Shown here piece by piece: positions 1 to 59,871 of a DNA stretch of 59,871 nt. The stretch lies in the NCBI GenBank assembly GCA_902500775.1, contig CABVRZ010000027.1:1-59871 (forward strand), read 5' to 3'. Both the position numbers and the translations under genes were made by a program. Position 1 is the first letter of the stretch. Each line of letters begins with the position of its first letter. The notes under the pieces are model-generated. The model worked only from the letters and a program-made list of their open reading frames with translations, was not told the DNA's origin and did not search any database. This DNA comes from an uncultured Nitrospira sp. (GTDB lineage: Bacteria; Nitrospirota; Nitrospiria; Nitrospirales; Nitrospiraceae).

Positions 1-10
1 AGAAACGACA

Positions 11-42
11 CGGCCCGGCACCCCTTGGGGAGTGCCGGGCCG
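11..42 (-). terminator. Intrinsic terminator downstream of amoC
   Basis: A GC-rich hairpin has arms CGGCCCGGCAC and GTGCCGGGCCG around a short CCC/TTGG/GGA core with one mismatch. On the minus strand it lies about 25 bases past the amoC stop and is followed by a short T-containing tail. This is the expected end of the amoC transcript. Confidence 0.75.
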
Positions 43-66
43 CTCGATCCCACAAACCGTGATCGC

Positions 67-885
67 TTAGTACACGCTCTGGCTCTTGGCGTTCTGCACC
101 TGGGCCGGGAACGGATCCAAGATGCTCTTCGGCGCGTTGTTCCAGATCACGTCCGCCAGATTCGACATCCGGCTCACGATCTGCGCGGCTACGCCGCCCG
201 CCGCCCCGAACAACCCGCACCAGCCCAACGTCACAAAGCCCCAGTGCAACGGCGCCGCAAACAGCTCATCCACAAACCAGAACGCATGGCCCCACTCGTT
301 GAGCCCCACGTTCGGCAGAATGAACATCGGCCCCACCACCGCCGCCACCAACGGGAACGACGTCGCTTGGCTATACAGCGGCAACCGCGTCTGCGCATAC
401 AGGTAGCTCGACACGCCGCACGTAATGTACAGCGGGAACGTCCCGTAGAACGCCACAATGTGGCTCGCCGTAAAGCTCGTGTCCCGGATGATCACCTGGT
501 GCCACGCCGCATCCTGCTCCAACGTGTAGCTCCCCGCGTAGTACACGCCCCAGATGTAGCACACCAACCAGCCCATCCAGTAAAAGTACCGCTTCAGCTC
601 CAGCTTCGGGTCCAGATTCGCCAGGTTCCGATCCCGGGTCGTCCAGATCCAGCCGATCGACACGGCAAAGAACAGGGCATTCGCCACAATATTAAACCGC
701 CACAGCCCCATCCATACCGACTCAAACTCCGGGGTCATCGAATCCAGCCCATGCGAATACCCGAAGGTCCGCTGGTACACCACCCAAAACACCCCGATCG
801 CCAACATCGCAAACCAGCCGATCTTCACCGGCTTCGAATCGTACCACTGCGAGACATCGTATCCTCGCTCACTTGATGCTGCCAT
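67..885 (-). CDS. amoC: Ammonia monooxygenase subunit C (AmoC)
   Basis: Membrane subunit of the copper enzyme that oxidises ammonia to hydroxylamine. The 272-residue protein has about six hydrophobic segments and the AmoC/PmoC landmarks: a YSHGLDSM block near residue 43, [14 protein letters not shown] around 134-147 in the conserved metal-site helix region, and [14 protein letters not shown] near 196. The ATG is preceded by a strong GGAGGT at 892-897. No amoA or amoB follows, so this is a stand-alone copy, as seen alongside full amoCAB clusters in many ammonia oxidisers. It sits 42 bases downstream of a periplasmic membrane protein and ends at a strong terminator. The sequence is AMO-like, and its setting among Nitrospira-type genes points to comammox. 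PmoC of a methanotroph is less likely. Confidence 0.9.
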
Positions 886-927
886 AATGACACCTCCTTA
901 GTTAGACCCACTTCTCCGCAGACTAGT

Positions 928-1590
928 TTAGGCACGGCTGGAGCCCAACCAGTTTCTGATTCGCGTTGATTTTGAGACCTCATAACCAATCACCATCAGC
1001 AGCAGAAGCACGGTTAGCGGTCCAATCGCTGTTCGTGCGACATTCGCATAGTCGATCTGCTGGACTCGCAACAGATAGGATGATGGGCTGAAACCTTCTG
1101 GTGTGATGATTACCCGATACAGCCCCTTGGCTAGCTTGGCTTCTCCGCTGAGCACTCCGTCCGGATGGGTCATGGGTGGCCAGTAGGCAACGGTCTCCCC
1201 CTCTGCGGCCTCAGCCAATCCCTTGATAACCCGTACCCCGATCGGCAGATTGCGCAGAATCGGGTCGACCAGATCCAGCACGAGGAACGTATCGCCCTCA
1301 GCAGGAATGTCAGTACAGTACTGAGCCTTTGCGGCATGTTGCGGCTGATAGGCGTTGAAATGAACGAGATTCCCGCCAACCCGTTGGACACAGACATCTT
1401 CCTCTATGGTCACGTTGCCATGCGCGCCAGCCATGCCGGGCAGTATCACTGGAAGAACCAGGAGGACGGCACCCAGGTTCCTGAATCTTGTTCGCCGTTT
1501 GAGTTTGAGCGGGACAAGTCTCACGGACCTTCTATATAGGAACGCGGTAGAAATACTCAGGGTAACAATTGCAATGAAGATCGTCATCAT
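928..1590 (-). CDS. Membrane-anchored periplasmic protein co-transcribed with amoC, possible copper-handling partner
   Basis: 220 residues, not assigned to a named family. There is a hydrophobic N-terminal stretch (about 3-18), a second hydrophobic signal-like segment (about 39-55) ending in GMAGA, then a mature-looking domain starting HGNVTIEEDVC. A C-terminal membrane segment lies near 188-207, followed by a basic tail. If cleavage falls after GMAGA the mature protein begins with histidine, as in PmoB and CopC, where that residue binds copper. Two cysteines (about 66 and 92) could form a disulfide or metal site. The start ATG follows a G-rich ribosome site (AAGGGGGGTG). It lies directly upstream of amoC on the same strand, so the two probably form one transcript. 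A role in AMO assembly or copper delivery is inference. Confidence 0.75.
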   Translation of the reverse strand: MMTIFIAIVTLSISTAFLYRRSVRLVPLKLKRRTRFRNLGAVLLVLPVILPGMAGAHGNVTIEEDVCVQRVGGNLVHFNAYQPQHAAKAQYCTDIPAEGDTFLVLDLVDPILRNLPIGVRVIKGLAEAAEGETVAYWPPMTHPDGVLSGEAKLAKGLYRVIITPEGFSPSSYLLRVQQIDYANVARTAIGPLTVLLLLMVIGYEVSKSTRIRNWLGSSRA

Positions 1591-1659
1591 CGATGTTCAC
1601 CCCCCTTCACGTCTACCTTAAGAAGCATACTCCCCACAAGATGAAGGCCTCCTTAGATT

Positions 1660-1681
1660 CTCATGAAGAATTCTTCATGAG
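1660..1681. promoter_or_regulatory. Perfect 22-bp palindrome upstream of the amoC operon
   Basis: Half-site CTCATGAAGAA is followed with no spacer by its exact reverse complement. It lies about 70 bases upstream of the first gene of the amoC transcript, where an operator would act. No helical regulator is encoded next to it and the binding protein is unknown. The rest of 1591-1910 shows no gene I can support. Confidence 0.5.
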
Positions 1682-1910
1682 CATTGGTTCGGGCAGAATC
1701 TATTTTATCTTTGAAGCCTTCCTCTCCTCGTGCTCTGGGTATCTCATTAATCTGACGATCACACACTTGCAATAGCGGCGTTGGAGCAGATCGAAATCCA
1801 TTGCATGACTGTTTACACATGAGCATTTGGTGGCCCCCCTATAACCTATTCGTTAACCCGTACCACTTCTTACATTGGGGAGCATCTGGGTATATTTCTA
1901 TCACAACGTC

Positions 1911-1967
1911 CATAGTTTGTCAATTGTAATATTGACAAACTTATGGACAATAAAGATATCCTATAAA
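1911..1967 (+). promoter_or_regulatory. Promoter and CarH/LitR-like operator of the glutathione peroxidase gene
   Basis: Inverted arms AGTTTGTCAA (1914-1923) and TTGACAAACT (1932-1941) flank TTGTAATA, and the match extends outward to GTCCAT and ATGGAC with one extra base on the right. The right arm contains a perfect -35 TTGACA (1932-1937). Possible -10 boxes are GATATC at 1955 or TATCCT at 1957. The same TTGTAATATT-GACAAAC-GGACA string occurs in front of the MerR/B12 regulator at 14861-14885, so both promoters probably bind the same protein. The mirror strand also offers TTGACA, so weak divergent transcription is possible. Confidence 0.6.
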
Positions 1968-2005
1968 TCATTCCAGTTGCTGACCATTGAAAGGAGGCGC
2001 TCACC

Positions 2006-2626
2006 ATGGCGATCTACTCAAAAGTTCTCTTTGGTCTCTCCGGCCTCGTCCTGCTCGGACTTGGATTCATTGCATTCCCAACCTCGAAAACCTATGCACT
2101 TGAGAAGCAACCCCATGCGTTCTCACGTGCCGGTGTCACAATGGCACCGCTGTATGGATTTCGCCTCCCAGACATCGATGGCCAACCCGTCGATCTCAAG
2201 ACATTCAAGGGCAAGGTGCTGCTCATTGTGAATACCGCAAGCATGTGCGGCAATACGCCGCAGTACGCCGGCCTTCAAGAGATGTACGAGCGGTATCAGG
2301 AACGGGGGTTCGAAGTTCTCGCGTTTCCGGCGAATGATTTTGGGCAGCAGGAGCCGGGGACGAATCAAGAGATCAAAGGATTCTGCTACACCAGATACAG
2401 CGTCAGTTTCCCACTGTTCTCAAAAATCAGCGTGGTTGGCAAAGACAAACATCCACTCTACCGGTACTTAACCGAGCAGAGTGCGTTCCCTGGCCGTGTG
2501 ACGTGGAACTTTCAGAAGTACCTGGTCGATCGCTCCGGCAACGTCATCGGGAAATATGACCCCGGGATGAATCCCTTGTCGGCCACGATTCTGGCAGATC
2601 TCGAAAAAGCCTTGGCGGCAAGCTAA
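2006..2626 (+). CDS. Glutathione peroxidase family protein, membrane-anchored or exported
   Basis: Thiol peroxidase that reduces peroxides, most likely with thioredoxin-like donors in bacteria. The 206-residue protein has an N-terminal hydrophobic segment (7-23) absent from cytosolic family members, then the GPx fold. Catalytic Cys81 sits in NTASMCGNTPQY, Gln114 in FPANDFGQQ, and Trp167-Asn168 in WNFQKYL. These give the Cys-Gln-Trp-Asn tetrad, with cysteine rather than selenocysteine. The start is fixed by GAAAGGAGG eight bases upstream. It is the first gene of a short plus-strand group and lies behind the operator shared with the light-sensor gene, so induction by light or singlet oxygen is inferred. 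Confidence 0.9.
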   Translation: MAIYSKVLFGLSGLVLLGLGFIAFPTSKTYALEKQPHAFSRAGVTMAPLYGFRLPDIDGQPVDLKTFKGKVLLIVNTASMCGNTPQYAGLQEMYERYQERGFEVLAFPANDFGQQEPGTNQEIKGFCYTRYSVSFPLFSKISVVGKDKHPLYRYLTEQSAFPGRVTWNFQKYLVDRSGNVIGKYDPGMNPLSATILADLEKALAAS

Positions 2627-2652
2627 CGTTCTACGCCCATAAGGAATGACGC

Positions 2653-3099
2653 ATGTGGCTGAATCGGGGACATCTCCTCATTGGTTTTAGCATCGGTCTC
2701 TTTCTCTGTCAGACACCAGTTGCCTCCCTCGCAGCGGATGAATGGGTGAGAGTGGGGGGAACCCATAAATACGACCGCTACGTGAATATGACCAGTATAG
2801 GAGTGTGGGGACCAACGGTCACCCTCTGGACACTTCGGGACTTTCGTCTGCAGCGGGCTATTCCAGGCGGTCCCTACCGGTCAGTGAAGATCAAACGCCA
2901 ATACCATTGCGACCAGAGAAAAAGTCGACCACTCCATGTTCGGTACTACCCGCAAGCTTTGGCACAAGGCCCGGTCCTCTACGCGGCGCCGGCCACGCGT
3001 GAGTGGTCACGGGTGGTTCCCGGCAGCGACGATGATACAGAAATGAAGGTTGCCTGTCGTACGGTTCCCTCGACGCTCCATCTAGATAACAGAGGGTAA
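2653..3099 (+). CDS. Secreted protein of the surface-adhesin E-like type
   Basis: 148 residues with a signal peptide (about 1-28, ending SLAADEW). The mature part has the pattern of small adhesin-E-like secreted proteins: a W-x-R-V opening, a Y-D-R-Y-V motif near 40, an R-Q-Y-H-C segment near 82, and a second cysteine near the C-terminus (about 135) that could pair with the first. It follows the peroxidase by 26 bases and is almost fused to a similar gene downstream, so the three probably share a transcript. The function is unknown. The family name comes from remembered pattern, not a search. Confidence 0.7.
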   Translation: MWLNRGHLLIGFSIGLFLCQTPVASLAADEWVRVGGTHKYDRYVNMTSIGVWGPTVTLWTLRDFRLQRAIPGGPYRSVKIKRQYHCDQRKSRPLHVRYYPQALAQGPVLYAAPATREWSRVVPGSDDDTEMKVACRTVPSTLHLDNRG

Positions 3100-3100
3100 T

Positions 3101-3526
3101 ATGCAACGACGATTGATGCTGATCGCACTGTCTTGCGTGATGATGACGGCCTGTACGGGAAGTGAGACGCCGTCCGCTTCCTCACCCAGTGCCCCAGCGG
3201 AGTGGACGAAGATCGGAGAGACGGAGACCTACGTCTACTATGCGGATCACCGCAGTCTTCGGAAAGCAGACGAGACCGTCATGATGTCGGATCTCTTCGA
3301 CTATAGGACGACTCAGAAGGAAGGTGACAGCTCAGCACTCTCAAAACTCACACTACGTGAATATGACTGTCAGAACCGCAAAAGCCAACCAGTGAAAACC
3401 ACTTGGTATGCGGAGCATATGGGTTTAGGAGCAGCAGGACGCACTACTGGAGCCACAGGTCAATTGGTGACGTCGGCCTCTGGCACGGCTACTGCCGCGC
3501 TCATGGCAATCGCCTGTGGGCGTTGA
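3101..3526 (+). CDS. Lipoprotein, adhesin E-like paralogue of the preceding gene
   Basis: 141 residues with a lipoprotein signal: the lipobox is MTAC with Cys18. The mature domain resembles the upstream protein (a WTKIGETETYVYYAD opening and a REYDC segment near 87), which suggests an old tandem duplication in which this copy became a lipoprotein. The start lies one base past the upstream stop with GAGGG just before it, so translation is probably coupled. It is the last plus-strand gene of the group and converges on the FAD-dependent oxidoreductase gene. Function unknown. Confidence 0.7.
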   Translation: MQRRLMLIALSCVMMTACTGSETPSASSPSAPAEWTKIGETETYVYYADHRSLRKADETVMMSDLFDYRTTQKEGDSSALSKLTLREYDCQNRKSQPVKTTWYAEHMGLGAAGRTTGATGQLVTSASGTATAALMAIACGR

Positions 3527-3609
3527 AGAGTTACGCGAGACATTGGATCAGAATCCGCGGAGTCCCCGGCTGCTGATCAGACACACTGAAGAAACAGCGA
3601 CCGTTCAAG

Positions 3610-4866
3610 TCACGGCGAACCGTAATCAGCCAGTATGGCTTCAGCCACTTTCCGTCCCGACAACAAGGCCCCATCCAGCGTCCCACTTTCCCGATAATCC
3701 CCACAAAGATACAGCCCCGCAGCCAGGCGCGGTGAGGTGGTGCGGTTCCCGATTGAAAGTACGTCGAGTGGGGGCAGCGCACGCGGAATGCGATCCGTTC
3801 GTAGATGACGCCACTCGTTGACTTGCGAGCCAAACCAGGAGTGAAGATGTTGTCGTACCGCATGTGAAATATCACCATCCGTACCAGCTTGTTCAATCGC
3901 AGTCACTGAGATCAAGGCTCGCCCAGGCGGCGCGTATGATGGCGCTGCCTCACTGAGGACACAGACGGTCCGGACCACCCCATCGTTTTCTCCATTCACC
4001 ATCAACCAGGGTCCGCGTTGCGGCGCAGCCGGCGCATCGAAATAGAGCGTAACCGAGCCACGAGCTGGGGTACTTGATCGATGTTCCCCACGCAATCGGC
4101 CGGCAGTCGCGTCATCAGTCGCCAGTACCAACACATCGGCACTGAGCGACTCCCCAGACTTCAGCACCACACTCGCGCCCTGAACCTGTTGGACGGCGTG
4201 GTTCACGCGAATCGTTCCCGGAGGCAACGTAGCCGCGAGTTGTTGTGCGATAGCGCCTATACCGTCTCGAGGTAAGGCAGTGACTCCTCGGCAAAACGCT
4301 GCCCAAACTAATTCAAAAATCCAGCAAGGCGTGCTCAATTCTGTCTCCAAGAACACGCCGCTGAGAAACGGTCGGAAGAAATGCATTACCATCGCGTCCG
4401 AAAACTCATAAGCTTGGAGCACATCGCGAGTCGGCCTTGTCGGGTCTTTCATCACAGCGCGGAGATGTTGCCGCAGGCTATCCCGTCGCATACGCAGCAT
4501 CCTGAGCTTGTCGGCAATCGTGCCGATGGGGCTGAACACCATCTGTGGAACGTCTTGCGGCCGGCGAAAGGGATCGCTCATCACATGAAAGCGTCCTGCG
4601 TGGCGAATGAGCGCTCCAGCATGAAACGGCCTGAGCTCCAAGGCAGGATAGTTCAGCGTCTTCCGTGCTTCCGGATATCCGGCAGGAAAGACCTGAAATC
4701 CTCGATCGAGTTGAAACCCTTCGACGCGATCCGTGCGGGCACGCCCCCCGATGCCGTCGGACGCTTCAAGGACCGTGCACGCGAGACCAGCGTTCGTCAG
4801 GCGACGCGCACAGGCCAATCCGGCAAGGCCGGCACCGACAATAAACACGTTGGGGGTTGCAGACAT
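3610..4866 (-). CDS. FAD-dependent amine-oxidase/phytoene-desaturase-like oxidoreductase
   Basis: 418 residues. The N-terminus carries the dinucleotide-binding motif GAGLAGLACARRL (residues 11-23), followed by the GIGGRARTDRVEGFQLDRG block typical of flavin amine oxidases, phytoene desaturases and protoporphyrinogen oxidases. The C-terminal FAD motif is LYLCGDYRESGTLDGALLSG. The substrate cannot be deduced. Genes of this type recur in LitR/CarH-controlled light-response clusters beside photolyase. It is the last gene of a long minus-strand run. The ATG has AGGAGGT upstream at a rather long spacing of about 13 bases. Confidence 0.85.
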   Translation of the reverse strand: MSATPNVFIVGAGLAGLACARRLTNAGLACTVLEASDGIGGRARTDRVEGFQLDRGFQVFPAGYPEARKTLNYPALELRPFHAGALIRHAGRFHVMSDPFRRPQDVPQMVFSPIGTIADKLRMLRMRRDSLRQHLRAVMKDPTRPTRDVLQAYEFSDAMVMHFFRPFLSGVFLETELSTPCWIFELVWAAFCRGVTALPRDGIGAIAQQLAATLPPGTIRVNHAVQQVQGASVVLKSGESLSADVLVLATDDATAGRLRGEHRSSTPARGSVTLYFDAPAAPQRGPWLMVNGENDGVVRTVCVLSEAAPSYAPPGRALISVTAIEQAGTDGDISHAVRQHLHSWFGSQVNEWRHLRTDRIPRALPPLDVLSIGNRTTSPRLAAGLYLCGDYRESGTLDGALLSGRKVAEAILADYGSP

Positions 4867-4952
4867 TATGAGTTATTGCACCTCCTGCACCGCTGCGGAA
4901 ATATAGTCACCCAGGCAGTCACACTTGCCCTGGCTTGTTGTAGCAGGTCATA

Positions 4953-5462
4953 TCAGGACCATCTCCGTAGCTGCTCTGATAGGGTTTTGGCGATCAACTG
5001 CAAATCGAACGGCCAGGCATAGCGCAGTTCAACGGTGGGATACAGCGGTCGCAAGTGGTCCAAGATCTCGGGTATCTCGACTTCCGAATGAGAGCCGCCC
5101 GGCGTAAACATCGTCGTCAAGACGGTGATGGATGTCGCGCCTTGTTTCACCAAATCCTCCACGGCTTCTTCCAATGTCGGTGCGCAGAACTCATTGTAGG
5201 CCATAGCAAACAACACACCATTCAGATATGGCTGCAACATAGCCCCCACGGCCTCCAAGCCCGATTGATAGGGATCGGTCTCTTTGGTTCGTGGCCAACG
5301 ACGGATCTTCTGATCCAATTCAACTTCTTCCTGGGACGGCTGCTGTTTGGCTGCACGCCGTTGAGCTTCCAATCGTTTCAATTTCGTGACCAGATCTTGT
5401 GGGCAGTCCTTTGGAATGCCACCATGACCTACCAGGACAACTCCCTTCATTGCATCATTCAT
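4953..5462 (-). CDS. CbiX/SirB-type sirohydrochlorin chelatase
   Basis: 169 residues, short as in single-domain CbiX/SirB enzymes that insert cobalt or iron into sirohydrochlorin for B12 or siroheme. Candidate metal-inserting histidines are in VLVGHGG (near residue 13) and TPGGSHSEVEIP (near 125). A charged insertion (about 30-60) follows the first motif. Its place in a cluster ending with a B12-dependent photoreceptor suggests it may support cobalamin supply, which is inference. A role in siroheme synthesis for nitrite reduction is equally possible. Confidence 0.75.
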   Translation of the reverse strand: MNDAMKGVVLVGHGGIPKDCPQDLVTKLKRLEAQRRAAKQQPSQEEVELDQKIRRWPRTKETDPYQSGLEAVGAMLQPYLNGVLFAMAYNEFCAPTLEEAVEDLVKQGATSITVLTTMFTPGGSHSEVEIPEILDHLRPLYPTVELRYAWPFDLQLIAKTLSEQLRRWS

Positions 5463-5546
5463 GAGTTCCTTCTCCTATGACTAGTACGCACAGCGTCTCG
5501 TGGCCGCGCAATTATGTGAGGATTGACCGATTCTGTACCAAACACG

Positions 5547-6242
5547 TCAACGAGTCTTCTGGAGATGCACATCATCAAAATAGGTCACCGCATCGGATTT
5601 AGTCCACAGCCCGACATGACCTTTGGCGAACCTGTGATCACAGAGCGTAAAAACGGCTTGCTCGTCAAACCATACACGGACATCGCACCCGCGCATCTGG
5701 ACGCGGAGGCGGTGCCACTGTCGGATGTCGATCACATGGTCAAAGTTTTGGATCATGTGCCGCACACCGTTGACCACCCGGTAAATCCGGATGTTCTGCT
5801 CTAATGGATTGGCTCGTACAAGATAGTAATTTCGCTCGTCAGCTGCTCGCCAAATAAGCCCCCCTCCCATATCCGCCTTTCCAGCAATGGGCAAGAGCTT
5901 GACGCTCAGATCGATATCCTCAGCCTCCGTACCTTGCACAAGAACCAGCTTGTACGCATGCTCAGCTCCCTTCCCGTGAAGTTGGGCCAATACATGCGGT
6001 GGACTGGTGGCCTTGTCGGTTGAGATCACTTGCCAGTCGCCGGCTGGTCGTCCATCGAACAAAGTCCCGATGTGAAAACCAGGTGGGGCCATGCCTGGGT
6101 TGTTTTGGTCAAAATCCCAAACCTGAACTTCTGAAGCAGCGGACGACGCATGGCCGAATAGGAGCAGTAGCACACAGCCGTACCAGCGCCACACTGATGG
6201 GTTGAGAGAAAATGCCCCATCATTGTGCACGCTTAACGCCAT
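5547..6242 (-). CDS. Secreted DUF1080/LamG-like beta-sandwich protein
   Basis: 231 residues from the ATG at 6242, which overlaps the end of the upstream gene and is preceded by GGAAGAAG. A signal peptide (about residues 17-35, ending SSAASE) is followed by a concanavalin-like fold of the DUF1080 type: LFDGRPAGDW, GGGLIWRAADERNYYLVRA, and a closing G-H-V-G-L-W-T-K-S-D motif with FDDVHL. Such domains bind or hydrolyse sugars in some families, but no catalytic residues are evident here. Translation is probably coupled to the upstream unknown secreted protein. An upstream start at 6257 is possible. Confidence 0.75.
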   Translation of the reverse strand: MALSVHNDGAFSLNPSVWRWYGCVLLLLFGHASSAASEVQVWDFDQNNPGMAPPGFHIGTLFDGRPAGDWQVISTDKATSPPHVLAQLHGKGAEHAYKLVLVQGTEAEDIDLSVKLLPIAGKADMGGGLIWRAADERNYYLVRANPLEQNIRIYRVVNGVRHMIQNFDHVIDIRQWHRLRVQMRGCDVRVWFDEQAVFTLCDHRFAKGHVGLWTKSDAVTYFDDVHLQKTR

Positions 6243-6970
6243 GTCACTTCTTCCCAACAGAGATGGATAAAGGTCTCATAGGGTGGAAAATTCTTGGGGT
6301 TCTGCTCTTTCGATCGAACCCACAGATCGATTTCCATTCCAGCTGGATCGGTCTCCCCCCCCGGCAGCATGCGTTTCACCGGATACTGGACCTGGTGAGT
6401 GTCAGGATCCCGTGAACGTTCCATCACCATAAAATGGGCATCATAGTCCTTGTAGAGCACTTCATCGTTCTTGAAAACCGTGGCGGTTCCCCAGCCTGCC
6501 AGGTACAACCACGTTTTCGGATAGAGCGGATCGCCGTTGTTCGAATCACCATGCTCATAGACCCTCGTGGCAATTCCACCATCATGGAAAGGCTGTTTCG
6601 CAGCGAACCGGTCAAAGACGATCCGAAAGTGATCCGTTCCTTCGACAAACTGCGACGTCACAAGACCACTGTTTGTGACTTCGTTGACGTCGATCTCAAT
6701 CGTACCCTGTACCGGAGTGAGATATTTGCCGGCATAATCGAGATGGTCCCAAGGAGATTGATCCTTCATACTGCCGATCAAGAATGGGGCACCACCCTTA
6801 AGCCTGAACTTGCCGCTGTAGAAGGGGTGCTCAGTTGCATTAAAAATCCTGGTGCCCTCGGTTCCTTTTGGCGTGCCAAATAAGCCTTCTTCTGCGAAGG
6901 CGGCGGACAGAACTACAGTGCTGAAGGTGAAGCTTGCGACACATAGCCACAATGGTTTCAGTGATCTCAT
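6233..6970 (-). CDS. Secreted protein of unknown function
   Basis: 245 residues from the ATG at 6970, chosen because AAAGGAGAATCT lies just upstream and a clean signal peptide (about 1-25, ending SAAFAEE) follows. The longer frame upstream of this codon looks non-coding. The mature domain is rich in aromatic and charged residues and has a G-W-G-T-A-T-V-F segment, with two short blocks (EVLYKDYDAHFMVMERSRD and MLPGGETDPAGMEIDLWV) that would suit a beta-sandwich. I do not recognise the family. It overlaps the next gene by ten bases, so the two secreted proteins probably work together. Confidence 0.8.
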   Translation of the reverse strand: MRSLKPLWLCVASFTFSTVVLSAAFAEEGLFGTPKGTEGTRIFNATEHPFYSGKFRLKGGAPFLIGSMKDQSPWDHLDYAGKYLTPVQGTIEIDVNEVTNSGLVTSQFVEGTDHFRIVFDRFAAKQPFHDGGIATRVYEHGDSNNGDPLYPKTWLYLAGWGTATVFKNDEVLYKDYDAHFMVMERSRDPDTHQVQYPVKRMLPGGETDPAGMEIDLWVRSKEQNPKNFPPYETFIHLCWEEVTWR

Positions 6971-7064
6971 AGATTCTCCTTTGCCCCTAGGTGTGCGAGA
7001 TCTCATCCCCATCAGGAAAAGGAACGAGAGTTCTTCCAGTCCAACGCGAAAGTGTTTACCACGC

Positions 7065-7433
7065 TCACACTGAGTCTGTTGTGGCCAAGTATTCCTGGAG
7101 ATTGGTCTTTCCATAACGACTTCCCGGATAGACGATTCGAATAAACCTCGCCACGAGGGCCATCACCTTTTTGACCGCAGGGGTCTTCTCAGGATCGGTG
7201 GCAGGCAGCAACCGAACAGTGATGGCCTTGTCGTGCACCTTGAGCTGAACAAAGAAACTGCTCGATGCGCCCTGCTCGATTACCACAGACTCGAGCAAGG
7301 CATCTTTCCCGTTTCTGGACATGTAGAATTCCTGAATTTTGAGTATCTCGGCTCCAGTCCGCTGAAGAATCGGCGTGAAGTTCTGATATAACGCCTGAAG
7401 ATCTCCGGCTTCTTCGATGACGACATGGGGCAT
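7065..7433 (-). CDS. Tautomerase-superfamily protein related to CHMI isomerases
   Basis: 122 residues beginning MPHVVIEE. The N-terminal Met-Pro-His-x-Val-Ile-Glu pattern is that of 5-carboxymethyl-2-hydroxymuconate isomerase, where the unmasked Pro-1 is the catalytic base. The length also fits. The remainder diverges from classical CHMI, so the substrate is unknown. It lies between the secreted protein and the DUF523-DUF1722 gene on the same strand, with 12 bases to the latter. The ribosome site is GAAAGGGACG. Confidence 0.6.
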   Translation of the reverse strand: MPHVVIEEAGDLQALYQNFTPILQRTGAEILKIQEFYMSRNGKDALLESVVIEQGASSSFFVQLKVHDKAITVRLLPATDPEKTPAVKKVMALVARFIRIVYPGSRYGKTNLQEYLATTDSV

Positions 7434-7445
7434 GTGCGTCCCTTT

Positions 7446-8399
7446 CTACACGTGATTCCGCAACATCAGTTCCTTGGGATGCGGATTGAGATACACCTGG
7501 TCACGGATGTAGCTCAGGTCGAAGACATGGACATAGTGCTTCATCAGTGTCAGCGGAACGATTAAGGGAGTCAGCCCTCGATGATAATCGCTGATCACGC
7601 CCAACAGCTCGGCCTTTTCACGTGAGTCCATTCGCTTCTTGAAGTGGCCCACGATATGTTGCAAGACATTCACGTGTTTCGAGACTGTCGCTCTCACGGC
7701 CAGTGTCTTCATGAAAAGATCTGCATACTTCACCGTCAGGTCCTTGGGACGATAGCATTCGGCCTGAGCGACGAGCTGTCCCAGCGTCTTGTACTGTTGT
7801 GGACTATGGGACAACAGCAAGTACTTATGGATGGTGTGAAAGCGAATGAGCTCTTGTCTGTTGAGCCCATTCTGTAGCAAGTCCTGCAGCCGACGATAGC
7901 AAAACACCCGTTCGATGAAATTCTCGCGAAGTGACGGGTCACAGAGTCGGCCTTCCTCTTCAACGGGAATGAGAGGGAACTCGTTTCGAAAGGCCTTTGC
8001 AAAGATTCCGGACGCGCTGTGACTAGGCATTCCCTGAGCCGTATACACGCGCACCCGTTCGAGTCCACAACTGGGGGAGCCTCTCTTGAAGACAAATCCT
8101 GACAGGTTCAATTTGCCGAGTGAGTCGAGACGCTCCTCAATCGTGGTCTCCATCGCTAGCGTGTGATCGTCCTTGCTCGTAACCGTCATGAGCCTCGGGT
8201 GCCGCGGATTCCCGACAAGCCGCATGGCTTCCCGAGGGACACCCAATCCCGCCTCGACCTCAGGACAGACTGACACCCATTCGACGTAGCAGCCCAATAC
8301 ATCGGTCAAGAAACGGTCCTGCTTATGTCCTCCGTCAAAGCGGATTTCATCACCAAGAAGACAGCGGCTGATACCAAGGCGAAGCAGGGAGCTTGTCAT
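7446..8399 (-). CDS. DUF523-DUF1722 (YbgA-like) protein
   Basis: 317 residues from the ATG at 8399, whose ATGA overlaps the photolyase stop. The N-terminal half (about 5-150) is DUF523: ISRCLLGDEIRFDGGHK, CPEVEAGLGVPRE, and FKRGSPSCGLERV with conserved cysteines. The C-terminal half (about 195-305) is DUF1722: FHTIHKYLLLSHSPQQYKTLG. This fusion is a frequent partner of photolyase (as in E. coli ybgA-phr) and of LitR-type regulators. Its biochemical role is not established. The overlapping start shows translational coupling with the photolyase. Confidence 0.9.
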   Translation of the reverse strand: MTSSLLRLGISRCLLGDEIRFDGGHKQDRFLTDVLGCYVEWVSVCPEVEAGLGVPREAMRLVGNPRHPRLMTVTSKDDHTLAMETTIEERLDSLGKLNLSGFVFKRGSPSCGLERVRVYTAQGMPSHSASGIFAKAFRNEFPLIPVEEEGRLCDPSLRENFIERVFCYRRLQDLLQNGLNRQELIRFHTIHKYLLLSHSPQQYKTLGQLVAQAECYRPKDLTVKYADLFMKTLAVRATVSKHVNVLQHIVGHFKKRMDSREKAELLGVISDYHRGLTPLIVPLTLMKHYVHVFDLSYIRDQVYLNPHPKELMLRNHV

Positions 8400-9841
8400 C
8401 TTGTTGCCTCTTGCTGTCCGAGATTGAGATATTCCTGACGCGCAAGTTGATGATCCACCACCGGTGACGGATAATTGATCCCGATTCTGCAATGCGCCTG
8501 TTCTTGCTCCTCAGGGGTCATGAGATGTGGCTCATGGATCCTTCTTGACGAAACAGAAACAAGTTCAGGAACATACTGACGAATGTAGACCCCATCCGGA
8601 TCAAACTTCCTGCTCTGAAGCGCAGGATTGAAAATCCGATAGCCCGGCATGCTATCTGTTCCGGTTGACGCACACCACTGCCAATTCCCGTTATTGGCCG
8701 CCAGATCTGCATCGAGCAGGTGACGCATGAAGTACTGCTCACCACTCTGCCAGTCGATCCGGAGATCTTTAATGAGAAAGGACGCCACGATCATGCGGAC
8801 GCGGTTGTGCATCCATCCTGTCTGATTGAGCTGCCGCATCCCAGCATCCACGATGGGATACCCCGTATTCCCATCGCACCATGCTCGAAAGAGTCGATCC
8901 CGTTCCGGGCCAGGATCTCGTGATGGCGGCACAGACGTATTTCGGAACGGTCCGTCAACGACATGCGGAAATGCCGCTAAGACTTGCTGAAAGAATTCAC
9001 GCCAAATCAATTCATCGATCCAAGTGAGGACATCAGTCCGAGAGACGGGTCCTGTGTGCGACAGACTTTCCAACGCCGCATGCACAGCGATCTTCGAGGA
9101 CAGGGTCCCGAAACGAAGATGAGGGGACAACTTGGAGCTCCCTTCACTCGCAGGACGATTCCGACCATCGGCATACCGGTGGATGGGGCCTTCGACAAAC
9201 CAACGCAATTGTTCGTGGGCACAACGCTCTCCCGGTGTAATCCAGGGAACGAGGTGCTCGTAGCCCAGCTCATTGGCTGTTGGAAGCGGCACAGATGACA
9301 GCCTGACAGCTTTCCTTGTGATCATTGAGGGATGTCGGACGGCATGGACTGTCGGTTTGATCGCATGCCACCTGGCCCACCAGCGAGCACGATACGCGCT
9401 ATAGCGCTGCAACGGTTCTCCCGTGGCGCCCCGCACTTCCTCTGCCTCAAACACCACGTGGTCTTTGTAGGTCTTGGTGGCTATACCTTCCCGAGCCAAT
9501 CGATTCTGCATCGCCTGATCTCGCATGAGTGCACGCGGCTCATAATCTCGGTTCCAATACACAACATCGGCTTCCCATTCGAGAGCCGCTCGTAACACTT
9601 CATCAACTTGGAACCCACGCCGCCACTGCATTGCCAGTCCCAGCTCCGCAAGGGATGATTGGAGCTCCTCCAAACATCCCAGCATGAAGTTCACACAGGC
9701 AGCCCCGAACCCATGCGATTGCAGCAAGGGCTCATCGAACACGAATAGTGGAATGACCTCGTCACATTCCTCACAGGCCGCGGCGAACGCCGGTTGGTCG
9801 TCGAGGCGAAGGTCTCTTCTGAACCAGACGATCCCACGCAT
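8396..9841 (-). CDS. phrB: Deoxyribodipyrimidine photolyase (class I)
   Basis: Uses blue light and FADH to split cyclobutane pyrimidine dimers in DNA. The 481-residue length is typical. The N-terminal antenna domain opens GIVWFRRDLRLDDQPAF. The FAD domain has WIDELIWREFF, the signature WMHNRVRMIVASFLIKDL, and the cofactor loop DADLAANNGNWQWCASTG, which contains a tryptophan of the electron-transfer path. It is translationally coupled to the DUF523-DUF1722 gene. The arrangement resembles known light-inducible repair operons. Confidence 0.95.
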   Translation of the reverse strand: MRGIVWFRRDLRLDDQPAFAAACEECDEVIPLFVFDEPLLQSHGFGAACVNFMLGCLEELQSSLAELGLAMQWRRGFQVDEVLRAALEWEADVVYWNRDYEPRALMRDQAMQNRLAREGIATKTYKDHVVFEAEEVRGATGEPLQRYSAYRARWWARWHAIKPTVHAVRHPSMITRKAVRLSSVPLPTANELGYEHLVPWITPGERCAHEQLRWFVEGPIHRYADGRNRPASEGSSKLSPHLRFGTLSSKIAVHAALESLSHTGPVSRTDVLTWIDELIWREFFQQVLAAFPHVVDGPFRNTSVPPSRDPGPERDRLFRAWCDGNTGYPIVDAGMRQLNQTGWMHNRVRMIVASFLIKDLRIDWQSGEQYFMRHLLDADLAANNGNWQWCASTGTDSMPGYRIFNPALQSRKFDPDGVYIRQYVPELVSVSSRRIHEPHLMTPEEQEQAHCRIGINYPSPVVDHQLARQEYLNLGQQEATR

Positions 9842-9865
9842 CTGTTGCCCCTTTACTATGACTGT

Positions 9866-10315
9866 TTATCGTCCCGCGCTTCCATGCGATCCGGCTGGTC
9901 CTTTTGGCAGTTTGTCGCCGGCCGCACGTGTGACGGCTAACTCGCGAAGTCCGTTCTCCCCCTTAACTCCTAACTTCACGACGGTTCCCACGTCACCTCG
10001 GATCATGTGGACCACCTGCTCATAGCTCTTTCCCGTCACAGCAGTGCCATCGACACTCACAACCTCATCTCCATGTTGTAGTCCAGCCTGATGGGCAGGT
10101 CCCTCCGGATGGACCATACCGACATAGAGGACGGCTGGATCGCCGACATGCTCAGCTCCAATCTGGAGGGAAATACCAATGACACCATGAGGAAGCTTGA
10201 TATCGCTTCCATGCCCATAAGGAGCCTGACCCGTGTGTTGCTCAGCCATAGCCGAGCTGGCAACGAGAAGGCCCATGATCAGTGCTGTCGCAATAGGGAC
10301 ACCGAACATTCTCAT
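9866..10315 (-). CDS. Exported PDZ-domain protein
   Basis: 149 residues with a signal peptide (about 1-24, ending SSAMAEQ) and a single PDZ domain over about 40-130. The peptide-binding loop region is IGISLQIG, then PEGPAHQAGLQHGDEVVSVDGTAV. No protease domain is attached, so it is probably a periplasmic adaptor or scaffold. A clear GGAGGT precedes the ATG. It follows the 31-residue membrane peptide gene by 18 bases and precedes photolyase by 24. Confidence 0.85.
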   Translation of the reverse strand: MRMFGVPIATALIMGLLVASSAMAEQHTGQAPYGHGSDIKLPHGVIGISLQIGAEHVGDPAVLYVGMVHPEGPAHQAGLQHGDEVVSVDGTAVTGKSYEQVVHMIRGDVGTVVKLGVKGENGLRELAVTRAAGDKLPKGPAGSHGSAGR

Positions 10316-10333
10316 GACCGTACCTCCTGTGAG

Positions 10334-10429
10334 CTACAAAGAAACGACCAATCCGAGTAAGCAGAGTGTCGCCACCACTAAACATCCCGTCATCAATCCT
10401 GTCACAACGCAGATGGCACAAGCTCTCAT
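10334..10429 (-). CDS. 31-residue hydrophobic membrane peptide
   Basis: A short frame starting MRACAICVVTGLMTG and ending LGLVVSL, almost entirely one membrane helix with four cysteines. It is supported by a near-perfect ribosome site (AAGGAGGTGGG) six to twelve bases before the ATG. It is directly upstream of the PDZ gene and downstream of the epimerase gene. The sequence CCCAC-AAGGAG-GTGGG could fold with the ribosome site in the loop, which may modulate translation. The function is unknown and gene status rests on the ribosome site and composition. Confidence 0.55.
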   Translation of the reverse strand: MRACAICVVTGLMTGCLVVATLCLLGLVVSL

Positions 10430-10506
10430 CAGCCCACCTCCTTGTGGGTGGCATCAGAGGATCTCTCCTCATATAGCGCTCCTGCGCCATAATTTTCGGC
10501 CGTCGA

Positions 10507-11445
10507 TCATGTCATATGCTCCACGGCTATCGGCCTCCTGAGGACGGCTCGCAATGCTGATTCCAACGTCGGATAATGAAACATGTAGCCTCCCGTCATA
10601 GCTTTTGTCGGCATCACCCGCTGGCCGGTTGTCATCAATGTGCCCAACTCACCGAGTAGCAGATTCAACGCAAACGTCGGAACGGGAAGCCAAGAAGGCC
10701 GGTGAAGCACCCGCCCAAGAACTTCACAAAACGTCTTCATCCTCACTGGTTCTGGAGCCACGGCATTGACCGGGCCAGAAACCGTCGGTGTACTGAGAGC
10801 CCACTGGATCAGACCGATGTGATCATCTCGATGAATCCAGGAAACCCACTGGCTTCCCGGCATGATGGGACCGCCGGCAAAGAATCGAAACGGCAACAGC
10901 ATCTTGGGCAACGCCCCACCGTCTTGTTCCAGGACCATTCCAGTGCGTAGTGTGATGACCCGCGCCCCAAACTCCGCAGCCCGAAGGGCCTCTGATTCCC
11001 ATGCAAGGCACAAATCGGCCAAGAAACCCTCACCCCGCGCCGCCCCTTCATTCAGAACACGATCGCCGCTGGCGCCGTAATATCCGATGCCGGACGCGTT
11101 GATGAACGTGACCGGGTTTGAGGACCAGCGTGAGAGGGCCCGAACTAACAAACGGGTAGTGAGGACTCGACTATCGGTGATAAATTGCTTGCGTGCGTGT
11201 GTCCAACGTGCGTCGGCTATCGAAGCCCCAGCCAAATTAATGACGGCATCCGCGGCTCCTAGGACTTGCTCCCAGGGGCCGGAGTCCCGCATGTTCCATT
11301 CGACTGCTTGAATCGGCAGCTCCGGCCGATGCTGGACCTGACCCGTCTGCCTGGTCAAAACCGTAATCTGATGGCCTCTCTGGATGAGGGAGGCGCACAG
11401 CGCTCGACCAATGAATCCTGTCCCTCCAGCGATGACGATTTTCAT
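10507..11445 (-). CDS. TIGR01777-family NAD(P)-dependent epimerase (YfcH/SDR39U1-like)
   Basis: 312 residues starting MKIVIAGGTGFIGRAL, chosen because GAAGGATAG precedes this ATG. The N-terminal Rossmann motif GGTGFIG binds NAD(P). A short-chain dehydrogenase active-site region (NASGIGYYG) is followed by a C-terminal DUF1731-like part ending FHYPTLESALRAVL. The substrate of this family is not established. Members often sit in light-response clusters with photolyase and FAD oxidoreductases, as here. Confidence 0.88.
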   Translation of the reverse strand: MKIVIAGGTGFIGRALCASLIQRGHQITVLTRQTGQVQHRPELPIQAVEWNMRDSGPWEQVLGAADAVINLAGASIADARWTHARKQFITDSRVLTTRLLVRALSRWSSNPVTFINASGIGYYGASGDRVLNEGAARGEGFLADLCLAWESEALRAAEFGARVITLRTGMVLEQDGGALPKMLLPFRFFAGGPIMPGSQWVSWIHRDDHIGLIQWALSTPTVSGPVNAVAPEPVRMKTFCEVLGRVLHRPSWLPVPTFALNLLLGELGTLMTTGQRVMPTKAMTGGYMFHYPTLESALRAVLRRPIAVEHMT

Positions 11446-11526
11446 AAGTCTATCCTTCGACAATACTCTCACTCAACATCGTCGGCATCTCAGGTATGAG
11501 TGTGACCAATCAGATCCCTGGTCGCC

Positions 11527-11826
11527 TTAATTACCTGTACCGGGTCTCTTGTGACCCACTTGTCGTGCAAACTTCCGCTTCTTCGGCCCATAAACGGAGT
11601 GGGGTAATGGCTTCAGCCGATTCGCCAGCACCAGCTGATCGATGAATTCTCCACAATTCGTGCACCGTAACCCCTTGAAGATAACTCCACCTGCATCGCT
11701 CTTCAAATCTGCACAGTGCGCGATAACCATCAACCCTCCGCACCGCATGCAAGGATTCTGTCTTGTCGGATGAGGCAGAGCGGATACATTGTATGGTCTC
11801 CCAGTATTTGCCATGGGAATCCCCAT
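11527..11826 (-). CDS. Small zinc-ribbon protein
   Basis: 99 residues with two CxxC pairs (CMRCGG near 26 and CTNCGE near 54) expected to hold one zinc, and a basic C-terminal tail ending RQVGHKRPG. A second frame over the same bases lacks conserved features and I discard it. No clear ribosome site is present at the ATG at 11826, and an internal start (MANTG) is possible. It follows a 42-residue membrane peptide in the same direction. Function unknown. Confidence 0.65.
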   Translation of the reverse strand: MGIPMANTGRPYNVSALPHPTRQNPCMRCGGLMVIAHCADLKSDAGGVIFKGLRCTNCGEFIDQLVLANRLKPLPHSVYGPKKRKFARQVGHKRPGTGN

Positions 11827-11853
11827 TACTGATGAACAAGCAATCAGCCATTT

Positions 11854-11982
11854 TTACTTCAGAGTGGACCGTTTATCTTTTGTCCGCCTCGTTACAGCCA
11901 CGTTCACGGTCTGAAAGAGTCCAGCCACCAGTGCACAGGTCAGGAATCCCGTCGCAAGCAAAAAGACCATGCTCATATCCAT
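11854..11982 (-). CDS. 42-residue membrane peptide
   Basis: Begins MDMSMVFLLATGFLTC with a single hydrophobic helix (about 4-30) and ends in a strongly basic tail, RRTKDKRSTLK, giving an N-out/C-in prediction. A strong ribosome site (AAAGGAGAG) precedes the ATG. It is the first gene of the long minus-strand run reaching to 3610. A possible promoter upstream has TTGGTG and TGTAAT about 18 bases apart near 12015-12045. The function is unknown. Confidence 0.55.
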   Translation of the reverse strand: MDMSMVFLLATGFLTCALVAGLFQTVNVAVTRRTKDKRSTLK

Positions 11983-12127
11983 GATTCTCTCCTTTCACCT
12001 CTCACAAATGGAAACTACCTATTACAACTACAATGCTTTTAGTTCACCAAGGAGACAGGCTCCTCCCTCACGAGGAGCACCTGCCCCCTTAGCGGGCGAC
12101 GCCGTGCGGAGTAGCAGCGCCACCTCA

Positions 12128-12163
12128 GCAAACATGAGCCGGCCACCACACCGGCTTGTTTGC
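12128..12163 (-). terminator. Long hairpin after the SUMF1-like operon
   Basis: GCAAACA plus GCCGG pair with CCGGC plus TGTTTGC around CCACCACA, with small bulges. It lies about 50 bases past the stop of the upstream minus-strand operon. There is no clear T-run on the minus side, so termination may be Rho-assisted. A second small hairpin (GCTCCTC/GAGGAGC) lies at 12059-12078. Confidence 0.45.
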
Positions 12164-12213
12164 TATATATTTCATGCTGGCACCATCCTTGATGTTCGAG
12201 TCATGCGCTCCAT

Positions 12214-13041
12214 TCACTGAAGACTCCGGGCACATCGAAATCCGGTCCCATGGGTCTGGAGGGCAAATCCGCCACGACCTCGCGCGACTGTCGTGATATC
12301 GGCCGCCGGGCTATGCCAAGAGCCGCCGCGGATAGAACGCACTACACCCTTCTTGTCCGGCCCTATCGGATTGTGCAGAGGGGCGCTCTTGTAGTACTCC
12401 GCGTCATACCAGTCCGCCACCCACTCCCTAGCATTGCCGGCCATGTCCTTGACGCCATACGGCGAGTCGCCGTCTGGCAGAGATCCCACCGGCTGAAGCG
12501 TCTTCTCCTCTTCCCATTCCCGATCAAAGTTCGAGCGCTTCGCGGTCGGTGGCTCATTACCCCAGGGGTAGAGACGGCCGTCGGTGCCGCGCGCCGCTTT
12601 TTCCCACTCCGCCTCGGTCGGCAGTCGCTTCTTGACCCAACTGCAATAGGCTTTCGCGTCGTACCAGGTTGTCTGCACCACCGGAAGCTGCTCAATGGTC
12701 TTTATCGATTGCAGGGGACCACTTCCGTAGGGATTAGGAGGAGGTCGATGCCCTGTTGCTTTCACGAACTCCATGTATCGTTGATTCGTGACTTCGACTT
12801 GATCGATCAAGAATGCATCAAGGTACACGGATCGTTGTGGCCGCTCATCGGTTCGCCCTTTTCCCTCTGTAGACCCCATCAAGAATTCTCCATCCGGGAT
12901 CGTGACCATCGGGACGAGGTCCCCTTCTTTCGACAAGGAGGACGCTTCGACAGCTAGCGACTGCACGAACACCAAGATCGCGGCAACTGCCGTCGTCATT
13001 TTGTTGAATCGTGTTGAGCTGCGCCAGAAACCTGTGATCAT
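12214..13041 (-). CDS. Exported SUMF1/FGE-like domain protein lacking the catalytic cysteine pair
   Basis: 275 residues: a signal or anchor segment (about 14-34), then a formylglycine-generating-enzyme-like fold. Landmarks are PDGEFLMGSTEG, LPTEAEWEKAARG, YPWGNEPP, DMAGNAREWVADWY, IRGGSWHSP and a closing GTGFRCARS. Only the second of the two cysteines used by true FGE is present, in GFRC. The position of the first is not cysteine, so sulfatase maturation is unlikely. Such domains also serve as binding modules. The ATGA overlap with the His-rich gene upstream indicates coupled translation. Confidence 0.85.
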   Translation of the reverse strand: MITGFWRSSTRFNKMTTAVAAILVFVQSLAVEASSLSKEGDLVPMVTIPDGEFLMGSTEGKGRTDERPQRSVYLDAFLIDQVEVTNQRYMEFVKATGHRPPPNPYGSGPLQSIKTIEQLPVVQTTWYDAKAYCSWVKKRLPTEAEWEKAARGTDGRLYPWGNEPPTAKRSNFDREWEEEKTLQPVGSLPDGDSPYGVKDMAGNAREWVADWYDAEYYKSAPLHNPIGPDKKGVVRSIRGGSWHSPAADITTVARGRGGFALQTHGTGFRCARSLQ

Positions 13042-13409
13042 TTCTTCGGCTCCTTGCTCCCCTCGATGGCGTGGGTCGTATGCAATCGAACTTGCTTGAT
13101 CAGGTACTGCACTTGGCCGGTGTGACCATGTTCGGCAGCCGCGTGAGCCTGAGTAATGAGGGTTCGCGCCTCATGCAAATGGTCCTCGATTTCGGCCTGC
13201 AAGCTAGGCGAGGCCACCGTGCCTCCTAGCGCCGCCCCGTGATAGACCTCCCAGGCATGATCCACATCGTGTTCGGCTTCATGCACGGCCCTCAGACTTT
13301 CCTGATGTTGGTGACCGGCGGATTCAAGAGGACCGGCCGTCGAAGGTGAGGACCCGAGCAGCGCAATGACAACTATCTCTCGAAAGAGCACGCTACGGTG
13401 CTTCATCAC
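13038..13409 (-). CDS. Periplasmic histidine-rich SmbP-like protein
   Basis: 123 residues with a signal peptide (about 1-25). The mature part is helical with histidines at regular spacing: GHQHQESLRAVHEAEHDVDHAWEVYH is one run (shown only in part by its motif H-x-H-x6-H), and HLHEARTLITQAHAAAEHGH another. This spacing recalls the small metal-binding protein SmbP of Nitrosomonas, which binds copper and other metals in the periplasm. It lies upstream of, and overlaps, a SUMF1-like gene. A metal-buffering role near copper-dependent AMO is inference. Confidence 0.65.
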   Translation of the reverse strand: MMKHRSVLFREIVVIALLGSSPSTAGPLESAGHQHQESLRAVHEAEHDVDHAWEVYHGAALGGTVASPSLQAEIEDHLHEARTLITQAHAAAEHGHTGQVQYLIKQVRLHTTHAIEGSKEPKK

Positions 13410-13471
13410 CGCACCTCCATCACGATCAATTCTGGAGTGAATGCAAACGTCACTCTGAGATAGATAGAAAC

Positions 13472-14440
13472 TTATCTCTTTTGCTTCATGGTCTTTCTAA
13501 TTAAATCCCGCGTTGCGAGATACTCCTTGTTATCTGCGTCTACGGCTAACGCTTTTTCGATAAATGCCAGAGCCTCGGCATTCTTTTCGGCTCCCATGGC
13601 AACGAGAGTCTGAATGAATGCATCTCGGCCCGCTTGAACGGCTTCATCAGGGGCAGTCCCTGCCGACTTTGCACAACGGAAGCCAAGACCAACTCCGTAT
13701 GAATTATTGTCCGGCTGATTCCAAAATCGGTGACTCGTATGGAGTGATGTTTCTGGGGCAAGCCAAGAGCCTCCCCTCAAAACCTTGACTGGCCCTTGAT
13801 TGGCAAAATTGTACCCTTGAGCAGCGCCCGTTGGATTCAGTGCAACACTCTGTTTGTAGTAGGAAGGTTCATACCAATCATCCACCCATTCGAACACGTT
13901 GCCGGCCATGTTATAGACACCATAACCACTCACTCCCTCCGGGTAAGAATCGACTGGCATTGTCCGGCCGACGTGTTGACCATAGTTGGCTCTTTTAGGA
14001 TCGATCGCGTGACCCCACGGATAGTGGTTGTCCCCTGCTGGTCCTTTTGCAGCCCGTTCCCATTCCGCCTCCGTCGGTAGTCGCTTTCCCTCCCACCTGC
14101 AGAATGCATGAGCGTCGGTCCAGCTCACGCCGACGACCGGCTGGGTCGCCTTACTCAGACGTGGATCGTCCCAATAGGCTGGGGCCGGATAACTCGCGGC
14201 CTTCATAAACTCTTTGTACCGAGCATTGGAAGCTTCATACTTGTCGATGAGATAGGCATCGAGGACGACCTGATGCTTGGCTTCATCCGCATGTTCGCTG
14301 CTTCCCATGGTGAACTCGCCCTTCGGGATGAGCACCATGTCCTTGTCGCCACCTGGTGGGTCAGCTGCTGCTACAAGCGAGACGACTCCCACTGTGATCG
14401 CTATGCCTACCACTAGTTGAGTAATCGTTTGACTCCGCAT
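13472..14440 (-). CDS. Exported SUMF1/FGE-like protein with a short C-terminal helical repeat
   Basis: 322 residues: a signal peptide (about 1-25), a SUMF1 fold (about 34-260) with LIPKGEFTMGSSE, LPTEAEWERAAKG, YPWGHAID, NMAGNVFEWVDDWY, LRGGSWLAP and GLGFRCAKS, then a helical tail (about 270-322) resembling one TPR-type pair. As in the neighbouring paralogue the first FGE catalytic cysteine is replaced; histidine falls near that spot in TSHRFWNQ. The start has AAGGAGGG. Its promoter is divergent from the light-regulator gene and overlaps the operator repeats, leaving a leader of about 370 bases. Confidence 0.85.
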   Translation of the reverse strand: MRSQTITQLVVGIAITVGVVSLVAAADPPGGDKDMVLIPKGEFTMGSSEHADEAKHQVVLDAYLIDKYEASNARYKEFMKAASYPAPAYWDDPRLSKATQPVVGVSWTDAHAFCRWEGKRLPTEAEWERAAKGPAGDNHYPWGHAIDPKRANYGQHVGRTMPVDSYPEGVSGYGVYNMAGNVFEWVDDWYEPSYYKQSVALNPTGAAQGYNFANQGPVKVLRGGSWLAPETSLHTSHRFWNQPDNNSYGVGLGFRCAKSAGTAPDEAVQAGRDAFIQTLVAMGAEKNAEALAFIEKALAVDADNKEYLATRDLIRKTMKQKR

Positions 14441-14790
14441 TTGTACCCTCCTTGGTTATGTCAATGCCCAAGCGATAGCGTGTTAGGCTGCGACCTGAGG
14501 CTTTATTCCAGAAACTGGTGTTTCCATTGATAGAAGCGAGTTTGAAACGAGCCCGATCTGTCGATTCCTCAATATGACCCCGTCAATGACATCACCACAC
14601 TGCACACCGCGTCTTGTGCCGCCGTCGAGCTTGCTTGCGACGCTTCATAGATCAATTGACACTTCTCCCATCATGAAGTCGCTACATCTCGTGCAGGTGT
14701 GTTGCGACGTGACTCGGGAACTCTGGAGTGCAACGGTGCGGCTGTTTCTACTCGTGCTTGTGATGATCATGAGGTCCTCAATACTCCAGA

Positions 14791-14885
14791 TGTCCAATGT
14801 ATGACTTATGTTATGTCCAATGTATAACCCTATATGTCCAATGTGTCAACTGTTAAATGTTGTAATATTTGACAAACATTGGACA
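14791..14885. promoter_or_regulatory. CarH/LitR-type operator array with 11-bp-phased repeats
   Basis: TGTCCAATGT occurs at 14791-14800, 14814-14823 and 14835-14844, and inverted (ACATTGGACA) at 14876-14885. Spacings of 23 and 21 bases are about two helical turns. Between the last two lie the looser units TGTCAA (14844-14849) and TTTGACAAA (14868-14876). Read on the minus strand, TGTCCAATGTT is followed directly by TGTCAAATATT, giving adjacent 11-bp units. CarH tetramers are known to bind tandem 11-bp units over their own promoter, and this array covers both divergent promoters here. Confidence 0.7.
14821..14849 (-). promoter_or_regulatory. Minus-strand promoter toward the SUMF1-like gene
   Basis: On the minus strand TTGACA (bases 14849-14844) is followed after exactly 17 bases by TATACA (14826-14821). 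Repeat units TGTCCAATGT lie in the spacer and over the -10 box, the positions expected for a repressor. The predicted transcript has a leader of about 370 bases (14441-14814) in which I see no convincing gene. A 41-codon minus frame starting near 14771 has a GAGG site but no recognisable protein character. Confidence 0.55.
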
Positions 14886-14897
14886 GTTATCTAAGTT
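14869..14897 (+). promoter_or_regulatory. Promoter of the CarH/LitR-like regulator gene
   Basis: A perfect -35 TTGACA (14869-14874) stands 17 bases before a weak -10 TAAGTT (14892-14897). The start point would be near 14904, only a few bases before the ATG at 14908, so the message may be nearly leaderless. No good ribosome site is seen. The inverted operator unit at 14876-14885 lies inside the spacer, which fits autorepression. Confidence 0.5.
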
Positions 14898-14907
14898 AGA
14901 AGTCGAT

Positions 14908-15825
14908 ATGAATAAACATAGAATTCATAGAGTTGCGAAACTCACAGGGCTTTCGAAGGATGTGATCAGGGTTTGGGAACGGAGATATAGCCTCGTCAAA
15001 CCTTTACGCAGCGCTAATCGTTATCGGGAATACACAGATGAGGACGTCTCCCTCTTTCGCTTTTTAAAGGAGGAGCTGGATCGTGGTCAGACTATTGGCG
15101 GGCTCGCAATAGAAGGACGGGATTCGTTGCTTCAACGCATGCGGGCGAACTCAATCCCAAAACTGCTGGAATTTGCCCCCCACAGCTCGTTGCTCGACGG
15201 ACTGATTTCCCGACTTGATCCGCTCGATAAAAGCCGGTTTGAGCAGCAACTGAATGCGGCCATCGCCGTGATCCCGTTCGAAGAAGCGGTGCAACGGATT
15301 CTCCTCCCCTTACAACGGCGGGTGGGAGAGCTGTGGCATGAAGGACGAGTAAACATCGCCATTGAACATTACGTGACGAAAATTATTCAGCAGAAACTCT
15401 TCTCCGTGATCAATCAGCTGCCTGCCAACGAGTTTGGCCCCCGCGTGCTGATTGCCTGTCCCGAAGGCGAGTATCATGAAATCGGGGCACAAGCCGTGAC
15501 ATACCTTGCTGCCGCGCGTGGCTGTCATGTGTACTACTTGGGGCCAAATCTCCCATTGGCCGACTTGGAGGTGTTGTGCGAACGCGTGCATCCAGACTTG
15601 ATTCTTCTGTCCTTGACGGAAACGAAGTCGGAGGAAGCAGCACTGCACTTGCTCCATAACTTACGAACGCTCTCTCAGCGCTGGCCGGTCGCCGTGGGCG
15701 GGAAAGGCGCATGTACCTTAGGGCCGCTCCTCGAGAATACAGCAATTGATTTACTTGATGATCTCGGCACACTCCATAACCGCCTTGCAAATCTTCTCTC
15801 GACCAACCAGCGCGCGTTTCACTAA
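14908..15825 (+). CDS. CarH/LitR-type MerR-family regulator with B12-binding photoreceptor domain
   Basis: 305 residues from the ATG at 14908; the frame can be read further upstream but would run through the promoter. The N-terminal MerR winged helix (about 3-70) opens HRVAKLTGLSKDVIRVWERRY. A helical bundle holds the light-sensor signature Trp143-x9-Glu153-His154, and the cobalamin fold carries Glu188-x-His190-x2-Gly193 and an LGPNLPLADL loop. These are the residues that position adenosylcobalamin in CarH. In that family the dark tetramer represses DNA and light breaks it apart. The operator array beside it supports autorepression, and the matching site at 1914-1949 points to a regulon. Confidence 0.9.
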   Translation: MNKHRIHRVAKLTGLSKDVIRVWERRYSLVKPLRSANRYREYTDEDVSLFRFLKEELDRGQTIGGLAIEGRDSLLQRMRANSIPKLLEFAPHSSLLDGLISRLDPLDKSRFEQQLNAAIAVIPFEEAVQRILLPLQRRVGELWHEGRVNIAIEHYVTKIIQQKLFSVINQLPANEFGPRVLIACPEGEYHEIGAQAVTYLAAARGCHVYYLGPNLPLADLEVLCERVHPDLILLSLTETKSEEAALHLLHNLRTLSQRWPVAVGGKGACTLGPLLENTAIDLLDDLGTLHNRLANLLSTNQRAFH

Positions 15826-15964
15826 CTCCTCTCCCTACCATTTTGATGCTAGACCACGCGCAATGACCTTCGGTGAGCACACTCATCCCTTCAACCGCAG
15901 CACTATGAAGCCCACCGGATGGAATACTGAGACAGGGCAGTTCGGGAATGAGGCTGACTTAGGC

Positions 15965-16873
15965 CTACCGAAGAAACTCAATCGGCTGTGGAGAGGCCTC
16001 AACCGGCTCGTGTGGAGCCGGTTCGTGATCCAGCCAGACATCACCTTCCGGCTGATCGGTCACCGTTGCAGTCAACGAAGTAAAATCAAACAGATGCGGG
16101 TCCATTAAGAGGGACGGCGCAACATTTGAAACAGCCGCGGCAATGCTGTCTGAACAACCGGGTGACTCCTGTTCCCACTGTTGGAGAAAGACCTTCACTT
16201 TTTTTCGCTTTAAGTCTTCCTGCGACCCGCAGAGGTCGCAGGGAATGATGGGAAAGCCTCGCAGCTCCGCATACCGCGCCAGATCCGCTTCCTTGACGAA
16301 GGCCAATGGGCGAATGACGAGATGCCGGCCGTCTTTGGAACGCAGCTTCGGCGGAATGGCCTTGAGCTTGCCGGTATAAAAGAGATTCAAGAACAAGGTT
16401 TCAACAATATCGTCACGGTGATGGCCGAGCGCAATCTTCGTGGCACCAAGCTCTGAGGCGATGCGATAGAGATGCCCCCGCCGTAGCCGTGAACAGAGTG
16501 AGCAAGTCGTCTGCCCTTCGGGGATCAGTCTCTTAACGATCGAGTAGGTATCGCGTGCCTCGATATGGAATGGGATGCCGCGGCTGGTGAGATACTGTGG
16601 CAGCACCTGCTCAGGAAAGCCTGGTTGGCGCTGATCTAGGTTGACCGCAATCAGATCAAACTGGATCGGCGCCCGCTGTTGCAAGACAACCAAGATATCT
16701 AACAACCCATAACTATCTTTTCCGCCAGATAAGCACACCATCACTTTGTCGCCTTCCTCAATGAGGCGATAGTCCGCGATCGCCTGTCCGACCAGCCGGC
16801 ACAGGCGTGTTTGCATCTTCTCTGTTGCTTCGTCTAGTTTAGGGACAACGGTTTGAACCGATGGTATGCTCAT
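15965..16873 (-). CDS. ttcA: tRNA 2-thiocytidine synthetase TtcA-type ATP pyrophosphatase
   Basis: 302 residues. The PP-loop [13 protein letters not shown] (about 49-61) activates the tRNA base with [14 protein letters not shown] motif (about 122) and the distal CDLCG near 214 are the cysteine pairs that hold the iron-sulfur cluster used in TtcA-like tRNA thiolation. TtcA modifies C32 in several tRNAs. It is transcribed away from the small phosphatase gene at 16944, with a shared 70-base gap. Other TtcA/TtuA-type enzymes cannot be fully excluded. Confidence 0.85.
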
Positions 16874-16943
16874 AATCTGATTGTACCGGTCCCATTATAG
16901 TGCTGTCGACTACTCGTCCCATTGAAAGGTAAACAGATCATCT

Positions 16944-17435
16944 ATGGCCCAATTGATCCTCTTCGTCTGTACCGGCAATGTCTTCCGAAGTATGGCAGCT
17001 GAATATGCGTTGCGAGCTCAGCAGGGAAAACCATCGACCTATCACATAGAATCAGCGGGTATCGACGCCAAGTCTCCAAAAGTTCATCCTGTAATCCTCA
17101 ACCGGCTGCGCCTCAAAGGCACCGATCCATCTGCCCATGTTCCCCGCCCCCTGACAAAGGAATTGATCCAACGAAGTACTCTCATCATCGCCATGGGTCT
17201 AGACCATCGCGAGTTTATTCAGACCAAGTTCGGGCTGACCGTCCCTCTCTTTAATGAAGTCGCTTTTGGAGAGGACTCACCGATCCTCGACCTCCACGAA
17301 GCCCTGCCGAATTGGGAACGGGATGTCGTCGAAGCACGGGAATATGTGGAGTCGGTTATCGATCACATCTGGGACTCCATACCAGCTTTGAGGGCTCGAC
17401 TTTCGCTGTTTTCTGAACCCCAGAATTCCCGCTGA
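16944..17435 (+). CDS. Low-molecular-weight protein phosphatase
   Basis: 163 residues with the catalytic P-loop Cys9-x5-Arg15 in VCTGNVFRS, and a later Asp in PILDLHEALPNWERD that would serve as general acid. The family removes phosphate from tyrosine, and in some bacteria from arginine. The usual serine/threonine-rich P-loop is replaced by TGNVF, which is seen in part of the family. It is divergent from ttcA and precedes the metallopeptidase gene by about 155 bases without an obvious terminator. The substrate is unknown. Confidence 0.85.
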   Translation: MAQLILFVCTGNVFRSMAAEYALRAQQGKPSTYHIESAGIDAKSPKVHPVILNRLRLKGTDPSAHVPRPLTKELIQRSTLIIAMGLDHREFIQTKFGLTVPLFNEVAFGEDSPILDLHEALPNWERDVVEAREYVESVIDHIWDSIPALRARLSLFSEPQNSR

Positions 17436-17590
17436 CCGTCACTTCGGTTCAAAGTGGTACGGTTTCGGACAATTTCTTCCTCCTGTCGCGCTTTCTCCAA
17501 CAACAACAGTGCCCTCACCAGCAACCTACCGCATGGATGCTATAGTTTTTTATGCACTCTGCCGACAGACCATAGTGGAAGGCTGTTTCC

Positions 17591-18652
17591 ATGGACCGCG
17601 CGATTTCCGACATACTCAAGACTCCGGTCGTCAGCCAAGATGACGCCCCCTGGGCCTCATGGTCCGACGAGGCGCTCTTGGATCTGCCGATGTGCGACCT
17701 ACACGTCGGGTTGAAAGGTAGTTTTGTTGAACCGCCCATCGCAGAATTGACCCGTGAGCTGGAAGACCGTCGTTTGCAGTTTCGTCCACATTTCTGGCTC
17801 TCTAACGAGTGGTTTACTCCCGATGGAGTGCCTGGTATTGCCATTCCCTTTTATCTGGCTCACCCTCGATTGGCGAAACTCGAATTGGCTCAGATGTTAG
17901 AAGTGGAAGGCGGAACAACCGAGTGGTGTTTGCGGATTCTCCGTCACGAAGCTGGTCATGCCATCGAGAACGCCTATAAGATCCGCCGCCGCAAGACCAG
18001 GCAGGACATGTTTGGCAAGTCATCACAACGGTATCCGCGCTATTACTCTCCACGACCCTACAGCCGCAGTTTCGTCCGGCACCTAGATTTGTGGTATGCG
18101 CAAAGCCACCCCGACGAAGATTTTGCCGAGACCTTTGCGGTATGGCTGACGCCGGACTCGCTCTGGGAAGAACGGTATCGGGGATGGCCGGTCTTGAAAA
18201 AACTTCGGTACGTCGATGGATTTATGAAGGAACTCCAAGGCGTCTCACCAACTGTGACGACCTGCGAAGAAGTTGATCCGCTTTCTGATCTGAAGAAGAC
18301 GCTGCGTGAGCATTATGAACACAAACGACGACATTATGGAATCGAGCGACAGCTGCAGTATGACCCGGATTTGAAGCGACTGTTCTCCACAACACCAAGC
18401 CACATGAACAAACCCAGCGCCGCGACGTTTCTCAATCGCTTCCGCCGAGAGGTTCGGAAAAAAGTGGCAAGTTGGACCGGCGAGTACCAGTACACTATCG
18501 ACCAGGTGCTGGAAGACATGATTCAGCGGTGCCGCGAATTGAATCTTCGGGTCCCTGTGGCAGAAGAACAGGCCAAACTGGACTTTACGATTTTGTTGAC
18601 CGTCCACACGATGAACTTTCTACGAAGCGGGCGACACCGGGTGGCGTTATGA
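17591..18652 (+). CDS. Putative zinc metallopeptidase
   Basis: 353 residues. The metal site is RHEAGHAIEN (about 118-127, HExxH form) and a downstream DEDFAETFAVWLTP, whose glutamate is placed like the third ligand of gluzincins. No signal peptide is visible, so it should be cytosolic. The stop overlaps the ATG of an ATP-grasp ligase (ATGA), so the two are made together and probably act on the same peptide-like substrate. The substrate is not known. It is an unusual pairing of a peptidase and a ligase. Confidence 0.8.
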   Translation: MDRAISDILKTPVVSQDDAPWASWSDEALLDLPMCDLHVGLKGSFVEPPIAELTRELEDRRLQFRPHFWLSNEWFTPDGVPGIAIPFYLAHPRLAKLELAQMLEVEGGTTEWCLRILRHEAGHAIENAYKIRRRKTRQDMFGKSSQRYPRYYSPRPYSRSFVRHLDLWYAQSHPDEDFAETFAVWLTPDSLWEERYRGWPVLKKLRYVDGFMKELQGVSPTVTTCEEVDPLSDLKKTLREHYEHKRRHYGIERQLQYDPDLKRLFSTTPSHMNKPSAATFLNRFRREVRKKVASWTGEYQYTIDQVLEDMIQRCRELNLRVPVAEEQAKLDFTILLTVHTMNFLRSGRHRVAL

Positions 18653-19671
18653 AACGACTACGGGTCCTCGTCCTCATGCATGAAGATCTCGTGCCACCCG
18701 ACCAGCTAAACGGCCAAGACCTCAAGTCGGTCGCATGGCGGACGGAATACGATGTCGTCTTGGCATTAAAGCAACTTGGACATGAGGTGCATCCGCTTGG
18801 CGTTAAAAGCGATCTCAGCGTAATCCACTCGGCCATCGACCAGTGGAAACCGGATATCGCCTTTAATCTTCTGGAGGAGTTTGACGGTGTGGCAGTCTAT
18901 GATCAACACGTCGTGTCCTACCTTGAACTGTTGCGCATGCCCTACACCGGCTGTAACCCTCGCGGCCTCATGTTAGCACGAGATAAGGTCCTGACCAAAA
19001 AAGTACTCTCCTTCCATCAGATCCCCTACCCCGACTTCATGGACGTCCCACAGGGACGAGTGGCCAAACGGCCAAAGCAACTTGCCTTTCCGCTGATCGT
19101 CAAATCAGCTACCGAAGAAGCCTCTTTGGGAATTTCGCAAGCCTCGATCGTTGAAGACGATGACAAATTGAGTGAGCGAGTGGCCTTTATCCATACCAGC
19201 GTGGGGAGTGGCGCATTAGTTGAGCGGTATATCGAGGGGCGAGAGCTCTATGTGGGTATCATCGGCAACGGACATCTCCAAGTGCTGCCCGTGTGGGAAC
19301 TCATCATGGATAAGTTACCGGGCGATGCCAAACGTATCGCGACCGAACGGGTGAAATGGAGCAGGAAGTATCAGCAGAAGTATGGCATCACCTCACGAGA
19401 AGCCGCACACCTGCCAGAGGGCAAAGCTCAAGAAATCCAAGACCTGGCCAAGCGGGTCTATCGTGCGCTCGGACTCAGCGGTTATGCGCGCATTGATATG
19501 CGGATGGATGGCGAGGGACAACTCTATGTGCTGGAAGCCAATCCCAATCCTCAAATCGCTGAGGATGAAGATTTTGCCGATTCCGCTAAGGAAACGGGGT
19601 ACGACTACACAGAACTACTGCAGGAACTCCTGAACGTCGGACTCCGCTGGCGGCCGGCTAAAGCGGCGTAA
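18649..19671 (+). CDS. ATP-grasp ligase of the D-Ala-D-Ala ligase type
   Basis: 340 residues starting MKRLRVLVLMHEDLVPP at the ATG that overlaps the metallopeptidase stop. It has the ATP-grasp core: a central KSATEEASLGISQAS nucleotide loop, VERYIEGRELYVGIIG, and the metal-binding end LEANPNPQIAEDEDFADSA. It is close to D-alanine-D-alanine ligase, but the N-terminus has its own features and the genomic partner is a peptidase rather than a mur gene. A dedicated amino-acid or peptide ligation is likely and the substrates are unknown. The neighbouring genes give no further clue. Confidence 0.85.
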   Translation: MKRLRVLVLMHEDLVPPDQLNGQDLKSVAWRTEYDVVLALKQLGHEVHPLGVKSDLSVIHSAIDQWKPDIAFNLLEEFDGVAVYDQHVVSYLELLRMPYTGCNPRGLMLARDKVLTKKVLSFHQIPYPDFMDVPQGRVAKRPKQLAFPLIVKSATEEASLGISQASIVEDDDKLSERVAFIHTSVGSGALVERYIEGRELYVGIIGNGHLQVLPVWELIMDKLPGDAKRIATERVKWSRKYQQKYGITSREAAHLPEGKAQEIQDLAKRVYRALGLSGYARIDMRMDGEGQLYVLEANPNPQIAEDEDFADSAKETGYDYTELLQELLNVGLRWRPAKAA

Positions 19672-19876
19672 TTTCACTACTCAACTCAATTGTCAAAATC
19701 CAGATTACCGTGAAATTCACAGAGAGCGGCAACCGCAGCTCCCGCTCGTATAACTCACCCGTATATTTCCCTCACTTCCTTGAGCATTCCGCCTCTCTAT
19801 GGAATAGTGATCCCACAGTTCGTATCGATCCTCTCTTGTACCAGCTTTTATCATGATCATCTGTGGAGGTTCATCT

Positions 19877-20263
19877 ATGAAGCCGGCATTCACCGCCTAC
19901 CAACATGTATTATGGCTACCCGCTCTGCTGATCTTGGCCGCTGGCTGCGCCCGATCTGTTGCACAGGAACAGTTGTCGCAAGAGTATCTTGGGTTGGGAA
20001 TCGTGTCTGGAACACTAGGTGAACAAAAGCGTCTGGGGCTCTCCTCCAAAGAGCTGCCCTCCACCTCAGTGGTTGGCCAAATCCAGGCCTTAGAGGGTGC
20101 CGCCTACCTGATTCGAGATAGCCAGGGACGTGAACTCCGTATTCCGCACGATGAGAACACCAGAATCGACCGGCCCGCCCATGTGGGAGACCATATTCAA
20201 TCCTGGCTCGACCGTCATGGCCGCGCCGTATTGATCCGCAACCTCGAGGGTCACGGGCGATAA
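19877..20263 (+). CDS. Lipoprotein of unknown function
   Basis: 128 residues starting MKPAFTAYQH, chosen because TGGAGGTTC precedes this ATG. A lipoprotein signal (lipobox LAAGC, Cys near 24) is followed by a small domain with VVGQIQALEGAAYLIRDSQGREL. This resembles short periplasmic proteins in which a beta-barrel-like repeat carries a D-x-x-G-R-E-L turn; similar segments occur in other Nitrospira-type lipoproteins, from memory. No partner gene is obvious on either side. Confidence 0.7.
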   Translation: MKPAFTAYQHVLWLPALLILAAGCARSVAQEQLSQEYLGLGIVSGTLGEQKRLGLSSKELPSTSVVGQIQALEGAAYLIRDSQGRELRIPHDENTRIDRPAHVGDHIQSWLDRHGRAVLIRNLEGHGR

Positions 20264-20304
20264 CACTCCTCCACGTTCATATTCCCATTATCTATCCCCA
20301 GAAA

Positions 20305-20324
20305 GAGGGGGCTAGCTCCCCCTC
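20305..20324 (+). terminator. Hairpin after the lipoprotein gene
   Basis: GAGGGGG and CCCCCTC pair around CTAGCT about 40 bases past the lipoprotein stop. No T-run follows, so it is a candidate terminator only. Confidence 0.35.
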
Positions 20325-20440
20325 AAGGGAGCAAGCAAACCGCCAAGATTCCGCTAATATTGAGCGGTGTGAGCGAGTGCAAGACAATCAATTTAACGTC
20401 CAACGCTGAGGACACTGTCATGACAAACAAAGGAGGCACC

Positions 20441-20722
20441 ATGAAGATACTTGCGTCCCTCGGTCTTTTGGCTTTCTGCGCCACCCTGTCTTTCCCCCTC
20501 TCGGCAGAAGCCTTCGGGAAACGACCCAGCAGCTCAGAGGTGTACCAGGGCCAACGGGCTCAACCGAACCCTGCTTCAGAAAATAATCATCGCAATGATT
20601 CAAACCACAGAGGACACGTTGCTGTTCCTGAACCATCATCGATCCTGTTACTCGGTATCGGCGGAAGTCTTCTAGCAATGGTTTCGATGAGAAAGTGGTT
20701 ACGTCGGTCAGCTGCGAAGTAG
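20441..20722 (+). CDS. Small PEP-CTERM protein
   Basis: 93 residues starting MKILASLGLL with AAAGGAGG just upstream. A signal peptide (about 1-25, ending AEAFG) and an Asn/His-rich middle (ENNHRNDSNHRG) precede a C-terminal sorting signal: VPEPSS, then a hydrophobic helix and the basic end RKWLRRSAAK. This is the exosortase substrate pattern, so the protein is processed at the outer face of the inner membrane and released or glycosylated. No exosortase gene is in the window. A strong hairpin follows the gene. Confidence 0.85.
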   Translation: MKILASLGLLAFCATLSFPLSAEAFGKRPSSSEVYQGQRAQPNPASENNHRNDSNHRGHVAVPEPSSILLLGIGGSLLAMVSMRKWLRRSAAK

Positions 20723-20741
20723 AAGTTCTACATGGTGCAAC

Positions 20742-20777
20742 AGTAGGCCGTTGATCTTATATCATCAGCGGCCTACT
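20742..20777 (+). terminator. Hairpin terminator of the PEP-CTERM gene
   Basis: AGTAGGCCGTTGAT pairs with ATCAGCGGCCTACT, a 14-bp stem with one wobble pair. It begins 19 bases after the stop codon. There is no strong T-run, but position and stability favour a terminator. Confidence 0.55.
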
Positions 20778-20958
20778 CCTCCGCTGGATTCGTACACAGT
20801 CACCTTACCCTCTCTACCAATATTACACCTCCCGACACTCCACTATCTGGCCAATCGCCCCAGCCCGTCGTTCAGAAACGTCTTCGCTCAATCGAACATA
20901 CCACCGACACCACCAGACAATGAACTATCAGAACTCATCGCTAATATAAGGGGCGGTT

Positions 20959-21312
20959 TCAAGTTCCAAGTGCAACGTGTGAATAATTGCGCAGGTGCGC
21001 ATAGACCTCCAGCGGGGTTGCAAAGCCGAGGCATTTCCGTGGGCGCGTGTTGAGGCGCTGGGCAATGGCGTTCAACTCTCGCTGGGTGTAGCCAGACAGG
21101 CCAGTCCCCTTCGGCAAATACTGGCGCAGCAGGCCAGTGGTATTCTCGTTGGTGCCGCGTTGCCAAGGGCTGTGCGGATCGGCAAAGAAGACCTGGATCG
21201 AGAGGCGGTCTGCAAGTCGTTCGTGTTCCGCCATCTCTTTCCCCCGATCGTCGGGCAGTGTTTTCCGCAGCGGGGCAGGCACATGTCGGAACTTCTTCGT
21301 GAAACCCCAGTA
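20959..21312 (-). pseudogene. IS30-family transposase remnant, C-terminal part only
   Basis: The frame gives the end of an IS30 transposase: LRKTLPDDRGKEMAEHERLA, then FADPHSPWQRGTNEN, LLRQYLPKGTGLS, and LNTRPRKCLGFATPLEVY. The catalytic glutamate of the DDE triad is probably in this part, but the N-terminal DNA-binding half and the first acidic residues are missing. Upstream of about 21312 the frame turns into unrelated sequence. A possible terminal repeat containing TTTCAAGTTCCAAGTGCAAC lies just beyond the 3' end near 20957-20976. It is a decayed insertion and is not expected to move. Confidence 0.8.
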
Positions 21313-21646
21313 TGCACTGCCGGCATCCGTGCCAGCCATGTGGAAGAAAACGAGAAGAAAACTTGATTCAGGAACGTTGTTGTGAATAAGTCTCAGCCCG
21401 ACTATCGAGTAAGTCGGTCGATCGCTTGGCAGACAGAACCGGGAGAGGGTTCGCCACACATCAGCCCACGCCGCGCGACGGCCGCAAAGCGCACAGCTTA
21501 CGTCACAAGCACAGCCAGTGGTTGGTCTGCACGGGCTTGCCTCGCCCGTCTCATCCGATTCGACACTCCGGGTCGGCGGTCAAGCCTCCGCGGAGTCCAC
21601 CCTTCCTGATGGCACGCTCAACCAACGAACGCGTTGCTCAAACTCG

Positions 21647-21889
21647 TCACGAGAGCATCGTCGGAAGACCGGGGCGACGGAAGGAGGCAACCACGACCGG
21701 CATATTTTCAATCTCAGTCCATACCAGCATCACAACCTCAGGCTCGGCACTCAACCATTGGAGCAGCAGAAGGATACCGAGGAAAACAGCAATAACGGCT
21801 GGCCAAATCATCGAGAGCGCTCCAAGCACGAGCATGAATGTGATGGCTTCTACCGTCAGGTAGCCGAACCGGCTCTTGGTTCTGATCAT
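21647..21889 (-). CDS. Small two-helix membrane protein
   Basis: 80 residues from the ATG at 21889, selected by AAGGAGGGT just upstream. Two adjacent hydrophobic segments (about 10-26 and 28-45) form a hairpin, followed by a soluble tail containing EIENMPVVVASFRRPG. I do not recognise it. It stands alone between the IS30 remnant and a gene-poor stretch. Confidence 0.55.
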   Translation of the reverse strand: MIRTKSRFGYLTVEAITFMLVLGALSMIWPAVIAVFLGILLLLQWLSAEPEVVMLVWTEIENMPVVVASFRRPGLPTMLS

Positions 21890-22645
21890 CAGACCCTCCT
21901 TCCGCGTGCGCTTCAGTTGCACGCTTACGTATGGCTGATTAAATAAGTTTGATCGTTTAGCATAATAAGGTCTCCTAAACAACTAGGAACTCTACTAGAC
22001 AGTACCAAATCAACGTTGGCAATTCACCACAATGACCATGCCGCGTTGAATCCGAAAGAAGGTCCCAAAGATAGTGAGAGTGGCCTTTTCGGTCATCTAT
22101 ACGTGGGAGACAGAAAAGAGCGAATCTTTCTCGATTCGGTGAATCCAATACGATTCACCGGGGAGGCCGCATACATCCCCAAACAATGTGAACCGCGCAG
22201 GCCGAGCATTGGGTGTGGATACCAACTGATCTGATCGCTTCATCATGACACACTCAAAATATTCCCGCTTCCCCTCAATCAGAATCCATGGCCTCCCTCT
22301 CCTATCATCCCCAACAGGTAGTGTGATTGGCCTTCGTATGTACTATTACTTTTTAGGTACTGCTCCTACCACTCCCCTCACACGCCCTCTTTCACCCCAT
22401 CGGCCCTGTAATCCTTGCGGGTGGCCCACTGTGCCCAATATTCACCAGTTGCAAACTGTCTCAAGAGGGCGTATAGGACATGGTAGGATTTTCTCGTACT
22501 ACCAAAAATTCACGAGCGTGTCTCAGTAACAGATCCCGTGCTGCGGATGGATCGCTTTCTTCTGTTTCGATGTCGGCCGTAGGCCGTGTGAACAGGAAAG
22601 GGGATGCCCCATGCATTGGGTGTTCATATTTTGAAATTGAGTTTT
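21890..22645. other. Gene-poor stretch of about 750 bases
   Basis: No coding frame here has a convincing ribosome site or family resemblance. It contains a perfect inverted repeat CGGTGAATC/GATTCACCG at 22137-22160. Near its end, a set of short G/C pairs (GAACA...TGTTC, GGGGATGCCCC) stands ahead of the OmpA-domain gene and could be leader structure for that gene. Confidence 0.5.
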
Positions 22646-22665
22646 GTCGGATTGCCGACTTTTTT
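22646..22665 (+). terminator. Terminator-like hairpin in the leader of the OmpA-domain gene
   Basis: GTCGG-ATTG-CCGAC is followed at once by six T residues, ending about 20 bases before the ATG at 22684. The stem is short (5 bp). Because it lies between promoter space and gene it may act as an attenuator instead of ending an upstream transcript. Confidence 0.45.
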
Positions 22666-22683
22666 CATTTTGTGAGGTGGGTC

Positions 22684-24111
22684 ATGATACGGATGATGAA
22701 GCTTCTCTCCTATGCCGTTCTCTTCACCGTCGCGGTGAATGGACATGAGTCGAGCCTGGCCGCCGGCACTCAATCCCTCGCGGACATCCAGGCGACTGAG
22801 GTTCGGTCGGAGCAGGGACAACCCTCCTTTCTGACCATGCTCGTCAGCTTTCTGATGCCGGGAGACACGCATCCTGGCCAGCAGGATGAGCAAAAGACGG
22901 CCTCTGCTCAGCAAGTCGCCTCCGATGATTCCGCGCTTATTTCAGCTATTACTCCGATGACGTCGATCACCATCGATGTGCCCCAGAGCCAAACGGGGGA
23001 AGCCGAGGCCGAAAAAGATAAAGAGAAGACTGACGCGGACATTGAGCAGGAAAAGGCTCGACTTGAGCTCTTGCTGCAACAACTCACGGCCAAGGAAAAG
23101 GAACTGGCCCTCCTGAGAGAAAAGACCACTGCGGCCGCGACTCAGTTGAACGCGGAAAAGACCCGTGCGGAAGCCTTGGAAGCGCAGCTCAATCAGAAGG
23201 AGCAGGAACTCGCAGGGATCTGCACACAACGAGATAACCACCAGCAGATGTCGCAGGAGCTGAACCGGACCAAGAGCAGTTTGGAGTTGGCCAAACAGCA
23301 AGTCTCTGACATCGAGCGGCAATATACGATCAGCAACGACCAGCTTGATGTCGCCATGCAGCGCATCGCGGACCTTGACCTGCAGCTCGTGGCTAAAGAC
23401 CAAGAGTTGAAAGTGGAACTTGCCAGCCGCGACTCGCAGCTCGTTCAGGCTAAGCGCATCCTGGCGAGCGTGGGGAAGAGCTTGCCGAAGCCGGCCAAGA
23501 TGACTCCCCCGAAGAATGCCTTTCCGCAACAGGCTGTTGCACGCGCGACGGTTGACCTCACCCGAGTCAGCGAGAAGCTGACGAGCGCTCTCAATGAAGA
23601 GCTCAAAAAAGGTACGGTAGTGTTGGAGCAGCGTGGTGACAAGCTCACGCTTGCACTGGCATCAGGAGAACTGTTCGGCGTAGGACGAGTGACCATGACA
23701 CCGGCAGGAGCCTCCTTGGTCAAGCGAATTGGTGTTGCCTTGCGGAAATTCCGCCCTGAGAGTATCGAAGTGGCCGGGCATACCGACAGCATCCCCGTCA
23801 AATACAATCCTAAGCGGCCATTTAAGGATAACGCTGAGCTGTCTCAGGCCCGCGCCGAAAATGCCAGCCGAGCATTGATCAAGGGCGGGCTGGGCGCCGA
23901 TCGAATCAGAGCCATCGGCTATGCTGAGTCCAGACCCGTTGCAACCAACGACACGGAAGAAGGTCGGACCAAGAACCGACGGGTCGAGATTATTGTGATC
24001 CAATCGGCCCAGCCGACCGCATCAGCAGGTGAAAAGGATGGGCAAATTCCCGGCAGCAGCAAGCCTGCGGCTCCATCCGGAACCGTGACTCAAAAAGTCG
24101 CAACCCGCTGA
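22684..24111 (+). CDS. Coiled-coil envelope protein with C-terminal OmpA peptidoglycan-binding domain
   Basis: 475 residues from the ATG at 22684, preceded by GAGGTGG and followed by a signal-like segment (about 5-25). A long charged region (about 110-275) rich in E, K, Q and L has heptad-like spacing and should form a coiled coil. The C-terminal OmpA domain (about 320-440) has EVAGHTDSIPVKYN and LSQARAENASRALIKGGL, followed by AIGYAESRPVATNDTEEGR and the NRRVEIIV close. Similar layouts are found in MotB/OmpA-type cell-wall linkers. It stands alone, with a leader that may be regulated. A strong hairpin follows. Confidence 0.85.
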   Translation: MIRMMKLLSYAVLFTVAVNGHESSLAAGTQSLADIQATEVRSEQGQPSFLTMLVSFLMPGDTHPGQQDEQKTASAQQVASDDSALISAITPMTSITIDVPQSQTGEAEAEKDKEKTDADIEQEKARLELLLQQLTAKEKELALLREKTTAAATQLNAEKTRAEALEAQLNQKEQELAGICTQRDNHQQMSQELNRTKSSLELAKQQVSDIERQYTISNDQLDVAMQRIADLDLQLVAKDQELKVELASRDSQLVQAKRILASVGKSLPKPAKMTPPKNAFPQQAVARATVDLTRVSEKLTSALNEELKKGTVVLEQRGDKLTLALASGELFGVGRVTMTPAGASLVKRIGVALRKFRPESIEVAGHTDSIPVKYNPKRPFKDNAELSQARAENASRALIKGGLGADRIRAIGYAESRPVATNDTEEGRTKNRRVEIIVIQSAQPTASAGEKDGQIPGSSKPAAPSGTVTQKVATR

Positions 24112-24126
24112 TCATCATAAATATCA

Positions 24127-24153
24127 CCCCCCGGCTCATGACGGGCCGGGGGG
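24127..24153 (+). terminator. Strong hairpin after the OmpA-domain gene
   Basis: CCCCCCGGC pairs with GCCGGGGGG around a nine-base loop, 15 bases after the stop codon. No T-run follows on the plus strand. It is a likely terminator by position and strength. Confidence 0.6.
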
Positions 24154-24385
24154 AGGGCGATTCACCAGCTTCCTCTCCACCATCACCCTTCATGCCTTCC
24201 TTCGAATAGTACATGTCACTGACTCATCGTACGTATGAGGCTCGCGCTTCTCTGATCGTGTAATTCTCCAGCCTCTGGAGTATCAATCAACCTGATCAGC
24301 TTATCAATGCGTCTTCCCCCATTCTGTCACCGCTTGAGCAGGCAACACGTGGTGCAGTATGCTGCCCAGTGCAACGAGAAGGGCC

Positions 24386-24868
24386 ATGACACCAGCAGAA
24401 GCCTCAACAGCACTGTTCAAGACAATGCCGACCCCCATTACCCTCTCACAGCTTGGGGAATACGGAATCGAGGTCGCTGAGTCCCATGTCACCCACATCG
24501 CACGGGAGATCCTCTCGCTGAATCTCTATTGGGCCCTCGCGGCAATCGATGCTCATATCCCCTCCAAGTACAGGGCCCTCATCAAGAAAGACCTGATTGA
24601 GTCCATCCAGACTCAGTGGTGGCCGTCTGGGCTGCTGGGCCCAAGCACCTGGGTAGAGTATCAACCGGAGCTGGCGCAACGACGGGAGCGTTATGCTCAC
24701 CTAGTGGATCAGGAAGGGATCAACCCCGTGGGAATCTGTGCCGAAACGGCGGGCCTTATGGAAGACCTGGGCCTGATTGAATCGGGAGATCGCGAGAAGC
24801 TGCTTGTGCTATTAATCGACTACGCGCCTGCCTCGGAATATGGCAGACTGCTGGATCAAGGTGGATGA
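24386..24868 (+). CDS. Conserved hypothetical protein
   Basis: 160 residues from MTPAEAST, with GAGAAGGG before the ATG; a start 27 bases upstream is also possible. No membrane segment. Mostly helical, with two tryptophans in SIQTQWWPSGLLGPSTW and an E-x-L-x-Q segment. I do not recognise it. It has no close neighbour on the same strand. Confidence 0.6.
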   Translation: MTPAEASTALFKTMPTPITLSQLGEYGIEVAESHVTHIAREILSLNLYWALAAIDAHIPSKYRALIKKDLIESIQTQWWPSGLLGPSTWVEYQPELAQRRERYAHLVDQEGINPVGICAETAGLMEDLGLIESGDREKLLVLLIDYAPASEYGRLLDQGG

Positions 24869-25125
24869 GAACCTGAGAATTCGACGCAGTCTTCTCGAGT
24901 TTCAAGTTTTGAGCAGTTGAATCGGATAGACACACGAGCAAAACGGAAACCCACTACTCGCTACACACCTTCCGTTTCAAAAACGTGTCACCCAGATATC
25001 CACGCTAGCCGACTTCAGAACACGTTGAGGGGGAAAACACTACCAACCCAGTACGCCATCAAATAGGTAGCTTTGACCTCCAAACGAGACTCATCACTCA
25101 ACTCCCAGCACTGCCTCCTGGTCTG

Positions 25126-25731
25126 TTACAAATACCGATGTGACAAGACCTTGCCGTTATCATCAAATTCGTACAACAGCGGCACCCCCGTCGGAATATT
25201 CAGCTCCAGCACTTCTTCTTTTGATAGTTGGTCTAACTCCATCACCAGGGCACGCAGACTGTTACCATGGGCGGCGATGATGATGGTCTCACCCTTCAAG
25301 ACATGTGGCTTGATCATCTTTTCATAATAGGGCAAGGCTCGTTCGGCTGTATCCTTGAGACTTTCTCCACCGGGTGGTCTGACGTCATAACTCCTTCGCC
25401 AGACTTTTACCTGCGCATCGCCATACTTTGTAGCCGTTTCTGTCTTATTCAACCCCTGGAGCTCCCCATACATCCGTTCGTTCAAGGCCTTGTCCTTTTC
25501 GATGGGGATCTGGGTCTGGCCAAGCGTCTCGAGCACGATCCGCAGCGTCTCATTCGCCCGCATGAGAACGGAGGTAAAGGCCCGGTTGAAGGTAACCCCT
25601 CGAAGCTTTTCACCGGCTTGTTTCGCCTCCTCCATCCCCTTTGCGGATAGCGGCACATCCACCCACCCCGTAAACCGATTTTCCAGATTCCATTGGGACT
25701 CTCCATGGCGAAGCAAGACTAATCGAGCCAT
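25126..25731 (-). CDS. gpmA: 2,3-bisphosphoglycerate-dependent phosphoglycerate mutase
   Basis: Interconverts 3- and 2-phosphoglycerate in central carbon metabolism. The 201-residue protein starts [15 protein letters not shown] with the phospho-accepting histidine near 9. [35 protein letters not shown] and the second catalytic histidine in [14 protein letters not shown] are all present. It is shorter than the 250-residue E. coli enzyme, as in several bacterial dPGM proteins. A GTG immediately upstream of the chosen ATG could also initiate. It is followed on the same strand by no other gene and lies downstream of the DUF2628 protein. Confidence 0.93.
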
Positions 25732-25785
25732 CACAATTCCTCTCTTACATCAAGGTGCCTACTGGATACCTACCGTGCCAGAAGG

Positions 25786-26439
25786 TCAGGCCTGTGGCTG
25801 CATCGTCGCTTGCTTTGCTGGCCGACCTGGCGGCTGATCCAAATCAGGCGGACCTTCCTGAATCATTTTGACCAACGTCGCGAGGAAAATAACATAGAAG
25901 ATGATACCGACCCAGATAACGTAGGGCTGCACGCCCCCGGACTCTTTCGCTGCAGCTTCTTGGGCAGCAGGGTCCATCCGACTCGTTCGCTTCATCTCAC
26001 CGATGTGCTCCCAGCAATGCCAATAGTAGAGATAGTTGGCCGTCGCCCCCGCCATGACGCTCCAGACGATCCCGGCCGACACATCCCCGGTGAGATAGGT
26101 TGAGACCATCGGGCCAACGGCATAGACGAACGCGTGGAGATACATCTTCCGATATAGAAACCAGAGAAATGAGATATAGAGAAACGCTGGCCAGTTCCAT
26201 GAAAGCGCAAACCGCGGTTGCCCGTTTGCAGAAAACTTTTTGAAGACATTCAAGTAGTAGTCGGCATTGGGTCCGATAAAGAGGCGCCAGAGTGTCTCTT
26301 GATCCTGAATCGGCTGGGCCGTGGTGCCCCCAGCAACCGACTCAGCGGACGCGGTCACTTCCATCAACTTCCCTCCACATTGATGGCAGAAGTTGGCATC
26401 GTCGGGATTCTGCTGGTGACACTGACCACAGGTCGTCAT
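25786..26439 (-). CDS. Membrane protein with N-terminal zinc ribbon and DUF2628 domain
   Basis: 217 residues from MTTCGQCHQQNP. Two CxxC pairs (CGQC near 4, CHQC near 18) make a zinc ribbon, followed by a linker and a DUF2628-like membrane region with FSANGQPRFALSWNWPAF, LWFLYRKMY and three or four hydrophobic segments. This layout is common in small bacterial membrane proteins of unknown role. The final 25 residues are proline-rich and disordered (PPDLDQPPGRPAKQA). It lies upstream of gpmA on the same strand. Confidence 0.8.
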   Translation of the reverse strand: MTTCGQCHQQNPDDANFCHQCGGKLMEVTASAESVAGGTTAQPIQDQETLWRLFIGPNADYYLNVFKKFSANGQPRFALSWNWPAFLYISFLWFLYRKMYLHAFVYAVGPMVSTYLTGDVSAGIVWSVMAGATANYLYYWHCWEHIGEMKRTSRMDPAAQEAAAKESGGVQPYVIWVGIIFYVIFLATLVKMIQEGPPDLDQPPGRPAKQATMQPQA

Positions 26440-26497
26440 AGCGAGGCAGCTTATCATACTCCGAAATGGAAGGGCGGATGATTTGACGGGGTTATAC

Positions 26498-26512
26498 GCT
26501 CACAGTGTGAGC
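26498..26512. promoter_or_regulatory. 15-bp palindrome upstream of the argD operon
   Basis: GCTCACA-G-TGTGAGC is symmetrical about a single base and lies about 116 bases before the argD ATG. It does not match the known ArgR box. Function unknown. Confidence 0.3.
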
Positions 26513-26627
26513 ACTGATCCCGTCCGTCGTGGCCCGCCTCTCTTGCGGATTTTTCCTCCCGCACCACGTGTTGCTCTTCCTATTGACCCTGTGCTAGCTT
26601 TCCTTTCTTTCTAAGGGGATACGTCTT

Positions 26628-27845
26628 ATGCCGACAGAAGAATTGAAGGACGATGCGGCCAAATATCTGATGCAGACCTACACCCGCCAACCGCTTTCGA
26701 TCGTGCGGGGACGAGGGGCAAAGGTCTACGATCTGGAGGGGCGCGAGTACCTGGATTTTGTCGCGGGGATTGCCGTGAATATTTTAGGGTATGGGCATCC
26801 AGACCTGGTCCTGGCGATTCAACGCCAAGCAGCACAATTGATCCATACGTCCAACCTCTACTACACCGAACCGCAAGTAAAACTGGCCCGTTTACTGGTC
26901 GACCATTCCTTCGCAGACCGCGTGTTCTTCTGTAACAGCGGGGCCGAAGCGAACGAAGCGGCGATCAAGCTGGCACGGCGCTACGGGCATGAACGCCATG
27001 GCGCTGATCGTTTTGAAATTATTACGATGAAGAATTCGTTCCATGGCCGGACCCTCGCCATGGTTACGGCGACCGGTCAAGAAAAGGTTCAGAAAGGCTT
27101 CGAACCACTGATGCCCGGATTCGCCTATGCGCCGTTCAATGACTTCACAGCCATCGAGTCACTGGTTACCGAGAGGACCGCAGGCATCATGCTGGAGCCA
27201 ATCCAGGCGGAAGGTGGGGTGCATGTCGCTGACCGAGACTACTTAAAGAACCTCAGACAGCTCTGTACCGAGAGAGACATCCTCCTCATTTTTGATGAGA
27301 TCCAAACCGGCATGGGGAGAACCGGAACCCTCTTCGCCTATGAGCACCTTGGAATACAGCCCGACATCATGACCCTGGCCAAGGGCCTCGCCGGCGGAGT
27401 CCCGATCGGCGCATGTCTCGCCAAAGAATCGGTGGCGGCTGCATTCACCCCAGGCTCCCATGCCTCGACATTCGGAGGAAATCCACTGGCCTGTGCTGCT
27501 GCGCTCGCGGTCTGCCACGTGCTGCTCGAAGGGCCCGTCCTAGAGAATGCGAAGCGGATGGGAGAGTATCTGGCCAAAGGCCTTGCCGCCTGTAAGGATC
27601 GGTATCGTGTCATACAAGAGGTCCGGGGTCTTGGCCTGTTGCAGGGCATGGAATTGACGATCGATGCGAGAACGGTGGTCGCCGATGCGTTGGGGCGCGG
27701 CGTGCTCTTGAATGCCGCGAATGAGCATGTCCTGCGCATGGTTCCACCCCTGATCATTACACAGCCGGAGATCGATCGACTTTTTGATCTCTTTGCAGCA
27801 CTCTTTACCAAACATCCAGTAGCGGAAAAAGATTCACACCATTGA
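26628..27845 (+). CDS. argD: Acetylornithine aminotransferase
   Basis: Transfers an amino group from glutamate to N-acetylglutamate semialdehyde in arginine synthesis and may also serve succinyl-DAP. 405 residues. PLP-binding features are NSGAEANEAAIKLAR, FHGRTLAMVTATGQ, LIFDEIQTGMGRTG and the Schiff-base lysine in DIMTLAKGLAGGVPIG. GSHASTFGGNPLACA is the usual late motif. AAGGGG stands before the start. Its stop overlaps the argF start by one base (TGATG), so it leads an arg-lys operon that runs to 34.7 kb. Confidence 0.96.
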   Translation: MPTEELKDDAAKYLMQTYTRQPLSIVRGRGAKVYDLEGREYLDFVAGIAVNILGYGHPDLVLAIQRQAAQLIHTSNLYYTEPQVKLARLLVDHSFADRVFFCNSGAEANEAAIKLARRYGHERHGADRFEIITMKNSFHGRTLAMVTATGQEKVQKGFEPLMPGFAYAPFNDFTAIESLVTERTAGIMLEPIQAEGGVHVADRDYLKNLRQLCTERDILLIFDEIQTGMGRTGTLFAYEHLGIQPDIMTLAKGLAGGVPIGACLAKESVAAAFTPGSHASTFGGNPLACAAALAVCHVLLEGPVLENAKRMGEYLAKGLAACKDRYRVIQEVRGLGLLQGMELTIDARTVVADALGRGVLLNAANEHVLRMVPPLIITQPEIDRLFDLFAALFTKHPVAEKDSHH

Positions 27846-28822
27846 TGACCGTCCGAACCCGACATTCACACGGCACCGAGCGCTACGGCAAAGATCTGCT
27901 TGACGTGGCCACCATGCCGAGAACGCAAGTCCTTGAGCTCTTGCGTCTGGCGGGTACCCTCAAGAAAAAGCAGCACAAGGGGATCCCCCATCGGTTGCTT
28001 CGCGGAAAGACGCTGGGGCTGCTGTTTCAAAAACCATCGACCAGGACTCGGGTATCCTTTGAGGCTGGCATGAACCAGCTCGACGGCCACGCCCTGGTGT
28101 TGCCGATGGGAGACATTCAACTCTCTCGCGGAGAAACGGTTGCGGACACCGCACGTGTTTTGTCCCGATATTTGGACGGCATTGTAATCCGTACGTACGA
28201 CCATGCGACAGTCGAGGAATGGGCCACGGAAGCGACCATGCCAGTGATTAACGGGCTCACCGACCACAGTCACCCCTGCCAGGCCCTGTCTGATCTGTTG
28301 ACAATTCATGAACTCAAGGGGCGACTCAAGGGACTCAGCCTGGCCTATATCGGAGACGGCAATAACGTCGCCAACTCCCTCATCGAAGTCGGCGCAAAAA
28401 TGGGGATGCGCGTGGTCATCGGATGTCCTTCGGGCTACCAACCGGATCAACGTGTCGTCGATCGCGCCAGGATCGAGGGGCAAGCCACTGGCGCTTCTAT
28501 TGAGGTAGTGGAGAACCCCCTTGTGGCAGTGAAAGAAGCCGATGTCGTCTACACCGATGTGTGGATCAGTATGGGTCGCGAACGGGAACAAGCCAGACGA
28601 TTACGCATTCTGTCTCCCTACCAGCTCAATCAACGACTCCTGCAACGAGCCAAACCCGACGCGATCGTCATGCACTGCTTGCCGGCCCATCGAGGAGAGG
28701 AGATTAGCGCCGATGTGTTGGATGGCCCGCAGTCCGTCGTGATCGATCAAGCGGAGAATCGGCTGCATATGCAAAAAGCCATTTTGACTCAACTCCTTAG
28801 CCGTAAGGAAGTCGCTCGATAG
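27845..28822 (+). CDS. argF: Ornithine carbamoyltransferase
   Basis: Makes citrulline from ornithine and carbamoyl phosphate. 325 residues. The carbamoyl-phosphate site is FQKPSTRTRVSFE, the ornithine side is DHSHPCQALSDLLT, and the late motif is MHCLPAHRGEEIS with the active cysteine in HCLPAH. The ATG at 27845 shares its A with the argD stop; a TTG three bases upstream is a poorer choice. It is followed 9 bases later by argG. Confidence 0.96.
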   Translation: MTVRTRHSHGTERYGKDLLDVATMPRTQVLELLRLAGTLKKKQHKGIPHRLLRGKTLGLLFQKPSTRTRVSFEAGMNQLDGHALVLPMGDIQLSRGETVADTARVLSRYLDGIVIRTYDHATVEEWATEATMPVINGLTDHSHPCQALSDLLTIHELKGRLKGLSLAYIGDGNNVANSLIEVGAKMGMRVVIGCPSGYQPDQRVVDRARIEGQATGASIEVVENPLVAVKEADVVYTDVWISMGREREQARRLRILSPYQLNQRLLQRAKPDAIVMHCLPAHRGEEISADVLDGPQSVVIDQAENRLHMQKAILTQLLSRKEVAR

Positions 28823-28831
28823 GATTACACT

Positions 28832-30046
28832 ATGAAACCGACCCCGCTCAAGAAAATTGTTCTGGCCTACTCTGGAGGACTCGATACCTCGGTCATTCTG
28901 AAGTGGCTGCAGGAGACCTACCAGGCTGAAATCATCGCGTTTTGCGCGGACCTTGGGCAGGGAGAAGATCTAAAAGCCGTGAAGGCCAAAGCCCAAGCGC
29001 TCGGCGTCAAACAGGTCTACGTGGAAGATCTGCGCGAGACCTTCGTCAAAGATTATGTCTTCCCGATGTTGCGCGGGAATGCACTCTACGAAGGCTGTTA
29101 TCTCCTGGGCACCTCGATCGCTCGCCCGTTGATTGCCCGCCGGCAAGCCGAAATCGCCTTGAAAGAAGGTGCCGAAGCGGTGTCCCACGGGGCCACAGGA
29201 AAAGGGAATGATCAGGTGCGCTTTGAGCTCACCTATATGGCGCTCGCTCCACAGCTCAAGGTCATCGCGCCTTGGCGAGAATGGACCATGCGGTCTCGCC
29301 GTGAGCTCATTGAGTATGCTGAACAACACGGCATCCCCGTGACGGCCACCAAGGCCAAGCCGTACAGTACGGACCCCAACCTGTTCCACATCAGCTACGA
29401 AGGCGGTATTCTCGAAGACCCCTGGGAAGCGCCGCCTGACGAAATTTTCCAACTGACCGTCTCCCCGGAAAAAGCACCGAATAAGCCCCAGGAAGTCGAA
29501 ATCGAATATCACGCGGGCAATCCCATTGCCATTGATGGGAAGAATATGCGTCCCGCTGCCTTACTGGCCCATCTCAACAAATTGGGCGGCGCGCATGGGA
29601 TTGGTCGGGTCGATCTAGTGGAAAACCGCTATGTCGGGATGAAATCGCGCGGGGTCTACGAAACACCAGGAGGCACGATTCTTCATGTCGCACACAGAGG
29701 GATTGAATCCTTGACGATGGACCGCGAGGTCCTGCACTTCCGTGACAGCTTGATCCCACGCTTCGCCGGCTTGATCTACAACGGCTATTGGTTCAGCCCG
29801 GAGCGCGAGATGTTGCAAGCTGCAATCGATGACGCGCAGAAAGACGTAAGTGGTATCGCACGAGTCAAGCTCTATAAGGGGAGTTGTACCTTGGCCGGAC
29901 GCAAGTCGAAACGATCTCTGTATCGACTGGACATCGCCACGTTCGAGGAAGATGACGTCTATAACCAGAAAGATGCGGAAGGGTTTATCCGGTTGAATGC
30001 ATTGCGCCTTAAGATTCGCGCGCAAAGAAAGAAAGCCTCGTCCTGA
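28832..30046 (+). CDS. argG: Argininosuccinate synthase
   Basis: Joins citrulline and aspartate with ATP. 404 residues, the usual length. The N-terminal P-loop-like motif is [31 protein letters not shown] and [20 protein letters not shown] are family signatures. The stop TGA overlaps the ATG of argH. It is in the same operon as argD, argF and argH. Confidence 0.97.
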
Positions 30047-31458
30047 TGGCCAAACGCAGAGACCGTCCAAAGGTTGTTGACCACACAGGGAAAGCCTGGG
30101 ACGGGCGGTTTCGTGAAAAAACCCATCGGCTGGTTGAAACATATACGCGTTCAGTGATGGTCGACTGCCGGCTCTATGCCGAGGATATCGCCGGAAGCAT
30201 CGCCCACTGTAAGACCTTGGCAAAGGCGAAGATCCTGACCGCCACCGAGACTAGACGAATCATTCGTGGGTTGGGCACCGTGAAACGAGAGTTAGATCGA
30301 GGGCAGTTCCCCTTTACCGCGCAAGACGAAGATATTCACATGGCGATCGAACGACGACTGACAGAGATCATCGGCCCCTTGGGAGGGAAACTACACACGG
30401 GTCGAAGCCGGAACGATCAGGTTGCGTTAGATATTCGGCTGTATTTGCGCAACCAGATCGAGAAGCTCCATGCAGAATTGGTCAATCTGCAACGTGTGCT
30501 GGTTGCACAGGCTGCTGAGAACCGTACGGTGATGATGCCGGGCTATACCCACCTCCAGCGCGCGCAACCGGTGTTGTTCGCGCATCACCTGTTAGCCTAT
30601 GTCGAAATGCTCGAACGGGACAAGGGACGACTGCGTGACGCAAGGGGCAGACTCAATGTCATGCCGCTGGGATCCGGTGCCCTCGCCGGCACGAATTATC
30701 CGATCAATCGTCGCTACACGGCAGAACTGTTAGATTTTCCCGCTGTCACGGCCAACAGTATGGACGCCGTGTCCGATCGCGACTTCATGATCGAGGTGGC
30801 CTCGGCCCTTTCCATCGTGATGATGCATCTGTCACGCCTCAGTGAAGAGTTGATCCTGTGGGCCTCGCAGGAGTTCCATTTTGTCGACTTACCCGATGCC
30901 TTCTGCACGGGAAGCAGTATGATGCCGCAAAAGAAGAACCCGGACATCCCTGAATTGGTTCGTGGAAAAACTGGGCGCGTGTATGGACACTTACTCAATC
31001 TGCTGACGCTCTTGAAAGCTCTGCCCCTTACCTATAATCGAGACTTACAGGAAGACAAGCCGGCTCTGTTTGACGCGCTGGATACGGTGGCCTCCTCGCT
31101 TGAAGTGATGACCGAACTGATGCGCCATGTACGGGTCAACCGAGAAACGCTCGCACGTGCGTTGCAAGGAGGCGGACTGCTGGCCACCGAACTGGCCGAC
31201 TACTTGGTCATGAAGGGAGTACCGTTTCGCGAGGCCCATGGCATCACGGGACGGATTGTCCGAGCAGCTCTCGATCAAGGGCGTGAGGTGACTGATCTCT
31301 CACTCGAAGAGTTACAAAGGTTTTCTCATCGGATCGCACAAGACCTGTTCCCACGGTTGACTACTGTGGCTGCGATCGATCACAAAGGACAAGTCGGTGG
31401 TACCGCTCGAACTCGGGTAGAACAACGAATCAAGGAGCTGGAGAAACACCTTTCATGA
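30046..31458 (+). CDS. argH: Argininosuccinate lyase
   Basis: Splits argininosuccinate into arginine and fumarate. 470 residues. The superfamily signature GSSMMPQKKNPDIPELVRG is present, along with KLHTGRSRNDQVALD and PGYTHLQRAQPVLFAHH. The start overlaps the argG stop by one base, and the stop overlaps the ATG of a small lipoprotein gene (ATGA). The N-terminus has a basic extension ([16 protein letters not shown]) before the catalytic part. Confidence 0.97.
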   Translation: MAKRRDRPKVVDHTGKAWDGRFREKTHRLVETYTRSVMVDCRLYAEDIAGSIAHCKTLAKAKILTATETRRIIRGLGTVKRELDRGQFPFTAQDEDIHMAIERRLTEIIGPLGGKLHTGRSRNDQVALDIRLYLRNQIEKLHAELVNLQRVLVAQAAENRTVMMPGYTHLQRAQPVLFAHHLLAYVEMLERDKGRLRDARGRLNVMPLGSGALAGTNYPINRRYTAELLDFPAVTANSMDAVSDRDFMIEVASALSIVMMHLSRLSEELILWASQEFHFVDLPDAFCTGSSMMPQKKNPDIPELVRGKTGRVYGHLLNLLTLLKALPLTYNRDLQEDKPALFDALDTVASSLEVMTELMRHVRVNRETLARALQGGGLLATELADYLVMKGVPFREAHGITGRIVRAALDQGREVTDLSLEELQRFSHRIAQDLFPRLTTVAAIDHKGQVGGTARTRVEQRIKELEKHLS

Positions 31459-31682
31459 AAGCACCGATGATTTTGATCTCCACAAGCCTCTTAGTTGCTT
31501 GTGGTGTCGTGGGGTCTCCTGTTCCTCCCGAGTATGTGGGTGTTGCCCCTACGATTGAAAAGCAAAAGAAACAACATGCACTCCAAGCCGAGCGCGACAC
31601 CGTGGATACTGGAGTTCCTGACCTCTCTCTGGAAGGACATGACATTGGTCTTCCACCCTCACAGCCGATGGGAACCCGTTAA
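31455..31682 (+). CDS. Small LptM-like lipoprotein
   Basis: 75 residues, lipobox LLVAC with Cys16 followed by GVVGSPVPPEYVG. The cysteine-Gly-x-x-Gly-x-Pro pattern just after the lipidated residue, the short length and the position directly before lysA resemble LptM (YifL), which helps assemble the LPS translocon LptDE. The middle is more polar and lacks the strict CGxKGPL match, so the assignment is tentative. It overlaps the argH stop and is 40 bases ahead of lysA. Confidence 0.65.
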   Translation: MKAPMILISTSLLVACGVVGSPVPPEYVGVAPTIEKQKKQHALQAERDTVDTGVPDLSLEGHDIGLPPSQPMGTR

Positions 31683-31722
31683 CGCTTGGTAGATGAACCT
31701 CCTTTGACGAAGGATCGAGACG

Positions 31723-32994
31723 ATGCATAGTTTTGAATACCAACAGGGCGAATTATACTGCGAGCACGTGCCAGTCAGCCGGATTGCAAAAGAACTGGGC
31801 ACTCCTTGTTATATCTACAGCCACGAGACTCTCGTCCGTCATTTTCATGCCTATGACAGCGCGTTCAAAGATATCCCGCATGTCATCGCCTTTGCGATGA
31901 AGGCTAACTCCAACCTCGCCATTCTTCGGCTGATGGCGCGCGAAGGGAGTGGAGTCGATATTGTGTCGGGTGGCGAGCTGTTCAGAGCCCTGAAGGCTGG
32001 CCTGCCAGCATCTAAGATTGTCTTTGCCGGTGTTGGTAAATCACCGGATGAGATTCGTGACGCACTGAAGGCAGACATTCTCATGTTCAACGTCGAGTCT
32101 CCTGCCGAAATCCACGCGATCAATGACGTGGCGACTTCGGTCGGCATGAAAGCTCGCATTGCCTTGCGAATCAATCCGGATGTGGACCCCAAAACCCATC
32201 CGTACATTTCTACAGGAATGAAGAAAAGCAAGTTTGGCATCGCAGCTGATCGCGCACTGGAAGAATATAAGATGGCGTCTTCGTTGAGCCACATCGACGT
32301 TATTGGAGTCCATGCCCACATTGGCTCACAGTTGACCGATGTGACGCCGTTCGTCGACTCGTTAAAGAAGATCGTGGGACTGATCGACACACTCAAAGGC
32401 CATGGCATCAACATCCGATACCTAAACATCGGTGGTGGACTCGGTATCACCTATTCCGATGAGAAACCACCGTTACCCCAAGACCTGGCTCACGCGATCT
32501 CACCTCTCGTCAAGGGGTTGGGGCTTACCCTCGTGATGGAACCGGGCCGTGTTATCGTCGGAAACGCCGGCATCTTGGTCACCAAAGCGTTGTACGAGAA
32601 AGCCGGGGAAACGAAGCACTTCATCATCGTCGACGCAGCGATGAACGACCTGATTCGCCCCAGTTTATACGGCGCATACCATGAAATTCGACCTGTGAAC
32701 GAGGCAGCTAGCCGTCGTCCAAAACAGATGGTGGATATTGTCGGGCCGGTGTGTGAGTCAGGGGATTTCCTGGCTAAGGAGCGCTCATTGCCGAATATCC
32801 AACCCGATGATCTGTTAGCAGTCATGAGCGCTGGGGCCTACGGTTTTGTCATGGCATCGAATTACAACTCCCGACCTCGAGTCCCAGAAGTGCTGGTGAA
32901 GGGGGGAGAATTCCACGTCATTCGTGAGCGGGAAACATACGATGACCTCGTCAATGGGGAGCGGATCCCGTCGTTCCTGAACGAAACGGAGTGA
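31723..32994 (+). CDS. lysA: Diaminopimelate decarboxylase
   Basis: Last step of lysine synthesis: decarboxylates meso-diaminopimelate with PLP. 423 residues. PLP lysine is in VIAFAMKANSNLAILR, ligand loops include HAHIGSQL, YLNIGGGLGI and VMEPGRVIVGNAG, and the second-subunit motif is VGPVCESGDFLAKER. GAAGGA precedes the start. dapA begins two bases after its stop. It belongs to the same operon, so lysine and arginine genes are coordinated. Confidence 0.97.
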   Translation: MHSFEYQQGELYCEHVPVSRIAKELGTPCYIYSHETLVRHFHAYDSAFKDIPHVIAFAMKANSNLAILRLMAREGSGVDIVSGGELFRALKAGLPASKIVFAGVGKSPDEIRDALKADILMFNVESPAEIHAINDVATSVGMKARIALRINPDVDPKTHPYISTGMKKSKFGIAADRALEEYKMASSLSHIDVIGVHAHIGSQLTDVTPFVDSLKKIVGLIDTLKGHGINIRYLNIGGGLGITYSDEKPPLPQDLAHAISPLVKGLGLTLVMEPGRVIVGNAGILVTKALYEKAGETKHFIIVDAAMNDLIRPSLYGAYHEIRPVNEAASRRPKQMVDIVGPVCESGDFLAKERSLPNIQPDDLLAVMSAGAYGFVMASNYNSRPRVPEVLVKGGEFHVIRERETYDDLVNGERIPSFLNETE

Positions 32995-32996
32995 GC

Positions 32997-33875
32997 ATGT
33001 TTACTGGATCTCTTGTCGCAATCATCACGCCATTTCGAAACGGTAAGGTTGATGAGCGGGCTCTGGCTGAACTGATTGAATGGCAGATTGCAAGCGGAAC
33101 AAACGGTATTGTCCCATGCGGAACAACGGGGGAATCAGCTACGCTCTCTCACGAAGAGCATAATCGCGTCATTGAGTTGACGGTGGAAGTCGTCCGTCGC
33201 CGGGTTCCCGTGATCGCAGGTACAGGCTCAAACAGTACTGACGAAGCGATTGCCCTCACAAAACATGCGAAACAGGCCGGTGCCGATGCGGGGCTATTGA
33301 TCACTCCCTATTACAACAAGCCTACCCAAGAAGGCCTCTACCGTCATTATCGAGCTGTTGCTGAGGCGGTTGACCTTCCCTTAGTCCTTTACAACATTCC
33401 TGGTCGTACCGGAGTGAACATGCTCCCGGCCACGATTGCTCGGCTCACGGCCCTTCAGACAATCGTTGGGGTCAAAGAAGGAAGCGGCTCGGTCCAACAG
33501 GCGTCCGATCTCGTACAGATGTGCGGCGACCGCCTGACTGTGCTAGCCGGAGACGATGCCCTCACCCTTCCCATGATGGCTCTGGGCGGGAAAGGTGTCA
33601 TCACTGTGACCGCAAACATTGTACCGAATGAAATGGCAGGACTTGTCAAAGCCTTTACCGAAGGAAAGATCGCGGAAGCTCGACGTATTCACTTCAAACT
33701 TTCCCCTCTCTTTGCCGCCTTGTTCTTTGAGACGAACCCAATTCCCGTAAAAACAGCCTTGGGCTTAATGGGCAAGATCGACCCGGAGTTGCGCCTACCA
33801 CTCTGCTCAATGGAACAAGACACTCGCGAGAAGCTGATTCGGGTGCTCAAGGATGCTTCGTTAATCACACATTAG
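32997..33875 (+). CDS. dapA: 4-hydroxy-tetrahydrodipicolinate synthase
   Basis: Condenses pyruvate and aspartate semialdehyde. 292 residues from the ATG at 32997, which follows GGAG; a GTG six bases earlier is in frame. Motifs are MFTGSLVAIITPF, GTTGESATLSHEEH, YYNKPTQEGLYRH, YNIPGRTGVN and the Schiff-base lysine in VGVKEGSGS. It is between lysA and dapB. Confidence 0.97.
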   Translation: MFTGSLVAIITPFRNGKVDERALAELIEWQIASGTNGIVPCGTTGESATLSHEEHNRVIELTVEVVRRRVPVIAGTGSNSTDEAIALTKHAKQAGADAGLLITPYYNKPTQEGLYRHYRAVAEAVDLPLVLYNIPGRTGVNMLPATIARLTALQTIVGVKEGSGSVQQASDLVQMCGDRLTVLAGDDALTLPMMALGGKGVITVTANIVPNEMAGLVKAFTEGKIAEARRIHFKLSPLFAALFFETNPIPVKTALGLMGKIDPELRLPLCSMEQDTREKLIRVLKDASLITH

Positions 33876-33896
33876 CGATACCGATGGTGAAAAAAG

Positions 33897-34700
33897 ATGA
33901 TCAAGGTCGTTGTAGCTGGGGCTGCCGGACGAATGGGATGCAGGCTAGTGTCGCTCGTCCGGGATTCTACCGCATTGATGCTGGCAGGGGCGCTAGAGGG
34001 GAAAGGCCACTCGGCATTAGGAGGGGATGCCGGTGAATTCGCTGGATCGGGACGCGCTGGCATCCCAATTACGGACGATCTGGCTGCCTTGATGGAGCGA
34101 GGGGAAGTCGTGGTCGACTTTTCTTCTCCTGAGGCCACTCTGGATCATATACGAACGGTCGTCCGCTCTCGGCGCGCAGCAGTCATTGGGACGACCGGAT
34201 TCTCGACCGGCCAGCTCGATGAACTTAAATCGCTTGCCCAACACATTCCCTGTGTGTTTTCCCCGAATATGAGTGTCGGTATCAATCTCCTCTACAAAGT
34301 CATCGGTGAAATGGCCAAAACCCTTGGAGACGACTACGATATTGAAGTGATTGAATCTCATCATAGGTTGAAGAAAGACGCTCCAAGCGGTACCGCGCTC
34401 AAGATCGCCGAGGTTCTCGCACGTGCCGTCAACCGAGATTTAAATCAGGTGGGTGTCTATGCTCGTAAAGGATGGATTGGGGAACGAACCAAAGGAGAAA
34501 TCGGAATTCAAACCATTCGGGCCGGTGATATTGTCGGCGACCATACCATTCTGTTCGGTGGCATGGGTGAACGCATAGAGGTAACACACCGGGCGAGTAG
34601 CCGAGACACCTTCGCCCGCGGAGCCCTTCGTGCAGCGAGGTGGGTCGTCCGCCAACCTCCAGGTCTGTACGACATGATGGATGTCTTAAGTCTTCGCTAA
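33897..34700 (+). CDS. dapB: 4-hydroxy-tetrahydrodipicolinate reductase
   Basis: Reduces the DapA product with NAD(P)H. 267 residues. The N-terminal Rossmann motif is VAGAAGRMGCRLV. FSSPEATLDH, GTTGFSTGQLDELK, SPNMSVGINLL, and EVIESHHRLKKDAPSGTA carrying the catalytic H-H-x-x-K are all present. It is the last gene of the operon. Together with dapL at 46.9 kb it supports the aminotransferase route. Confidence 0.97.
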   Translation: MIKVVVAGAAGRMGCRLVSLVRDSTALMLAGALEGKGHSALGGDAGEFAGSGRAGIPITDDLAALMERGEVVVDFSSPEATLDHIRTVVRSRRAAVIGTTGFSTGQLDELKSLAQHIPCVFSPNMSVGINLLYKVIGEMAKTLGDDYDIEVIESHHRLKKDAPSGTALKIAEVLARAVNRDLNQVGVYARKGWIGERTKGEIGIQTIRAGDIVGDHTILFGGMGERIEVTHRASSRDTFARGALRAARWVVRQPPGLYDMMDVLSLR

Positions 34701-35068
34701 CCGATCGCTACGAGGCCTGTCCCTCCCAACTGACTCTGGAGTGTGGGGGTTTTGCTATCTCGGCAGACCCCACTCGGCCTCCTCCCTTCCAGATTAGATA
34801 GCCTCGATTTAGCTGAACGAGAAGCACTACTCCTGAAATCAGACACACTTTTTGATACCTGAGCCTGATCCCCTCAGAAAATACCCACGCTACTATTGTT
34901 CACGGATTTTTGAGACTGTGTACTTGCTGTCGCTATAGGAAGCAGTGCAGAGCTCGCCCCCGAGGAGATGAATCTAAGGGCACTCGTTTGGAAGGTTCGT
35001 GGACAGATCCATGACCTTCCAATCTGATCACCGATCTCGCGTAGTAGTTTGGAAGCAGACAGGAAGGG
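34701..35068. other. Gap after the arg-lys operon
   Basis: About 370 bases with no supported gene. A weak hairpin (ACTC/GAGT and CCCA/TGGG) followed by GGTTTTG at about 34727-34752 may end the operon. I see nothing else. Confidence 0.4.
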
Positions 35069-35221
35069 TTAGTGTCGCGCCGTGATCGGCCGAGGTTCCT
35101 GATCCGCTGCCTTCCGACGACCACAGTTTAAACAAGCAAATACAGTGATCGCCAGCCCAGCATCCAAATCCACCGCTCGTTCGGGAAGCATCGCTCCATG
35201 ACATTTATCGCAGGTCTTCAT
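35069..35221 (-). CDS. 50-residue zinc-ribbon protein
   Basis: Begins MKTCDKCHGAMLPE and has a second CxxC pair at 30-33 (CLNCG), so four cysteines can hold one zinc. The C-terminus is short and basic. It matches the size and spacing of other small zinc ribbons in the window. No clear ribosome site is seen before the ATG. Function unknown. Confidence 0.55.
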   Translation of the reverse strand: MKTCDKCHGAMLPERAVDLDAGLAITVFACLNCGRRKAADQEPRPITARH

Positions 35222-35373
35222 AGGTGCGCACTTTAGCATCCTGAGATAGGGAAAACTAGTCCTCCTGAAGTACTGTATGACAGTAAATATTACCCCGATA
35301 AGACCTAGTCCTCAATAGGCCGTATGAACTGGAAGCTGGAGCCGCATTCCACCATCGACAGCGAGAGATCATC

Positions 35374-35413
35374 TTGACAGGTATGACCGGTTTTCATAGT
35401 ATTGTGGTCATAC
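35374..35413 (+). promoter_or_regulatory. Promoter with overlapping inverted repeat upstream of the YHS-like gene
   Basis: TTGACA (35374-35379) and TAGTAT (35397-35402) are 17 bases apart. GTATGACC (35381-35388) and GGTCATAC (35406-35413) form an exact inverted repeat that spans the spacer and the -10 box. A second one, GTGGTC/GACCAC, lies at 35404-35427. These look like a repressor site for the downstream metal-type protein. The regulator is not in the window. Confidence 0.55.
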
Positions 35414-35428
35414 TATAAGTAGACCACT

Positions 35429-35701
35429 ATGTATAGACTCATTCTTGTCAGCTTGCTCCTCACCATTCTTTACTACCTACTCCGGAAAATGTTTCGCAGT
35501 TTTCAAACTCCACTCCAAAATGGTCAGGGAAATCCCTCTGCGTTCAGACCAGATGACGAACAAGACCAGATGATTCAGGATCCAGTCTGCCACACATTCG
35601 TCCCGAGGCGAATAGCCCTAATCGAATGGATTGAAGGACGGGAATATTGTTTCTGCAGCAAAGAATGCGCCGGACAGTTTCGGAGCAATCACCCAACCTA
35701 G
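35429..35701 (+). CDS. Membrane-anchored protein with a YHS/TRASH-like metal-binding motif
   Basis: 90 residues. An N-terminal membrane helix (about 2-16) and polar linker are followed by QDPVCHTFVPRRIAL and YCFCSKECAGQF. The D-P-V-C and F-C-S-x-x-C spacing is that of YHS/TRASH domains that bind transition metals such as copper or zinc. A compact promoter with an inverted repeat precedes it. The function is unknown, with metal sensing or handling the best guess. Confidence 0.8.
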   Translation: MYRLILVSLLLTILYYLLRKMFRSFQTPLQNGQGNPSAFRPDDEQDQMIQDPVCHTFVPRRIALIEWIEGREYCFCSKECAGQFRSNHPT

Positions 35702-35774
35702 AGGTTGAGTTCAACGCTAGATAAAGCGGCCTCTGCGCGGAAATTCCGGAAGGGGGTCCGCAATAGAATTCTGG

Positions 35775-36092
35775 TTAGCAACCTGAGGAATAGCTGTAGT
35801 CCGAGAGCTTTTCGTTTTTGCCAAACTTGAGGGTCACTTCACATTCATTAGGTTTAAAATTAAAAAACGGTGTGCCTGATTTCCCCCCAGCAATGCTATA
35901 GTAGGTCCACGTTTCTCCCCCAAAAAACCGGGTTGCTTTCCCGGCCGGGGCTCCCCAATTTTTCTCGAACCAGGCCTTATCCTTCCCTTGGAGCTCAGCC
36001 GGCTTAAGCGATGCTTCCAGGTAGGGATTATTCCCCCCGCAGGCGGTAACCACACTGCACATACACAGCAGATAGACCCATCGTCGTATCAT
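35775..36092 (-). CDS. Small lipoprotein, SmpA/BamE-like
   Basis: 105 residues with a lipoprotein signal (lipobox VVTAC, Cys18). The mature part has a W-F-E-K-N-W-G-A-P turn followed by TRFFGGETWTYYS and ends with a cysteine, the layout of BamE/SmpA-like outer-membrane assembly lipoproteins, though short. A near-consensus promoter lies upstream at 36134-36162. Confidence 0.65.
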   Translation of the reverse strand: MIRRWVYLLCMCSVVTACGGNNPYLEASLKPAELQGKDKAWFEKNWGAPAGKATRFFGGETWTYYSIAGGKSGTPFFNFKPNECEVTLKFGKNEKLSDYSYSSGC

Positions 36093-36133
36093 GTTCTCTC
36101 CACCGCATAATGGAATGAAGAAAGTCCGGCAAA

Positions 36134-36162
36134 ATTTTAACGTTCACCGGAACTTCTGTCAA
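36134..36162 (-). promoter_or_regulatory. Near-consensus sigma-70 promoter of the small lipoprotein gene
   Basis: On the minus strand TTGACA (36162-36157) is followed after 17 bases by TAAAAT (36139-36134). The start would be about 35 bases upstream of the gene's ATG at 36092. It reads away from the transaldolase gene. Confidence 0.6.
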
Positions 36163-36270
36163 ACTTTTGCCCTGATGAGGTTGCACCGCGGTTGAGTTCC
36201 TCATAAAATGACCGATAAGTAAGTAGAACCGATATCCGGTCACGGTTTCACTGTGAGGAAAGGGACAACC

Positions 36271-36918
36271 ATGAAGATCTATCTCGATACCGCCAATGTG
36301 AAGGAAATCCAGGAAGCCGCAAGCTTTGGGCTGCTCGACGGAGTGACAACAAATCCGTCTTTAGTTGTGAAGGAAGGTCGGAGTTTTCGAGAAATGTTGC
36401 AGGAAGTATGCAAAATCGTTGATGGACCGATCAGTGCCGAGGTCGTAAGCATCGAAGCAGACGCTATGGTCAAGGAAGGTAAAGAGCTGGCCAAAATTCA
36501 TAAGAATATTGTAGTGAAGTGCCCCTTGATTCCGGAAGGGTTGAAAGCCACGAAGCGGTTAGCCGCCGAAGGCATCAAGGTGAACGTCACCCTCTGCTTT
36601 TCCCCTACCCAGGCCATGTTGGCAGCCAAAGCCGGCGCGTGGTGTGTGTCCCCATTCATCGGACGGCTCGATGACATTAGCTCGAACGGCATGGAGCTGA
36701 TCCGCCAGATCTTGACGATCTATAAGAACTATGATTACAAGACGTTGGTCTTAGTGGCAAGCGTCCGTCATCCACAGCACGTCGTGGAAGCAGCCTTGGC
36801 AGGGGGACATATCTGCACGATGCCCTATAGCATCTTCCAGGCTCTCTTTAAACACCCACTCACCGATGCAGGGCTTAAGAAGTTCCTCGATGACTGGAAA
36901 GCAAAAGGGCAACAGTGA
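36271..36918 (+). CDS. Transaldolase/fructose-6-phosphate aldolase family protein
   Basis: 215 residues starting [16 protein letters not shown], with AAAGGGAC before the [13 protein letters not shown] and the Schiff-base lysine in [16 protein letters not shown] are present, followed by [27 protein letters not shown]. The short length places it in the MipB/FSA-like subgroup, which does transaldolase or fructose-6-phosphate aldolase chemistry. The sequence alone does not decide between them. It stands alone. Confidence 0.92.
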
Positions 36919-37000
36919 CCAGGCGGTGACTGCACGGACACCGTATAACACATAGATGGATCTACAGGGTGGTAACAAGACTGAACGGGTAATACCGACG

Positions 37001-37717
37001 TCAGAAACCGTCTATTTCTTTCTTTGCCCTCTGAAATACCGCGTGAAACATCGGTCGAGTCAATTTTCCCGTAAACGTGTTTTGCTGGCTGGGATGATAG
37101 GAGCCTAGCATCGTCACCCCCCAGGGAAACCTATAGACACTTCCATGCCCAAACCTGGGCGCTGGTACAGGAATCGTGCGTCCTTGAGAGCGACATGTCT
37201 TGAGATAGTGATCGAACGCTATTTTCCCCAATACAACCACGATACGATGATTCCTCAGCAAACGAACCTCTGCCTGCAAGTACTGGCTACAACGCTCAAA
37301 CTCGTCCGGCGAGGGTTTGTTTCCAGGTGGTGCGCAGCGCACGGTGGCTCCGATGTAACAGTCTGTCAGAGCGAGGCCATCCCCTTTCGAATGGGAGTCG
37401 GCTTGATTGGCGAACCCATAGCGATACAACGCCTCATACAGCCAATCCCCGCTCCGATCGCCGGTAAAGACACGCCCCGTCCGATTTCCACCATGTGCTG
37501 CGGGCGCCAATCCCAGAACATAGAGCCGAGCATGAGGGTCTCCGAATCCGGGAACCGGACGTCCCCAGTAGTCCCAATCACGGTATTGCTTCCGCTTCTG
37601 TTCCGCAATCTCCTGCCGATAGAGGACCAAGCGAGGACAATCCGTGCAATCGGTGATAGTCTTATTCAGAGCCGTGAGGGTTCGCATAGGGGCGGCAGTG
37701 TACCATGAATGAGACAT
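37001..37717 (-). CDS. Family 5 uracil-DNA glycosylase (UdgB type)
   Basis: Removes uracil and some other deaminated bases from DNA. 238 residues. The active region is GLAPAAHGGNRTGRVFTGDRSGDWLY and the late motif is GSYHPSQQNTFTGKLT. Cysteines in DCTDCPRLV near 24, in VRCAPPGNKP and in ERCSQYLQ are placed for the 4Fe-4S cluster of this family. MRTLTALN ten residues in could also be the start. It is divergent from the lytic transglycosylase gene. Confidence 0.88.
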   Translation of the reverse strand: MSHSWYTAAPMRTLTALNKTITDCTDCPRLVLYRQEIAEQKRKQYRDWDYWGRPVPGFGDPHARLYVLGLAPAAHGGNRTGRVFTGDRSGDWLYEALYRYGFANQADSHSKGDGLALTDCYIGATVRCAPPGNKPSPDEFERCSQYLQAEVRLLRNHRIVVVLGKIAFDHYLKTCRSQGRTIPVPAPRFGHGSVYRFPWGVTMLGSYHPSQQNTFTGKLTRPMFHAVFQRAKKEIDGF

Positions 37718-37809
37718 CCATTCTGCTTGCCGGTAATTCTGGCGGGGTCGATGGCATCGCTGCTTGTTACCATACGACTTGTTCTCATCGCGATTAAAGG
37801 AGTCTGTGA

Positions 37810-38859
37810 ATGATCACCTCTTGGGTACGGCTTTTGTCCTGGACGTTTGGAGCGATAGTCCCTCTTACGTCAATGCCGGTCACATCGCTGGCCACGACAG
37901 ATCCAGGAGTGAATAATGAGCAAAAGTTGGAGGGGGAGAAGGATCTGCTTCTGCCAGACTTATTGGATGGTCAGTCTGAATCGGAAGACCGTCTCGTTAT
38001 TCTGCCGGAGATTAAGCGCGAGGGAGAACGGTTCTTTCTGAGCTCATTCAAGCTGCCCGACAAGATTACCTTTGCCGGAGTGCCGGTTCCTCTGGATAAC
38101 TGGCAGGTAAGAGAACGGATCGAATATGAGTTCTATCAATTCTTAGAAGATCAAGGTGAAAGCATCATCCTTGCTAAACGTACCGGGCGTTGCTTCCCTC
38201 CAGCCGAAAAACAACTAGCAGAAGCCGGGTTACCAGATGATCTCAAGTATATGTTGCTGGTCGAGAGCAAATGCATTTCTGCTGCCTACTCAAAAGCGAA
38301 GGCATCGGGTCCTTGGCAATTCATCCCCTCAACCGGGCGTCGGTACCGCCTCAAGAGTGATGCCGTCCGAGATGAACGTCGCAATCTTGAAATGTCGACC
38401 GAAGCGGCAGTGAAGTATCTCAAGTACCTCAAAGATTTTCAGGATAATGATTGGTTCCTGGCGATGGCCTCCTATAACGCCGGTGAAGAACGTGTCCGCA
38501 AACTGCTCAAAGACCAAAAACTTGTTGACTATTGGAAGATGCACGGCCCTCGTGAGACGATGCGATACGTCCCTCGTATTATCGCGGCGAAAGAAATCTA
38601 CTCCCAGCCTGAAAAGTACCTGGGCCTGACCAAGAAGGACCTCTACATGCCGTTGGAAACGGAAACCATCACCGTGAATGTAAAGGAGCCTCAACGAGCC
38701 TTGGCATCTGTCGCTGAAGAGTTTGGCACATATCTCCTTGAGCTCAAAATGCTGAATCCAGAGTTTAAGAAGGATGTACTCCCTCGAGGATCGTATCAGA
38801 TACGAGTCCCTCGCCAGACCTGTCCCAATCGTTGTTTCAAGCAGGAGGCTTCCCCCTAG
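37810..38859 (+). CDS. Exported lytic transglycosylase (SLT domain, MltD-like)
   Basis: 349 residues with a signal peptide (about 1-28). The SLT/GH23 part (about 130-260) has the catalytic glutamate in YMLLVESKCIS, then AKASGPWQFIPSTGRRY and MASYNAGEERV, and it should cleave peptidoglycan with release of anhydro ends. The C-terminus resembles a LysM-like ETITVNVKEPQ...LLELKMLNPEFKKD segment. AAGGAG precedes the start. It is followed closely by glycerate kinase. Confidence 0.88.
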   Translation: MITSWVRLLSWTFGAIVPLTSMPVTSLATTDPGVNNEQKLEGEKDLLLPDLLDGQSESEDRLVILPEIKREGERFFLSSFKLPDKITFAGVPVPLDNWQVRERIEYEFYQFLEDQGESIILAKRTGRCFPPAEKQLAEAGLPDDLKYMLLVESKCISAAYSKAKASGPWQFIPSTGRRYRLKSDAVRDERRNLEMSTEAAVKYLKYLKDFQDNDWFLAMASYNAGEERVRKLLKDQKLVDYWKMHGPRETMRYVPRIIAAKEIYSQPEKYLGLTKKDLYMPLETETITVNVKEPQRALASVAEEFGTYLLELKMLNPEFKKDVLPRGSYQIRVPRQTCPNRCFKQEASP

Positions 38860-38870
38860 CCTTCATCTCC

Positions 38871-40208
38871 ATGAAGCTGAGTCTTCCCTCATCACCTGCC
38901 CGACCTGTCCTTCGCAAGCTTCTGGCGGCAGGACTACGGGCTGCTGATCCCTATCAGGCCATCCTCAAGACCGTTTCCTTCGACGGCTCCTCGCTCCGAG
39001 TGGGACCGCGAACGTTTGATCTTTTGCATACCAGAAGGGTGGTCGTGGTCGGTGCAGGCAAAGCGTCGGCACGAATGGCACAGGCCTTGGAGTTGGTGCT
39101 TGGAGAACGGTTGGAGACAGGACTTGTAATTGTGAAGACAGGACATGCGCTCCCCACAAAACGGACGACCGTTCTTGAGGCTAACCATCCAATCCCCAAT
39201 CGTGCAGGACTTGTTGCGACGCACCGTCTATTACGCTTGGCACAAAGTCTGACGTCGAGAGATCTTCTGATCGTGCTCTTGTCCGGAGGCGCATCAAGCC
39301 TGTTACCAGCTCCCGTCTCAGGCCTCACCCTGAGCGACAAACAACGGACGACCCAACTCCTGCTTCGGTGTGGGGCCACGATCAACGAAATCAATGTCGT
39401 CCGAAAACATCTTTCGCTCATCAAAGGCGGTAGACTCGCCGTCTCCACGAGTGCAAGGATCATCACCCTGGTCCTTTCTGATGTCATCGGCGATGACCTT
39501 GGCTCCATCGGCTCTGGACCTACTGCGGCTGATCCTTCTACCTTTTCCGATGCCGTCGCCGTCTTACGGCGTTACAAGATCTGGCTTGCTGTCCCACCAG
39601 CGGTCCGCCGCTACCTGCAGCGGGGGCAAAAAGGGGACGTGCGCGAAACGTTGAAGCCAGGATCAGCTCGTGGACGGTCAGTCCACCACCACATCATTGG
39701 CAGTAATCACATTATGCGAGAAGCCGTGGAACAGGCCGCACAGGAGGCAGGCCTCTTCACCACGCTTGTATCGTCTCCCATCGTGGGGGAAGCGCGCGTC
39801 GCGGCCAAGCAGTTGATCGACTTGAGCAAGGCAATTTTGATGGCGCGTGGTGACGTGAGACGGCCCTACTGCGTGGTCGCTGGAGGGGAGACCACGGTGA
39901 CAGTCACAGGCCATGGGAAGGGAGGTCGTGCCCAGGAATTTGCGGCAGCGGCAGCATTCGACCTCTGTGGTCTCTCCCATACCTGGATCGTTGCGCTCGG
40001 CAGCGATGGCACAGACGGACCGACCGACGTAGCAGGGGCCCTCGTGAGTGGAGGCACCGTCTCACGAGCAACAAGACTCAAGGTTGACCTCCAGACTGCA
40101 TTGAACCAGCACAACACCTATCCAGCCCTGAAGAAGCTTGGATGCCATATTCACACTGGCCCGACCGGTACCAACGTCAATGACCTTTACCTCTTCCTAC
40201 AGCTCTAG
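38871..40208 (+). CDS. Glycerate 2-kinase (GckA/MOFRL family)
   Basis: 445 residues. N-terminal part has VVVVGAGKASARMAQALE and LSGGASSLLPAPVSGL; the C-terminal MOFRL domain has VVAGGETTVTVTGHGKGGRAQEF and ALGSDGTDGPTDVAGA. It phosphorylates glycerate to 2-phosphoglycerate. The upstream frame allows a start at 38832 within the transglycosylase gene. It precedes a dikinase gene by 15 bases, and the two may connect glycerate to PEP or pyruvate. Confidence 0.9.
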   Translation: MKLSLPSSPARPVLRKLLAAGLRAADPYQAILKTVSFDGSSLRVGPRTFDLLHTRRVVVVGAGKASARMAQALELVLGERLETGLVIVKTGHALPTKRTTVLEANHPIPNRAGLVATHRLLRLAQSLTSRDLLIVLLSGGASSLLPAPVSGLTLSDKQRTTQLLLRCGATINEINVVRKHLSLIKGGRLAVSTSARIITLVLSDVIGDDLGSIGSGPTAADPSTFSDAVAVLRRYKIWLAVPPAVRRYLQRGQKGDVRETLKPGSARGRSVHHHIIGSNHIMREAVEQAAQEAGLFTTLVSSPIVGEARVAAKQLIDLSKAILMARGDVRRPYCVVAGGETTVTVTGHGKGGRAQEFAAAAAFDLCGLSHTWIVALGSDGTDGPTDVAGALVSGGTVSRATRLKVDLQTALNQHNTYPALKKLGCHIHTGPTGTNVNDLYLFLQL

Positions 40209-40223
40209 ATAAGATGCTGACGT

Positions 40224-42860
40224 ATGGTGCCCCCTTTCATCCTCCCCCTCTCACAGAGCAATGATCTGAATCTCGTGGGTGGGAAAGCCCTAGGGCTCCA
40301 CCGACTCATTGAAGCTGGATTCCCTGTACCTCAGGGACTCTGCATCACGACAGAGGCCTATACGCAGCATTTGCGTCATGCGGGTTTCCGGGACCAGGAT
40401 GAGTGGCACAGAATCAGTGGATTGTTGGAGGCTGATCAAATCCCTGCATTGGCTGACTGCCGGACGCGAATAAATCAGGCGGATATTGCCCAACTCACAA
40501 CAGACTGTTTGACGGCAGTACATGCTCTAGGACAACCACCTGAATTTCGCTGGGCCGTCCGTTCTTCTGGGACGGCTGAAGACGCCGCTCATGCCAGTTC
40601 TGCCGGTCTCTATCGTACTCACCTCGGCCTCGCGCTTACTGAAATCGAACAGGCCATCAAAGATCTCTGGGCCTCACTCTGGGAGGTGCGGGTTCTCAGC
40701 TACTTAACTCGGCAACGCCAAAAGGTGACGCCAAGGATGGCGGTCGTCATTCAACCCATGATCGATGCCCAGACGGCCGGCGTAGCGTACTCGATTCACC
40801 CTGTGACAAAACGACGCTCGCGGGTCATGATTAACGCGGTCCCTGGTCTCGCCGCTGGGTTAGTCGACGGAACTATGACCCCAGACCAATATGTGGTTGA
40901 GGTACCTCCAGACGGGAAACCATTCCAGATTCGTACCCGTCTTGTCGCGCGGAAGGCAGAATGTTTGTTCACCTCGAATACCGGCCTATGCCGAGTGTCA
41001 CTCGACGAAGATGTGCAACGCCAATCCTCGCTCACAGATACGCAGATCCTTTCCCTGGCCCATACTGCCAAGGAGATTGAACGTACCTTTGGACATCCCA
41101 CCGATATCGAATGGGCCTTTGACACACAGCAGCTCTGGATCGTACAGGCTCGTCCGATAACTGCTATCCCACAATCTGCGAACCTCACAAATGACGACTG
41201 CGAATGGTCCCGGACCAACTTCAAGGAGACACTCCCCGAGCTTCCCAGCCCATTGAGCCTATTGTTCCTCGAGCAGTTTATGGACCGCTACATCCTCAGG
41301 CATTACCGCCGATTCGGGTGCCAAATCCCCGATGAACTCACACCGGTCCGTGTCCTGCATGGACGCCCTTATCTAAATGTCACACTCTTTCACCTGTTGG
41401 TCGCCCAACTTGGTGGCGATCCCTCACTCAATGCCGAACAGATGGGAGGTGAGCCGCTGCAATCGCCGCCACAGGTCGAACGACTTGGTGGCATCGCGGC
41501 CCTTCGTGCCGCAGGGTTCATGCTGATGGAAATGCGTCGCGTTGAGAAAATAGGGCCACGTGTCTTTACCGAAATGAAGGCGCTGGCTGTCACCTATCGA
41601 CGCGAGCCAGTTCAGAACCTATCCTTTGAAGAACTCATCTCGGAGCTCGGCAAGCTTGACCCTTGGCTTGCACGCCGCGAAGTCACGTTCGGCATTGCCG
41701 GAGGAGTTGGACAGTGTCTTCAGTTTTTTAGCCGGCTGCTGCCTGGCTGGTTAGGCCCTGACTGGCGAGTTCTGCTGAATGCCGCACTTCAAGGACAAGG
41801 GACCGTCATTAGCGCGCAACAGATTCTCCGCTTGGCGGAGCTCACAGACATCGCCAAGGCGGAACCGCTGACCCGCACCGTTCTCACATCCTCATCATGG
41901 AACCCGACGACATTTCGAGCAACCCTCGCCGGTACAGAATTTCTGCAGACGTTCGACAAATATCTGGAAGATTACGGCCATCGCGGGGTTGGCGAATCAG
42001 ACGTGATGTCACCCCGCCTTGCCGAGAATCCCGAATCAATTCTTTCAATTCTCCGTACCCAACTGATCTCGAATGCCCCCTCCCTGGACACTGTCCAATT
42101 GCGCCAAGGTAAGAGGCAAACTTCAGCGCTGACTGAGATCAGACAGCGCATGGGCTGGCGAGTGGACCGTTGGGCCATCTTCCTATGGTGGTATCGACGA
42201 TTGTGCCGATTCTTTTCCCTGCGAGAGGCAAACCGGCACCATTTGATGTATTACTCAATGGCTGTTCGAACCCTCTTGATACGGCTGGGAGAACTGCTCG
42301 TCAAGCGAGGCTGTCTCCCAGAGGTTGACGACATTTTCTTTTTGACCATCGCTGATCGAGTTGACTTTTTGACTAACCACACACAAGACTGGAGCGCTGT
42401 GATCAAAGCACGGAGGAACGAACGAGCGCGCAATGCGACATTCGAAGTACCCGATACCATCCACGACTGGACCGCTGCGAACCAACAAACCCTGATCCAA
42501 GATCACTCCGACGGAAATGACGTCTTATCAGGCATGCCAATTAGCATTGGAACCGTGGTGGGTCCCGTTCGCCTCATTAAATCTGCAGCCGACTGGAGCA
42601 AGGTGAAGCCAGGGGAGATTCTGGTGGTCCCAGTCATCGACCCAGGCTTAGCTCCCCTCTTTGGCCTTGCTGGCGGTTTGATCGCGGAAATGGGGGGCAC
42701 CCTATCTCACGGTGCCATCATTGCCCGGGAATACGGACTGCCGACAATCGCGAATGTTGGGGCAGCGATGACACGGCTTTCCGATGGGCTATCGGTTACC
42801 CTCGACGCAGGGTCTGGAACCATTCGTATCGGGCCATCCCAACCATTGACAACTATCTAG
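40224..42860 (+). CDS. PEP synthase-like dikinase with rifampicin-phosphotransferase layout
   Basis: 878 residues. The N-terminal ATP-grasp part has NLVGGKALGLHRLIEAGFPV and VRSSGTAEDAAHASSAGL. A middle region of about 450 residues has no clear signature. The phospho-carrier histidine (about 829) sits in MGGTLSHGAIIAREYGL at the far C-terminus. No PEP-binding TIM barrel follows it, so the order is ATP-grasp, middle, swivelling His domain, as in rifampicin phosphotransferase rather than PpsA. The acceptor is therefore not certain to be pyruvate. It is coupled to glycerate kinase. Confidence 0.85.
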   Translation: MVPPFILPLSQSNDLNLVGGKALGLHRLIEAGFPVPQGLCITTEAYTQHLRHAGFRDQDEWHRISGLLEADQIPALADCRTRINQADIAQLTTDCLTAVHALGQPPEFRWAVRSSGTAEDAAHASSAGLYRTHLGLALTEIEQAIKDLWASLWEVRVLSYLTRQRQKVTPRMAVVIQPMIDAQTAGVAYSIHPVTKRRSRVMINAVPGLAAGLVDGTMTPDQYVVEVPPDGKPFQIRTRLVARKAECLFTSNTGLCRVSLDEDVQRQSSLTDTQILSLAHTAKEIERTFGHPTDIEWAFDTQQLWIVQARPITAIPQSANLTNDDCEWSRTNFKETLPELPSPLSLLFLEQFMDRYILRHYRRFGCQIPDELTPVRVLHGRPYLNVTLFHLLVAQLGGDPSLNAEQMGGEPLQSPPQVERLGGIAALRAAGFMLMEMRRVEKIGPRVFTEMKALAVTYRREPVQNLSFEELISELGKLDPWLARREVTFGIAGGVGQCLQFFSRLLPGWLGPDWRVLLNAALQGQGTVISAQQILRLAELTDIAKAEPLTRTVLTSSSWNPTTFRATLAGTEFLQTFDKYLEDYGHRGVGESDVMSPRLAENPESILSILRTQLISNAPSLDTVQLRQGKRQTSALTEIRQRMGWRVDRWAIFLWWYRRLCRFFSLREANRHHLMYYSMAVRTLLIRLGELLVKRGCLPEVDDIFFLTIADRVDFLTNHTQDWSAVIKARRNERARNATFEVPDTIHDWTAANQQTLIQDHSDGNDVLSGMPISIGTVVGPVRLIKSAADWSKVKPGEILVVPVIDPGLAPLFGLAGGLIAEMGGTLSHGAIIAREYGLPTIANVGAAMTRLSDGLSVTLDAGSGTIRIGPSQPLTTI

Positions 42861-42983
42861 GGCTAATTGATCCTGAGCCGTCTGCTTCTTGACCTTTTTC
42901 AATACCTTGCGTAATCTTCAAACGATTCTTGGTAAGGAACGCTATATGTAGCGGCTCATTGTGTCGGGATTACTACGCGTGAC

Positions 42984-44357
42984 ATGGATCAATTTCTCAC
43001 TGGACTGACTCCGACGAGTCTCATCGGGTTTGCGGCTGGGCTATTCCTAGGCGGTCTACTGGTTGGACTGTGGGTCACGAGTCGGTTACGACCTCAAGCC
43101 CAACGGGCTGAAGCGACCGCGGATGAGTTGCGCAAACAAGTGGACCAAGAACGAACTGTGATGGCCTCTCTCCGACAAGAATTGGCAGAAGTTCAACAGG
43201 CCCGGGTCGCTGCGGAAACCAGGATGGAGGACGCCGCACGGCAGCTCGTGGAACAACGATCCTTGATCGACCATACACGCCAGGAACTGATCGGATCATT
43301 CCAAGCCCTGTCCGGCGAAGCCTTGAAGCAGAACAACGATGCGTTCTTGAAACTCGCCGCGGTGTCGTTTGAAAGCCTGCATGTCAAAGCAGATGGCGAC
43401 TTGGCGCAACGGCAACAGGCCATCGATGCCGTGGTTCGCCCCCTCCAAGATTCGCTTCAACGGTACAATGAAGAATTGCGACTGCTCGAGCAATCTCGCC
43501 AGTCAGCCTACGGTGGACTGGATCAACATCTGAAATCACTCGCCGACTCCCAGCAACGGTTGCAGCAAGAGACTGGCAACTTGGTCAAAGCCTTGCGGGC
43601 TCCCGCCATACGAGGCCAGTGGGGCGAGCTCACCTTGAAACGTGTTGCTGAACTCGCTGGCATGGTCGACCACTGCGATTTCGTAGAACAACTATCCATC
43701 ACTGGCGAGGATGGGCGTCTCCGTCCCGACATGGTGGTTCAGCTGCCGGGGGGACGGCAAATCATCGTCGACGCAAAAACCGTCCTTTCCGCCTATCTCG
43801 ACGCCCATGAGGCGCAGAATGAGACACAACAGGCCGACGCGTTGCGTCGTCATGCCGCCCAGGTTAAGAGCCGTATGGATGAATTATCCTTGAAGGCCTA
43901 TTGGACCCAATTCGATCGTACCCCGGAGTTCGTCGTGCTCTTCCTGCCCGGCGAGCAATTTCTCGGTGCCGCGCTGGATCAGAATCCAAGGCTGATCGAA
44001 GAAGGATTCGCAAATGGGATCGTCTTAGCCACTCCCTCGACACTTATTGCGTTGCTCCGTGCAGTGGCTTATGGCTGGCGCCAGGAACGAATGACTGCCC
44101 ATGCTGAAGAGGCCGGTCGCCTTGGGAAAGAGCTGTACGAACGGATGGCTGTGTTAGCAGGACACATGAACGACGTCGGCCAATCACTCGGGAAGAGCGT
44201 CTCGTCCTACAACCGCGCCATTGGTTCCTTAGAAACGCGCATTCTCCCGGCCGCACGCAGATTTAAAGAATTGGGTGTCTCCTCTGATCGCGAGATTCCT
44301 GTCCTTGAACCGACGGAGGTGGTGCCACGGAAAACATTACCGCTAGAGATGGGATGA
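42984..44357 (+). CDS. rmuC: DNA recombination protein RmuC
   Basis: 457 residues. An N-terminal membrane helix (about 12-30) and a long coiled coil (about 33-110) precede the nuclease-like core: ALRAPAIRGQWGELTLKR, LPGGRQIIVDAKTVLSAY and FLPGEQFLGAALDQNPRL. RmuC limits inverted-repeat rearrangements and may act as a nuclease. A MazG-like gene follows after 9 bases. Confidence 0.92.
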   Translation: MDQFLTGLTPTSLIGFAAGLFLGGLLVGLWVTSRLRPQAQRAEATADELRKQVDQERTVMASLRQELAEVQQARVAAETRMEDAARQLVEQRSLIDHTRQELIGSFQALSGEALKQNNDAFLKLAAVSFESLHVKADGDLAQRQQAIDAVVRPLQDSLQRYNEELRLLEQSRQSAYGGLDQHLKSLADSQQRLQQETGNLVKALRAPAIRGQWGELTLKRVAELAGMVDHCDFVEQLSITGEDGRLRPDMVVQLPGGRQIIVDAKTVLSAYLDAHEAQNETQQADALRRHAAQVKSRMDELSLKAYWTQFDRTPEFVVLFLPGEQFLGAALDQNPRLIEEGFANGIVLATPSTLIALLRAVAYGWRQERMTAHAEEAGRLGKELYERMAVLAGHMNDVGQSLGKSVSSYNRAIGSLETRILPAARRFKELGVSSDREIPVLEPTEVVPRKTLPLEMG

Positions 44358-44366
44358 AGGAGCACA

Positions 44367-44801
44367 ATGACCAGCGAACAAGCCATGGTGGAAGCATTTC
44401 ACAGTAAATTTGAGATTTTGATACAGACCGCCCCGACGGATGTGAATGAGGACACGAAGCGTCTTCGCGTCCGACTGATTCAGGAAGAGTTCGATGAATT
44501 GAAAGAGGCCATGGCGACTGGAGACCTGGCCGCAGTCGCGAAAGAAATGGCGGATTTGCTCTATGTGACCTACGGCACCGCTGTATCGTACGGAATCGAT
44601 ATGGAACCGATCTTCGAGGAAGTCCATCGGTCGAATCTGAGCAAAGTCGGCGGGTACAAACGGGCGGATGGGAAATGGGTGAAGCCCCCCACCTACTCAC
44701 CTGCCGATGTCCGATCAATTCTGGAGGCACAGCAGGAGCACGTGTTGGCGAAGCACTCATGTGATCATGAAGCTGCCGCCGGGGCTCCTCGGAGTTCATG
44801 A
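44367..44801 (+). CDS. MazG-like nucleotide pyrophosphohydrolase
   Basis: 144 residues. The EExxE-type metal site appears as QEEFDELKEAM, with KEMADLLYVTYGTAVSYG after it, as in all-alpha NTP pyrophosphatases. It may clean up non-canonical nucleotides. AAGGAG precedes the start and the stop overlaps the next gene's ATG. The C-terminal 30 residues are low in complexity (AAAGAPRSS). Confidence 0.8.
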   Translation: MTSEQAMVEAFHSKFEILIQTAPTDVNEDTKRLRVRLIQEEFDELKEAMATGDLAAVAKEMADLLYVTYGTAVSYGIDMEPIFEEVHRSNLSKVGGYKRADGKWVKPPTYSPADVRSILEAQQEHVLAKHSCDHEAAAGAPRSS

Positions 44802-45310
44802 AAGATCTACACTGTCCGCATTGCGGAACACCCTTCGTTCGAGTGATTCACGACGAGGGTGCCATTGGGCGGGTCCTCACTCGCTTTAAATTCTTTGCAT
44901 TTCGATGCCAGCTATGCACCACACGCTTTCGCGTCTTCAGAAGTCAGGTCCCAGCTGTCACCTCTCCATCCGACCGCCGTCAGTATGAACGGCTTCCAGT
45001 GTCGCTTCGTGCCAATCTCCTCTCCGAAAGCCAGGTCCGCATGAATAATCGTGTGACAGATATCTCCATGGGCGGCTGCACTCTCGAAACCACGACAAAC
45101 CTCCCGCAAGGGACATTCATTGAACTCGTAATCAAGCCGGCCTCCGACGAGGAACCGATTAAGATCGAAACAGCCATGGTCTGCTCATCACGCCCAGAAT
45201 CAATGGGCATTCGATTCATGGAAATGGTGACGGACGATAAAAACCGCCTCAGTCAGGTGATCCTCAGCCTGCTCGTGGGACAAAGCCTTCATCAAAATCT
45301 CTTCTTGTAA
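44798..45310 (+). CDS. PilZ-domain protein with N-terminal zinc ribbon
   Basis: 170 residues. CPHCG near 6 and CQLC near 37 make a zinc ribbon. The PilZ part (about 58-165) has RRQYERLPV and TDISMGGCTLE, which are the Arg-rich and D-x-S-x-x-G motifs that bind cyclic di-GMP. It is the last gene of the rmuC-mazG-like run and probably senses the second messenger. Partner not visible. Confidence 0.85.
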   Translation: MKDLHCPHCGTPFVRVIHDEGAIGRVLTRFKFFAFRCQLCTTRFRVFRSQVPAVTSPSDRRQYERLPVSLRANLLSESQVRMNNRVTDISMGGCTLETTTNLPQGTFIELVIKPASDEEPIKIETAMVCSSRPESMGIRFMEMVTDDKNRLSQVILSLLVGQSLHQNLFL

Positions 45311-45352
45311 CCACGATTCTCTTTAAAATGTTCGCTTGAATTGATCCCTTCT

Positions 45353-45373
45353 TGGTGAGCCGATTGGCCACCA
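45353..45373. terminator. Hairpin between convergent PilZ and panC genes
   Basis: TGGTGAGCC pairs with GGCCACCA around GATT with one bulged A. It lies between two convergent genes, which suits a shared terminator, but no T-run is seen on either side. Confidence 0.35.
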
Positions 45374-45423
45374 GGACTACGTCGCTGGATGGAGATTGGC
45401 AAACATCCCACATGATGTATCGC

Positions 45424-46284
45424 CTAGGACGATCGCCGTGGCACAGCGGCCAAGAGGTTATCGATCAACCGCACGGAACCAAGCCGTATGGCACCAAGCA
45501 GGACTACGCGTGAGGTCACGGAGGATACTGGCTCGAGTGTGCGAGGGTCACAGACAGCGAGATAGTCAATCGTAATGCTCGATTCCTGGTTGATCACCTG
45601 GGCCATTGCCGACCGGACGGCCTTTGCATCCGTCTCCCCTGTCCTGATCACCGCTGCGCCAGCTTGAAGACTCTTATACAACGTCACAGCCCGGTGTCGT
45701 TCATTTGGGGAAAGATAGACGTTGCGAGAACTCATGGCCAGCCCGTCCTGTTCACGCACGGTCGGACGGATCACGATGTCAACACCGAGGTTCAGATCAG
45801 TCACCAGTCGTTGAACCAATACGGATTGCTGAAAATCCTTCTGTCCAAACAGTGCGCGATGTGGACGGACCATTCCAAAGAGTTTGGTCACCACGGTTGC
45901 CACACCCTGGAAATGATGCGGACGCGCCTCGCCTTCCCATCGCCGCGCCACCGTAGGAACGGTCACCGTCGTTTGAAAGCCAGCTGGATACATGGCCTTA
46001 GCGGTCGGCTCGAAGCAGACATCGACGCCTTCCTGTCGACAAATCGCTCGATCTTGAGAAATAGGACGAGGATACTTGGACAGATCTTCCTGCGGGCCAA
46101 ATTGGGTCGGGTTCACGAAAATGCTCACCACCAGCGCATCGCACTGTAACCGTGCTTGACGGATCAGCGACCGATGTCCCTCATGCAACGCACCCATCGT
46201 CGGGACAAACCCGATCGTGACGCCTTCGCACCTGAGTCGCTCGCTCCAGGCGGTTATGGCTGCGGGTGAGCGAATGATCTTCAT
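45424..46284 (-). CDS. panC: Pantothenate synthetase
   Basis: Joins pantoate and beta-alanine for coenzyme A. 286 residues from MKIIRSPAAITAW. FVPTMGALHEGHRSLIRQA and VSIFVNPTQFGPQEDL are HIGH-type and adenylate-binding motifs, and LFGQKDFQQ and SSRNVYLS follow. The ATG overlaps the stop of folK (ATGA). The longer upstream frame runs inside folK and is rejected. Confidence 0.96.
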   Translation of the reverse strand: MKIIRSPAAITAWSERLRCEGVTIGFVPTMGALHEGHRSLIRQARLQCDALVVSIFVNPTQFGPQEDLSKYPRPISQDRAICRQEGVDVCFEPTAKAMYPAGFQTTVTVPTVARRWEGEARPHHFQGVATVVTKLFGMVRPHRALFGQKDFQQSVLVQRLVTDLNLGVDIVIRPTVREQDGLAMSSRNVYLSPNERHRAVTLYKSLQAGAAVIRTGETDAKAVRSAMAQVINQESSITIDYLAVCDPRTLEPVSSVTSRVVLLGAIRLGSVRLIDNLLAAVPRRSS

Positions 46285-46832
46285 GAACCGGGTGGCGTGT
46301 GACAGGCAGGACGTGAACCGTATCGCGTGGAAGGCTGGGGGAACAGGAGACGCACCTGTGCCTGATCCTGGGACTCTGTTAATAACTGCGCCACAGATTG
46401 ATTGAGCGTTGGGTGGACCCACAAGGGATCCAGTTCATTGATCGGCATGAGCACAAATCGACGCTGATGAAGGCGAGGATGTGGGATGCTCAACCCTGGT
46501 TCCTTCATCACATGCTGACCATAAAAGAGGATGTCTAAGTCAATCGTGCGCGGACCGGCTCGATTGTCATCGTCCCGCCCCAAGGCGCGTTCGATTTCCT
46601 GGAGTGTCGTGAGGAGACTGCGCGGCTTGATGTCAGTTTCGATCTGGACCACCCCATTCAGAAACCAGCCTTCACCAGGATCTGTCCGATCTCGAACCGG
46701 TTCTGTTTCATACAGCAGAGAGACTCCTGTGACTCTTGAATGCGGGAGCAGACTCAGCAGCGTCACAGCTCGATCGCAATAGTCCACCCGATCCCCGACG
46801 TTCGACCCGAACCCGATAAAGACAGTTTCCAT
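46281..46832 (-). CDS. folK: HPPK, 6-hydroxymethyl-dihydropterin pyrophosphokinase
   Basis: Moves pyrophosphate to the pterin precursor of folate. 183 residues. FIGFGSNVGDR at the start, EIERALGRDDDNRAGPRTID, the metal aspartates in DLDILFYG and the loop HPRLHQRRFVL are characteristic. Translationally coupled to panC. The last 20 residues are a variable tail. Confidence 0.94.
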   Translation of the reverse strand: METVFIGFGSNVGDRVDYCDRAVTLLSLLPHSRVTGVSLLYETEPVRDRTDPGEGWFLNGVVQIETDIKPRSLLTTLQEIERALGRDDDNRAGPRTIDLDILFYGQHVMKEPGLSIPHPRLHQRRFVLMPINELDPLWVHPTLNQSVAQLLTESQDQAQVRLLFPQPSTRYGSRPACHTPPGS

Positions 46833-46839
46833 AACAACC

Positions 46840-46925
46840 AGGTGAAAAGTGAAACGTGAGAGGTGAGACGATTGTCGGATTTCTCCGGTTCGTCTACCTT
46901 TTCACGCCTCACCTTTTACGTTCCA
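46840..46925. repeat. Imperfect intergenic palindrome between folK and dapL
   Basis: CGTGAGAGGTGAGACGA pairs imperfectly with TCGTCTACCTTTTCACG around an inner CGGA/TCCG hairpin. The flanks (GTGAAAAGTGAAACG and CACCTTTTACGTT) continue the complementarity. The tandem GTGAAA-type wording is typical of short dispersed intergenic elements. Confidence 0.45.
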
Positions 46926-46929
46926 CTCT

Positions 46930-48105
46930 TCAGAATCCCGCTTTTTTGATCCGCTCGACTGCTTCGGCTAACCGCTCTTTCGGGGTGCAGAGCGTCATGC
47001 GGATATAGCCTTCCCCAGGTGCACCAAAGCCGTTGCCCGGAGTCGTGACAATCCCCGTCTTTTCCAACAAATGTGCCGTGAAGGAGGTCGAGGTATAGCC
47101 CTTCGGTACCGTCACCCACACGTAGAAGGCCGCGGGAGGAGGATCGACCTCTAAACCGAGGCCCTTCAGACCAGGGATCAATGTGTCTCGACGATCCTGG
47201 TAGATGTTTCGTAGTTTGTCGGTCACCGCGTCGTCAAGACCGAGGGCTGTGATCCCAGCTTCCTGTACCGCTTCGAAACAGCCGGAGTCAAGATTACTTT
47301 TTACTTTTCCGAGACCCCCTAAGACATCCTTGTTCCCAACAGCAAACCCGAGACGCCATCCAGTCATGTTGTAGGTCTTGGAGAGTGAATGGAACTCCAC
47401 TCCCACATCCTTAGCCCCATCGACCTCCATGAAGCTTACCGGTCGACGCCCGTCGTAATAAATTTCTGAATAGGCGGCATCGTGACACACAATCACCTGA
47501 TACTTCAGCGCAAACTCCACCACCCGTTTGAAATAGTCCTTCGTCATGATGACGGAGGTGGGATTGTTCGGCGAGTTCAGCCACATCAACTTGGCTTTCT
47601 TGGCCACCTCCTGAGGGATCGCGCTGAGATCCGGCAAGAACCCATTGGCTTTGGTCAGTGGCATGATGTGCGACTGGCCACCGCAGAAGCTGGTCCCAAC
47701 CGGATACACCGGATACCCAGGGCTAGGCACCAGCACGACATCGCCTGGATCGACAAAGGCCAGATGGATGTGACCGATCCCTTCCTTCGAGCCGATAAGG
47801 GTCAGGACTTCGCTGGCTGGATCCAAGGTGACGTTGAACCGGCGCCGATACCAATCGGCCACCGCCTTTCGGAACGAGAGCATACCTTCGTACGAAGGAT
47901 ATTGATGATGTTTGGGGTCCTTTGCCGCTTGTGCCAGTCTGTCGATAATCGGAGTCGGTGTCGGCAAATCGGGATCGCCGATCCCAAGATTGATAATATT
48001 CACTCCCCGAGCGATCGCCTCTTGCTTCATCTTGTCGATGGCCGCGAATAAATACGGCGGCAACGTCTTGATACGTGTCGCGACTTCAATCGGAAAACCA
48101 CCCAT
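46930..48105 (-). CDS. dapL: LL-diaminopimelate aminotransferase
   Basis: Converts tetrahydrodipicolinate straight to LL-diaminopimelate with glutamate and PLP. 391 residues, class I/II aminotransferase. INLGIGDPDLPTP, PSYEGMLSFRKAVADWY, LNSPNNPTSVIM, and the PLP lysine in FHSLSKTYNMTGWRLGF are present. GAGAGGATAAAG lies before the ATG. With dapA, dapB and lysA at 31-34 kb this gives the four-step DapL route; dapF is not in the window. An alanine-type aminotransferase is the main alternative. Confidence 0.85.
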   Translation of the reverse strand: MGGFPIEVATRIKTLPPYLFAAIDKMKQEAIARGVNIINLGIGDPDLPTPTPIIDRLAQAAKDPKHHQYPSYEGMLSFRKAVADWYRRRFNVTLDPASEVLTLIGSKEGIGHIHLAFVDPGDVVLVPSPGYPVYPVGTSFCGGQSHIMPLTKANGFLPDLSAIPQEVAKKAKLMWLNSPNNPTSVIMTKDYFKRVVEFALKYQVIVCHDAAYSEIYYDGRRPVSFMEVDGAKDVGVEFHSLSKTYNMTGWRLGFAVGNKDVLGGLGKVKSNLDSGCFEAVQEAGITALGLDDAVTDKLRNIYQDRRDTLIPGLKGLGLEVDPPPAAFYVWVTVPKGYTSTSFTAHLLEKTGIVTTPGNGFGAPGEGYIRMTLCTPKERLAEAVERIKKAGF

Positions 48106-48141
48106 TTCTTTATCCTCTCCTTTTTCTAACGTGGTTGCAGA

Positions 48142-48250
48142 ACGTTCAAAAAGTCTTCCGGCGAGGCCATGGCCAGCGCAGAGGCGAAGCGTACCTGTAC
48201 GGTGAGCCTCTGCGCGACGCGAGAACGAAGCTGGATTGCTTTTTCAACGT
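48142..48250 (+). repeat. 109-bp palindromic repeat element, copy 1
   Basis: Ends are ACGTTCAAAAAG and CTTTTTCAACGT, an inverted pair with one mismatch. The core is an exact 10-bp inverted repeat GCGCAGAGGC (48176-48185) and GCCTCTGCGC (48206-48215) holding GTACCTGTAC. A second copy in the opposite orientation is at 56371-56483. It has no coding capacity, so it is a REP/MITE-like element. Confidence 0.7.
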
Positions 48251-48282
48251 CCTGCTAGGCTACTTCAGGAATGCGCCAGTAA

Positions 48283-48969
48283 TCAATGTCTGGATTGAAG
48301 CAGATGCTCGATCAAACGGTCGGCGGTGCGATGCCCCTGCGCAAGTAATGGCAGCGCGACTGCTTTGATCTGTTGTGCGGTGAGATTCGCCTTCGTCACG
48401 TCCGCGGCACATTCTCGGCACAAGGAATCGATTCCAGCTTCTTCCATTTCCAAGTGAAAGAGCAGTCCATACGCTCGATCACCATACCGAAAGGCCTGCA
48501 GCGGAGCAATCGTAGAGCCGGCCAGCGATGTGCAATCCTTCGGTAAATCGAAGATCTCGCCGTGCCACTCGAATACGTCAAAGAGATCGGGACCAGTTCC
48601 AAAGACTGGATCCCTCTTGCCTTCTTCCGTCAAACGAATGGGCGTCATGCCAATTTCCAATGCTTTGCCAGGTCGTATAGTAGCCCCCAGAGCTTTTGCC
48701 ATAAACTGACTGCCCAAACAAACCCCGATTATCGGTTGACCAGCAAATAATGCAGACCGAATAAAGTCAGCCTCTTTGGCAATCCATGAATCAGAATCAT
48801 TCACTGACATCGGCCCACCCATCACAATCAATAGGTCTCCGGTGTCTTCGGGTAGTCCGTCTTTGGGCACGAACACATAGTCGATGGTTACACCACGCTT
48901 CGTCAGGGCTTGTGCGAAGGCACCGGGACCTTCAAAGGGGACATGTTGGAGACAAATGGCCTTTAGCAT
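48283..48969 (-). CDS. Class I glutamine amidotransferase (GMP synthase-like domain)
   Basis: 228 residues starting MLKAICLQHVPFEGPG; the longer frame upstream is rejected. Nucleophile elbow IIGVCLGSQFMAKALG, with GVCLG cysteine near 88, and the late His-Glu in YGLLFHLEMEEAG are placed as in the triad. It frees ammonia from glutamine for an unknown acceptor. No synthetase partner is fused or adjacent. Confidence 0.88.
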   Translation of the reverse strand: MLKAICLQHVPFEGPGAFAQALTKRGVTIDYVFVPKDGLPEDTGDLLIVMGGPMSVNDSDSWIAKEADFIRSALFAGQPIIGVCLGSQFMAKALGATIRPGKALEIGMTPIRLTEEGKRDPVFGTGPDLFDVFEWHGEIFDLPKDCTSLAGSTIAPLQAFRYGDRAYGLLFHLEMEEAGIDSLCRECAADVTKANLTAQQIKAVALPLLAQGHRTADRLIEHLLQSRH

Positions 48970-49098
48970 ACTGATCCGTCCGTCTGAGTGAGATACGTAG
49001 ACACTGAGACCTGGACTTTGGCTGAGTGGATACATACACTGTCCCCTATGGAAGCAGCAAGTAGAGAATCTCTCCCCCAAGCAGATGAGAGGTCGCAC

Positions 49099-51054
49099 AT
49101 GCCTTCCCCCGCTCCTCACATCATTCTCAATCATCCTGCTCCCCAAAGTCTCCGTGATATCGTGTTTCCTCGACGCCAGCAGTTTCATCCGTCGCCAGGA
49201 GACTGGCGTGACGAAGTTCTCTACTTCCTGCTAGTGGATCGATTCAGCGATGGGCGGGAAGCATCGCGACCTCTCCTTGATCGACAACGCCGTTCGACAT
49301 TTCGGCCAGAGGGGCATGAGGGACAGCCCTGGCGCTGGGACAAGTGGGCTGACTCCGGCGCACATCGATGGCAAGGTGGAACCATTACGGGTGTGGAATC
49401 CAAGCTAGACTATCTGCAAGATCTCGGGGTGACCACACTGTGGCTAAGTCCCGTCTTTAAACAGCGCGGTCACCTCGATACGTTTCATGGCTACGGCATT
49501 CAGCATTTCTTGGAGGTGGACCCTCGATTCGGCACAAGAGACGATCTGGTCGCGTTGGTTGCTGCGGCTCATACACACAACATGCGGATCATCCTGGACA
49601 TTATCTTTAACCATTCAGGGTTCAACTGGATATATCCGGGAGGGGTCAACGAACCAACCTACAAACCATTTCCTGAACACTATGAGTTCGGATCCTGGCT
49701 AGGCCGAGCCGGTGAGGAAACACGCATCCCCCTGGTCGATCTCGAGGCGGGAGTCTGGCCGACAGAGCTACAAGCCATCGAAAGCTATACCAGAGCTGGC
49801 GTTGGGAGCCTCAGCGCCGGCAGCCTTGATGACCCGAATGCCGAACATAAACGAACTGATTTTTTTACCTTGCGAGATTTTTCTCTGAGTACTCGAGGGG
49901 TACTTGATCACCTCGCTGCCTGTTATCGCTACTGGATTGCCCTGACGGACTGCGATGGGTTCCGAATCGATACGTTGAAGCATGTCTCATTTGAGGAAGG
50001 GCGAAACTTCTGCGGCGCGATCAAAGAGTTCGCAGCTAATCTAGGCAAGGTGAATTTCTTGTTGGTCGGTGAAGTGGCTGGAGGGGATTTCGCCCAAGAT
50101 CGATATCTTGATGTTCTCGGACGAAATCTTGATGCCGCTCTCGATATCGGCGAGATGCGGATGACGCTTCACAATGTCGCCAAAGGACTGGCTCCTCCAC
50201 AGACGTACTTCGATGGGTTCGACACCGGGAACGCCGAGATGGGTTCGCATCGAAATATCGGCCAGCGACACGTTTCTATCTTGGATGATCACGACCACGT
50301 CTTTGGTCAAAAGATACGCTTCTCCAGCGAAGCGGCCTCGGAGGAGCAAGTGGTCGCCGGCGTGGCCCTCCAGTTGTTTACGTTGGGTATTCCCTGTTTC
50401 TACTACGGTACCGAACAGGCGTTCGCCGGCCCTGAGGAGCCGGAACGCCGATTCCTCCCAGGATGGAAAACCGGTGACCATGCCGATCGGTATCTGCGCG
50501 AAGCCATGTTCGGCCCGGAACATCCTCGAGGTACAGGACTGGCGGGCATGGCAACGACCGATGGATTTGATCATACTCTCCCTGGATTTGGTCCGTTTGG
50601 GACAGCCGGCGCTCACTGTTTCGATCCAGACTTTCATACCTACCGCCGAATTGCAGCCCTTGCAGCTATCCGTAAGCGATTTCCTGTCCTGCGTGTAGGG
50701 AGGCAATACTTAAGGTCCCTTTCGCTGTTCGATGGGCCATTCGTAGTCCGAGGACCCGGAGAACTCATCGCCTGGTCCCGGATTCTCAGCGACGAAGAAG
50801 CTTTGTGCGTGATGAACGCGCACGGGATGCAGGTACGCGGTGGTGATGTGGTGGTCGACGCGGATCTCAATCAGCCTGGTATGGTTCTGACTGTTGTCGC
50901 GAACAGCATGGAAGCGAGTGTGGGAACGTCGGGAACGATCGCCCACCCGATCGGATCACAACTTCCGATTAAACGTCGCTCCGACGGCACTGCATTCGTC
51001 GAGATCCGCAATATGGCTCCTTCCGGTGTAATCGTGGCCGTGAATCATCCCTAA
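49099..51054 (+). CDS. GH13 alpha-amylase family enzyme
   Basis: 651 residues from the ATG at 49099, which follows GAGAGGT; GTG and ATG codons upstream are in frame but lack such a site. The (beta/alpha)8 domain has YFLLVDRFSDGRE, VTTLWLSPVF, ILDIIFNHSG, the nucleophile Asp (about 291) in DGFRIDTLKH, the acid Glu (about 325) in LVGEVAGG and a third Asp in ILDDHDHV. It may act on alpha-glucans or trehalose-like sugars. A C-terminal beta domain is present. No other glycan gene is next to it. Confidence 0.9.
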   Translation: MPSPAPHIILNHPAPQSLRDIVFPRRQQFHPSPGDWRDEVLYFLLVDRFSDGREASRPLLDRQRRSTFRPEGHEGQPWRWDKWADSGAHRWQGGTITGVESKLDYLQDLGVTTLWLSPVFKQRGHLDTFHGYGIQHFLEVDPRFGTRDDLVALVAAAHTHNMRIILDIIFNHSGFNWIYPGGVNEPTYKPFPEHYEFGSWLGRAGEETRIPLVDLEAGVWPTELQAIESYTRAGVGSLSAGSLDDPNAEHKRTDFFTLRDFSLSTRGVLDHLAACYRYWIALTDCDGFRIDTLKHVSFEEGRNFCGAIKEFAANLGKVNFLLVGEVAGGDFAQDRYLDVLGRNLDAALDIGEMRMTLHNVAKGLAPPQTYFDGFDTGNAEMGSHRNIGQRHVSILDDHDHVFGQKIRFSSEAASEEQVVAGVALQLFTLGIPCFYYGTEQAFAGPEEPERRFLPGWKTGDHADRYLREAMFGPEHPRGTGLAGMATTDGFDHTLPGFGPFGTAGAHCFDPDFHTYRRIAALAAIRKRFPVLRVGRQYLRSLSLFDGPFVVRGPGELIAWSRILSDEEALCVMNAHGMQVRGGDVVVDADLNQPGMVLTVVANSMEASVGTSGTIAHPIGSQLPIKRRSDGTAFVEIRNMAPSGVIVAVNHP

Positions 51055-51224
51055 GCCACGGGAGGAAAGTGGTGGAACACTTTTGAGACAACACCAGGAA
51101 TCCAACCCCCTTAATTTTTCCTGACATAAATCAGCATGCACTGGCTCAATTGCTCGAGTTACGGCAACGAGACACCGACATGCGTATGCGGTTGGGTAGG
51201 AGTTGGCTGGATAGCCGATGTATG

Positions 51225-51721
51225 CTGAACCCGTTCTCCAATACTATCGTCGTTTGTACGTTTTGTGGCTACCCACAAGTCGTGCGGCGGAAGCTCCTGG
51301 CGCTACGAGCGCTCAGCTTTAAGACCGCTGCAGCTACGGAAGGGGTTAGTCCGATCCAAGAAACCCTCAAGTGGGGAGAATCAGCTTATCTTACGTCGCA
51401 AAGTCACGATAGAAGCACTATCCACATCGGCTGGAACCAATCCAATCCATCAGAATATGCCATGTACTTTCATTGCCAGACCAACCTGATTTCACCATTC
51501 CGAAACGTGTCTCGAACGTGTTTGCATTTAAAGAAAATCGAGCCATCCTGTTCGATGTTGCTGAACCGGTACCGACTGATGCCTTGCCCAAGTGCATCGA
51601 AGCGGCGCTGCGCATATCACTGTCGGAATCGAGTACGTTCCATACGTCGATCTCGATAAGGGCTGTGCCGAGGGTCAACCCGATCGATCACAGAGTCCGC
51701 GCGACACAATTGTCTCATTAA
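51225..51721 (+). pseudogene. DUF1801-family gene broken by a frameshift
   Basis: One frame gives VRRKLLALRALSFKTAAATEG, ETLKWGESAYLT and YAMYFHCQTNLISPFRN. Near 51501-51516 the homology passes to another frame: NVFAFKENRAILFDVAEPVP and LPKCIEAALRISLSES, ending at 51721. The switch is what a 1-base deletion would cause. The two pieces together make one full DUF1801 domain, so the gene is disrupted unless the base is a sequence error. The start at 51225 is approximate. Confidence 0.75.
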
Positions 51722-51877
51722 TAATGATAGGTTAGATGTCCTACCCCAGATCATTTTCTGAATCATCGTGTGAGGACCTTTGGGAGAATCCGAACCCTGC
51801 AACTATCGTCCAGAGCGGCCATGCTACTTGTGGTGGCTTCCATTTCGGTTTTCTCCTCATTACAGTAAGCCGCGCGT

Positions 51878-52822
51878 ATGTTGACACCTGATGTCACACG
51901 GTCGCTGATTCGTGGAATCGATCGCATCCTCATCCACACGCAGGACGTGGAACGGGTGTTCGCACGATTTCGTCATGAGTTCGGCTTACCCGTTGCCTGG
52001 CCGATTGCGGACTGTGGTTTGCTCGTCTCAGGTGGGTTGTACGCAGGTAACATGACAATCGAAATTGGCCGATTCACTGGGCTTGAACTTCCAGGGACAT
52101 GGCTCTACGGCCTCGGTTTCGCACCCTGGCACTCAACCTGGCAGATGGTTGAAGGATTGGTGTCTCGCAAGGTGTCGCACGCACCGCCTCTGACGCTCCA
52201 CTACGATTCGCCTCTTGCCATGCAATCCACTCTCACCTTCTTACGCAACCTCTTGGATGGTCAGCCGAACACTGCGTTTTGGCTCGGTCAACCTGGGGGA
52301 GGAAATACAAGAGTCGGTCGAGCACTGTCGAGCCTCAGGACATGGATGGCCGGCACGGAAGCAGGCTCCAAGACATTTGCGATGCTATTGGGAACTTCGC
52401 TGGTCTTTCTATGTGACAATCAGAGCAATTTTTATCAAGAACGACTCGCAGAGTTGCGGGCCACCTGGAAGACCACACGACAACATGGTCCCTATGGAAT
52501 CACCGGAGTCGCAGGAATTGATCTTGAAGTCTCGACCAACATCGCCAGCTGGAAACGGCTGCTGGATCGACCGGACTTGAATGCGGACTCGACCCACTCG
52601 TTTGGTACAGGGCCTCTGCTTCGCTTTCATCCTGGTGGGGGAAACCGGCTAGTCGGAATCGAGTTTAGCTGTGCCGATCTCCCAACAATCACTCAACAGC
52701 TTCGTGATAAACGATCATTGGCGTCGACGGATAAAAAGAGCATTACCCTCTCCCCAGATCGAATGGACGGGTTAGCGATTGGATTCAGCCAGGCTCTAAC
52801 GGCAACGTTGGATAAGGCCTAG
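51878..52822 (+). CDS. Glyoxalase/VOC-like protein
   Basis: 314 residues. The opening GIDRILIHTQDVERVFARFRHEFGLPVAWP is the beta-alpha-beta start of a VOC domain, with HTQD in the usual metal-binding position. The second half (GITGVAGIDLEVSTNIASWKRLL and RLVGIEFSC) repeats the pattern, so two VOC modules are likely. The enzyme activity is unknown. It precedes two unrecognised genes on the same strand. Confidence 0.65.
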   Translation: MLTPDVTRSLIRGIDRILIHTQDVERVFARFRHEFGLPVAWPIADCGLLVSGGLYAGNMTIEIGRFTGLELPGTWLYGLGFAPWHSTWQMVEGLVSRKVSHAPPLTLHYDSPLAMQSTLTFLRNLLDGQPNTAFWLGQPGGGNTRVGRALSSLRTWMAGTEAGSKTFAMLLGTSLVFLCDNQSNFYQERLAELRATWKTTRQHGPYGITGVAGIDLEVSTNIASWKRLLDRPDLNADSTHSFGTGPLLRFHPGGGNRLVGIEFSCADLPTITQQLRDKRSLASTDKKSITLSPDRMDGLAIGFSQALTATLDKA

Positions 52823-52992
52823 GCGGTTCTACCTGAAAAAGTTCTCCACGATCAGCGGAGTCATCTTTTGTTGCTTCTGCCAGAATAACCTGAGGCTGCA
52901 CCGGCAGTGCCCTGCAAACCCTATGATTACACACCCCGAATGCTCTGTTTCTGCCTTTAGCCCTACACTCAATTAACCGACAAGTACATATC

Positions 52993-53850
52993 ATGGCTTT
53001 GCTCACGACTGAGGTGGACCGTCCCGTGCGTGACGCTTCCGCAACTAACCGGAGAGAAGATGCTCTTCCGCCTTGTTCCTTTCAACAGAGGGTCCGCTCT
53101 CAATACCACGCGTTCTGGTACCATCTCGGCGAGCGATTGGCCTGGTCACGGGGAATCTATCGCGAACGGCCCGCAGGAGAATTATGCGACTTGAACGGAG
53201 TCCAGCATGAACGGATTGCCTCGCTCAAGCGCCGATTCCGTGTGCGATTCGAACAACGAGCCTCCCAGGCGACGGCACTGCGACAGTACGATTACCTCGA
53301 CCTGCTCGACCAAGGATGGTCGGCATTGCGGTTGCCCAATTCTACCGGTGGCACGGTGCAGGACATTGGATCGAGTAATTTTTGGTATGCGCCCGTCTTG
53401 CACACCTTCTTTCGACCAACCAAGCTCATTGGCGTCGAGGTGGAAGGGTATCGGATGTACATCAATGGCTATAGTCGCCACGACTATGCACAGGGCTACA
53501 TCCTGAATCTTCCGAGTACAGAGTTTCACATCCAAGACTATTGCCACTATAACTCCCCTGCCAGCATCATCACCGCCTGGTACCCCTTTGTAACACCGGC
53601 CCCAGTCCTGGCTTGGCGACTACCACTCTCGCTCTTGGCGCCAGGGATCCTCTTCTCGCAAGTTGCGCACAACCTCCAGCCACGCGGGCTATTCCTTATG
53701 GTGAATCAAGGGAGAGACGAGGCAGCCGTGGCCACCGCCTGGTGTCGCAAGGCCGGGCTTGTCCAATATGGATCCTGTGAACTACGGTCGATCGTGCGAC
53801 CCCGACTTCCGCTCTCTGTACTCTCCTGTTGGATGCGCCCGTTGGCCTAG
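52993..53850 (+). CDS. Unrecognised protein with methyltransferase-like core
   Basis: 285 residues. QDIGSSNFWYAPVLHTFF and LIGVEVEGYRMY resemble motif I and the acidic motif II of class I SAM-dependent methyltransferases, but the Gly-rich loop is not canonical. Two hydrophobic stretches (about 210-230 and the C-terminus) follow. No ribosome site is clear. Function unknown. Confidence 0.6.
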   Translation: MALLTTEVDRPVRDASATNRREDALPPCSFQQRVRSQYHAFWYHLGERLAWSRGIYRERPAGELCDLNGVQHERIASLKRRFRVRFEQRASQATALRQYDYLDLLDQGWSALRLPNSTGGTVQDIGSSNFWYAPVLHTFFRPTKLIGVEVEGYRMYINGYSRHDYAQGYILNLPSTEFHIQDYCHYNSPASIITAWYPFVTPAPVLAWRLPLSLLAPGILFSQVAHNLQPRGLFLMVNQGRDEAAVATAWCRKAGLVQYGSCELRSIVRPRLPLSVLSCWMRPLA

Positions 53851-53883
53851 CCGTACCTCCTGGCCTACGCTACAATTGTCCCG

Positions 53884-54702
53884 ATGAACCGGACAATCAA
53901 ACATGCAGAAGACCTGCGGTGGCTGATCGGCCATACGGGTGGGTTTCGCGCCGGCTATGTGACTGAGGTGCAAATCTTGAAACGCCGGCTCTTCGACGAA
54001 AAATCAACGCGTGAAGTCCCAGCTGGAACGACCATTGCCTTGACTATCCAGTACGAGGTTCGAGGTCTTACTCGAGTTGCCAAGCTGACCATGACCGGCG
54101 TCACGGATTTTTCAGTCTTTGAACAGGACGGAATCGACTGCTCTTCACTCAGCGTGATTCAGACGGAACTCAATGCTGGCAAGCTACGCTTCTGGTTTGA
54201 CCCACAAGGAGAGCTCTATGTGGTTTGTGATGAGGCGCATCTGGAAGAACTGACCTTGCCGGTTGTGACCGCCCAACAAGCCGCAGAACTGGCCCGATGG
54301 ACCTTCCAAGGTCTCGACCCCGACGGTCCCACGATTCAGTGGCTACTGGACGAATTAGACCTAGCCGGGCTCCGTTGCACGTGGCGTAGTGCGGAACGAG
54401 CTGTTGCGATTCATCCGGCCGTGCAGTGGGAAGGGAGCCTGAAACCGGCAGATGATTCATCCGTGGATGAGGACAATCTGGTCCATGTGATGGCGTATCG
54501 TCCACCGGAAGGACAAGGGTTTGGATTACTGCTGAGAGTATTCGGGATGCAAGACCGCAGAATGAGCCGAATTTTGGAGGTCCTGGCAGATCGGATTACC
54601 CAATCCTTTCCAGGTAACTGCCTCGTTGGCACCACGATCATTCCTGGTCACGAATGGGAGCGCTGGCTGGTTCAGAAGCAGCGATCACGGCGTGAACGGT
54701 GA
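53884..54702 (+). CDS. Conserved hypothetical protein
   Basis: 272 residues, soluble, no signal peptide. It carries repeated W-F-x-Q-G-L-D-P-D and E-x-x-L-P-V-V-T-A-Q-Q segments and a tail of basic residues. I do not recognise it. It is 33 bases downstream of the methyltransferase-like gene and in the same direction, so they may be linked. Confidence 0.6.
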   Translation: MNRTIKHAEDLRWLIGHTGGFRAGYVTEVQILKRRLFDEKSTREVPAGTTIALTIQYEVRGLTRVAKLTMTGVTDFSVFEQDGIDCSSLSVIQTELNAGKLRFWFDPQGELYVVCDEAHLEELTLPVVTAQQAAELARWTFQGLDPDGPTIQWLLDELDLAGLRCTWRSAERAVAIHPAVQWEGSLKPADDSSVDEDNLVHVMAYRPPEGQGFGLLLRVFGMQDRRMSRILEVLADRITQSFPGNCLVGTTIIPGHEWERWLVQKQRSRRER

Positions 54703-54720
54703 GAGCAGAGCCGCTCCCGT

Positions 54721-55452
54721 TCAGTGCGCGTGTTCAGGGGAATAACGCCCGTTCCCGTTTGAATACGAAGCGGTGCCGTTCCCTCGGGTATAGCCTGATG
54801 CAGGGTGTGCGGTGCCGTTCCCATTCACCTGCTGACCTTTCCCATTGATACATTCCACCAAGGCCCACAACCGCAAGGGATTCACCCGTTGATTCCTGGC
54901 AATGCTGAGCGACGTTCCCTCCAACACCGTATTCAGAGACAAATCCGTACGCCAGCCTAGGTGCTTGGTCAGCGGAGACAGCGCTTTTTCCACGGCGGCA
55001 ATCACTTTATTACCGTTGCTGAAGTGATTCAGCATGATAATCCGTCCTCCAGGACGGCAGACCCGAATCATCTCGTTGACGACCTTGCGATAGTCTGGTA
55101 CCGCCGTAACCACATAGGCCGCGACCACCGTATCGAAACTGTCATCATCGAATTGCATCGCGCCGGCGTCCATGCGATGCAACTCCACATGATCAAGACT
55201 GTGAGCCGAGGCCTTTTCCTTTGCCCTAGCTAACATCCCTTCGGATACATCAATGCCGACAATCCGGCAATGGCGTGGATACATCGGAAGCGCCAGACCC
55301 GTCCCGACACCGACTTCGAGAATCTGTTCATTGGGTTGCACATTCAAATTTCGAATGGCCGATTCGCGGCCCTCGTGAAACACTTTTCCAAAAACTCTGT
55401 CGTAAAACCCCGCATAAGAGGTGTACACACGTTCAATCTTCTCGGGATCCAT
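54721..55452 (-). CDS. PmtA-like SAM-dependent methyltransferase with asparagine-glycine tail
   Basis: 243 residues from MDPEKIERV, preceded by GGAGGCAAAC. The class I methyltransferase motifs LEVGVGTGLALPMYP, GIDVSEGMLARAK and MDAGAMQFDDDSFD are present, with YVVTAVPDYRKVVNEMIRVCRPGG. It most resembles phosphatidylethanolamine N-methyltransferases. The last ~45 residues carry NGNGTAHPASGY, GNGTASYSNGNG and end in H-A-H, an odd Asn/Gly tail not usual for the family. Confidence 0.82.
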   Translation of the reverse strand: MDPEKIERVYTSYAGFYDRVFGKVFHEGRESAIRNLNVQPNEQILEVGVGTGLALPMYPRHCRIVGIDVSEGMLARAKEKASAHSLDHVELHRMDAGAMQFDDDSFDTVVAAYVVTAVPDYRKVVNEMIRVCRPGGRIIMLNHFSNGNKVIAAVEKALSPLTKHLGWRTDLSLNTVLEGTSLSIARNQRVNPLRLWALVECINGKGQQVNGNGTAHPASGYTRGNGTASYSNGNGRYSPEHAH

Positions 55453-55740
55453 GTTTGCCTCCAATAGTCCGTACGATCCGGTCTCTGCGCACTGCCCCGG
55501 CAGAGGAAGAAATCGTCATGGCATCGCGGGGGAAATGAATATTGAGGCGGGAAATTCATGTAGCCCAAAGCCCGCCGGAAACCTTGCCCGGCGTAATGTA
55601 GCCAAACTCCTCCGCATGAGTCAACAAGCTTTTCGCATGCCGGAGAAGAAGTTCTGGTATGAAACGGGTCGTTCACCATCAGCATATACCCATCCTGCCC
55701 ACCTTGATTCGTCGCGCTTCTCTGTGTGATAGCTACCCCC

Positions 55741-56364
55741 ATGCTCCTCGCAGGCCTCTTTGCCGGTGCCCTCTTTCTCGGACTGCTCGTCGGAGATTGG
55801 ATGTACTTTAACTACCTTACTCCGGACGCTGTACGGTACGGCTGTCGTGTGGCAAGTCGCCCAGATCAGTGGTCTGGGGCCACACTGAACACGGTCCGCG
55901 ATCGTTTCAACGCTGACGGGGTCTTGATGCTCCCGCATGGTGTGGCCTGGTGGTACCCCGAACTGTCTCAAATCGCCATTCGTCCGCAATACCGCCTCTT
56001 CTCCAGAAAATTTCGGACGGCCTGGCCGGTAAAGGGCCTCATCCATGTGTCCTCCCAAGACCAATCCCTGGGGACGCACTGCGTAAAGCGGATCCCCTGG
56101 TCATCCGCACTCATCACGGTAATCTGGTTTGCCATTGTCTTGTTGGGAACACTCACCTTTGTGGTGCAATACGCCTTGGAAGGCGGGTTTGCGACGATGG
56201 GAGGGGCATTCTTGGGCATCGGTATTACCGGACTGGCCGGCATGGTTGCCCTGTTTGGAATCGTGACAGTGACCTTATCCTATCGCCTGGAAGACAGCCG
56301 CCTCATGCAAGTGTACGACGAACTGCGCGCAGCGATGATGCCGCCCGGCGCTTCCTCAAGATAG
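55741..56364 (+). CDS. Membrane protein of unknown function
   Basis: 207 residues from the ATG at 55741; an upstream GTG (55726) is also open. One N-terminal membrane helix and a pair of helices near 130-180 (WFAIVLLGTLTFVVQ and GIGITGLAGMVALFGIVTV) frame a soluble part with NADGVLMLPHGVAWWYPEL. No clear ribosome site. I do not recognise it. The copy 2 repeat element begins seven bases after its stop. Confidence 0.65.
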   Translation: MLLAGLFAGALFLGLLVGDWMYFNYLTPDAVRYGCRVASRPDQWSGATLNTVRDRFNADGVLMLPHGVAWWYPELSQIAIRPQYRLFSRKFRTAWPVKGLIHVSSQDQSLGTHCVKRIPWSSALITVIWFAIVLLGTLTFVVQYALEGGFATMGGAFLGIGITGLAGMVALFGIVTVTLSYRLEDSRLMQVYDELRAAMMPPGASSR

Positions 56365-56370
56365 CTGGCT

Positions 56371-56483
56371 ATTGATAAAGTCCGCCAGCGGCATTCTCGC
56401 CTCGCTCAGAGGCTCACCGTACGGCAGAGAGTACGATTCGCCTCTTCGCTCGCTGCGGCCTTGCTGGACGGCCTTTCTGAACA
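56371..56483 (-). repeat. Palindromic repeat element, copy 2 (opposite orientation)
   Basis: Carries AGAGGC...GCCTCT arms with GTAC on both sides of the loop (56408-56445), as in copy 1 at 48142-48250 but with a longer loop. Ends (ATTGATAAAG and CCTTTCTGAACA) are degraded versions of the copy 1 ends. A REP/MITE-like element. Confidence 0.65.
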
Positions 56484-56583
56484 GCCTGTGGGGCACGCTG
56501 ATGGCCTCCGTGCTCTCAGGCACGACGCCCTCTCCGAGGTTGTCACAGGGTGTGTCAACACACTGCTAATTAACAACAGTCCA

Positions 56584-56928
56584 TCACCCGCGAAAGAAAT
56601 TCAGGAAGTGATCGTACTCAACTGGCAAATTCACGGCAGCGCGATCGCGGACCAGGCCGATAATAATTCCACGATGTTTCTTCACCAAACCGGACGTCTC
56701 AAATGCAGTTCGAAAGTGCTGCCATTGCAAAGACGGATCAGCTACAATCTTGGATCGCTCGTCTGCAGGGAACGCATGCACAAGCGTCGTTAAGGCACGA
56801 ATGGCTTTTTCCACACTCTCATACGGCGGGGCCAGATTGAGTCGGGCGTAAAACATCTCCAGATGCCGTCGGAATTCTTCGCGTAGCACCTGAGTCGAAT
56901 CTGACACCGGGGATCGTGCGTCTGCCAT
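56584..56928 (-). CDS. Conserved hypothetical protein
   Basis: 114 residues, mainly helical, soluble. Features are a PPYESVEKAIRALTTLVHAFPADERSK-type helix (only its start is distinctive), and ending YDHFLNFFRG. It is divergent from the histidine-rich lipoprotein gene. I do not recognise it. Confidence 0.55.
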   Translation of the reverse strand: MADARSPVSDSTQVLREEFRRHLEMFYARLNLAPPYESVEKAIRALTTLVHAFPADERSKIVADPSLQWQHFRTAFETSGLVKKHRGIIIGLVRDRAAVNLPVEYDHFLNFFRG

Positions 56929-56988
56929 AGTCGGTTCAGCGATGATACGGTAGGATAAGGGTATGGAACAACTCTCAAGGAGGGCAGT

Positions 56989-57474
56989 ATGAATCGAACA
57001 GTATCTGGGTTCATTGGTGCACTTGCCATAATGGCCTTGGCCGGATGCTCATCACATCACCATCACCACGGCATGATGGAGGGTGGTAAGAGCGACGCGT
57101 ATTGGCAAAAAGGCCAGCAAGATATGGAGGGATTAGTCAATCGGACCGTGAAGGATCCGGACAAGGCGAAGCAAGTGAACACGCTCGTCGGCCAGATTAT
57201 CACCGAATTAAAAGAAGGCCGTGAGCAAGAGCGGGCCTACCACCGGCAACTCTATACCTTGAACGCCAGCTATGACGCAGCGCCAGAGGAATTTTCGAAA
57301 ATCCTCAATGAGGCGAATATTCAACGGATGCAGAGATCAGCCAGCGTCCTCAGCCTGCGGTTCAAGATGAAAAATCTCATGACCGCCGATGAGTGGAAGA
57401 CGCTTTCGGACAAGATGATCTCCTACAGCGGCCGCTATTCACACGGCAGCACCGGAGCCAAGACCGGGTACTAA
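56989..57474 (+). CDS. Lipoprotein with natural His-cluster, CpxP/Spy-like
   Basis: 161 residues. Lipobox MALAGC places the lipidated cysteine near 20, and five consecutive histidines follow two serines after it, with GMM next. The body is helical (DPDKAKQVNTLVGQIITELKEGREQER, YDAAPEEFSKILNEANIQRM in separate helices), as in periplasmic metal-stress chaperones of the CpxP/Spy/ZraP kind. AAGGAGGG precedes the ATG. The His run suggests metal contact; the role is inferred. Confidence 0.72.
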   Translation: MNRTVSGFIGALAIMALAGCSSHHHHHGMMEGGKSDAYWQKGQQDMEGLVNRTVKDPDKAKQVNTLVGQIITELKEGREQERAYHRQLYTLNASYDAAPEEFSKILNEANIQRMQRSASVLSLRFKMKNLMTADEWKTLSDKMISYSGRYSHGSTGAKTGY

Positions 57475-57535
57475 GCAATTCGTGAAGCGTATCTCGTGAA
57501 GTGCCGTACGTGTACGAAAGAGGAGACAGGAAAGC

Positions 57536-58567
57536 CTAACGCTGGACCGGTGCTGCCTTCAGCGGCACCGGCACCCAGGTTGCGCCGGCATCGGTTGAAC
57601 GATAGAGCCCACTGCCGTTGGTGCCGGCGTAAAGCATTTGAGTGTTTTTTGGATCCATCGCCAAGGCGCGTATATTCACCGTCGCGAGTCCTTGATTCAT
57701 AGCCTGCCAGGTCTTGCCACCATCGAAAGTTTTCCAAATCCCGCCGGAGCCACCGATATACAGTTGAGATGGTTCCTTCGGAGGGAGGATCAGGCTGCTG
57801 ATAAAAGGATCGGAGATGGCTTGGCCGATGCGCTCCCACTGCTCACCTCTATTTACTGTACGAAACAGCCCTTTCGTCGTGCCGGCATAGACGACATCAG
57901 AATTCGTCCGCTCGATCTCAATGGCATTGACCCCAAGAGCCATGGCCGCCATCAGTTCCGTCTCGGGGATCAGCCCATTGTTGATCTTCTTCCAAGTCGC
58001 CGCCCCGTCATCAGACCGATAGACCCCGCCGGTTGTCCCGCCATACAGCACTGCCGGCTCCTTGGGATTGATAGCGATGGACGTCACAATATGGACTTCC
58101 TTCATCCCATTCATCCGCTCGACCCACTCACGACCCGCGTCTTTTGAATAAAAGGCGCCGACTGTCGTGGCCGCGTAGACCTGCTCACTAGCCGCTGGAT
58201 GAAACACGAACTGATTGATGAATGAGACGTGCTCTTTCAGGCCAACATTGTGCGGCAGCCAATGTTGGCCTCCATCCGGACTCTTGTAGACCGCATCCCC
58301 CATCGTGCCGGCATAGATCGCCGCCGGCAGGAGTGGATCAATCGCGAGCGTCGTCACCCGGCGGGCACTGAAGCTCGGGAACCGTTCCCAGGTCCCTCCC
58401 CCATCGCGAGATTTATAGACCGCATCGTTCGTGGCGACATAGAGAATATTCGCATTCGTCGGATGCAGCGCGATCGAGACGACCGACTCGCTCTCCTTCT
58501 GGCAGCCGAGAGAGGGGATCAGTACCGCAAGCAAGGCCAATATAAAGACGGAGCGAAACAGCATCAT
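57536..58567 (-). CDS. Beta-propeller lipoprotein (BNR/YCF48-like repeats)
   Basis: 343 residues from MMLFRSVFILALL; lipobox PSLGC near 22. Repeating blades contain YVATNDAVYKSRDGGGTWERF, YAGTMGDAVYKSPDGGQHW, YAATTVGAFYSKDAGREW, YGGTTGGVYRSDDGAATW, YIGGSGGIWKTFDGGKTW and YAGTNGSGLYRSTDAGATW. These are Asp-box-like turns of a six- or seven-bladed propeller exposed in the periplasm or outer surface. The function is unknown; such proteins can be assembly factors or sugar-binding. Confidence 0.82.
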   Translation of the reverse strand: MMLFRSVFILALLAVLIPSLGCQKESESVVSIALHPTNANILYVATNDAVYKSRDGGGTWERFPSFSARRVTTLAIDPLLPAAIYAGTMGDAVYKSPDGGQHWLPHNVGLKEHVSFINQFVFHPAASEQVYAATTVGAFYSKDAGREWVERMNGMKEVHIVTSIAINPKEPAVLYGGTTGGVYRSDDGAATWKKINNGLIPETELMAAMALGVNAIEIERTNSDVVYAGTTKGLFRTVNRGEQWERIGQAISDPFISSLILPPKEPSQLYIGGSGGIWKTFDGGKTWQAMNQGLATVNIRALAMDPKNTQMLYAGTNGSGLYRSTDAGATWVPVPLKAAPVQR

Positions 58568-58758
58568 GGTCGTGCGGGACCTAATCACAGCGATCGGATG
58601 GGAGTCAAGACGACAGTCTTGCCCCACTGAATATGGCTAGGCTCCGTCGTTCTATTGCGAGGAAGCTGATGGAGACTTATACTGTCATTGGTCTCAATCC
58701 GAATTCTTATACAAAACCAGCGAGTCCATAGCTAGTCGCCAGATCACAGAGACATCTC

Positions 58759-59025
58759 ATGCCGATTATCTCGATGTTTTATGGCATCATCATTCGCATG
58801 TACCTGCTCGACAGTAAGCATCACAATCTGCCTCACATTCATGCAAAGTATGGGGAGTTCGAGGCATCAATCGGTATTGAGGAGGCCGAAATTCTTGCTG
58901 GCGAGTTGCCCCGCAAACAATTGCGTTTGGTTCAGGCATGGATCGAACTGCACCGGGATGAGTTGAAGGCTGATTGGGATCTTGCGGTCAGCGGAGAGAA
59001 TCCATACAAAATTGATCCCCTGTGA
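58759..59025 (+). CDS. DUF4160 protein
   Basis: 88 residues. MPIISMFYGIIIRMY opening and DSKHHNLPHIHAKYGEFEASI are the DUF4160 signature. It is paired with a DUF2442 gene 8 bases downstream, an arrangement often listed among putative toxin-antitoxin modules. No toxic activity is established by the sequence. Confidence 0.85.
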   Translation: MPIISMFYGIIIRMYLLDSKHHNLPHIHAKYGEFEASIGIEEAEILAGELPRKQLRLVQAWIELHRDELKADWDLAVSGENPYKIDPL

Positions 59026-59033
59026 GGTGACAC

Positions 59034-59324
59034 ATGTATTGGGATGTAAAAACCGTCACACCACTTTCAGATTACCGCCTGTACGTAGAAATAGCCGATG
59101 GTCGGCGGGGCATCTTTGATGTCAAACCGTATCTCGACCACGGCGTGTTTCATGAATTGCGCAACCAGGATTATTTCAAGCAGGTGAGTATCGTGTTGGG
59201 CGCCGTGACGTGGCCGCATGAGCAGGATATTGCGCCGGAAACCCTAGTTGCCGAACTCGTCCCAGTTGATGCTCCACCTCACGACGCACTGAAGCGGGAC
59301 AGGCCGGAAGCAGCGCACCAGTGA
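59034..59324 (+). CDS. DUF2442 protein
   Basis: 96 residues. VKTVTPLSDYRLYVEIADG and RRGIFDVKPYLDHGVFHEL match the DUF2442 form. GAGGTGAC precedes the ATG. It is the second gene of the pair; a DNA-binding antitoxin-like role is possible. The C-terminal PPHDALKRDRPEAAHQ tail appears disordered. Confidence 0.85.
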   Translation: MYWDVKTVTPLSDYRLYVEIADGRRGIFDVKPYLDHGVFHELRNQDYFKQVSIVLGAVTWPHEQDIAPETLVAELVPVDAPPHDALKRDRPEAAHQ

Positions 59325-59389
59325 AGTCGGCGTGAGCCATCGTGGTGTAGTGCGGGCTCAAATCACTTCTTGAGAAGGGGCATTTAGAA

Positions 59390-59672
59390 ATGGGTAAGAA
59401 ACTCACTGGCAAAACACTCGCCGACTTCGAGGCAACGCGCGATGTGTGGCAAGAAGTCCTGGACGGCGTACGGGAGATCAAAGCCGGAGGGGGAAAGCGG
59501 ACAAAGGTTGAAGAGCGGACTCTCGCAGGCCAAGTTTGCCGCGGCACTCGGTGTGTCGAAACGTACCTTGGAGCAATGGGAACAAGGCCGCCGCAAGCCA
59601 TCCGGCGCCGCGAAACAACTCTTGAAGATTGCCGAACGCCATCCCGAGGTTCTCATTGAGGTAGCCGCGTGA
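59390..59672 (+). pseudogene. XRE-family antitoxin-like regulator broken in a G-run
   Basis: The first frame gives MGKKLTGKTLADFEATRD and VWQEVLDGVREIKAGG; from about 59493 the other frame gives LSQAKFAAALGVSKRTLEQW and EQGRRKPSGAAKQLLKIAERHP, an XRE helix-turn-helix. Removing one base from the five-G run at 59489-59493 joins them into a full protein of about 93 residues. The frameshift is either a real mutation or a homopolymer error. It is downstream of the DUF4160-DUF2442 pair. Confidence 0.75.
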
Positions 59673-59764
59673 ATGGTATGCGATCTTCTCGTACAGGCCG
59701 ATTAAGCCATTGAGACAATGCAAGCAACAAAATCTTCCCCTCAGTTGTTTGCTGGAGCCGAGTG

Positions 59765-59871
59765 ATGCTACTTGATGAGATTATTTCGACACTCAGCGAC
59801 GAGAATGGGTCCCTTACTAGCCCGGATAATTCACGACTGGTGACAGAAAAGAGCCATCGGGTCTCCAATCT
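59765..59871 (+). CDS. Partial gene running off the window, AbiTii-like N-terminus
   Basis: Begins MLLDEIISTLSDENGSL, similar to the opening of AbiTii domains (abortive-infection-linked), then continues SPDNSRLVTEKSHRVSN, which does not fit the family. The window ends inside it. It could be a degraded or chimeric gene. Assignment is weak. Confidence 0.3.
   Translation, partial: MLLDEIISTLSDENGSLTSPDNSRLVTEKSHRVSN

Follow-up and report, generated by a model that had tools for sequence, protein, structure and literature searches.

A predicted CarH-type bidirectional operator and a second matching site delimit a putative light-stress gene island in Nitrospira

The divergent promoter region at positions 14790-14897 of the analyzed window (the whole stretch of DNA, 59,871 nt) is probably an autoregulatory bidirectional operator of the CarH type (class I LitR) which, together with a second site at 1907-1949, would make the island 67-15825 a light-stress regulon of comammox Nitrospira. 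This reading is drawn from sequence and conservation. We consider the island as one regulon because the same half-operator found in the divergent promoter (operator 1) recurs at 1907-1949 (operator 2). A first-pass annotation of the window had already proposed a CarH operator, a prediction strengthened by the CarH-type regulator encoded next door; it was too narrow in missing operator 2 and the light-protection/amoC island that lies between the two operators. The features are listed in Table 1.

Table 1. Genes, promoters and predicted operator elements of the island (window coordinates; counts refer to 47 aligned promoters)
Feature	Position	Strand	Remarks
AmoC, ammonia monooxygenase subunit C	67-885	-	PF04896, E 2.7e-106
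AmoE-like membrane protein	928-1590	-	paralogue of one near the main amo genes (G000:C11); no Pfam match
Operator 2, back-to-back half-operators	1907-1949	both arms	between the glutathione peroxidase and AmoE-like genes
Glutathione peroxidase	2006-2626	+	first gene of operator 2 plus operon; PF00255, E 2.2e-39
Two Adhesin_E domain proteins	2653-3099 and 3101-3526	+	
Flavin amine oxidase / protoporphyrinogen-oxidase-like	3610-4866	-	PF01593
RudS-like TudS-DUF1722 (tRNA 4-thiouridine desulfidase family)	7446-8492	-	PF04463 and PF08349; start codon uncertain
DNA photolyase	8396-9841	-	PF03441, E 5.8e-84; PF00875
PDZ-domain protein	9866-10315	-	
TIGR01777/YfcH family oxidoreductase	10507-11472	-	
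ZnR2, CxxC small protein	11527-11826	-	position conserved; no Pfam match
FGE2, second SUMF1/FGE-sulfatase domain protein	12214-13041	-	PF03781, E 5e-57
Small His-rich conserved protein	13038-13409	-	conserved cluster position; Pfam match below cut-off only
FGE1, SUMF1/FGE-sulfatase domain	13472-14440	-	PF03781, E 1.6e-53
ZnR1, small CxxC zinc-ribbon-like protein, first divergent gene	14483-14770	-	41 aa left after TGA
Operator 1, minus-arm unit A	14790-14800	-	3' of likely start site; TnnACA at -52, 24/47 at consensus offset
Operator 1, minus-arm unit B	14813-14823	-	overlaps minus -10; TnnACA at -30, 36/47
Minus promoter -10, TATACA	14821-14826	-	17-bp spacer; at -23 in 32/47
Operator 1, minus-arm unit C (ACATTGGACAT)	14834-14844	-	in minus-promoter spacer; TnnACA at -9, 32/47
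Minus promoter -35, TTGACA	14844-14849	-	43/47
Operator 1, plus arm	14865-14886	+	two tandem 11-bp units, ATATTTGACAA / ACATTGGACAG
Presumed -10 of carH promoter	14892-14897	+	TAAGTT, weak in window; by reading
carH-type regulator, 305 aa	14908-15825	+	MerR HTH, four-helix B12-binding_2, B12-binding

The regulator gene starts with an ATG at 14908, and its product has the Pfam domains PF13411, PF02607 and PF02310 above cut-off. The closest solved full-length relative is CarH of T. thermophilus (5c8d; phmmer E 3.4e-30). The best library match of the window regulator is the NCBIfam CarH equivalog (E 4.3e-39), with 134.5 bits against a naming cut-off of 400, a shortfall that counts against our main reading; we thus call the protein CarH-type, and not a proven CarH equivalog. 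The signatures characteristic of light-sensing cobalamin domains (GxxW, EH, GxxH and GxxxP; PMC11796333) are all four present (GELW 140, EH 153, GEYH 187, GPNLP 212), and the full set is also found in 47/49 distinct orthologues and 9/10 paralogues. Most genomes of the genus have a carH orthologue, and the named close matches are Nitrospira, N. moscoviensis included. The window genome also encodes a corrinoid adenosyltransferase, which in principle allows synthesis of AdoCbl from cobalamin. The idea that the paralogues (~50% identity) lack the B12 ligand, as CarA does, was rejected: they read EEHDIA, with the His kept and only the Gly changed. In one clade (G044-G050), ~4 kb downstream of carH, there is another MerR-like ORF, which is small (120-185 aa) and has ~32% identity to the CarH HTH. 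Convergent with carH, and kept beside it in close relatives, is the gene for TtcA (tRNA 2-thiocytidine synthetase; 15965-16873, minus strand); with RudS, it makes two tRNA-thiolation genes around the light sensor.

Operator 1 contains four exact copies of TGTCCAATGT, three direct and one inverted, precisely where the first-pass annotation had placed them: 14791-14800, 14814-14823 and 14835-14844 on the plus strand (start-to-start spacing 23 and 21) and 14876-14885 on the minus strand. The window has no further exact copy, and the 4.5-Mb genome contains 13 in total. In dinucleotide shuffles, no 10-mer occurred four times within 147 bp (0/5000), and no second stretch of this kind was found elsewhere in the window. 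The repeat had been suggested as a possible Nitrospira-specific variant, a proposal that is not supported: read on the opposite strand (ACATTGGACAT), it conforms to the degenerate 11-bp unit published for CarH operators, nnnnTnnACAn (PMC9304148). Altogether, five units of operator 1 fit this consensus. Those of the plus arm (14865-14875 and 14876-14886) stand in strict 11-bp tandem, the first one containing the TTGACA -35 of the carH promoter (14869-14874, plus strand), whereas those of the minus arm are two turns apart (21 and 23 bp in the window, mostly 21 and 22 bp in relatives), separated by degenerate sequence. The description of the array as 11-bp-phased thus strictly applies to the plus arm only. 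Since the plus arm matches the published unit and the minus arm consists of alternate units, we are dealing with a known operator type in a lopsided layout rather than with a new motif; judged by its sequence, operator 1 is ordinary in kind and unusual in the layout of its arms.

Published CarH operators have 3-4 tandem units, or fewer full units plus degenerate ones, lying over the -35 or the -10 (PMC9304148). At operator 1 the repeats overlap both divergent TTGACA promoters, as had been claimed, with the carH -35 inside the first plus-arm unit and the minus -10 under unit B. Reading of the sequence confirmed the minus promoter (TTGACA-17-TATACA) and the TTGACA of the plus promoter, whose -10 in the window is the poor TAAGTT; relatives such as L068 have TTGACA-17-TATAAT instead. 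Neither promoter was picked up by an automatic promoter scan, whose filter their -10 elements do not pass. Some features of operator 1 count against our main reading: the minus arm is without strict 11-bp tandem units, the minus -35 is out of register with unit C, 9 bp away, and the carH -10 is weak in the window genome. Simple counts of TnnACA are unconvincing alone (the total was reached by 194/5000 shuffles, and one tandem pair by 335/5000), and the case therefore rests on the exact repeats and on conservation. The class II LitR consensus TGTACA-N12-TGTACA is absent by reading from 14770-14916, and an Rfam search over window positions 6000-18000 gave no riboswitch. Three strict tandem TnnACA units were seen once elsewhere, on contig C19, upstream of an integrase-like gene.

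We aligned 47 Nitrospira promoter regions upstream of the orthologous carH-type gene. The plus-arm TTGACA is found in 46/47, with a second TnnACA exactly 11 bp further in 36/47; the elements of the minus side recur at the offsets and in the numbers given in Table 1. Conserved blocks reach 1.5-2 bits per column while the flanks are near 0.2 bits. That so many promoters retain the array while their flanks diverge indicates an operator, not chance. The first-pass annotation had in part staked its reading on the presence of the repeats in orthologous promoters, where they are indeed conserved. N. moscoviensis has the array as well (L023/L057). The array is also found before the carH paralogues of ~50% identity, and with different divergent genes (zinc-ribbon or NapC/NrfH-type cytochrome). 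Further copies precede the zinc-ribbon/FGE (SUMF1) operon where the adjacent carH has decayed or no intact one is present, so that the operator follows its targets and not merely the carH coding sequence. In several species (L063, L064, L054 and G025:C53) a second carH (~50% identity) has its own operator copy, and in species with two carH genes the operators face different operons, zinc-ribbon/FGE versus NapC-type cytochrome.

The divergent genes have a conserved order: zinc-ribbon, SUMF1-type, small protein and second SUMF1-type, often followed by the TIGR01777 oxidoreductase, PDZ protein, photolyase and RudS; many species have both photolyase and RudS. Some species carry instead a NapC/NrfH-type cytochrome as divergent gene, and others two carH genes, each with an operator. 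In the window, ZnR1 is interrupted by a TGA at 14647-14645 (minus strand), where relatives have TGG (Trp) and an intact protein of 95 aa; the nonsense codon may reflect either recent mutation or a mistake in the assembly. The operon starting at operator 1 would extend to the photolyase, and a terminator-like stem after FGE2 (12156-12137), a point against our main reading, may stop it before that gene. Photolyase and RudS are known from LitR regulons (PMC11417400, PMC9758184), the family of the RudS-like protein being described in PMC11417400. No carotenoid genes were recognised in the islands read.

We found operator 2 by scanning the genus for the half-operator and then reading the extra sites. 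Its minus arm has TTGACA (1923-1918) and, 11 bp on, TGGACG (1912-1907); its plus arm has TTGACA (1932-1937) and TGGACA (1944-1949), the latter 12 bp on in the window, not 11, which counts against our main reading. The 17-bp half-operator TTGACAAACNNTNGACA has two window matches at <=2 mismatches, one per operator (0.39 expected; >=2 in 5/100 shuffles), a single arm of operator 2 thus lying within this distance. In relatives, operator 2 is a near-perfect palindrome of two half-operators, e.g. GATGTCCATAGTTTGTCAA...TTGACAAACTATGGACATC. Across the genus we see a recurring divergent promoter between glutathione peroxidase and either a sigma-70 factor or the AmoE-like gene; the AmoE-like arrangement occurs in ten genomes, and in 10/10 the site has <=1 mismatch. 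In many Nitrospira (L157, L159, L162, L163, L171, L175 and L176), a site of the operator 2 type adjoins a sigma-70 family factor gene (~420 aa), mostly opposite glutathione peroxidase, which suggests an alternative sigma factor as a member of the light regulon. The closest homologue in the window genome (54%, contig C2) has no operator-2-type site upstream by eye.

The amoC gene at the far end of the island appears to be a stand-alone copy, of a sort known in comammox (PMC6311188). In G005 (L247), one long contig holds the whole island from carH to amoC, followed by unrelated genes, which places this amoC outside amoCAB. The window contig ends 66 bp past amoC, and here the stand-alone status is taken by homology to G005. 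The contig with the main amo genes (C11) likewise stops within an amoC, and where the two copies overlap they are 96% identical; since both contigs end at amoC, near-identical copies of this gene probably break the assemblies. Photoreceptor control of a stand-alone amoC was not found in the literature searched, nor was any link of CarH to the genus Nitrospira.

Across genomes, the presence of the half-operator went along with that of carH: the 17-mer was found in 42/54 genomes with carH and in 3/25 without detected carH (Fisher, p 4.5e-8), and a stricter 15-mer in 30/54 and 1/25 (p 4.7e-6), values that overstate independence, as the species are related, and serve as guides only. At glutathione peroxidase promoters alone the difference was not significant (21/25 with carH, 2/5 without; p 0.07); among these five genomes without detected carH, G043 and G075 are 76-80% complete. 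G017, also one of the five, was rejected as a counter-example because a contig end falls inside its carH. Another candidate counter-example, G006 (94% complete), has a perfect 17-mer (L254, contig C27) before a sigma-factor gene and no detected carH, and we count it against the main reading. The other half-operator matches in the window genome, with 2-3 mismatches, look like chance (28 versus 15 in a reversed control); the best of them, on contig C5, lies within a signalling gene.

By homology, we infer binding of the regulator to these sites, dependence on AdoCbl and light, and repression as the sign of control. In the dark, oligomers of AdoCbl-loaded CarH would sit on the TnnACA units of both operators, covering the carH -35 and, at the divergent promoter, the -10 and the spacer, so that RNA polymerase would be blocked on both sides of operator 1. 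UV, blue or green light would break the cobalt-carbon bond and release CarH, and carH and the divergent zinc-ribbon/SUMF1 operon, towards the TIGR01777 oxidoreductase, photolyase and RudS, would then be transcribed. Through operator 2, the glutathione peroxidase operon and the AmoE-like/AmoC pair would come under the same control, giving four promoters in all, each with its -35, spacer or -10 covered in the dark; regulation of amoC by operator 2 is thus a prediction. More tentatively, and as something just short of an even bet, we propose that in comammox Nitrospira a B12 photoreceptor repressor directly controls the stand-alone amoE-amoC. Light would then induce photolyase, RudS and glutathione peroxidase along with a spare subunit of ammonia monooxygenase, as a programmed repair response to the well-known photoinhibition of this enzyme.

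CarH might instead control operator 1 only, with operator 2 bound by another regulator that has a similar site and amoC outside light control. We consider this unlikely, while giving it real weight, since operator 2 lies 13 kb from carH, just one of its arms in the window resembles the 17-mer closely, and many AmoE-like paralogues are without the site; in most genomes that have the AmoE-like paralogue elsewhere, it has no preceding operator, which also counts against our main reading. However, TTGACAAAC-NN-TNGACA is common to both operators, with the -35 identically placed, both are kept in the same genomes and at the two ends of one gene island, and the operator 2 arms of relatives are full matches with an 11-bp offset. 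It is less likely still that operator 1 is as we describe it and the regulator, though related to LitR/CarH, has given up B12 and answers a partner protein or another signal. Loss of B12 dependence is known within the family from CarA and class II LitR (PMC9304148, PMC9758184), but the cobalamin signatures, His ligand included, are kept in nearly all orthologues, the window regulator has both B12 domains whereas class II LitR is without one, and operator 1 is unlike the class II sites.

Two other explanations seem much less probable. The MerR domain at the N-terminus of the regulator would allow a classical activator that bends a long-spacer promoter. Such activators act on 19-20 bp spacers, and the 17-bp spacers of both promoters argue against this, as do sites that are head-to-tail TnnACA units over the -35 and -10, not a dyad between them; we regard this option as very improbable. 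We give almost no credence to the repeats being neutral remnants or debris of promoter duplication with no regulatory role: TnnACA counts are just mildly over chance, but this idea is already contradicted by the contrast between conserved blocks and flanks, and by the same operator standing before paralogues of ~50% identity.

Nitrifiers, including the comammox N. inopinata, are strongly inhibited by light (PMC9797979). If the preferred reading of a CarH-type regulon is correct, it names a sensor for the light response of nitrifiers and supplies two operators and a set of genes, stand-alone amoC included. It also carries CarH-type control beyond carotenoid genes, to a photoprotection island ending in a subunit of a key metabolic enzyme. 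A second copy of the switch faces a gene that encodes a subunit of the ammonia-oxidising enzyme; this subunit may thus be light-induced. Operator 2 and the link to amoC make the array more interesting than the first-pass annotation had claimed.

The closest known systems are CarH of T. thermophilus and B. megaterium (class I LitR), which share with the window regulator the MerR and two B12 domains and the signature residues, and whose operators share the TnnACA unit and a -35 inside a unit. They have 3-4 tandem units, whereas Nitrospira has two in strict tandem and three that are two turns apart, and their targets differ from those in Nitrospira, which are photoprotection genes and possibly amoC. 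In Sorangiineae and Nannocystineae (PMC9304148), carH and its target are likewise divergent, and the operators combine one to three full units with degenerate ones; Nitrospira, from another phylum, has other genes, more full units and, where the island ends, a second matching operator. The class II LitR proteins of Pseudomonas (PplR/PmlR) are similar in having a regulon with photolyase and RudS and dark repression over the -35, but they are without one B12 domain and bind TGTACA-N12-TGTACA (PMC9758184). Finally, the singleton amoC3 of Nitrosomonas europaea, as described in PMC6311188 (citing Berube and Stahl 2012), is also a stand-alone amoC outside the main operon that is tied to stress; there it goes with a stress sigma factor, whereas in Nitrospira the gene has a predicted B12 photoreceptor operator and an amoE-like partner.
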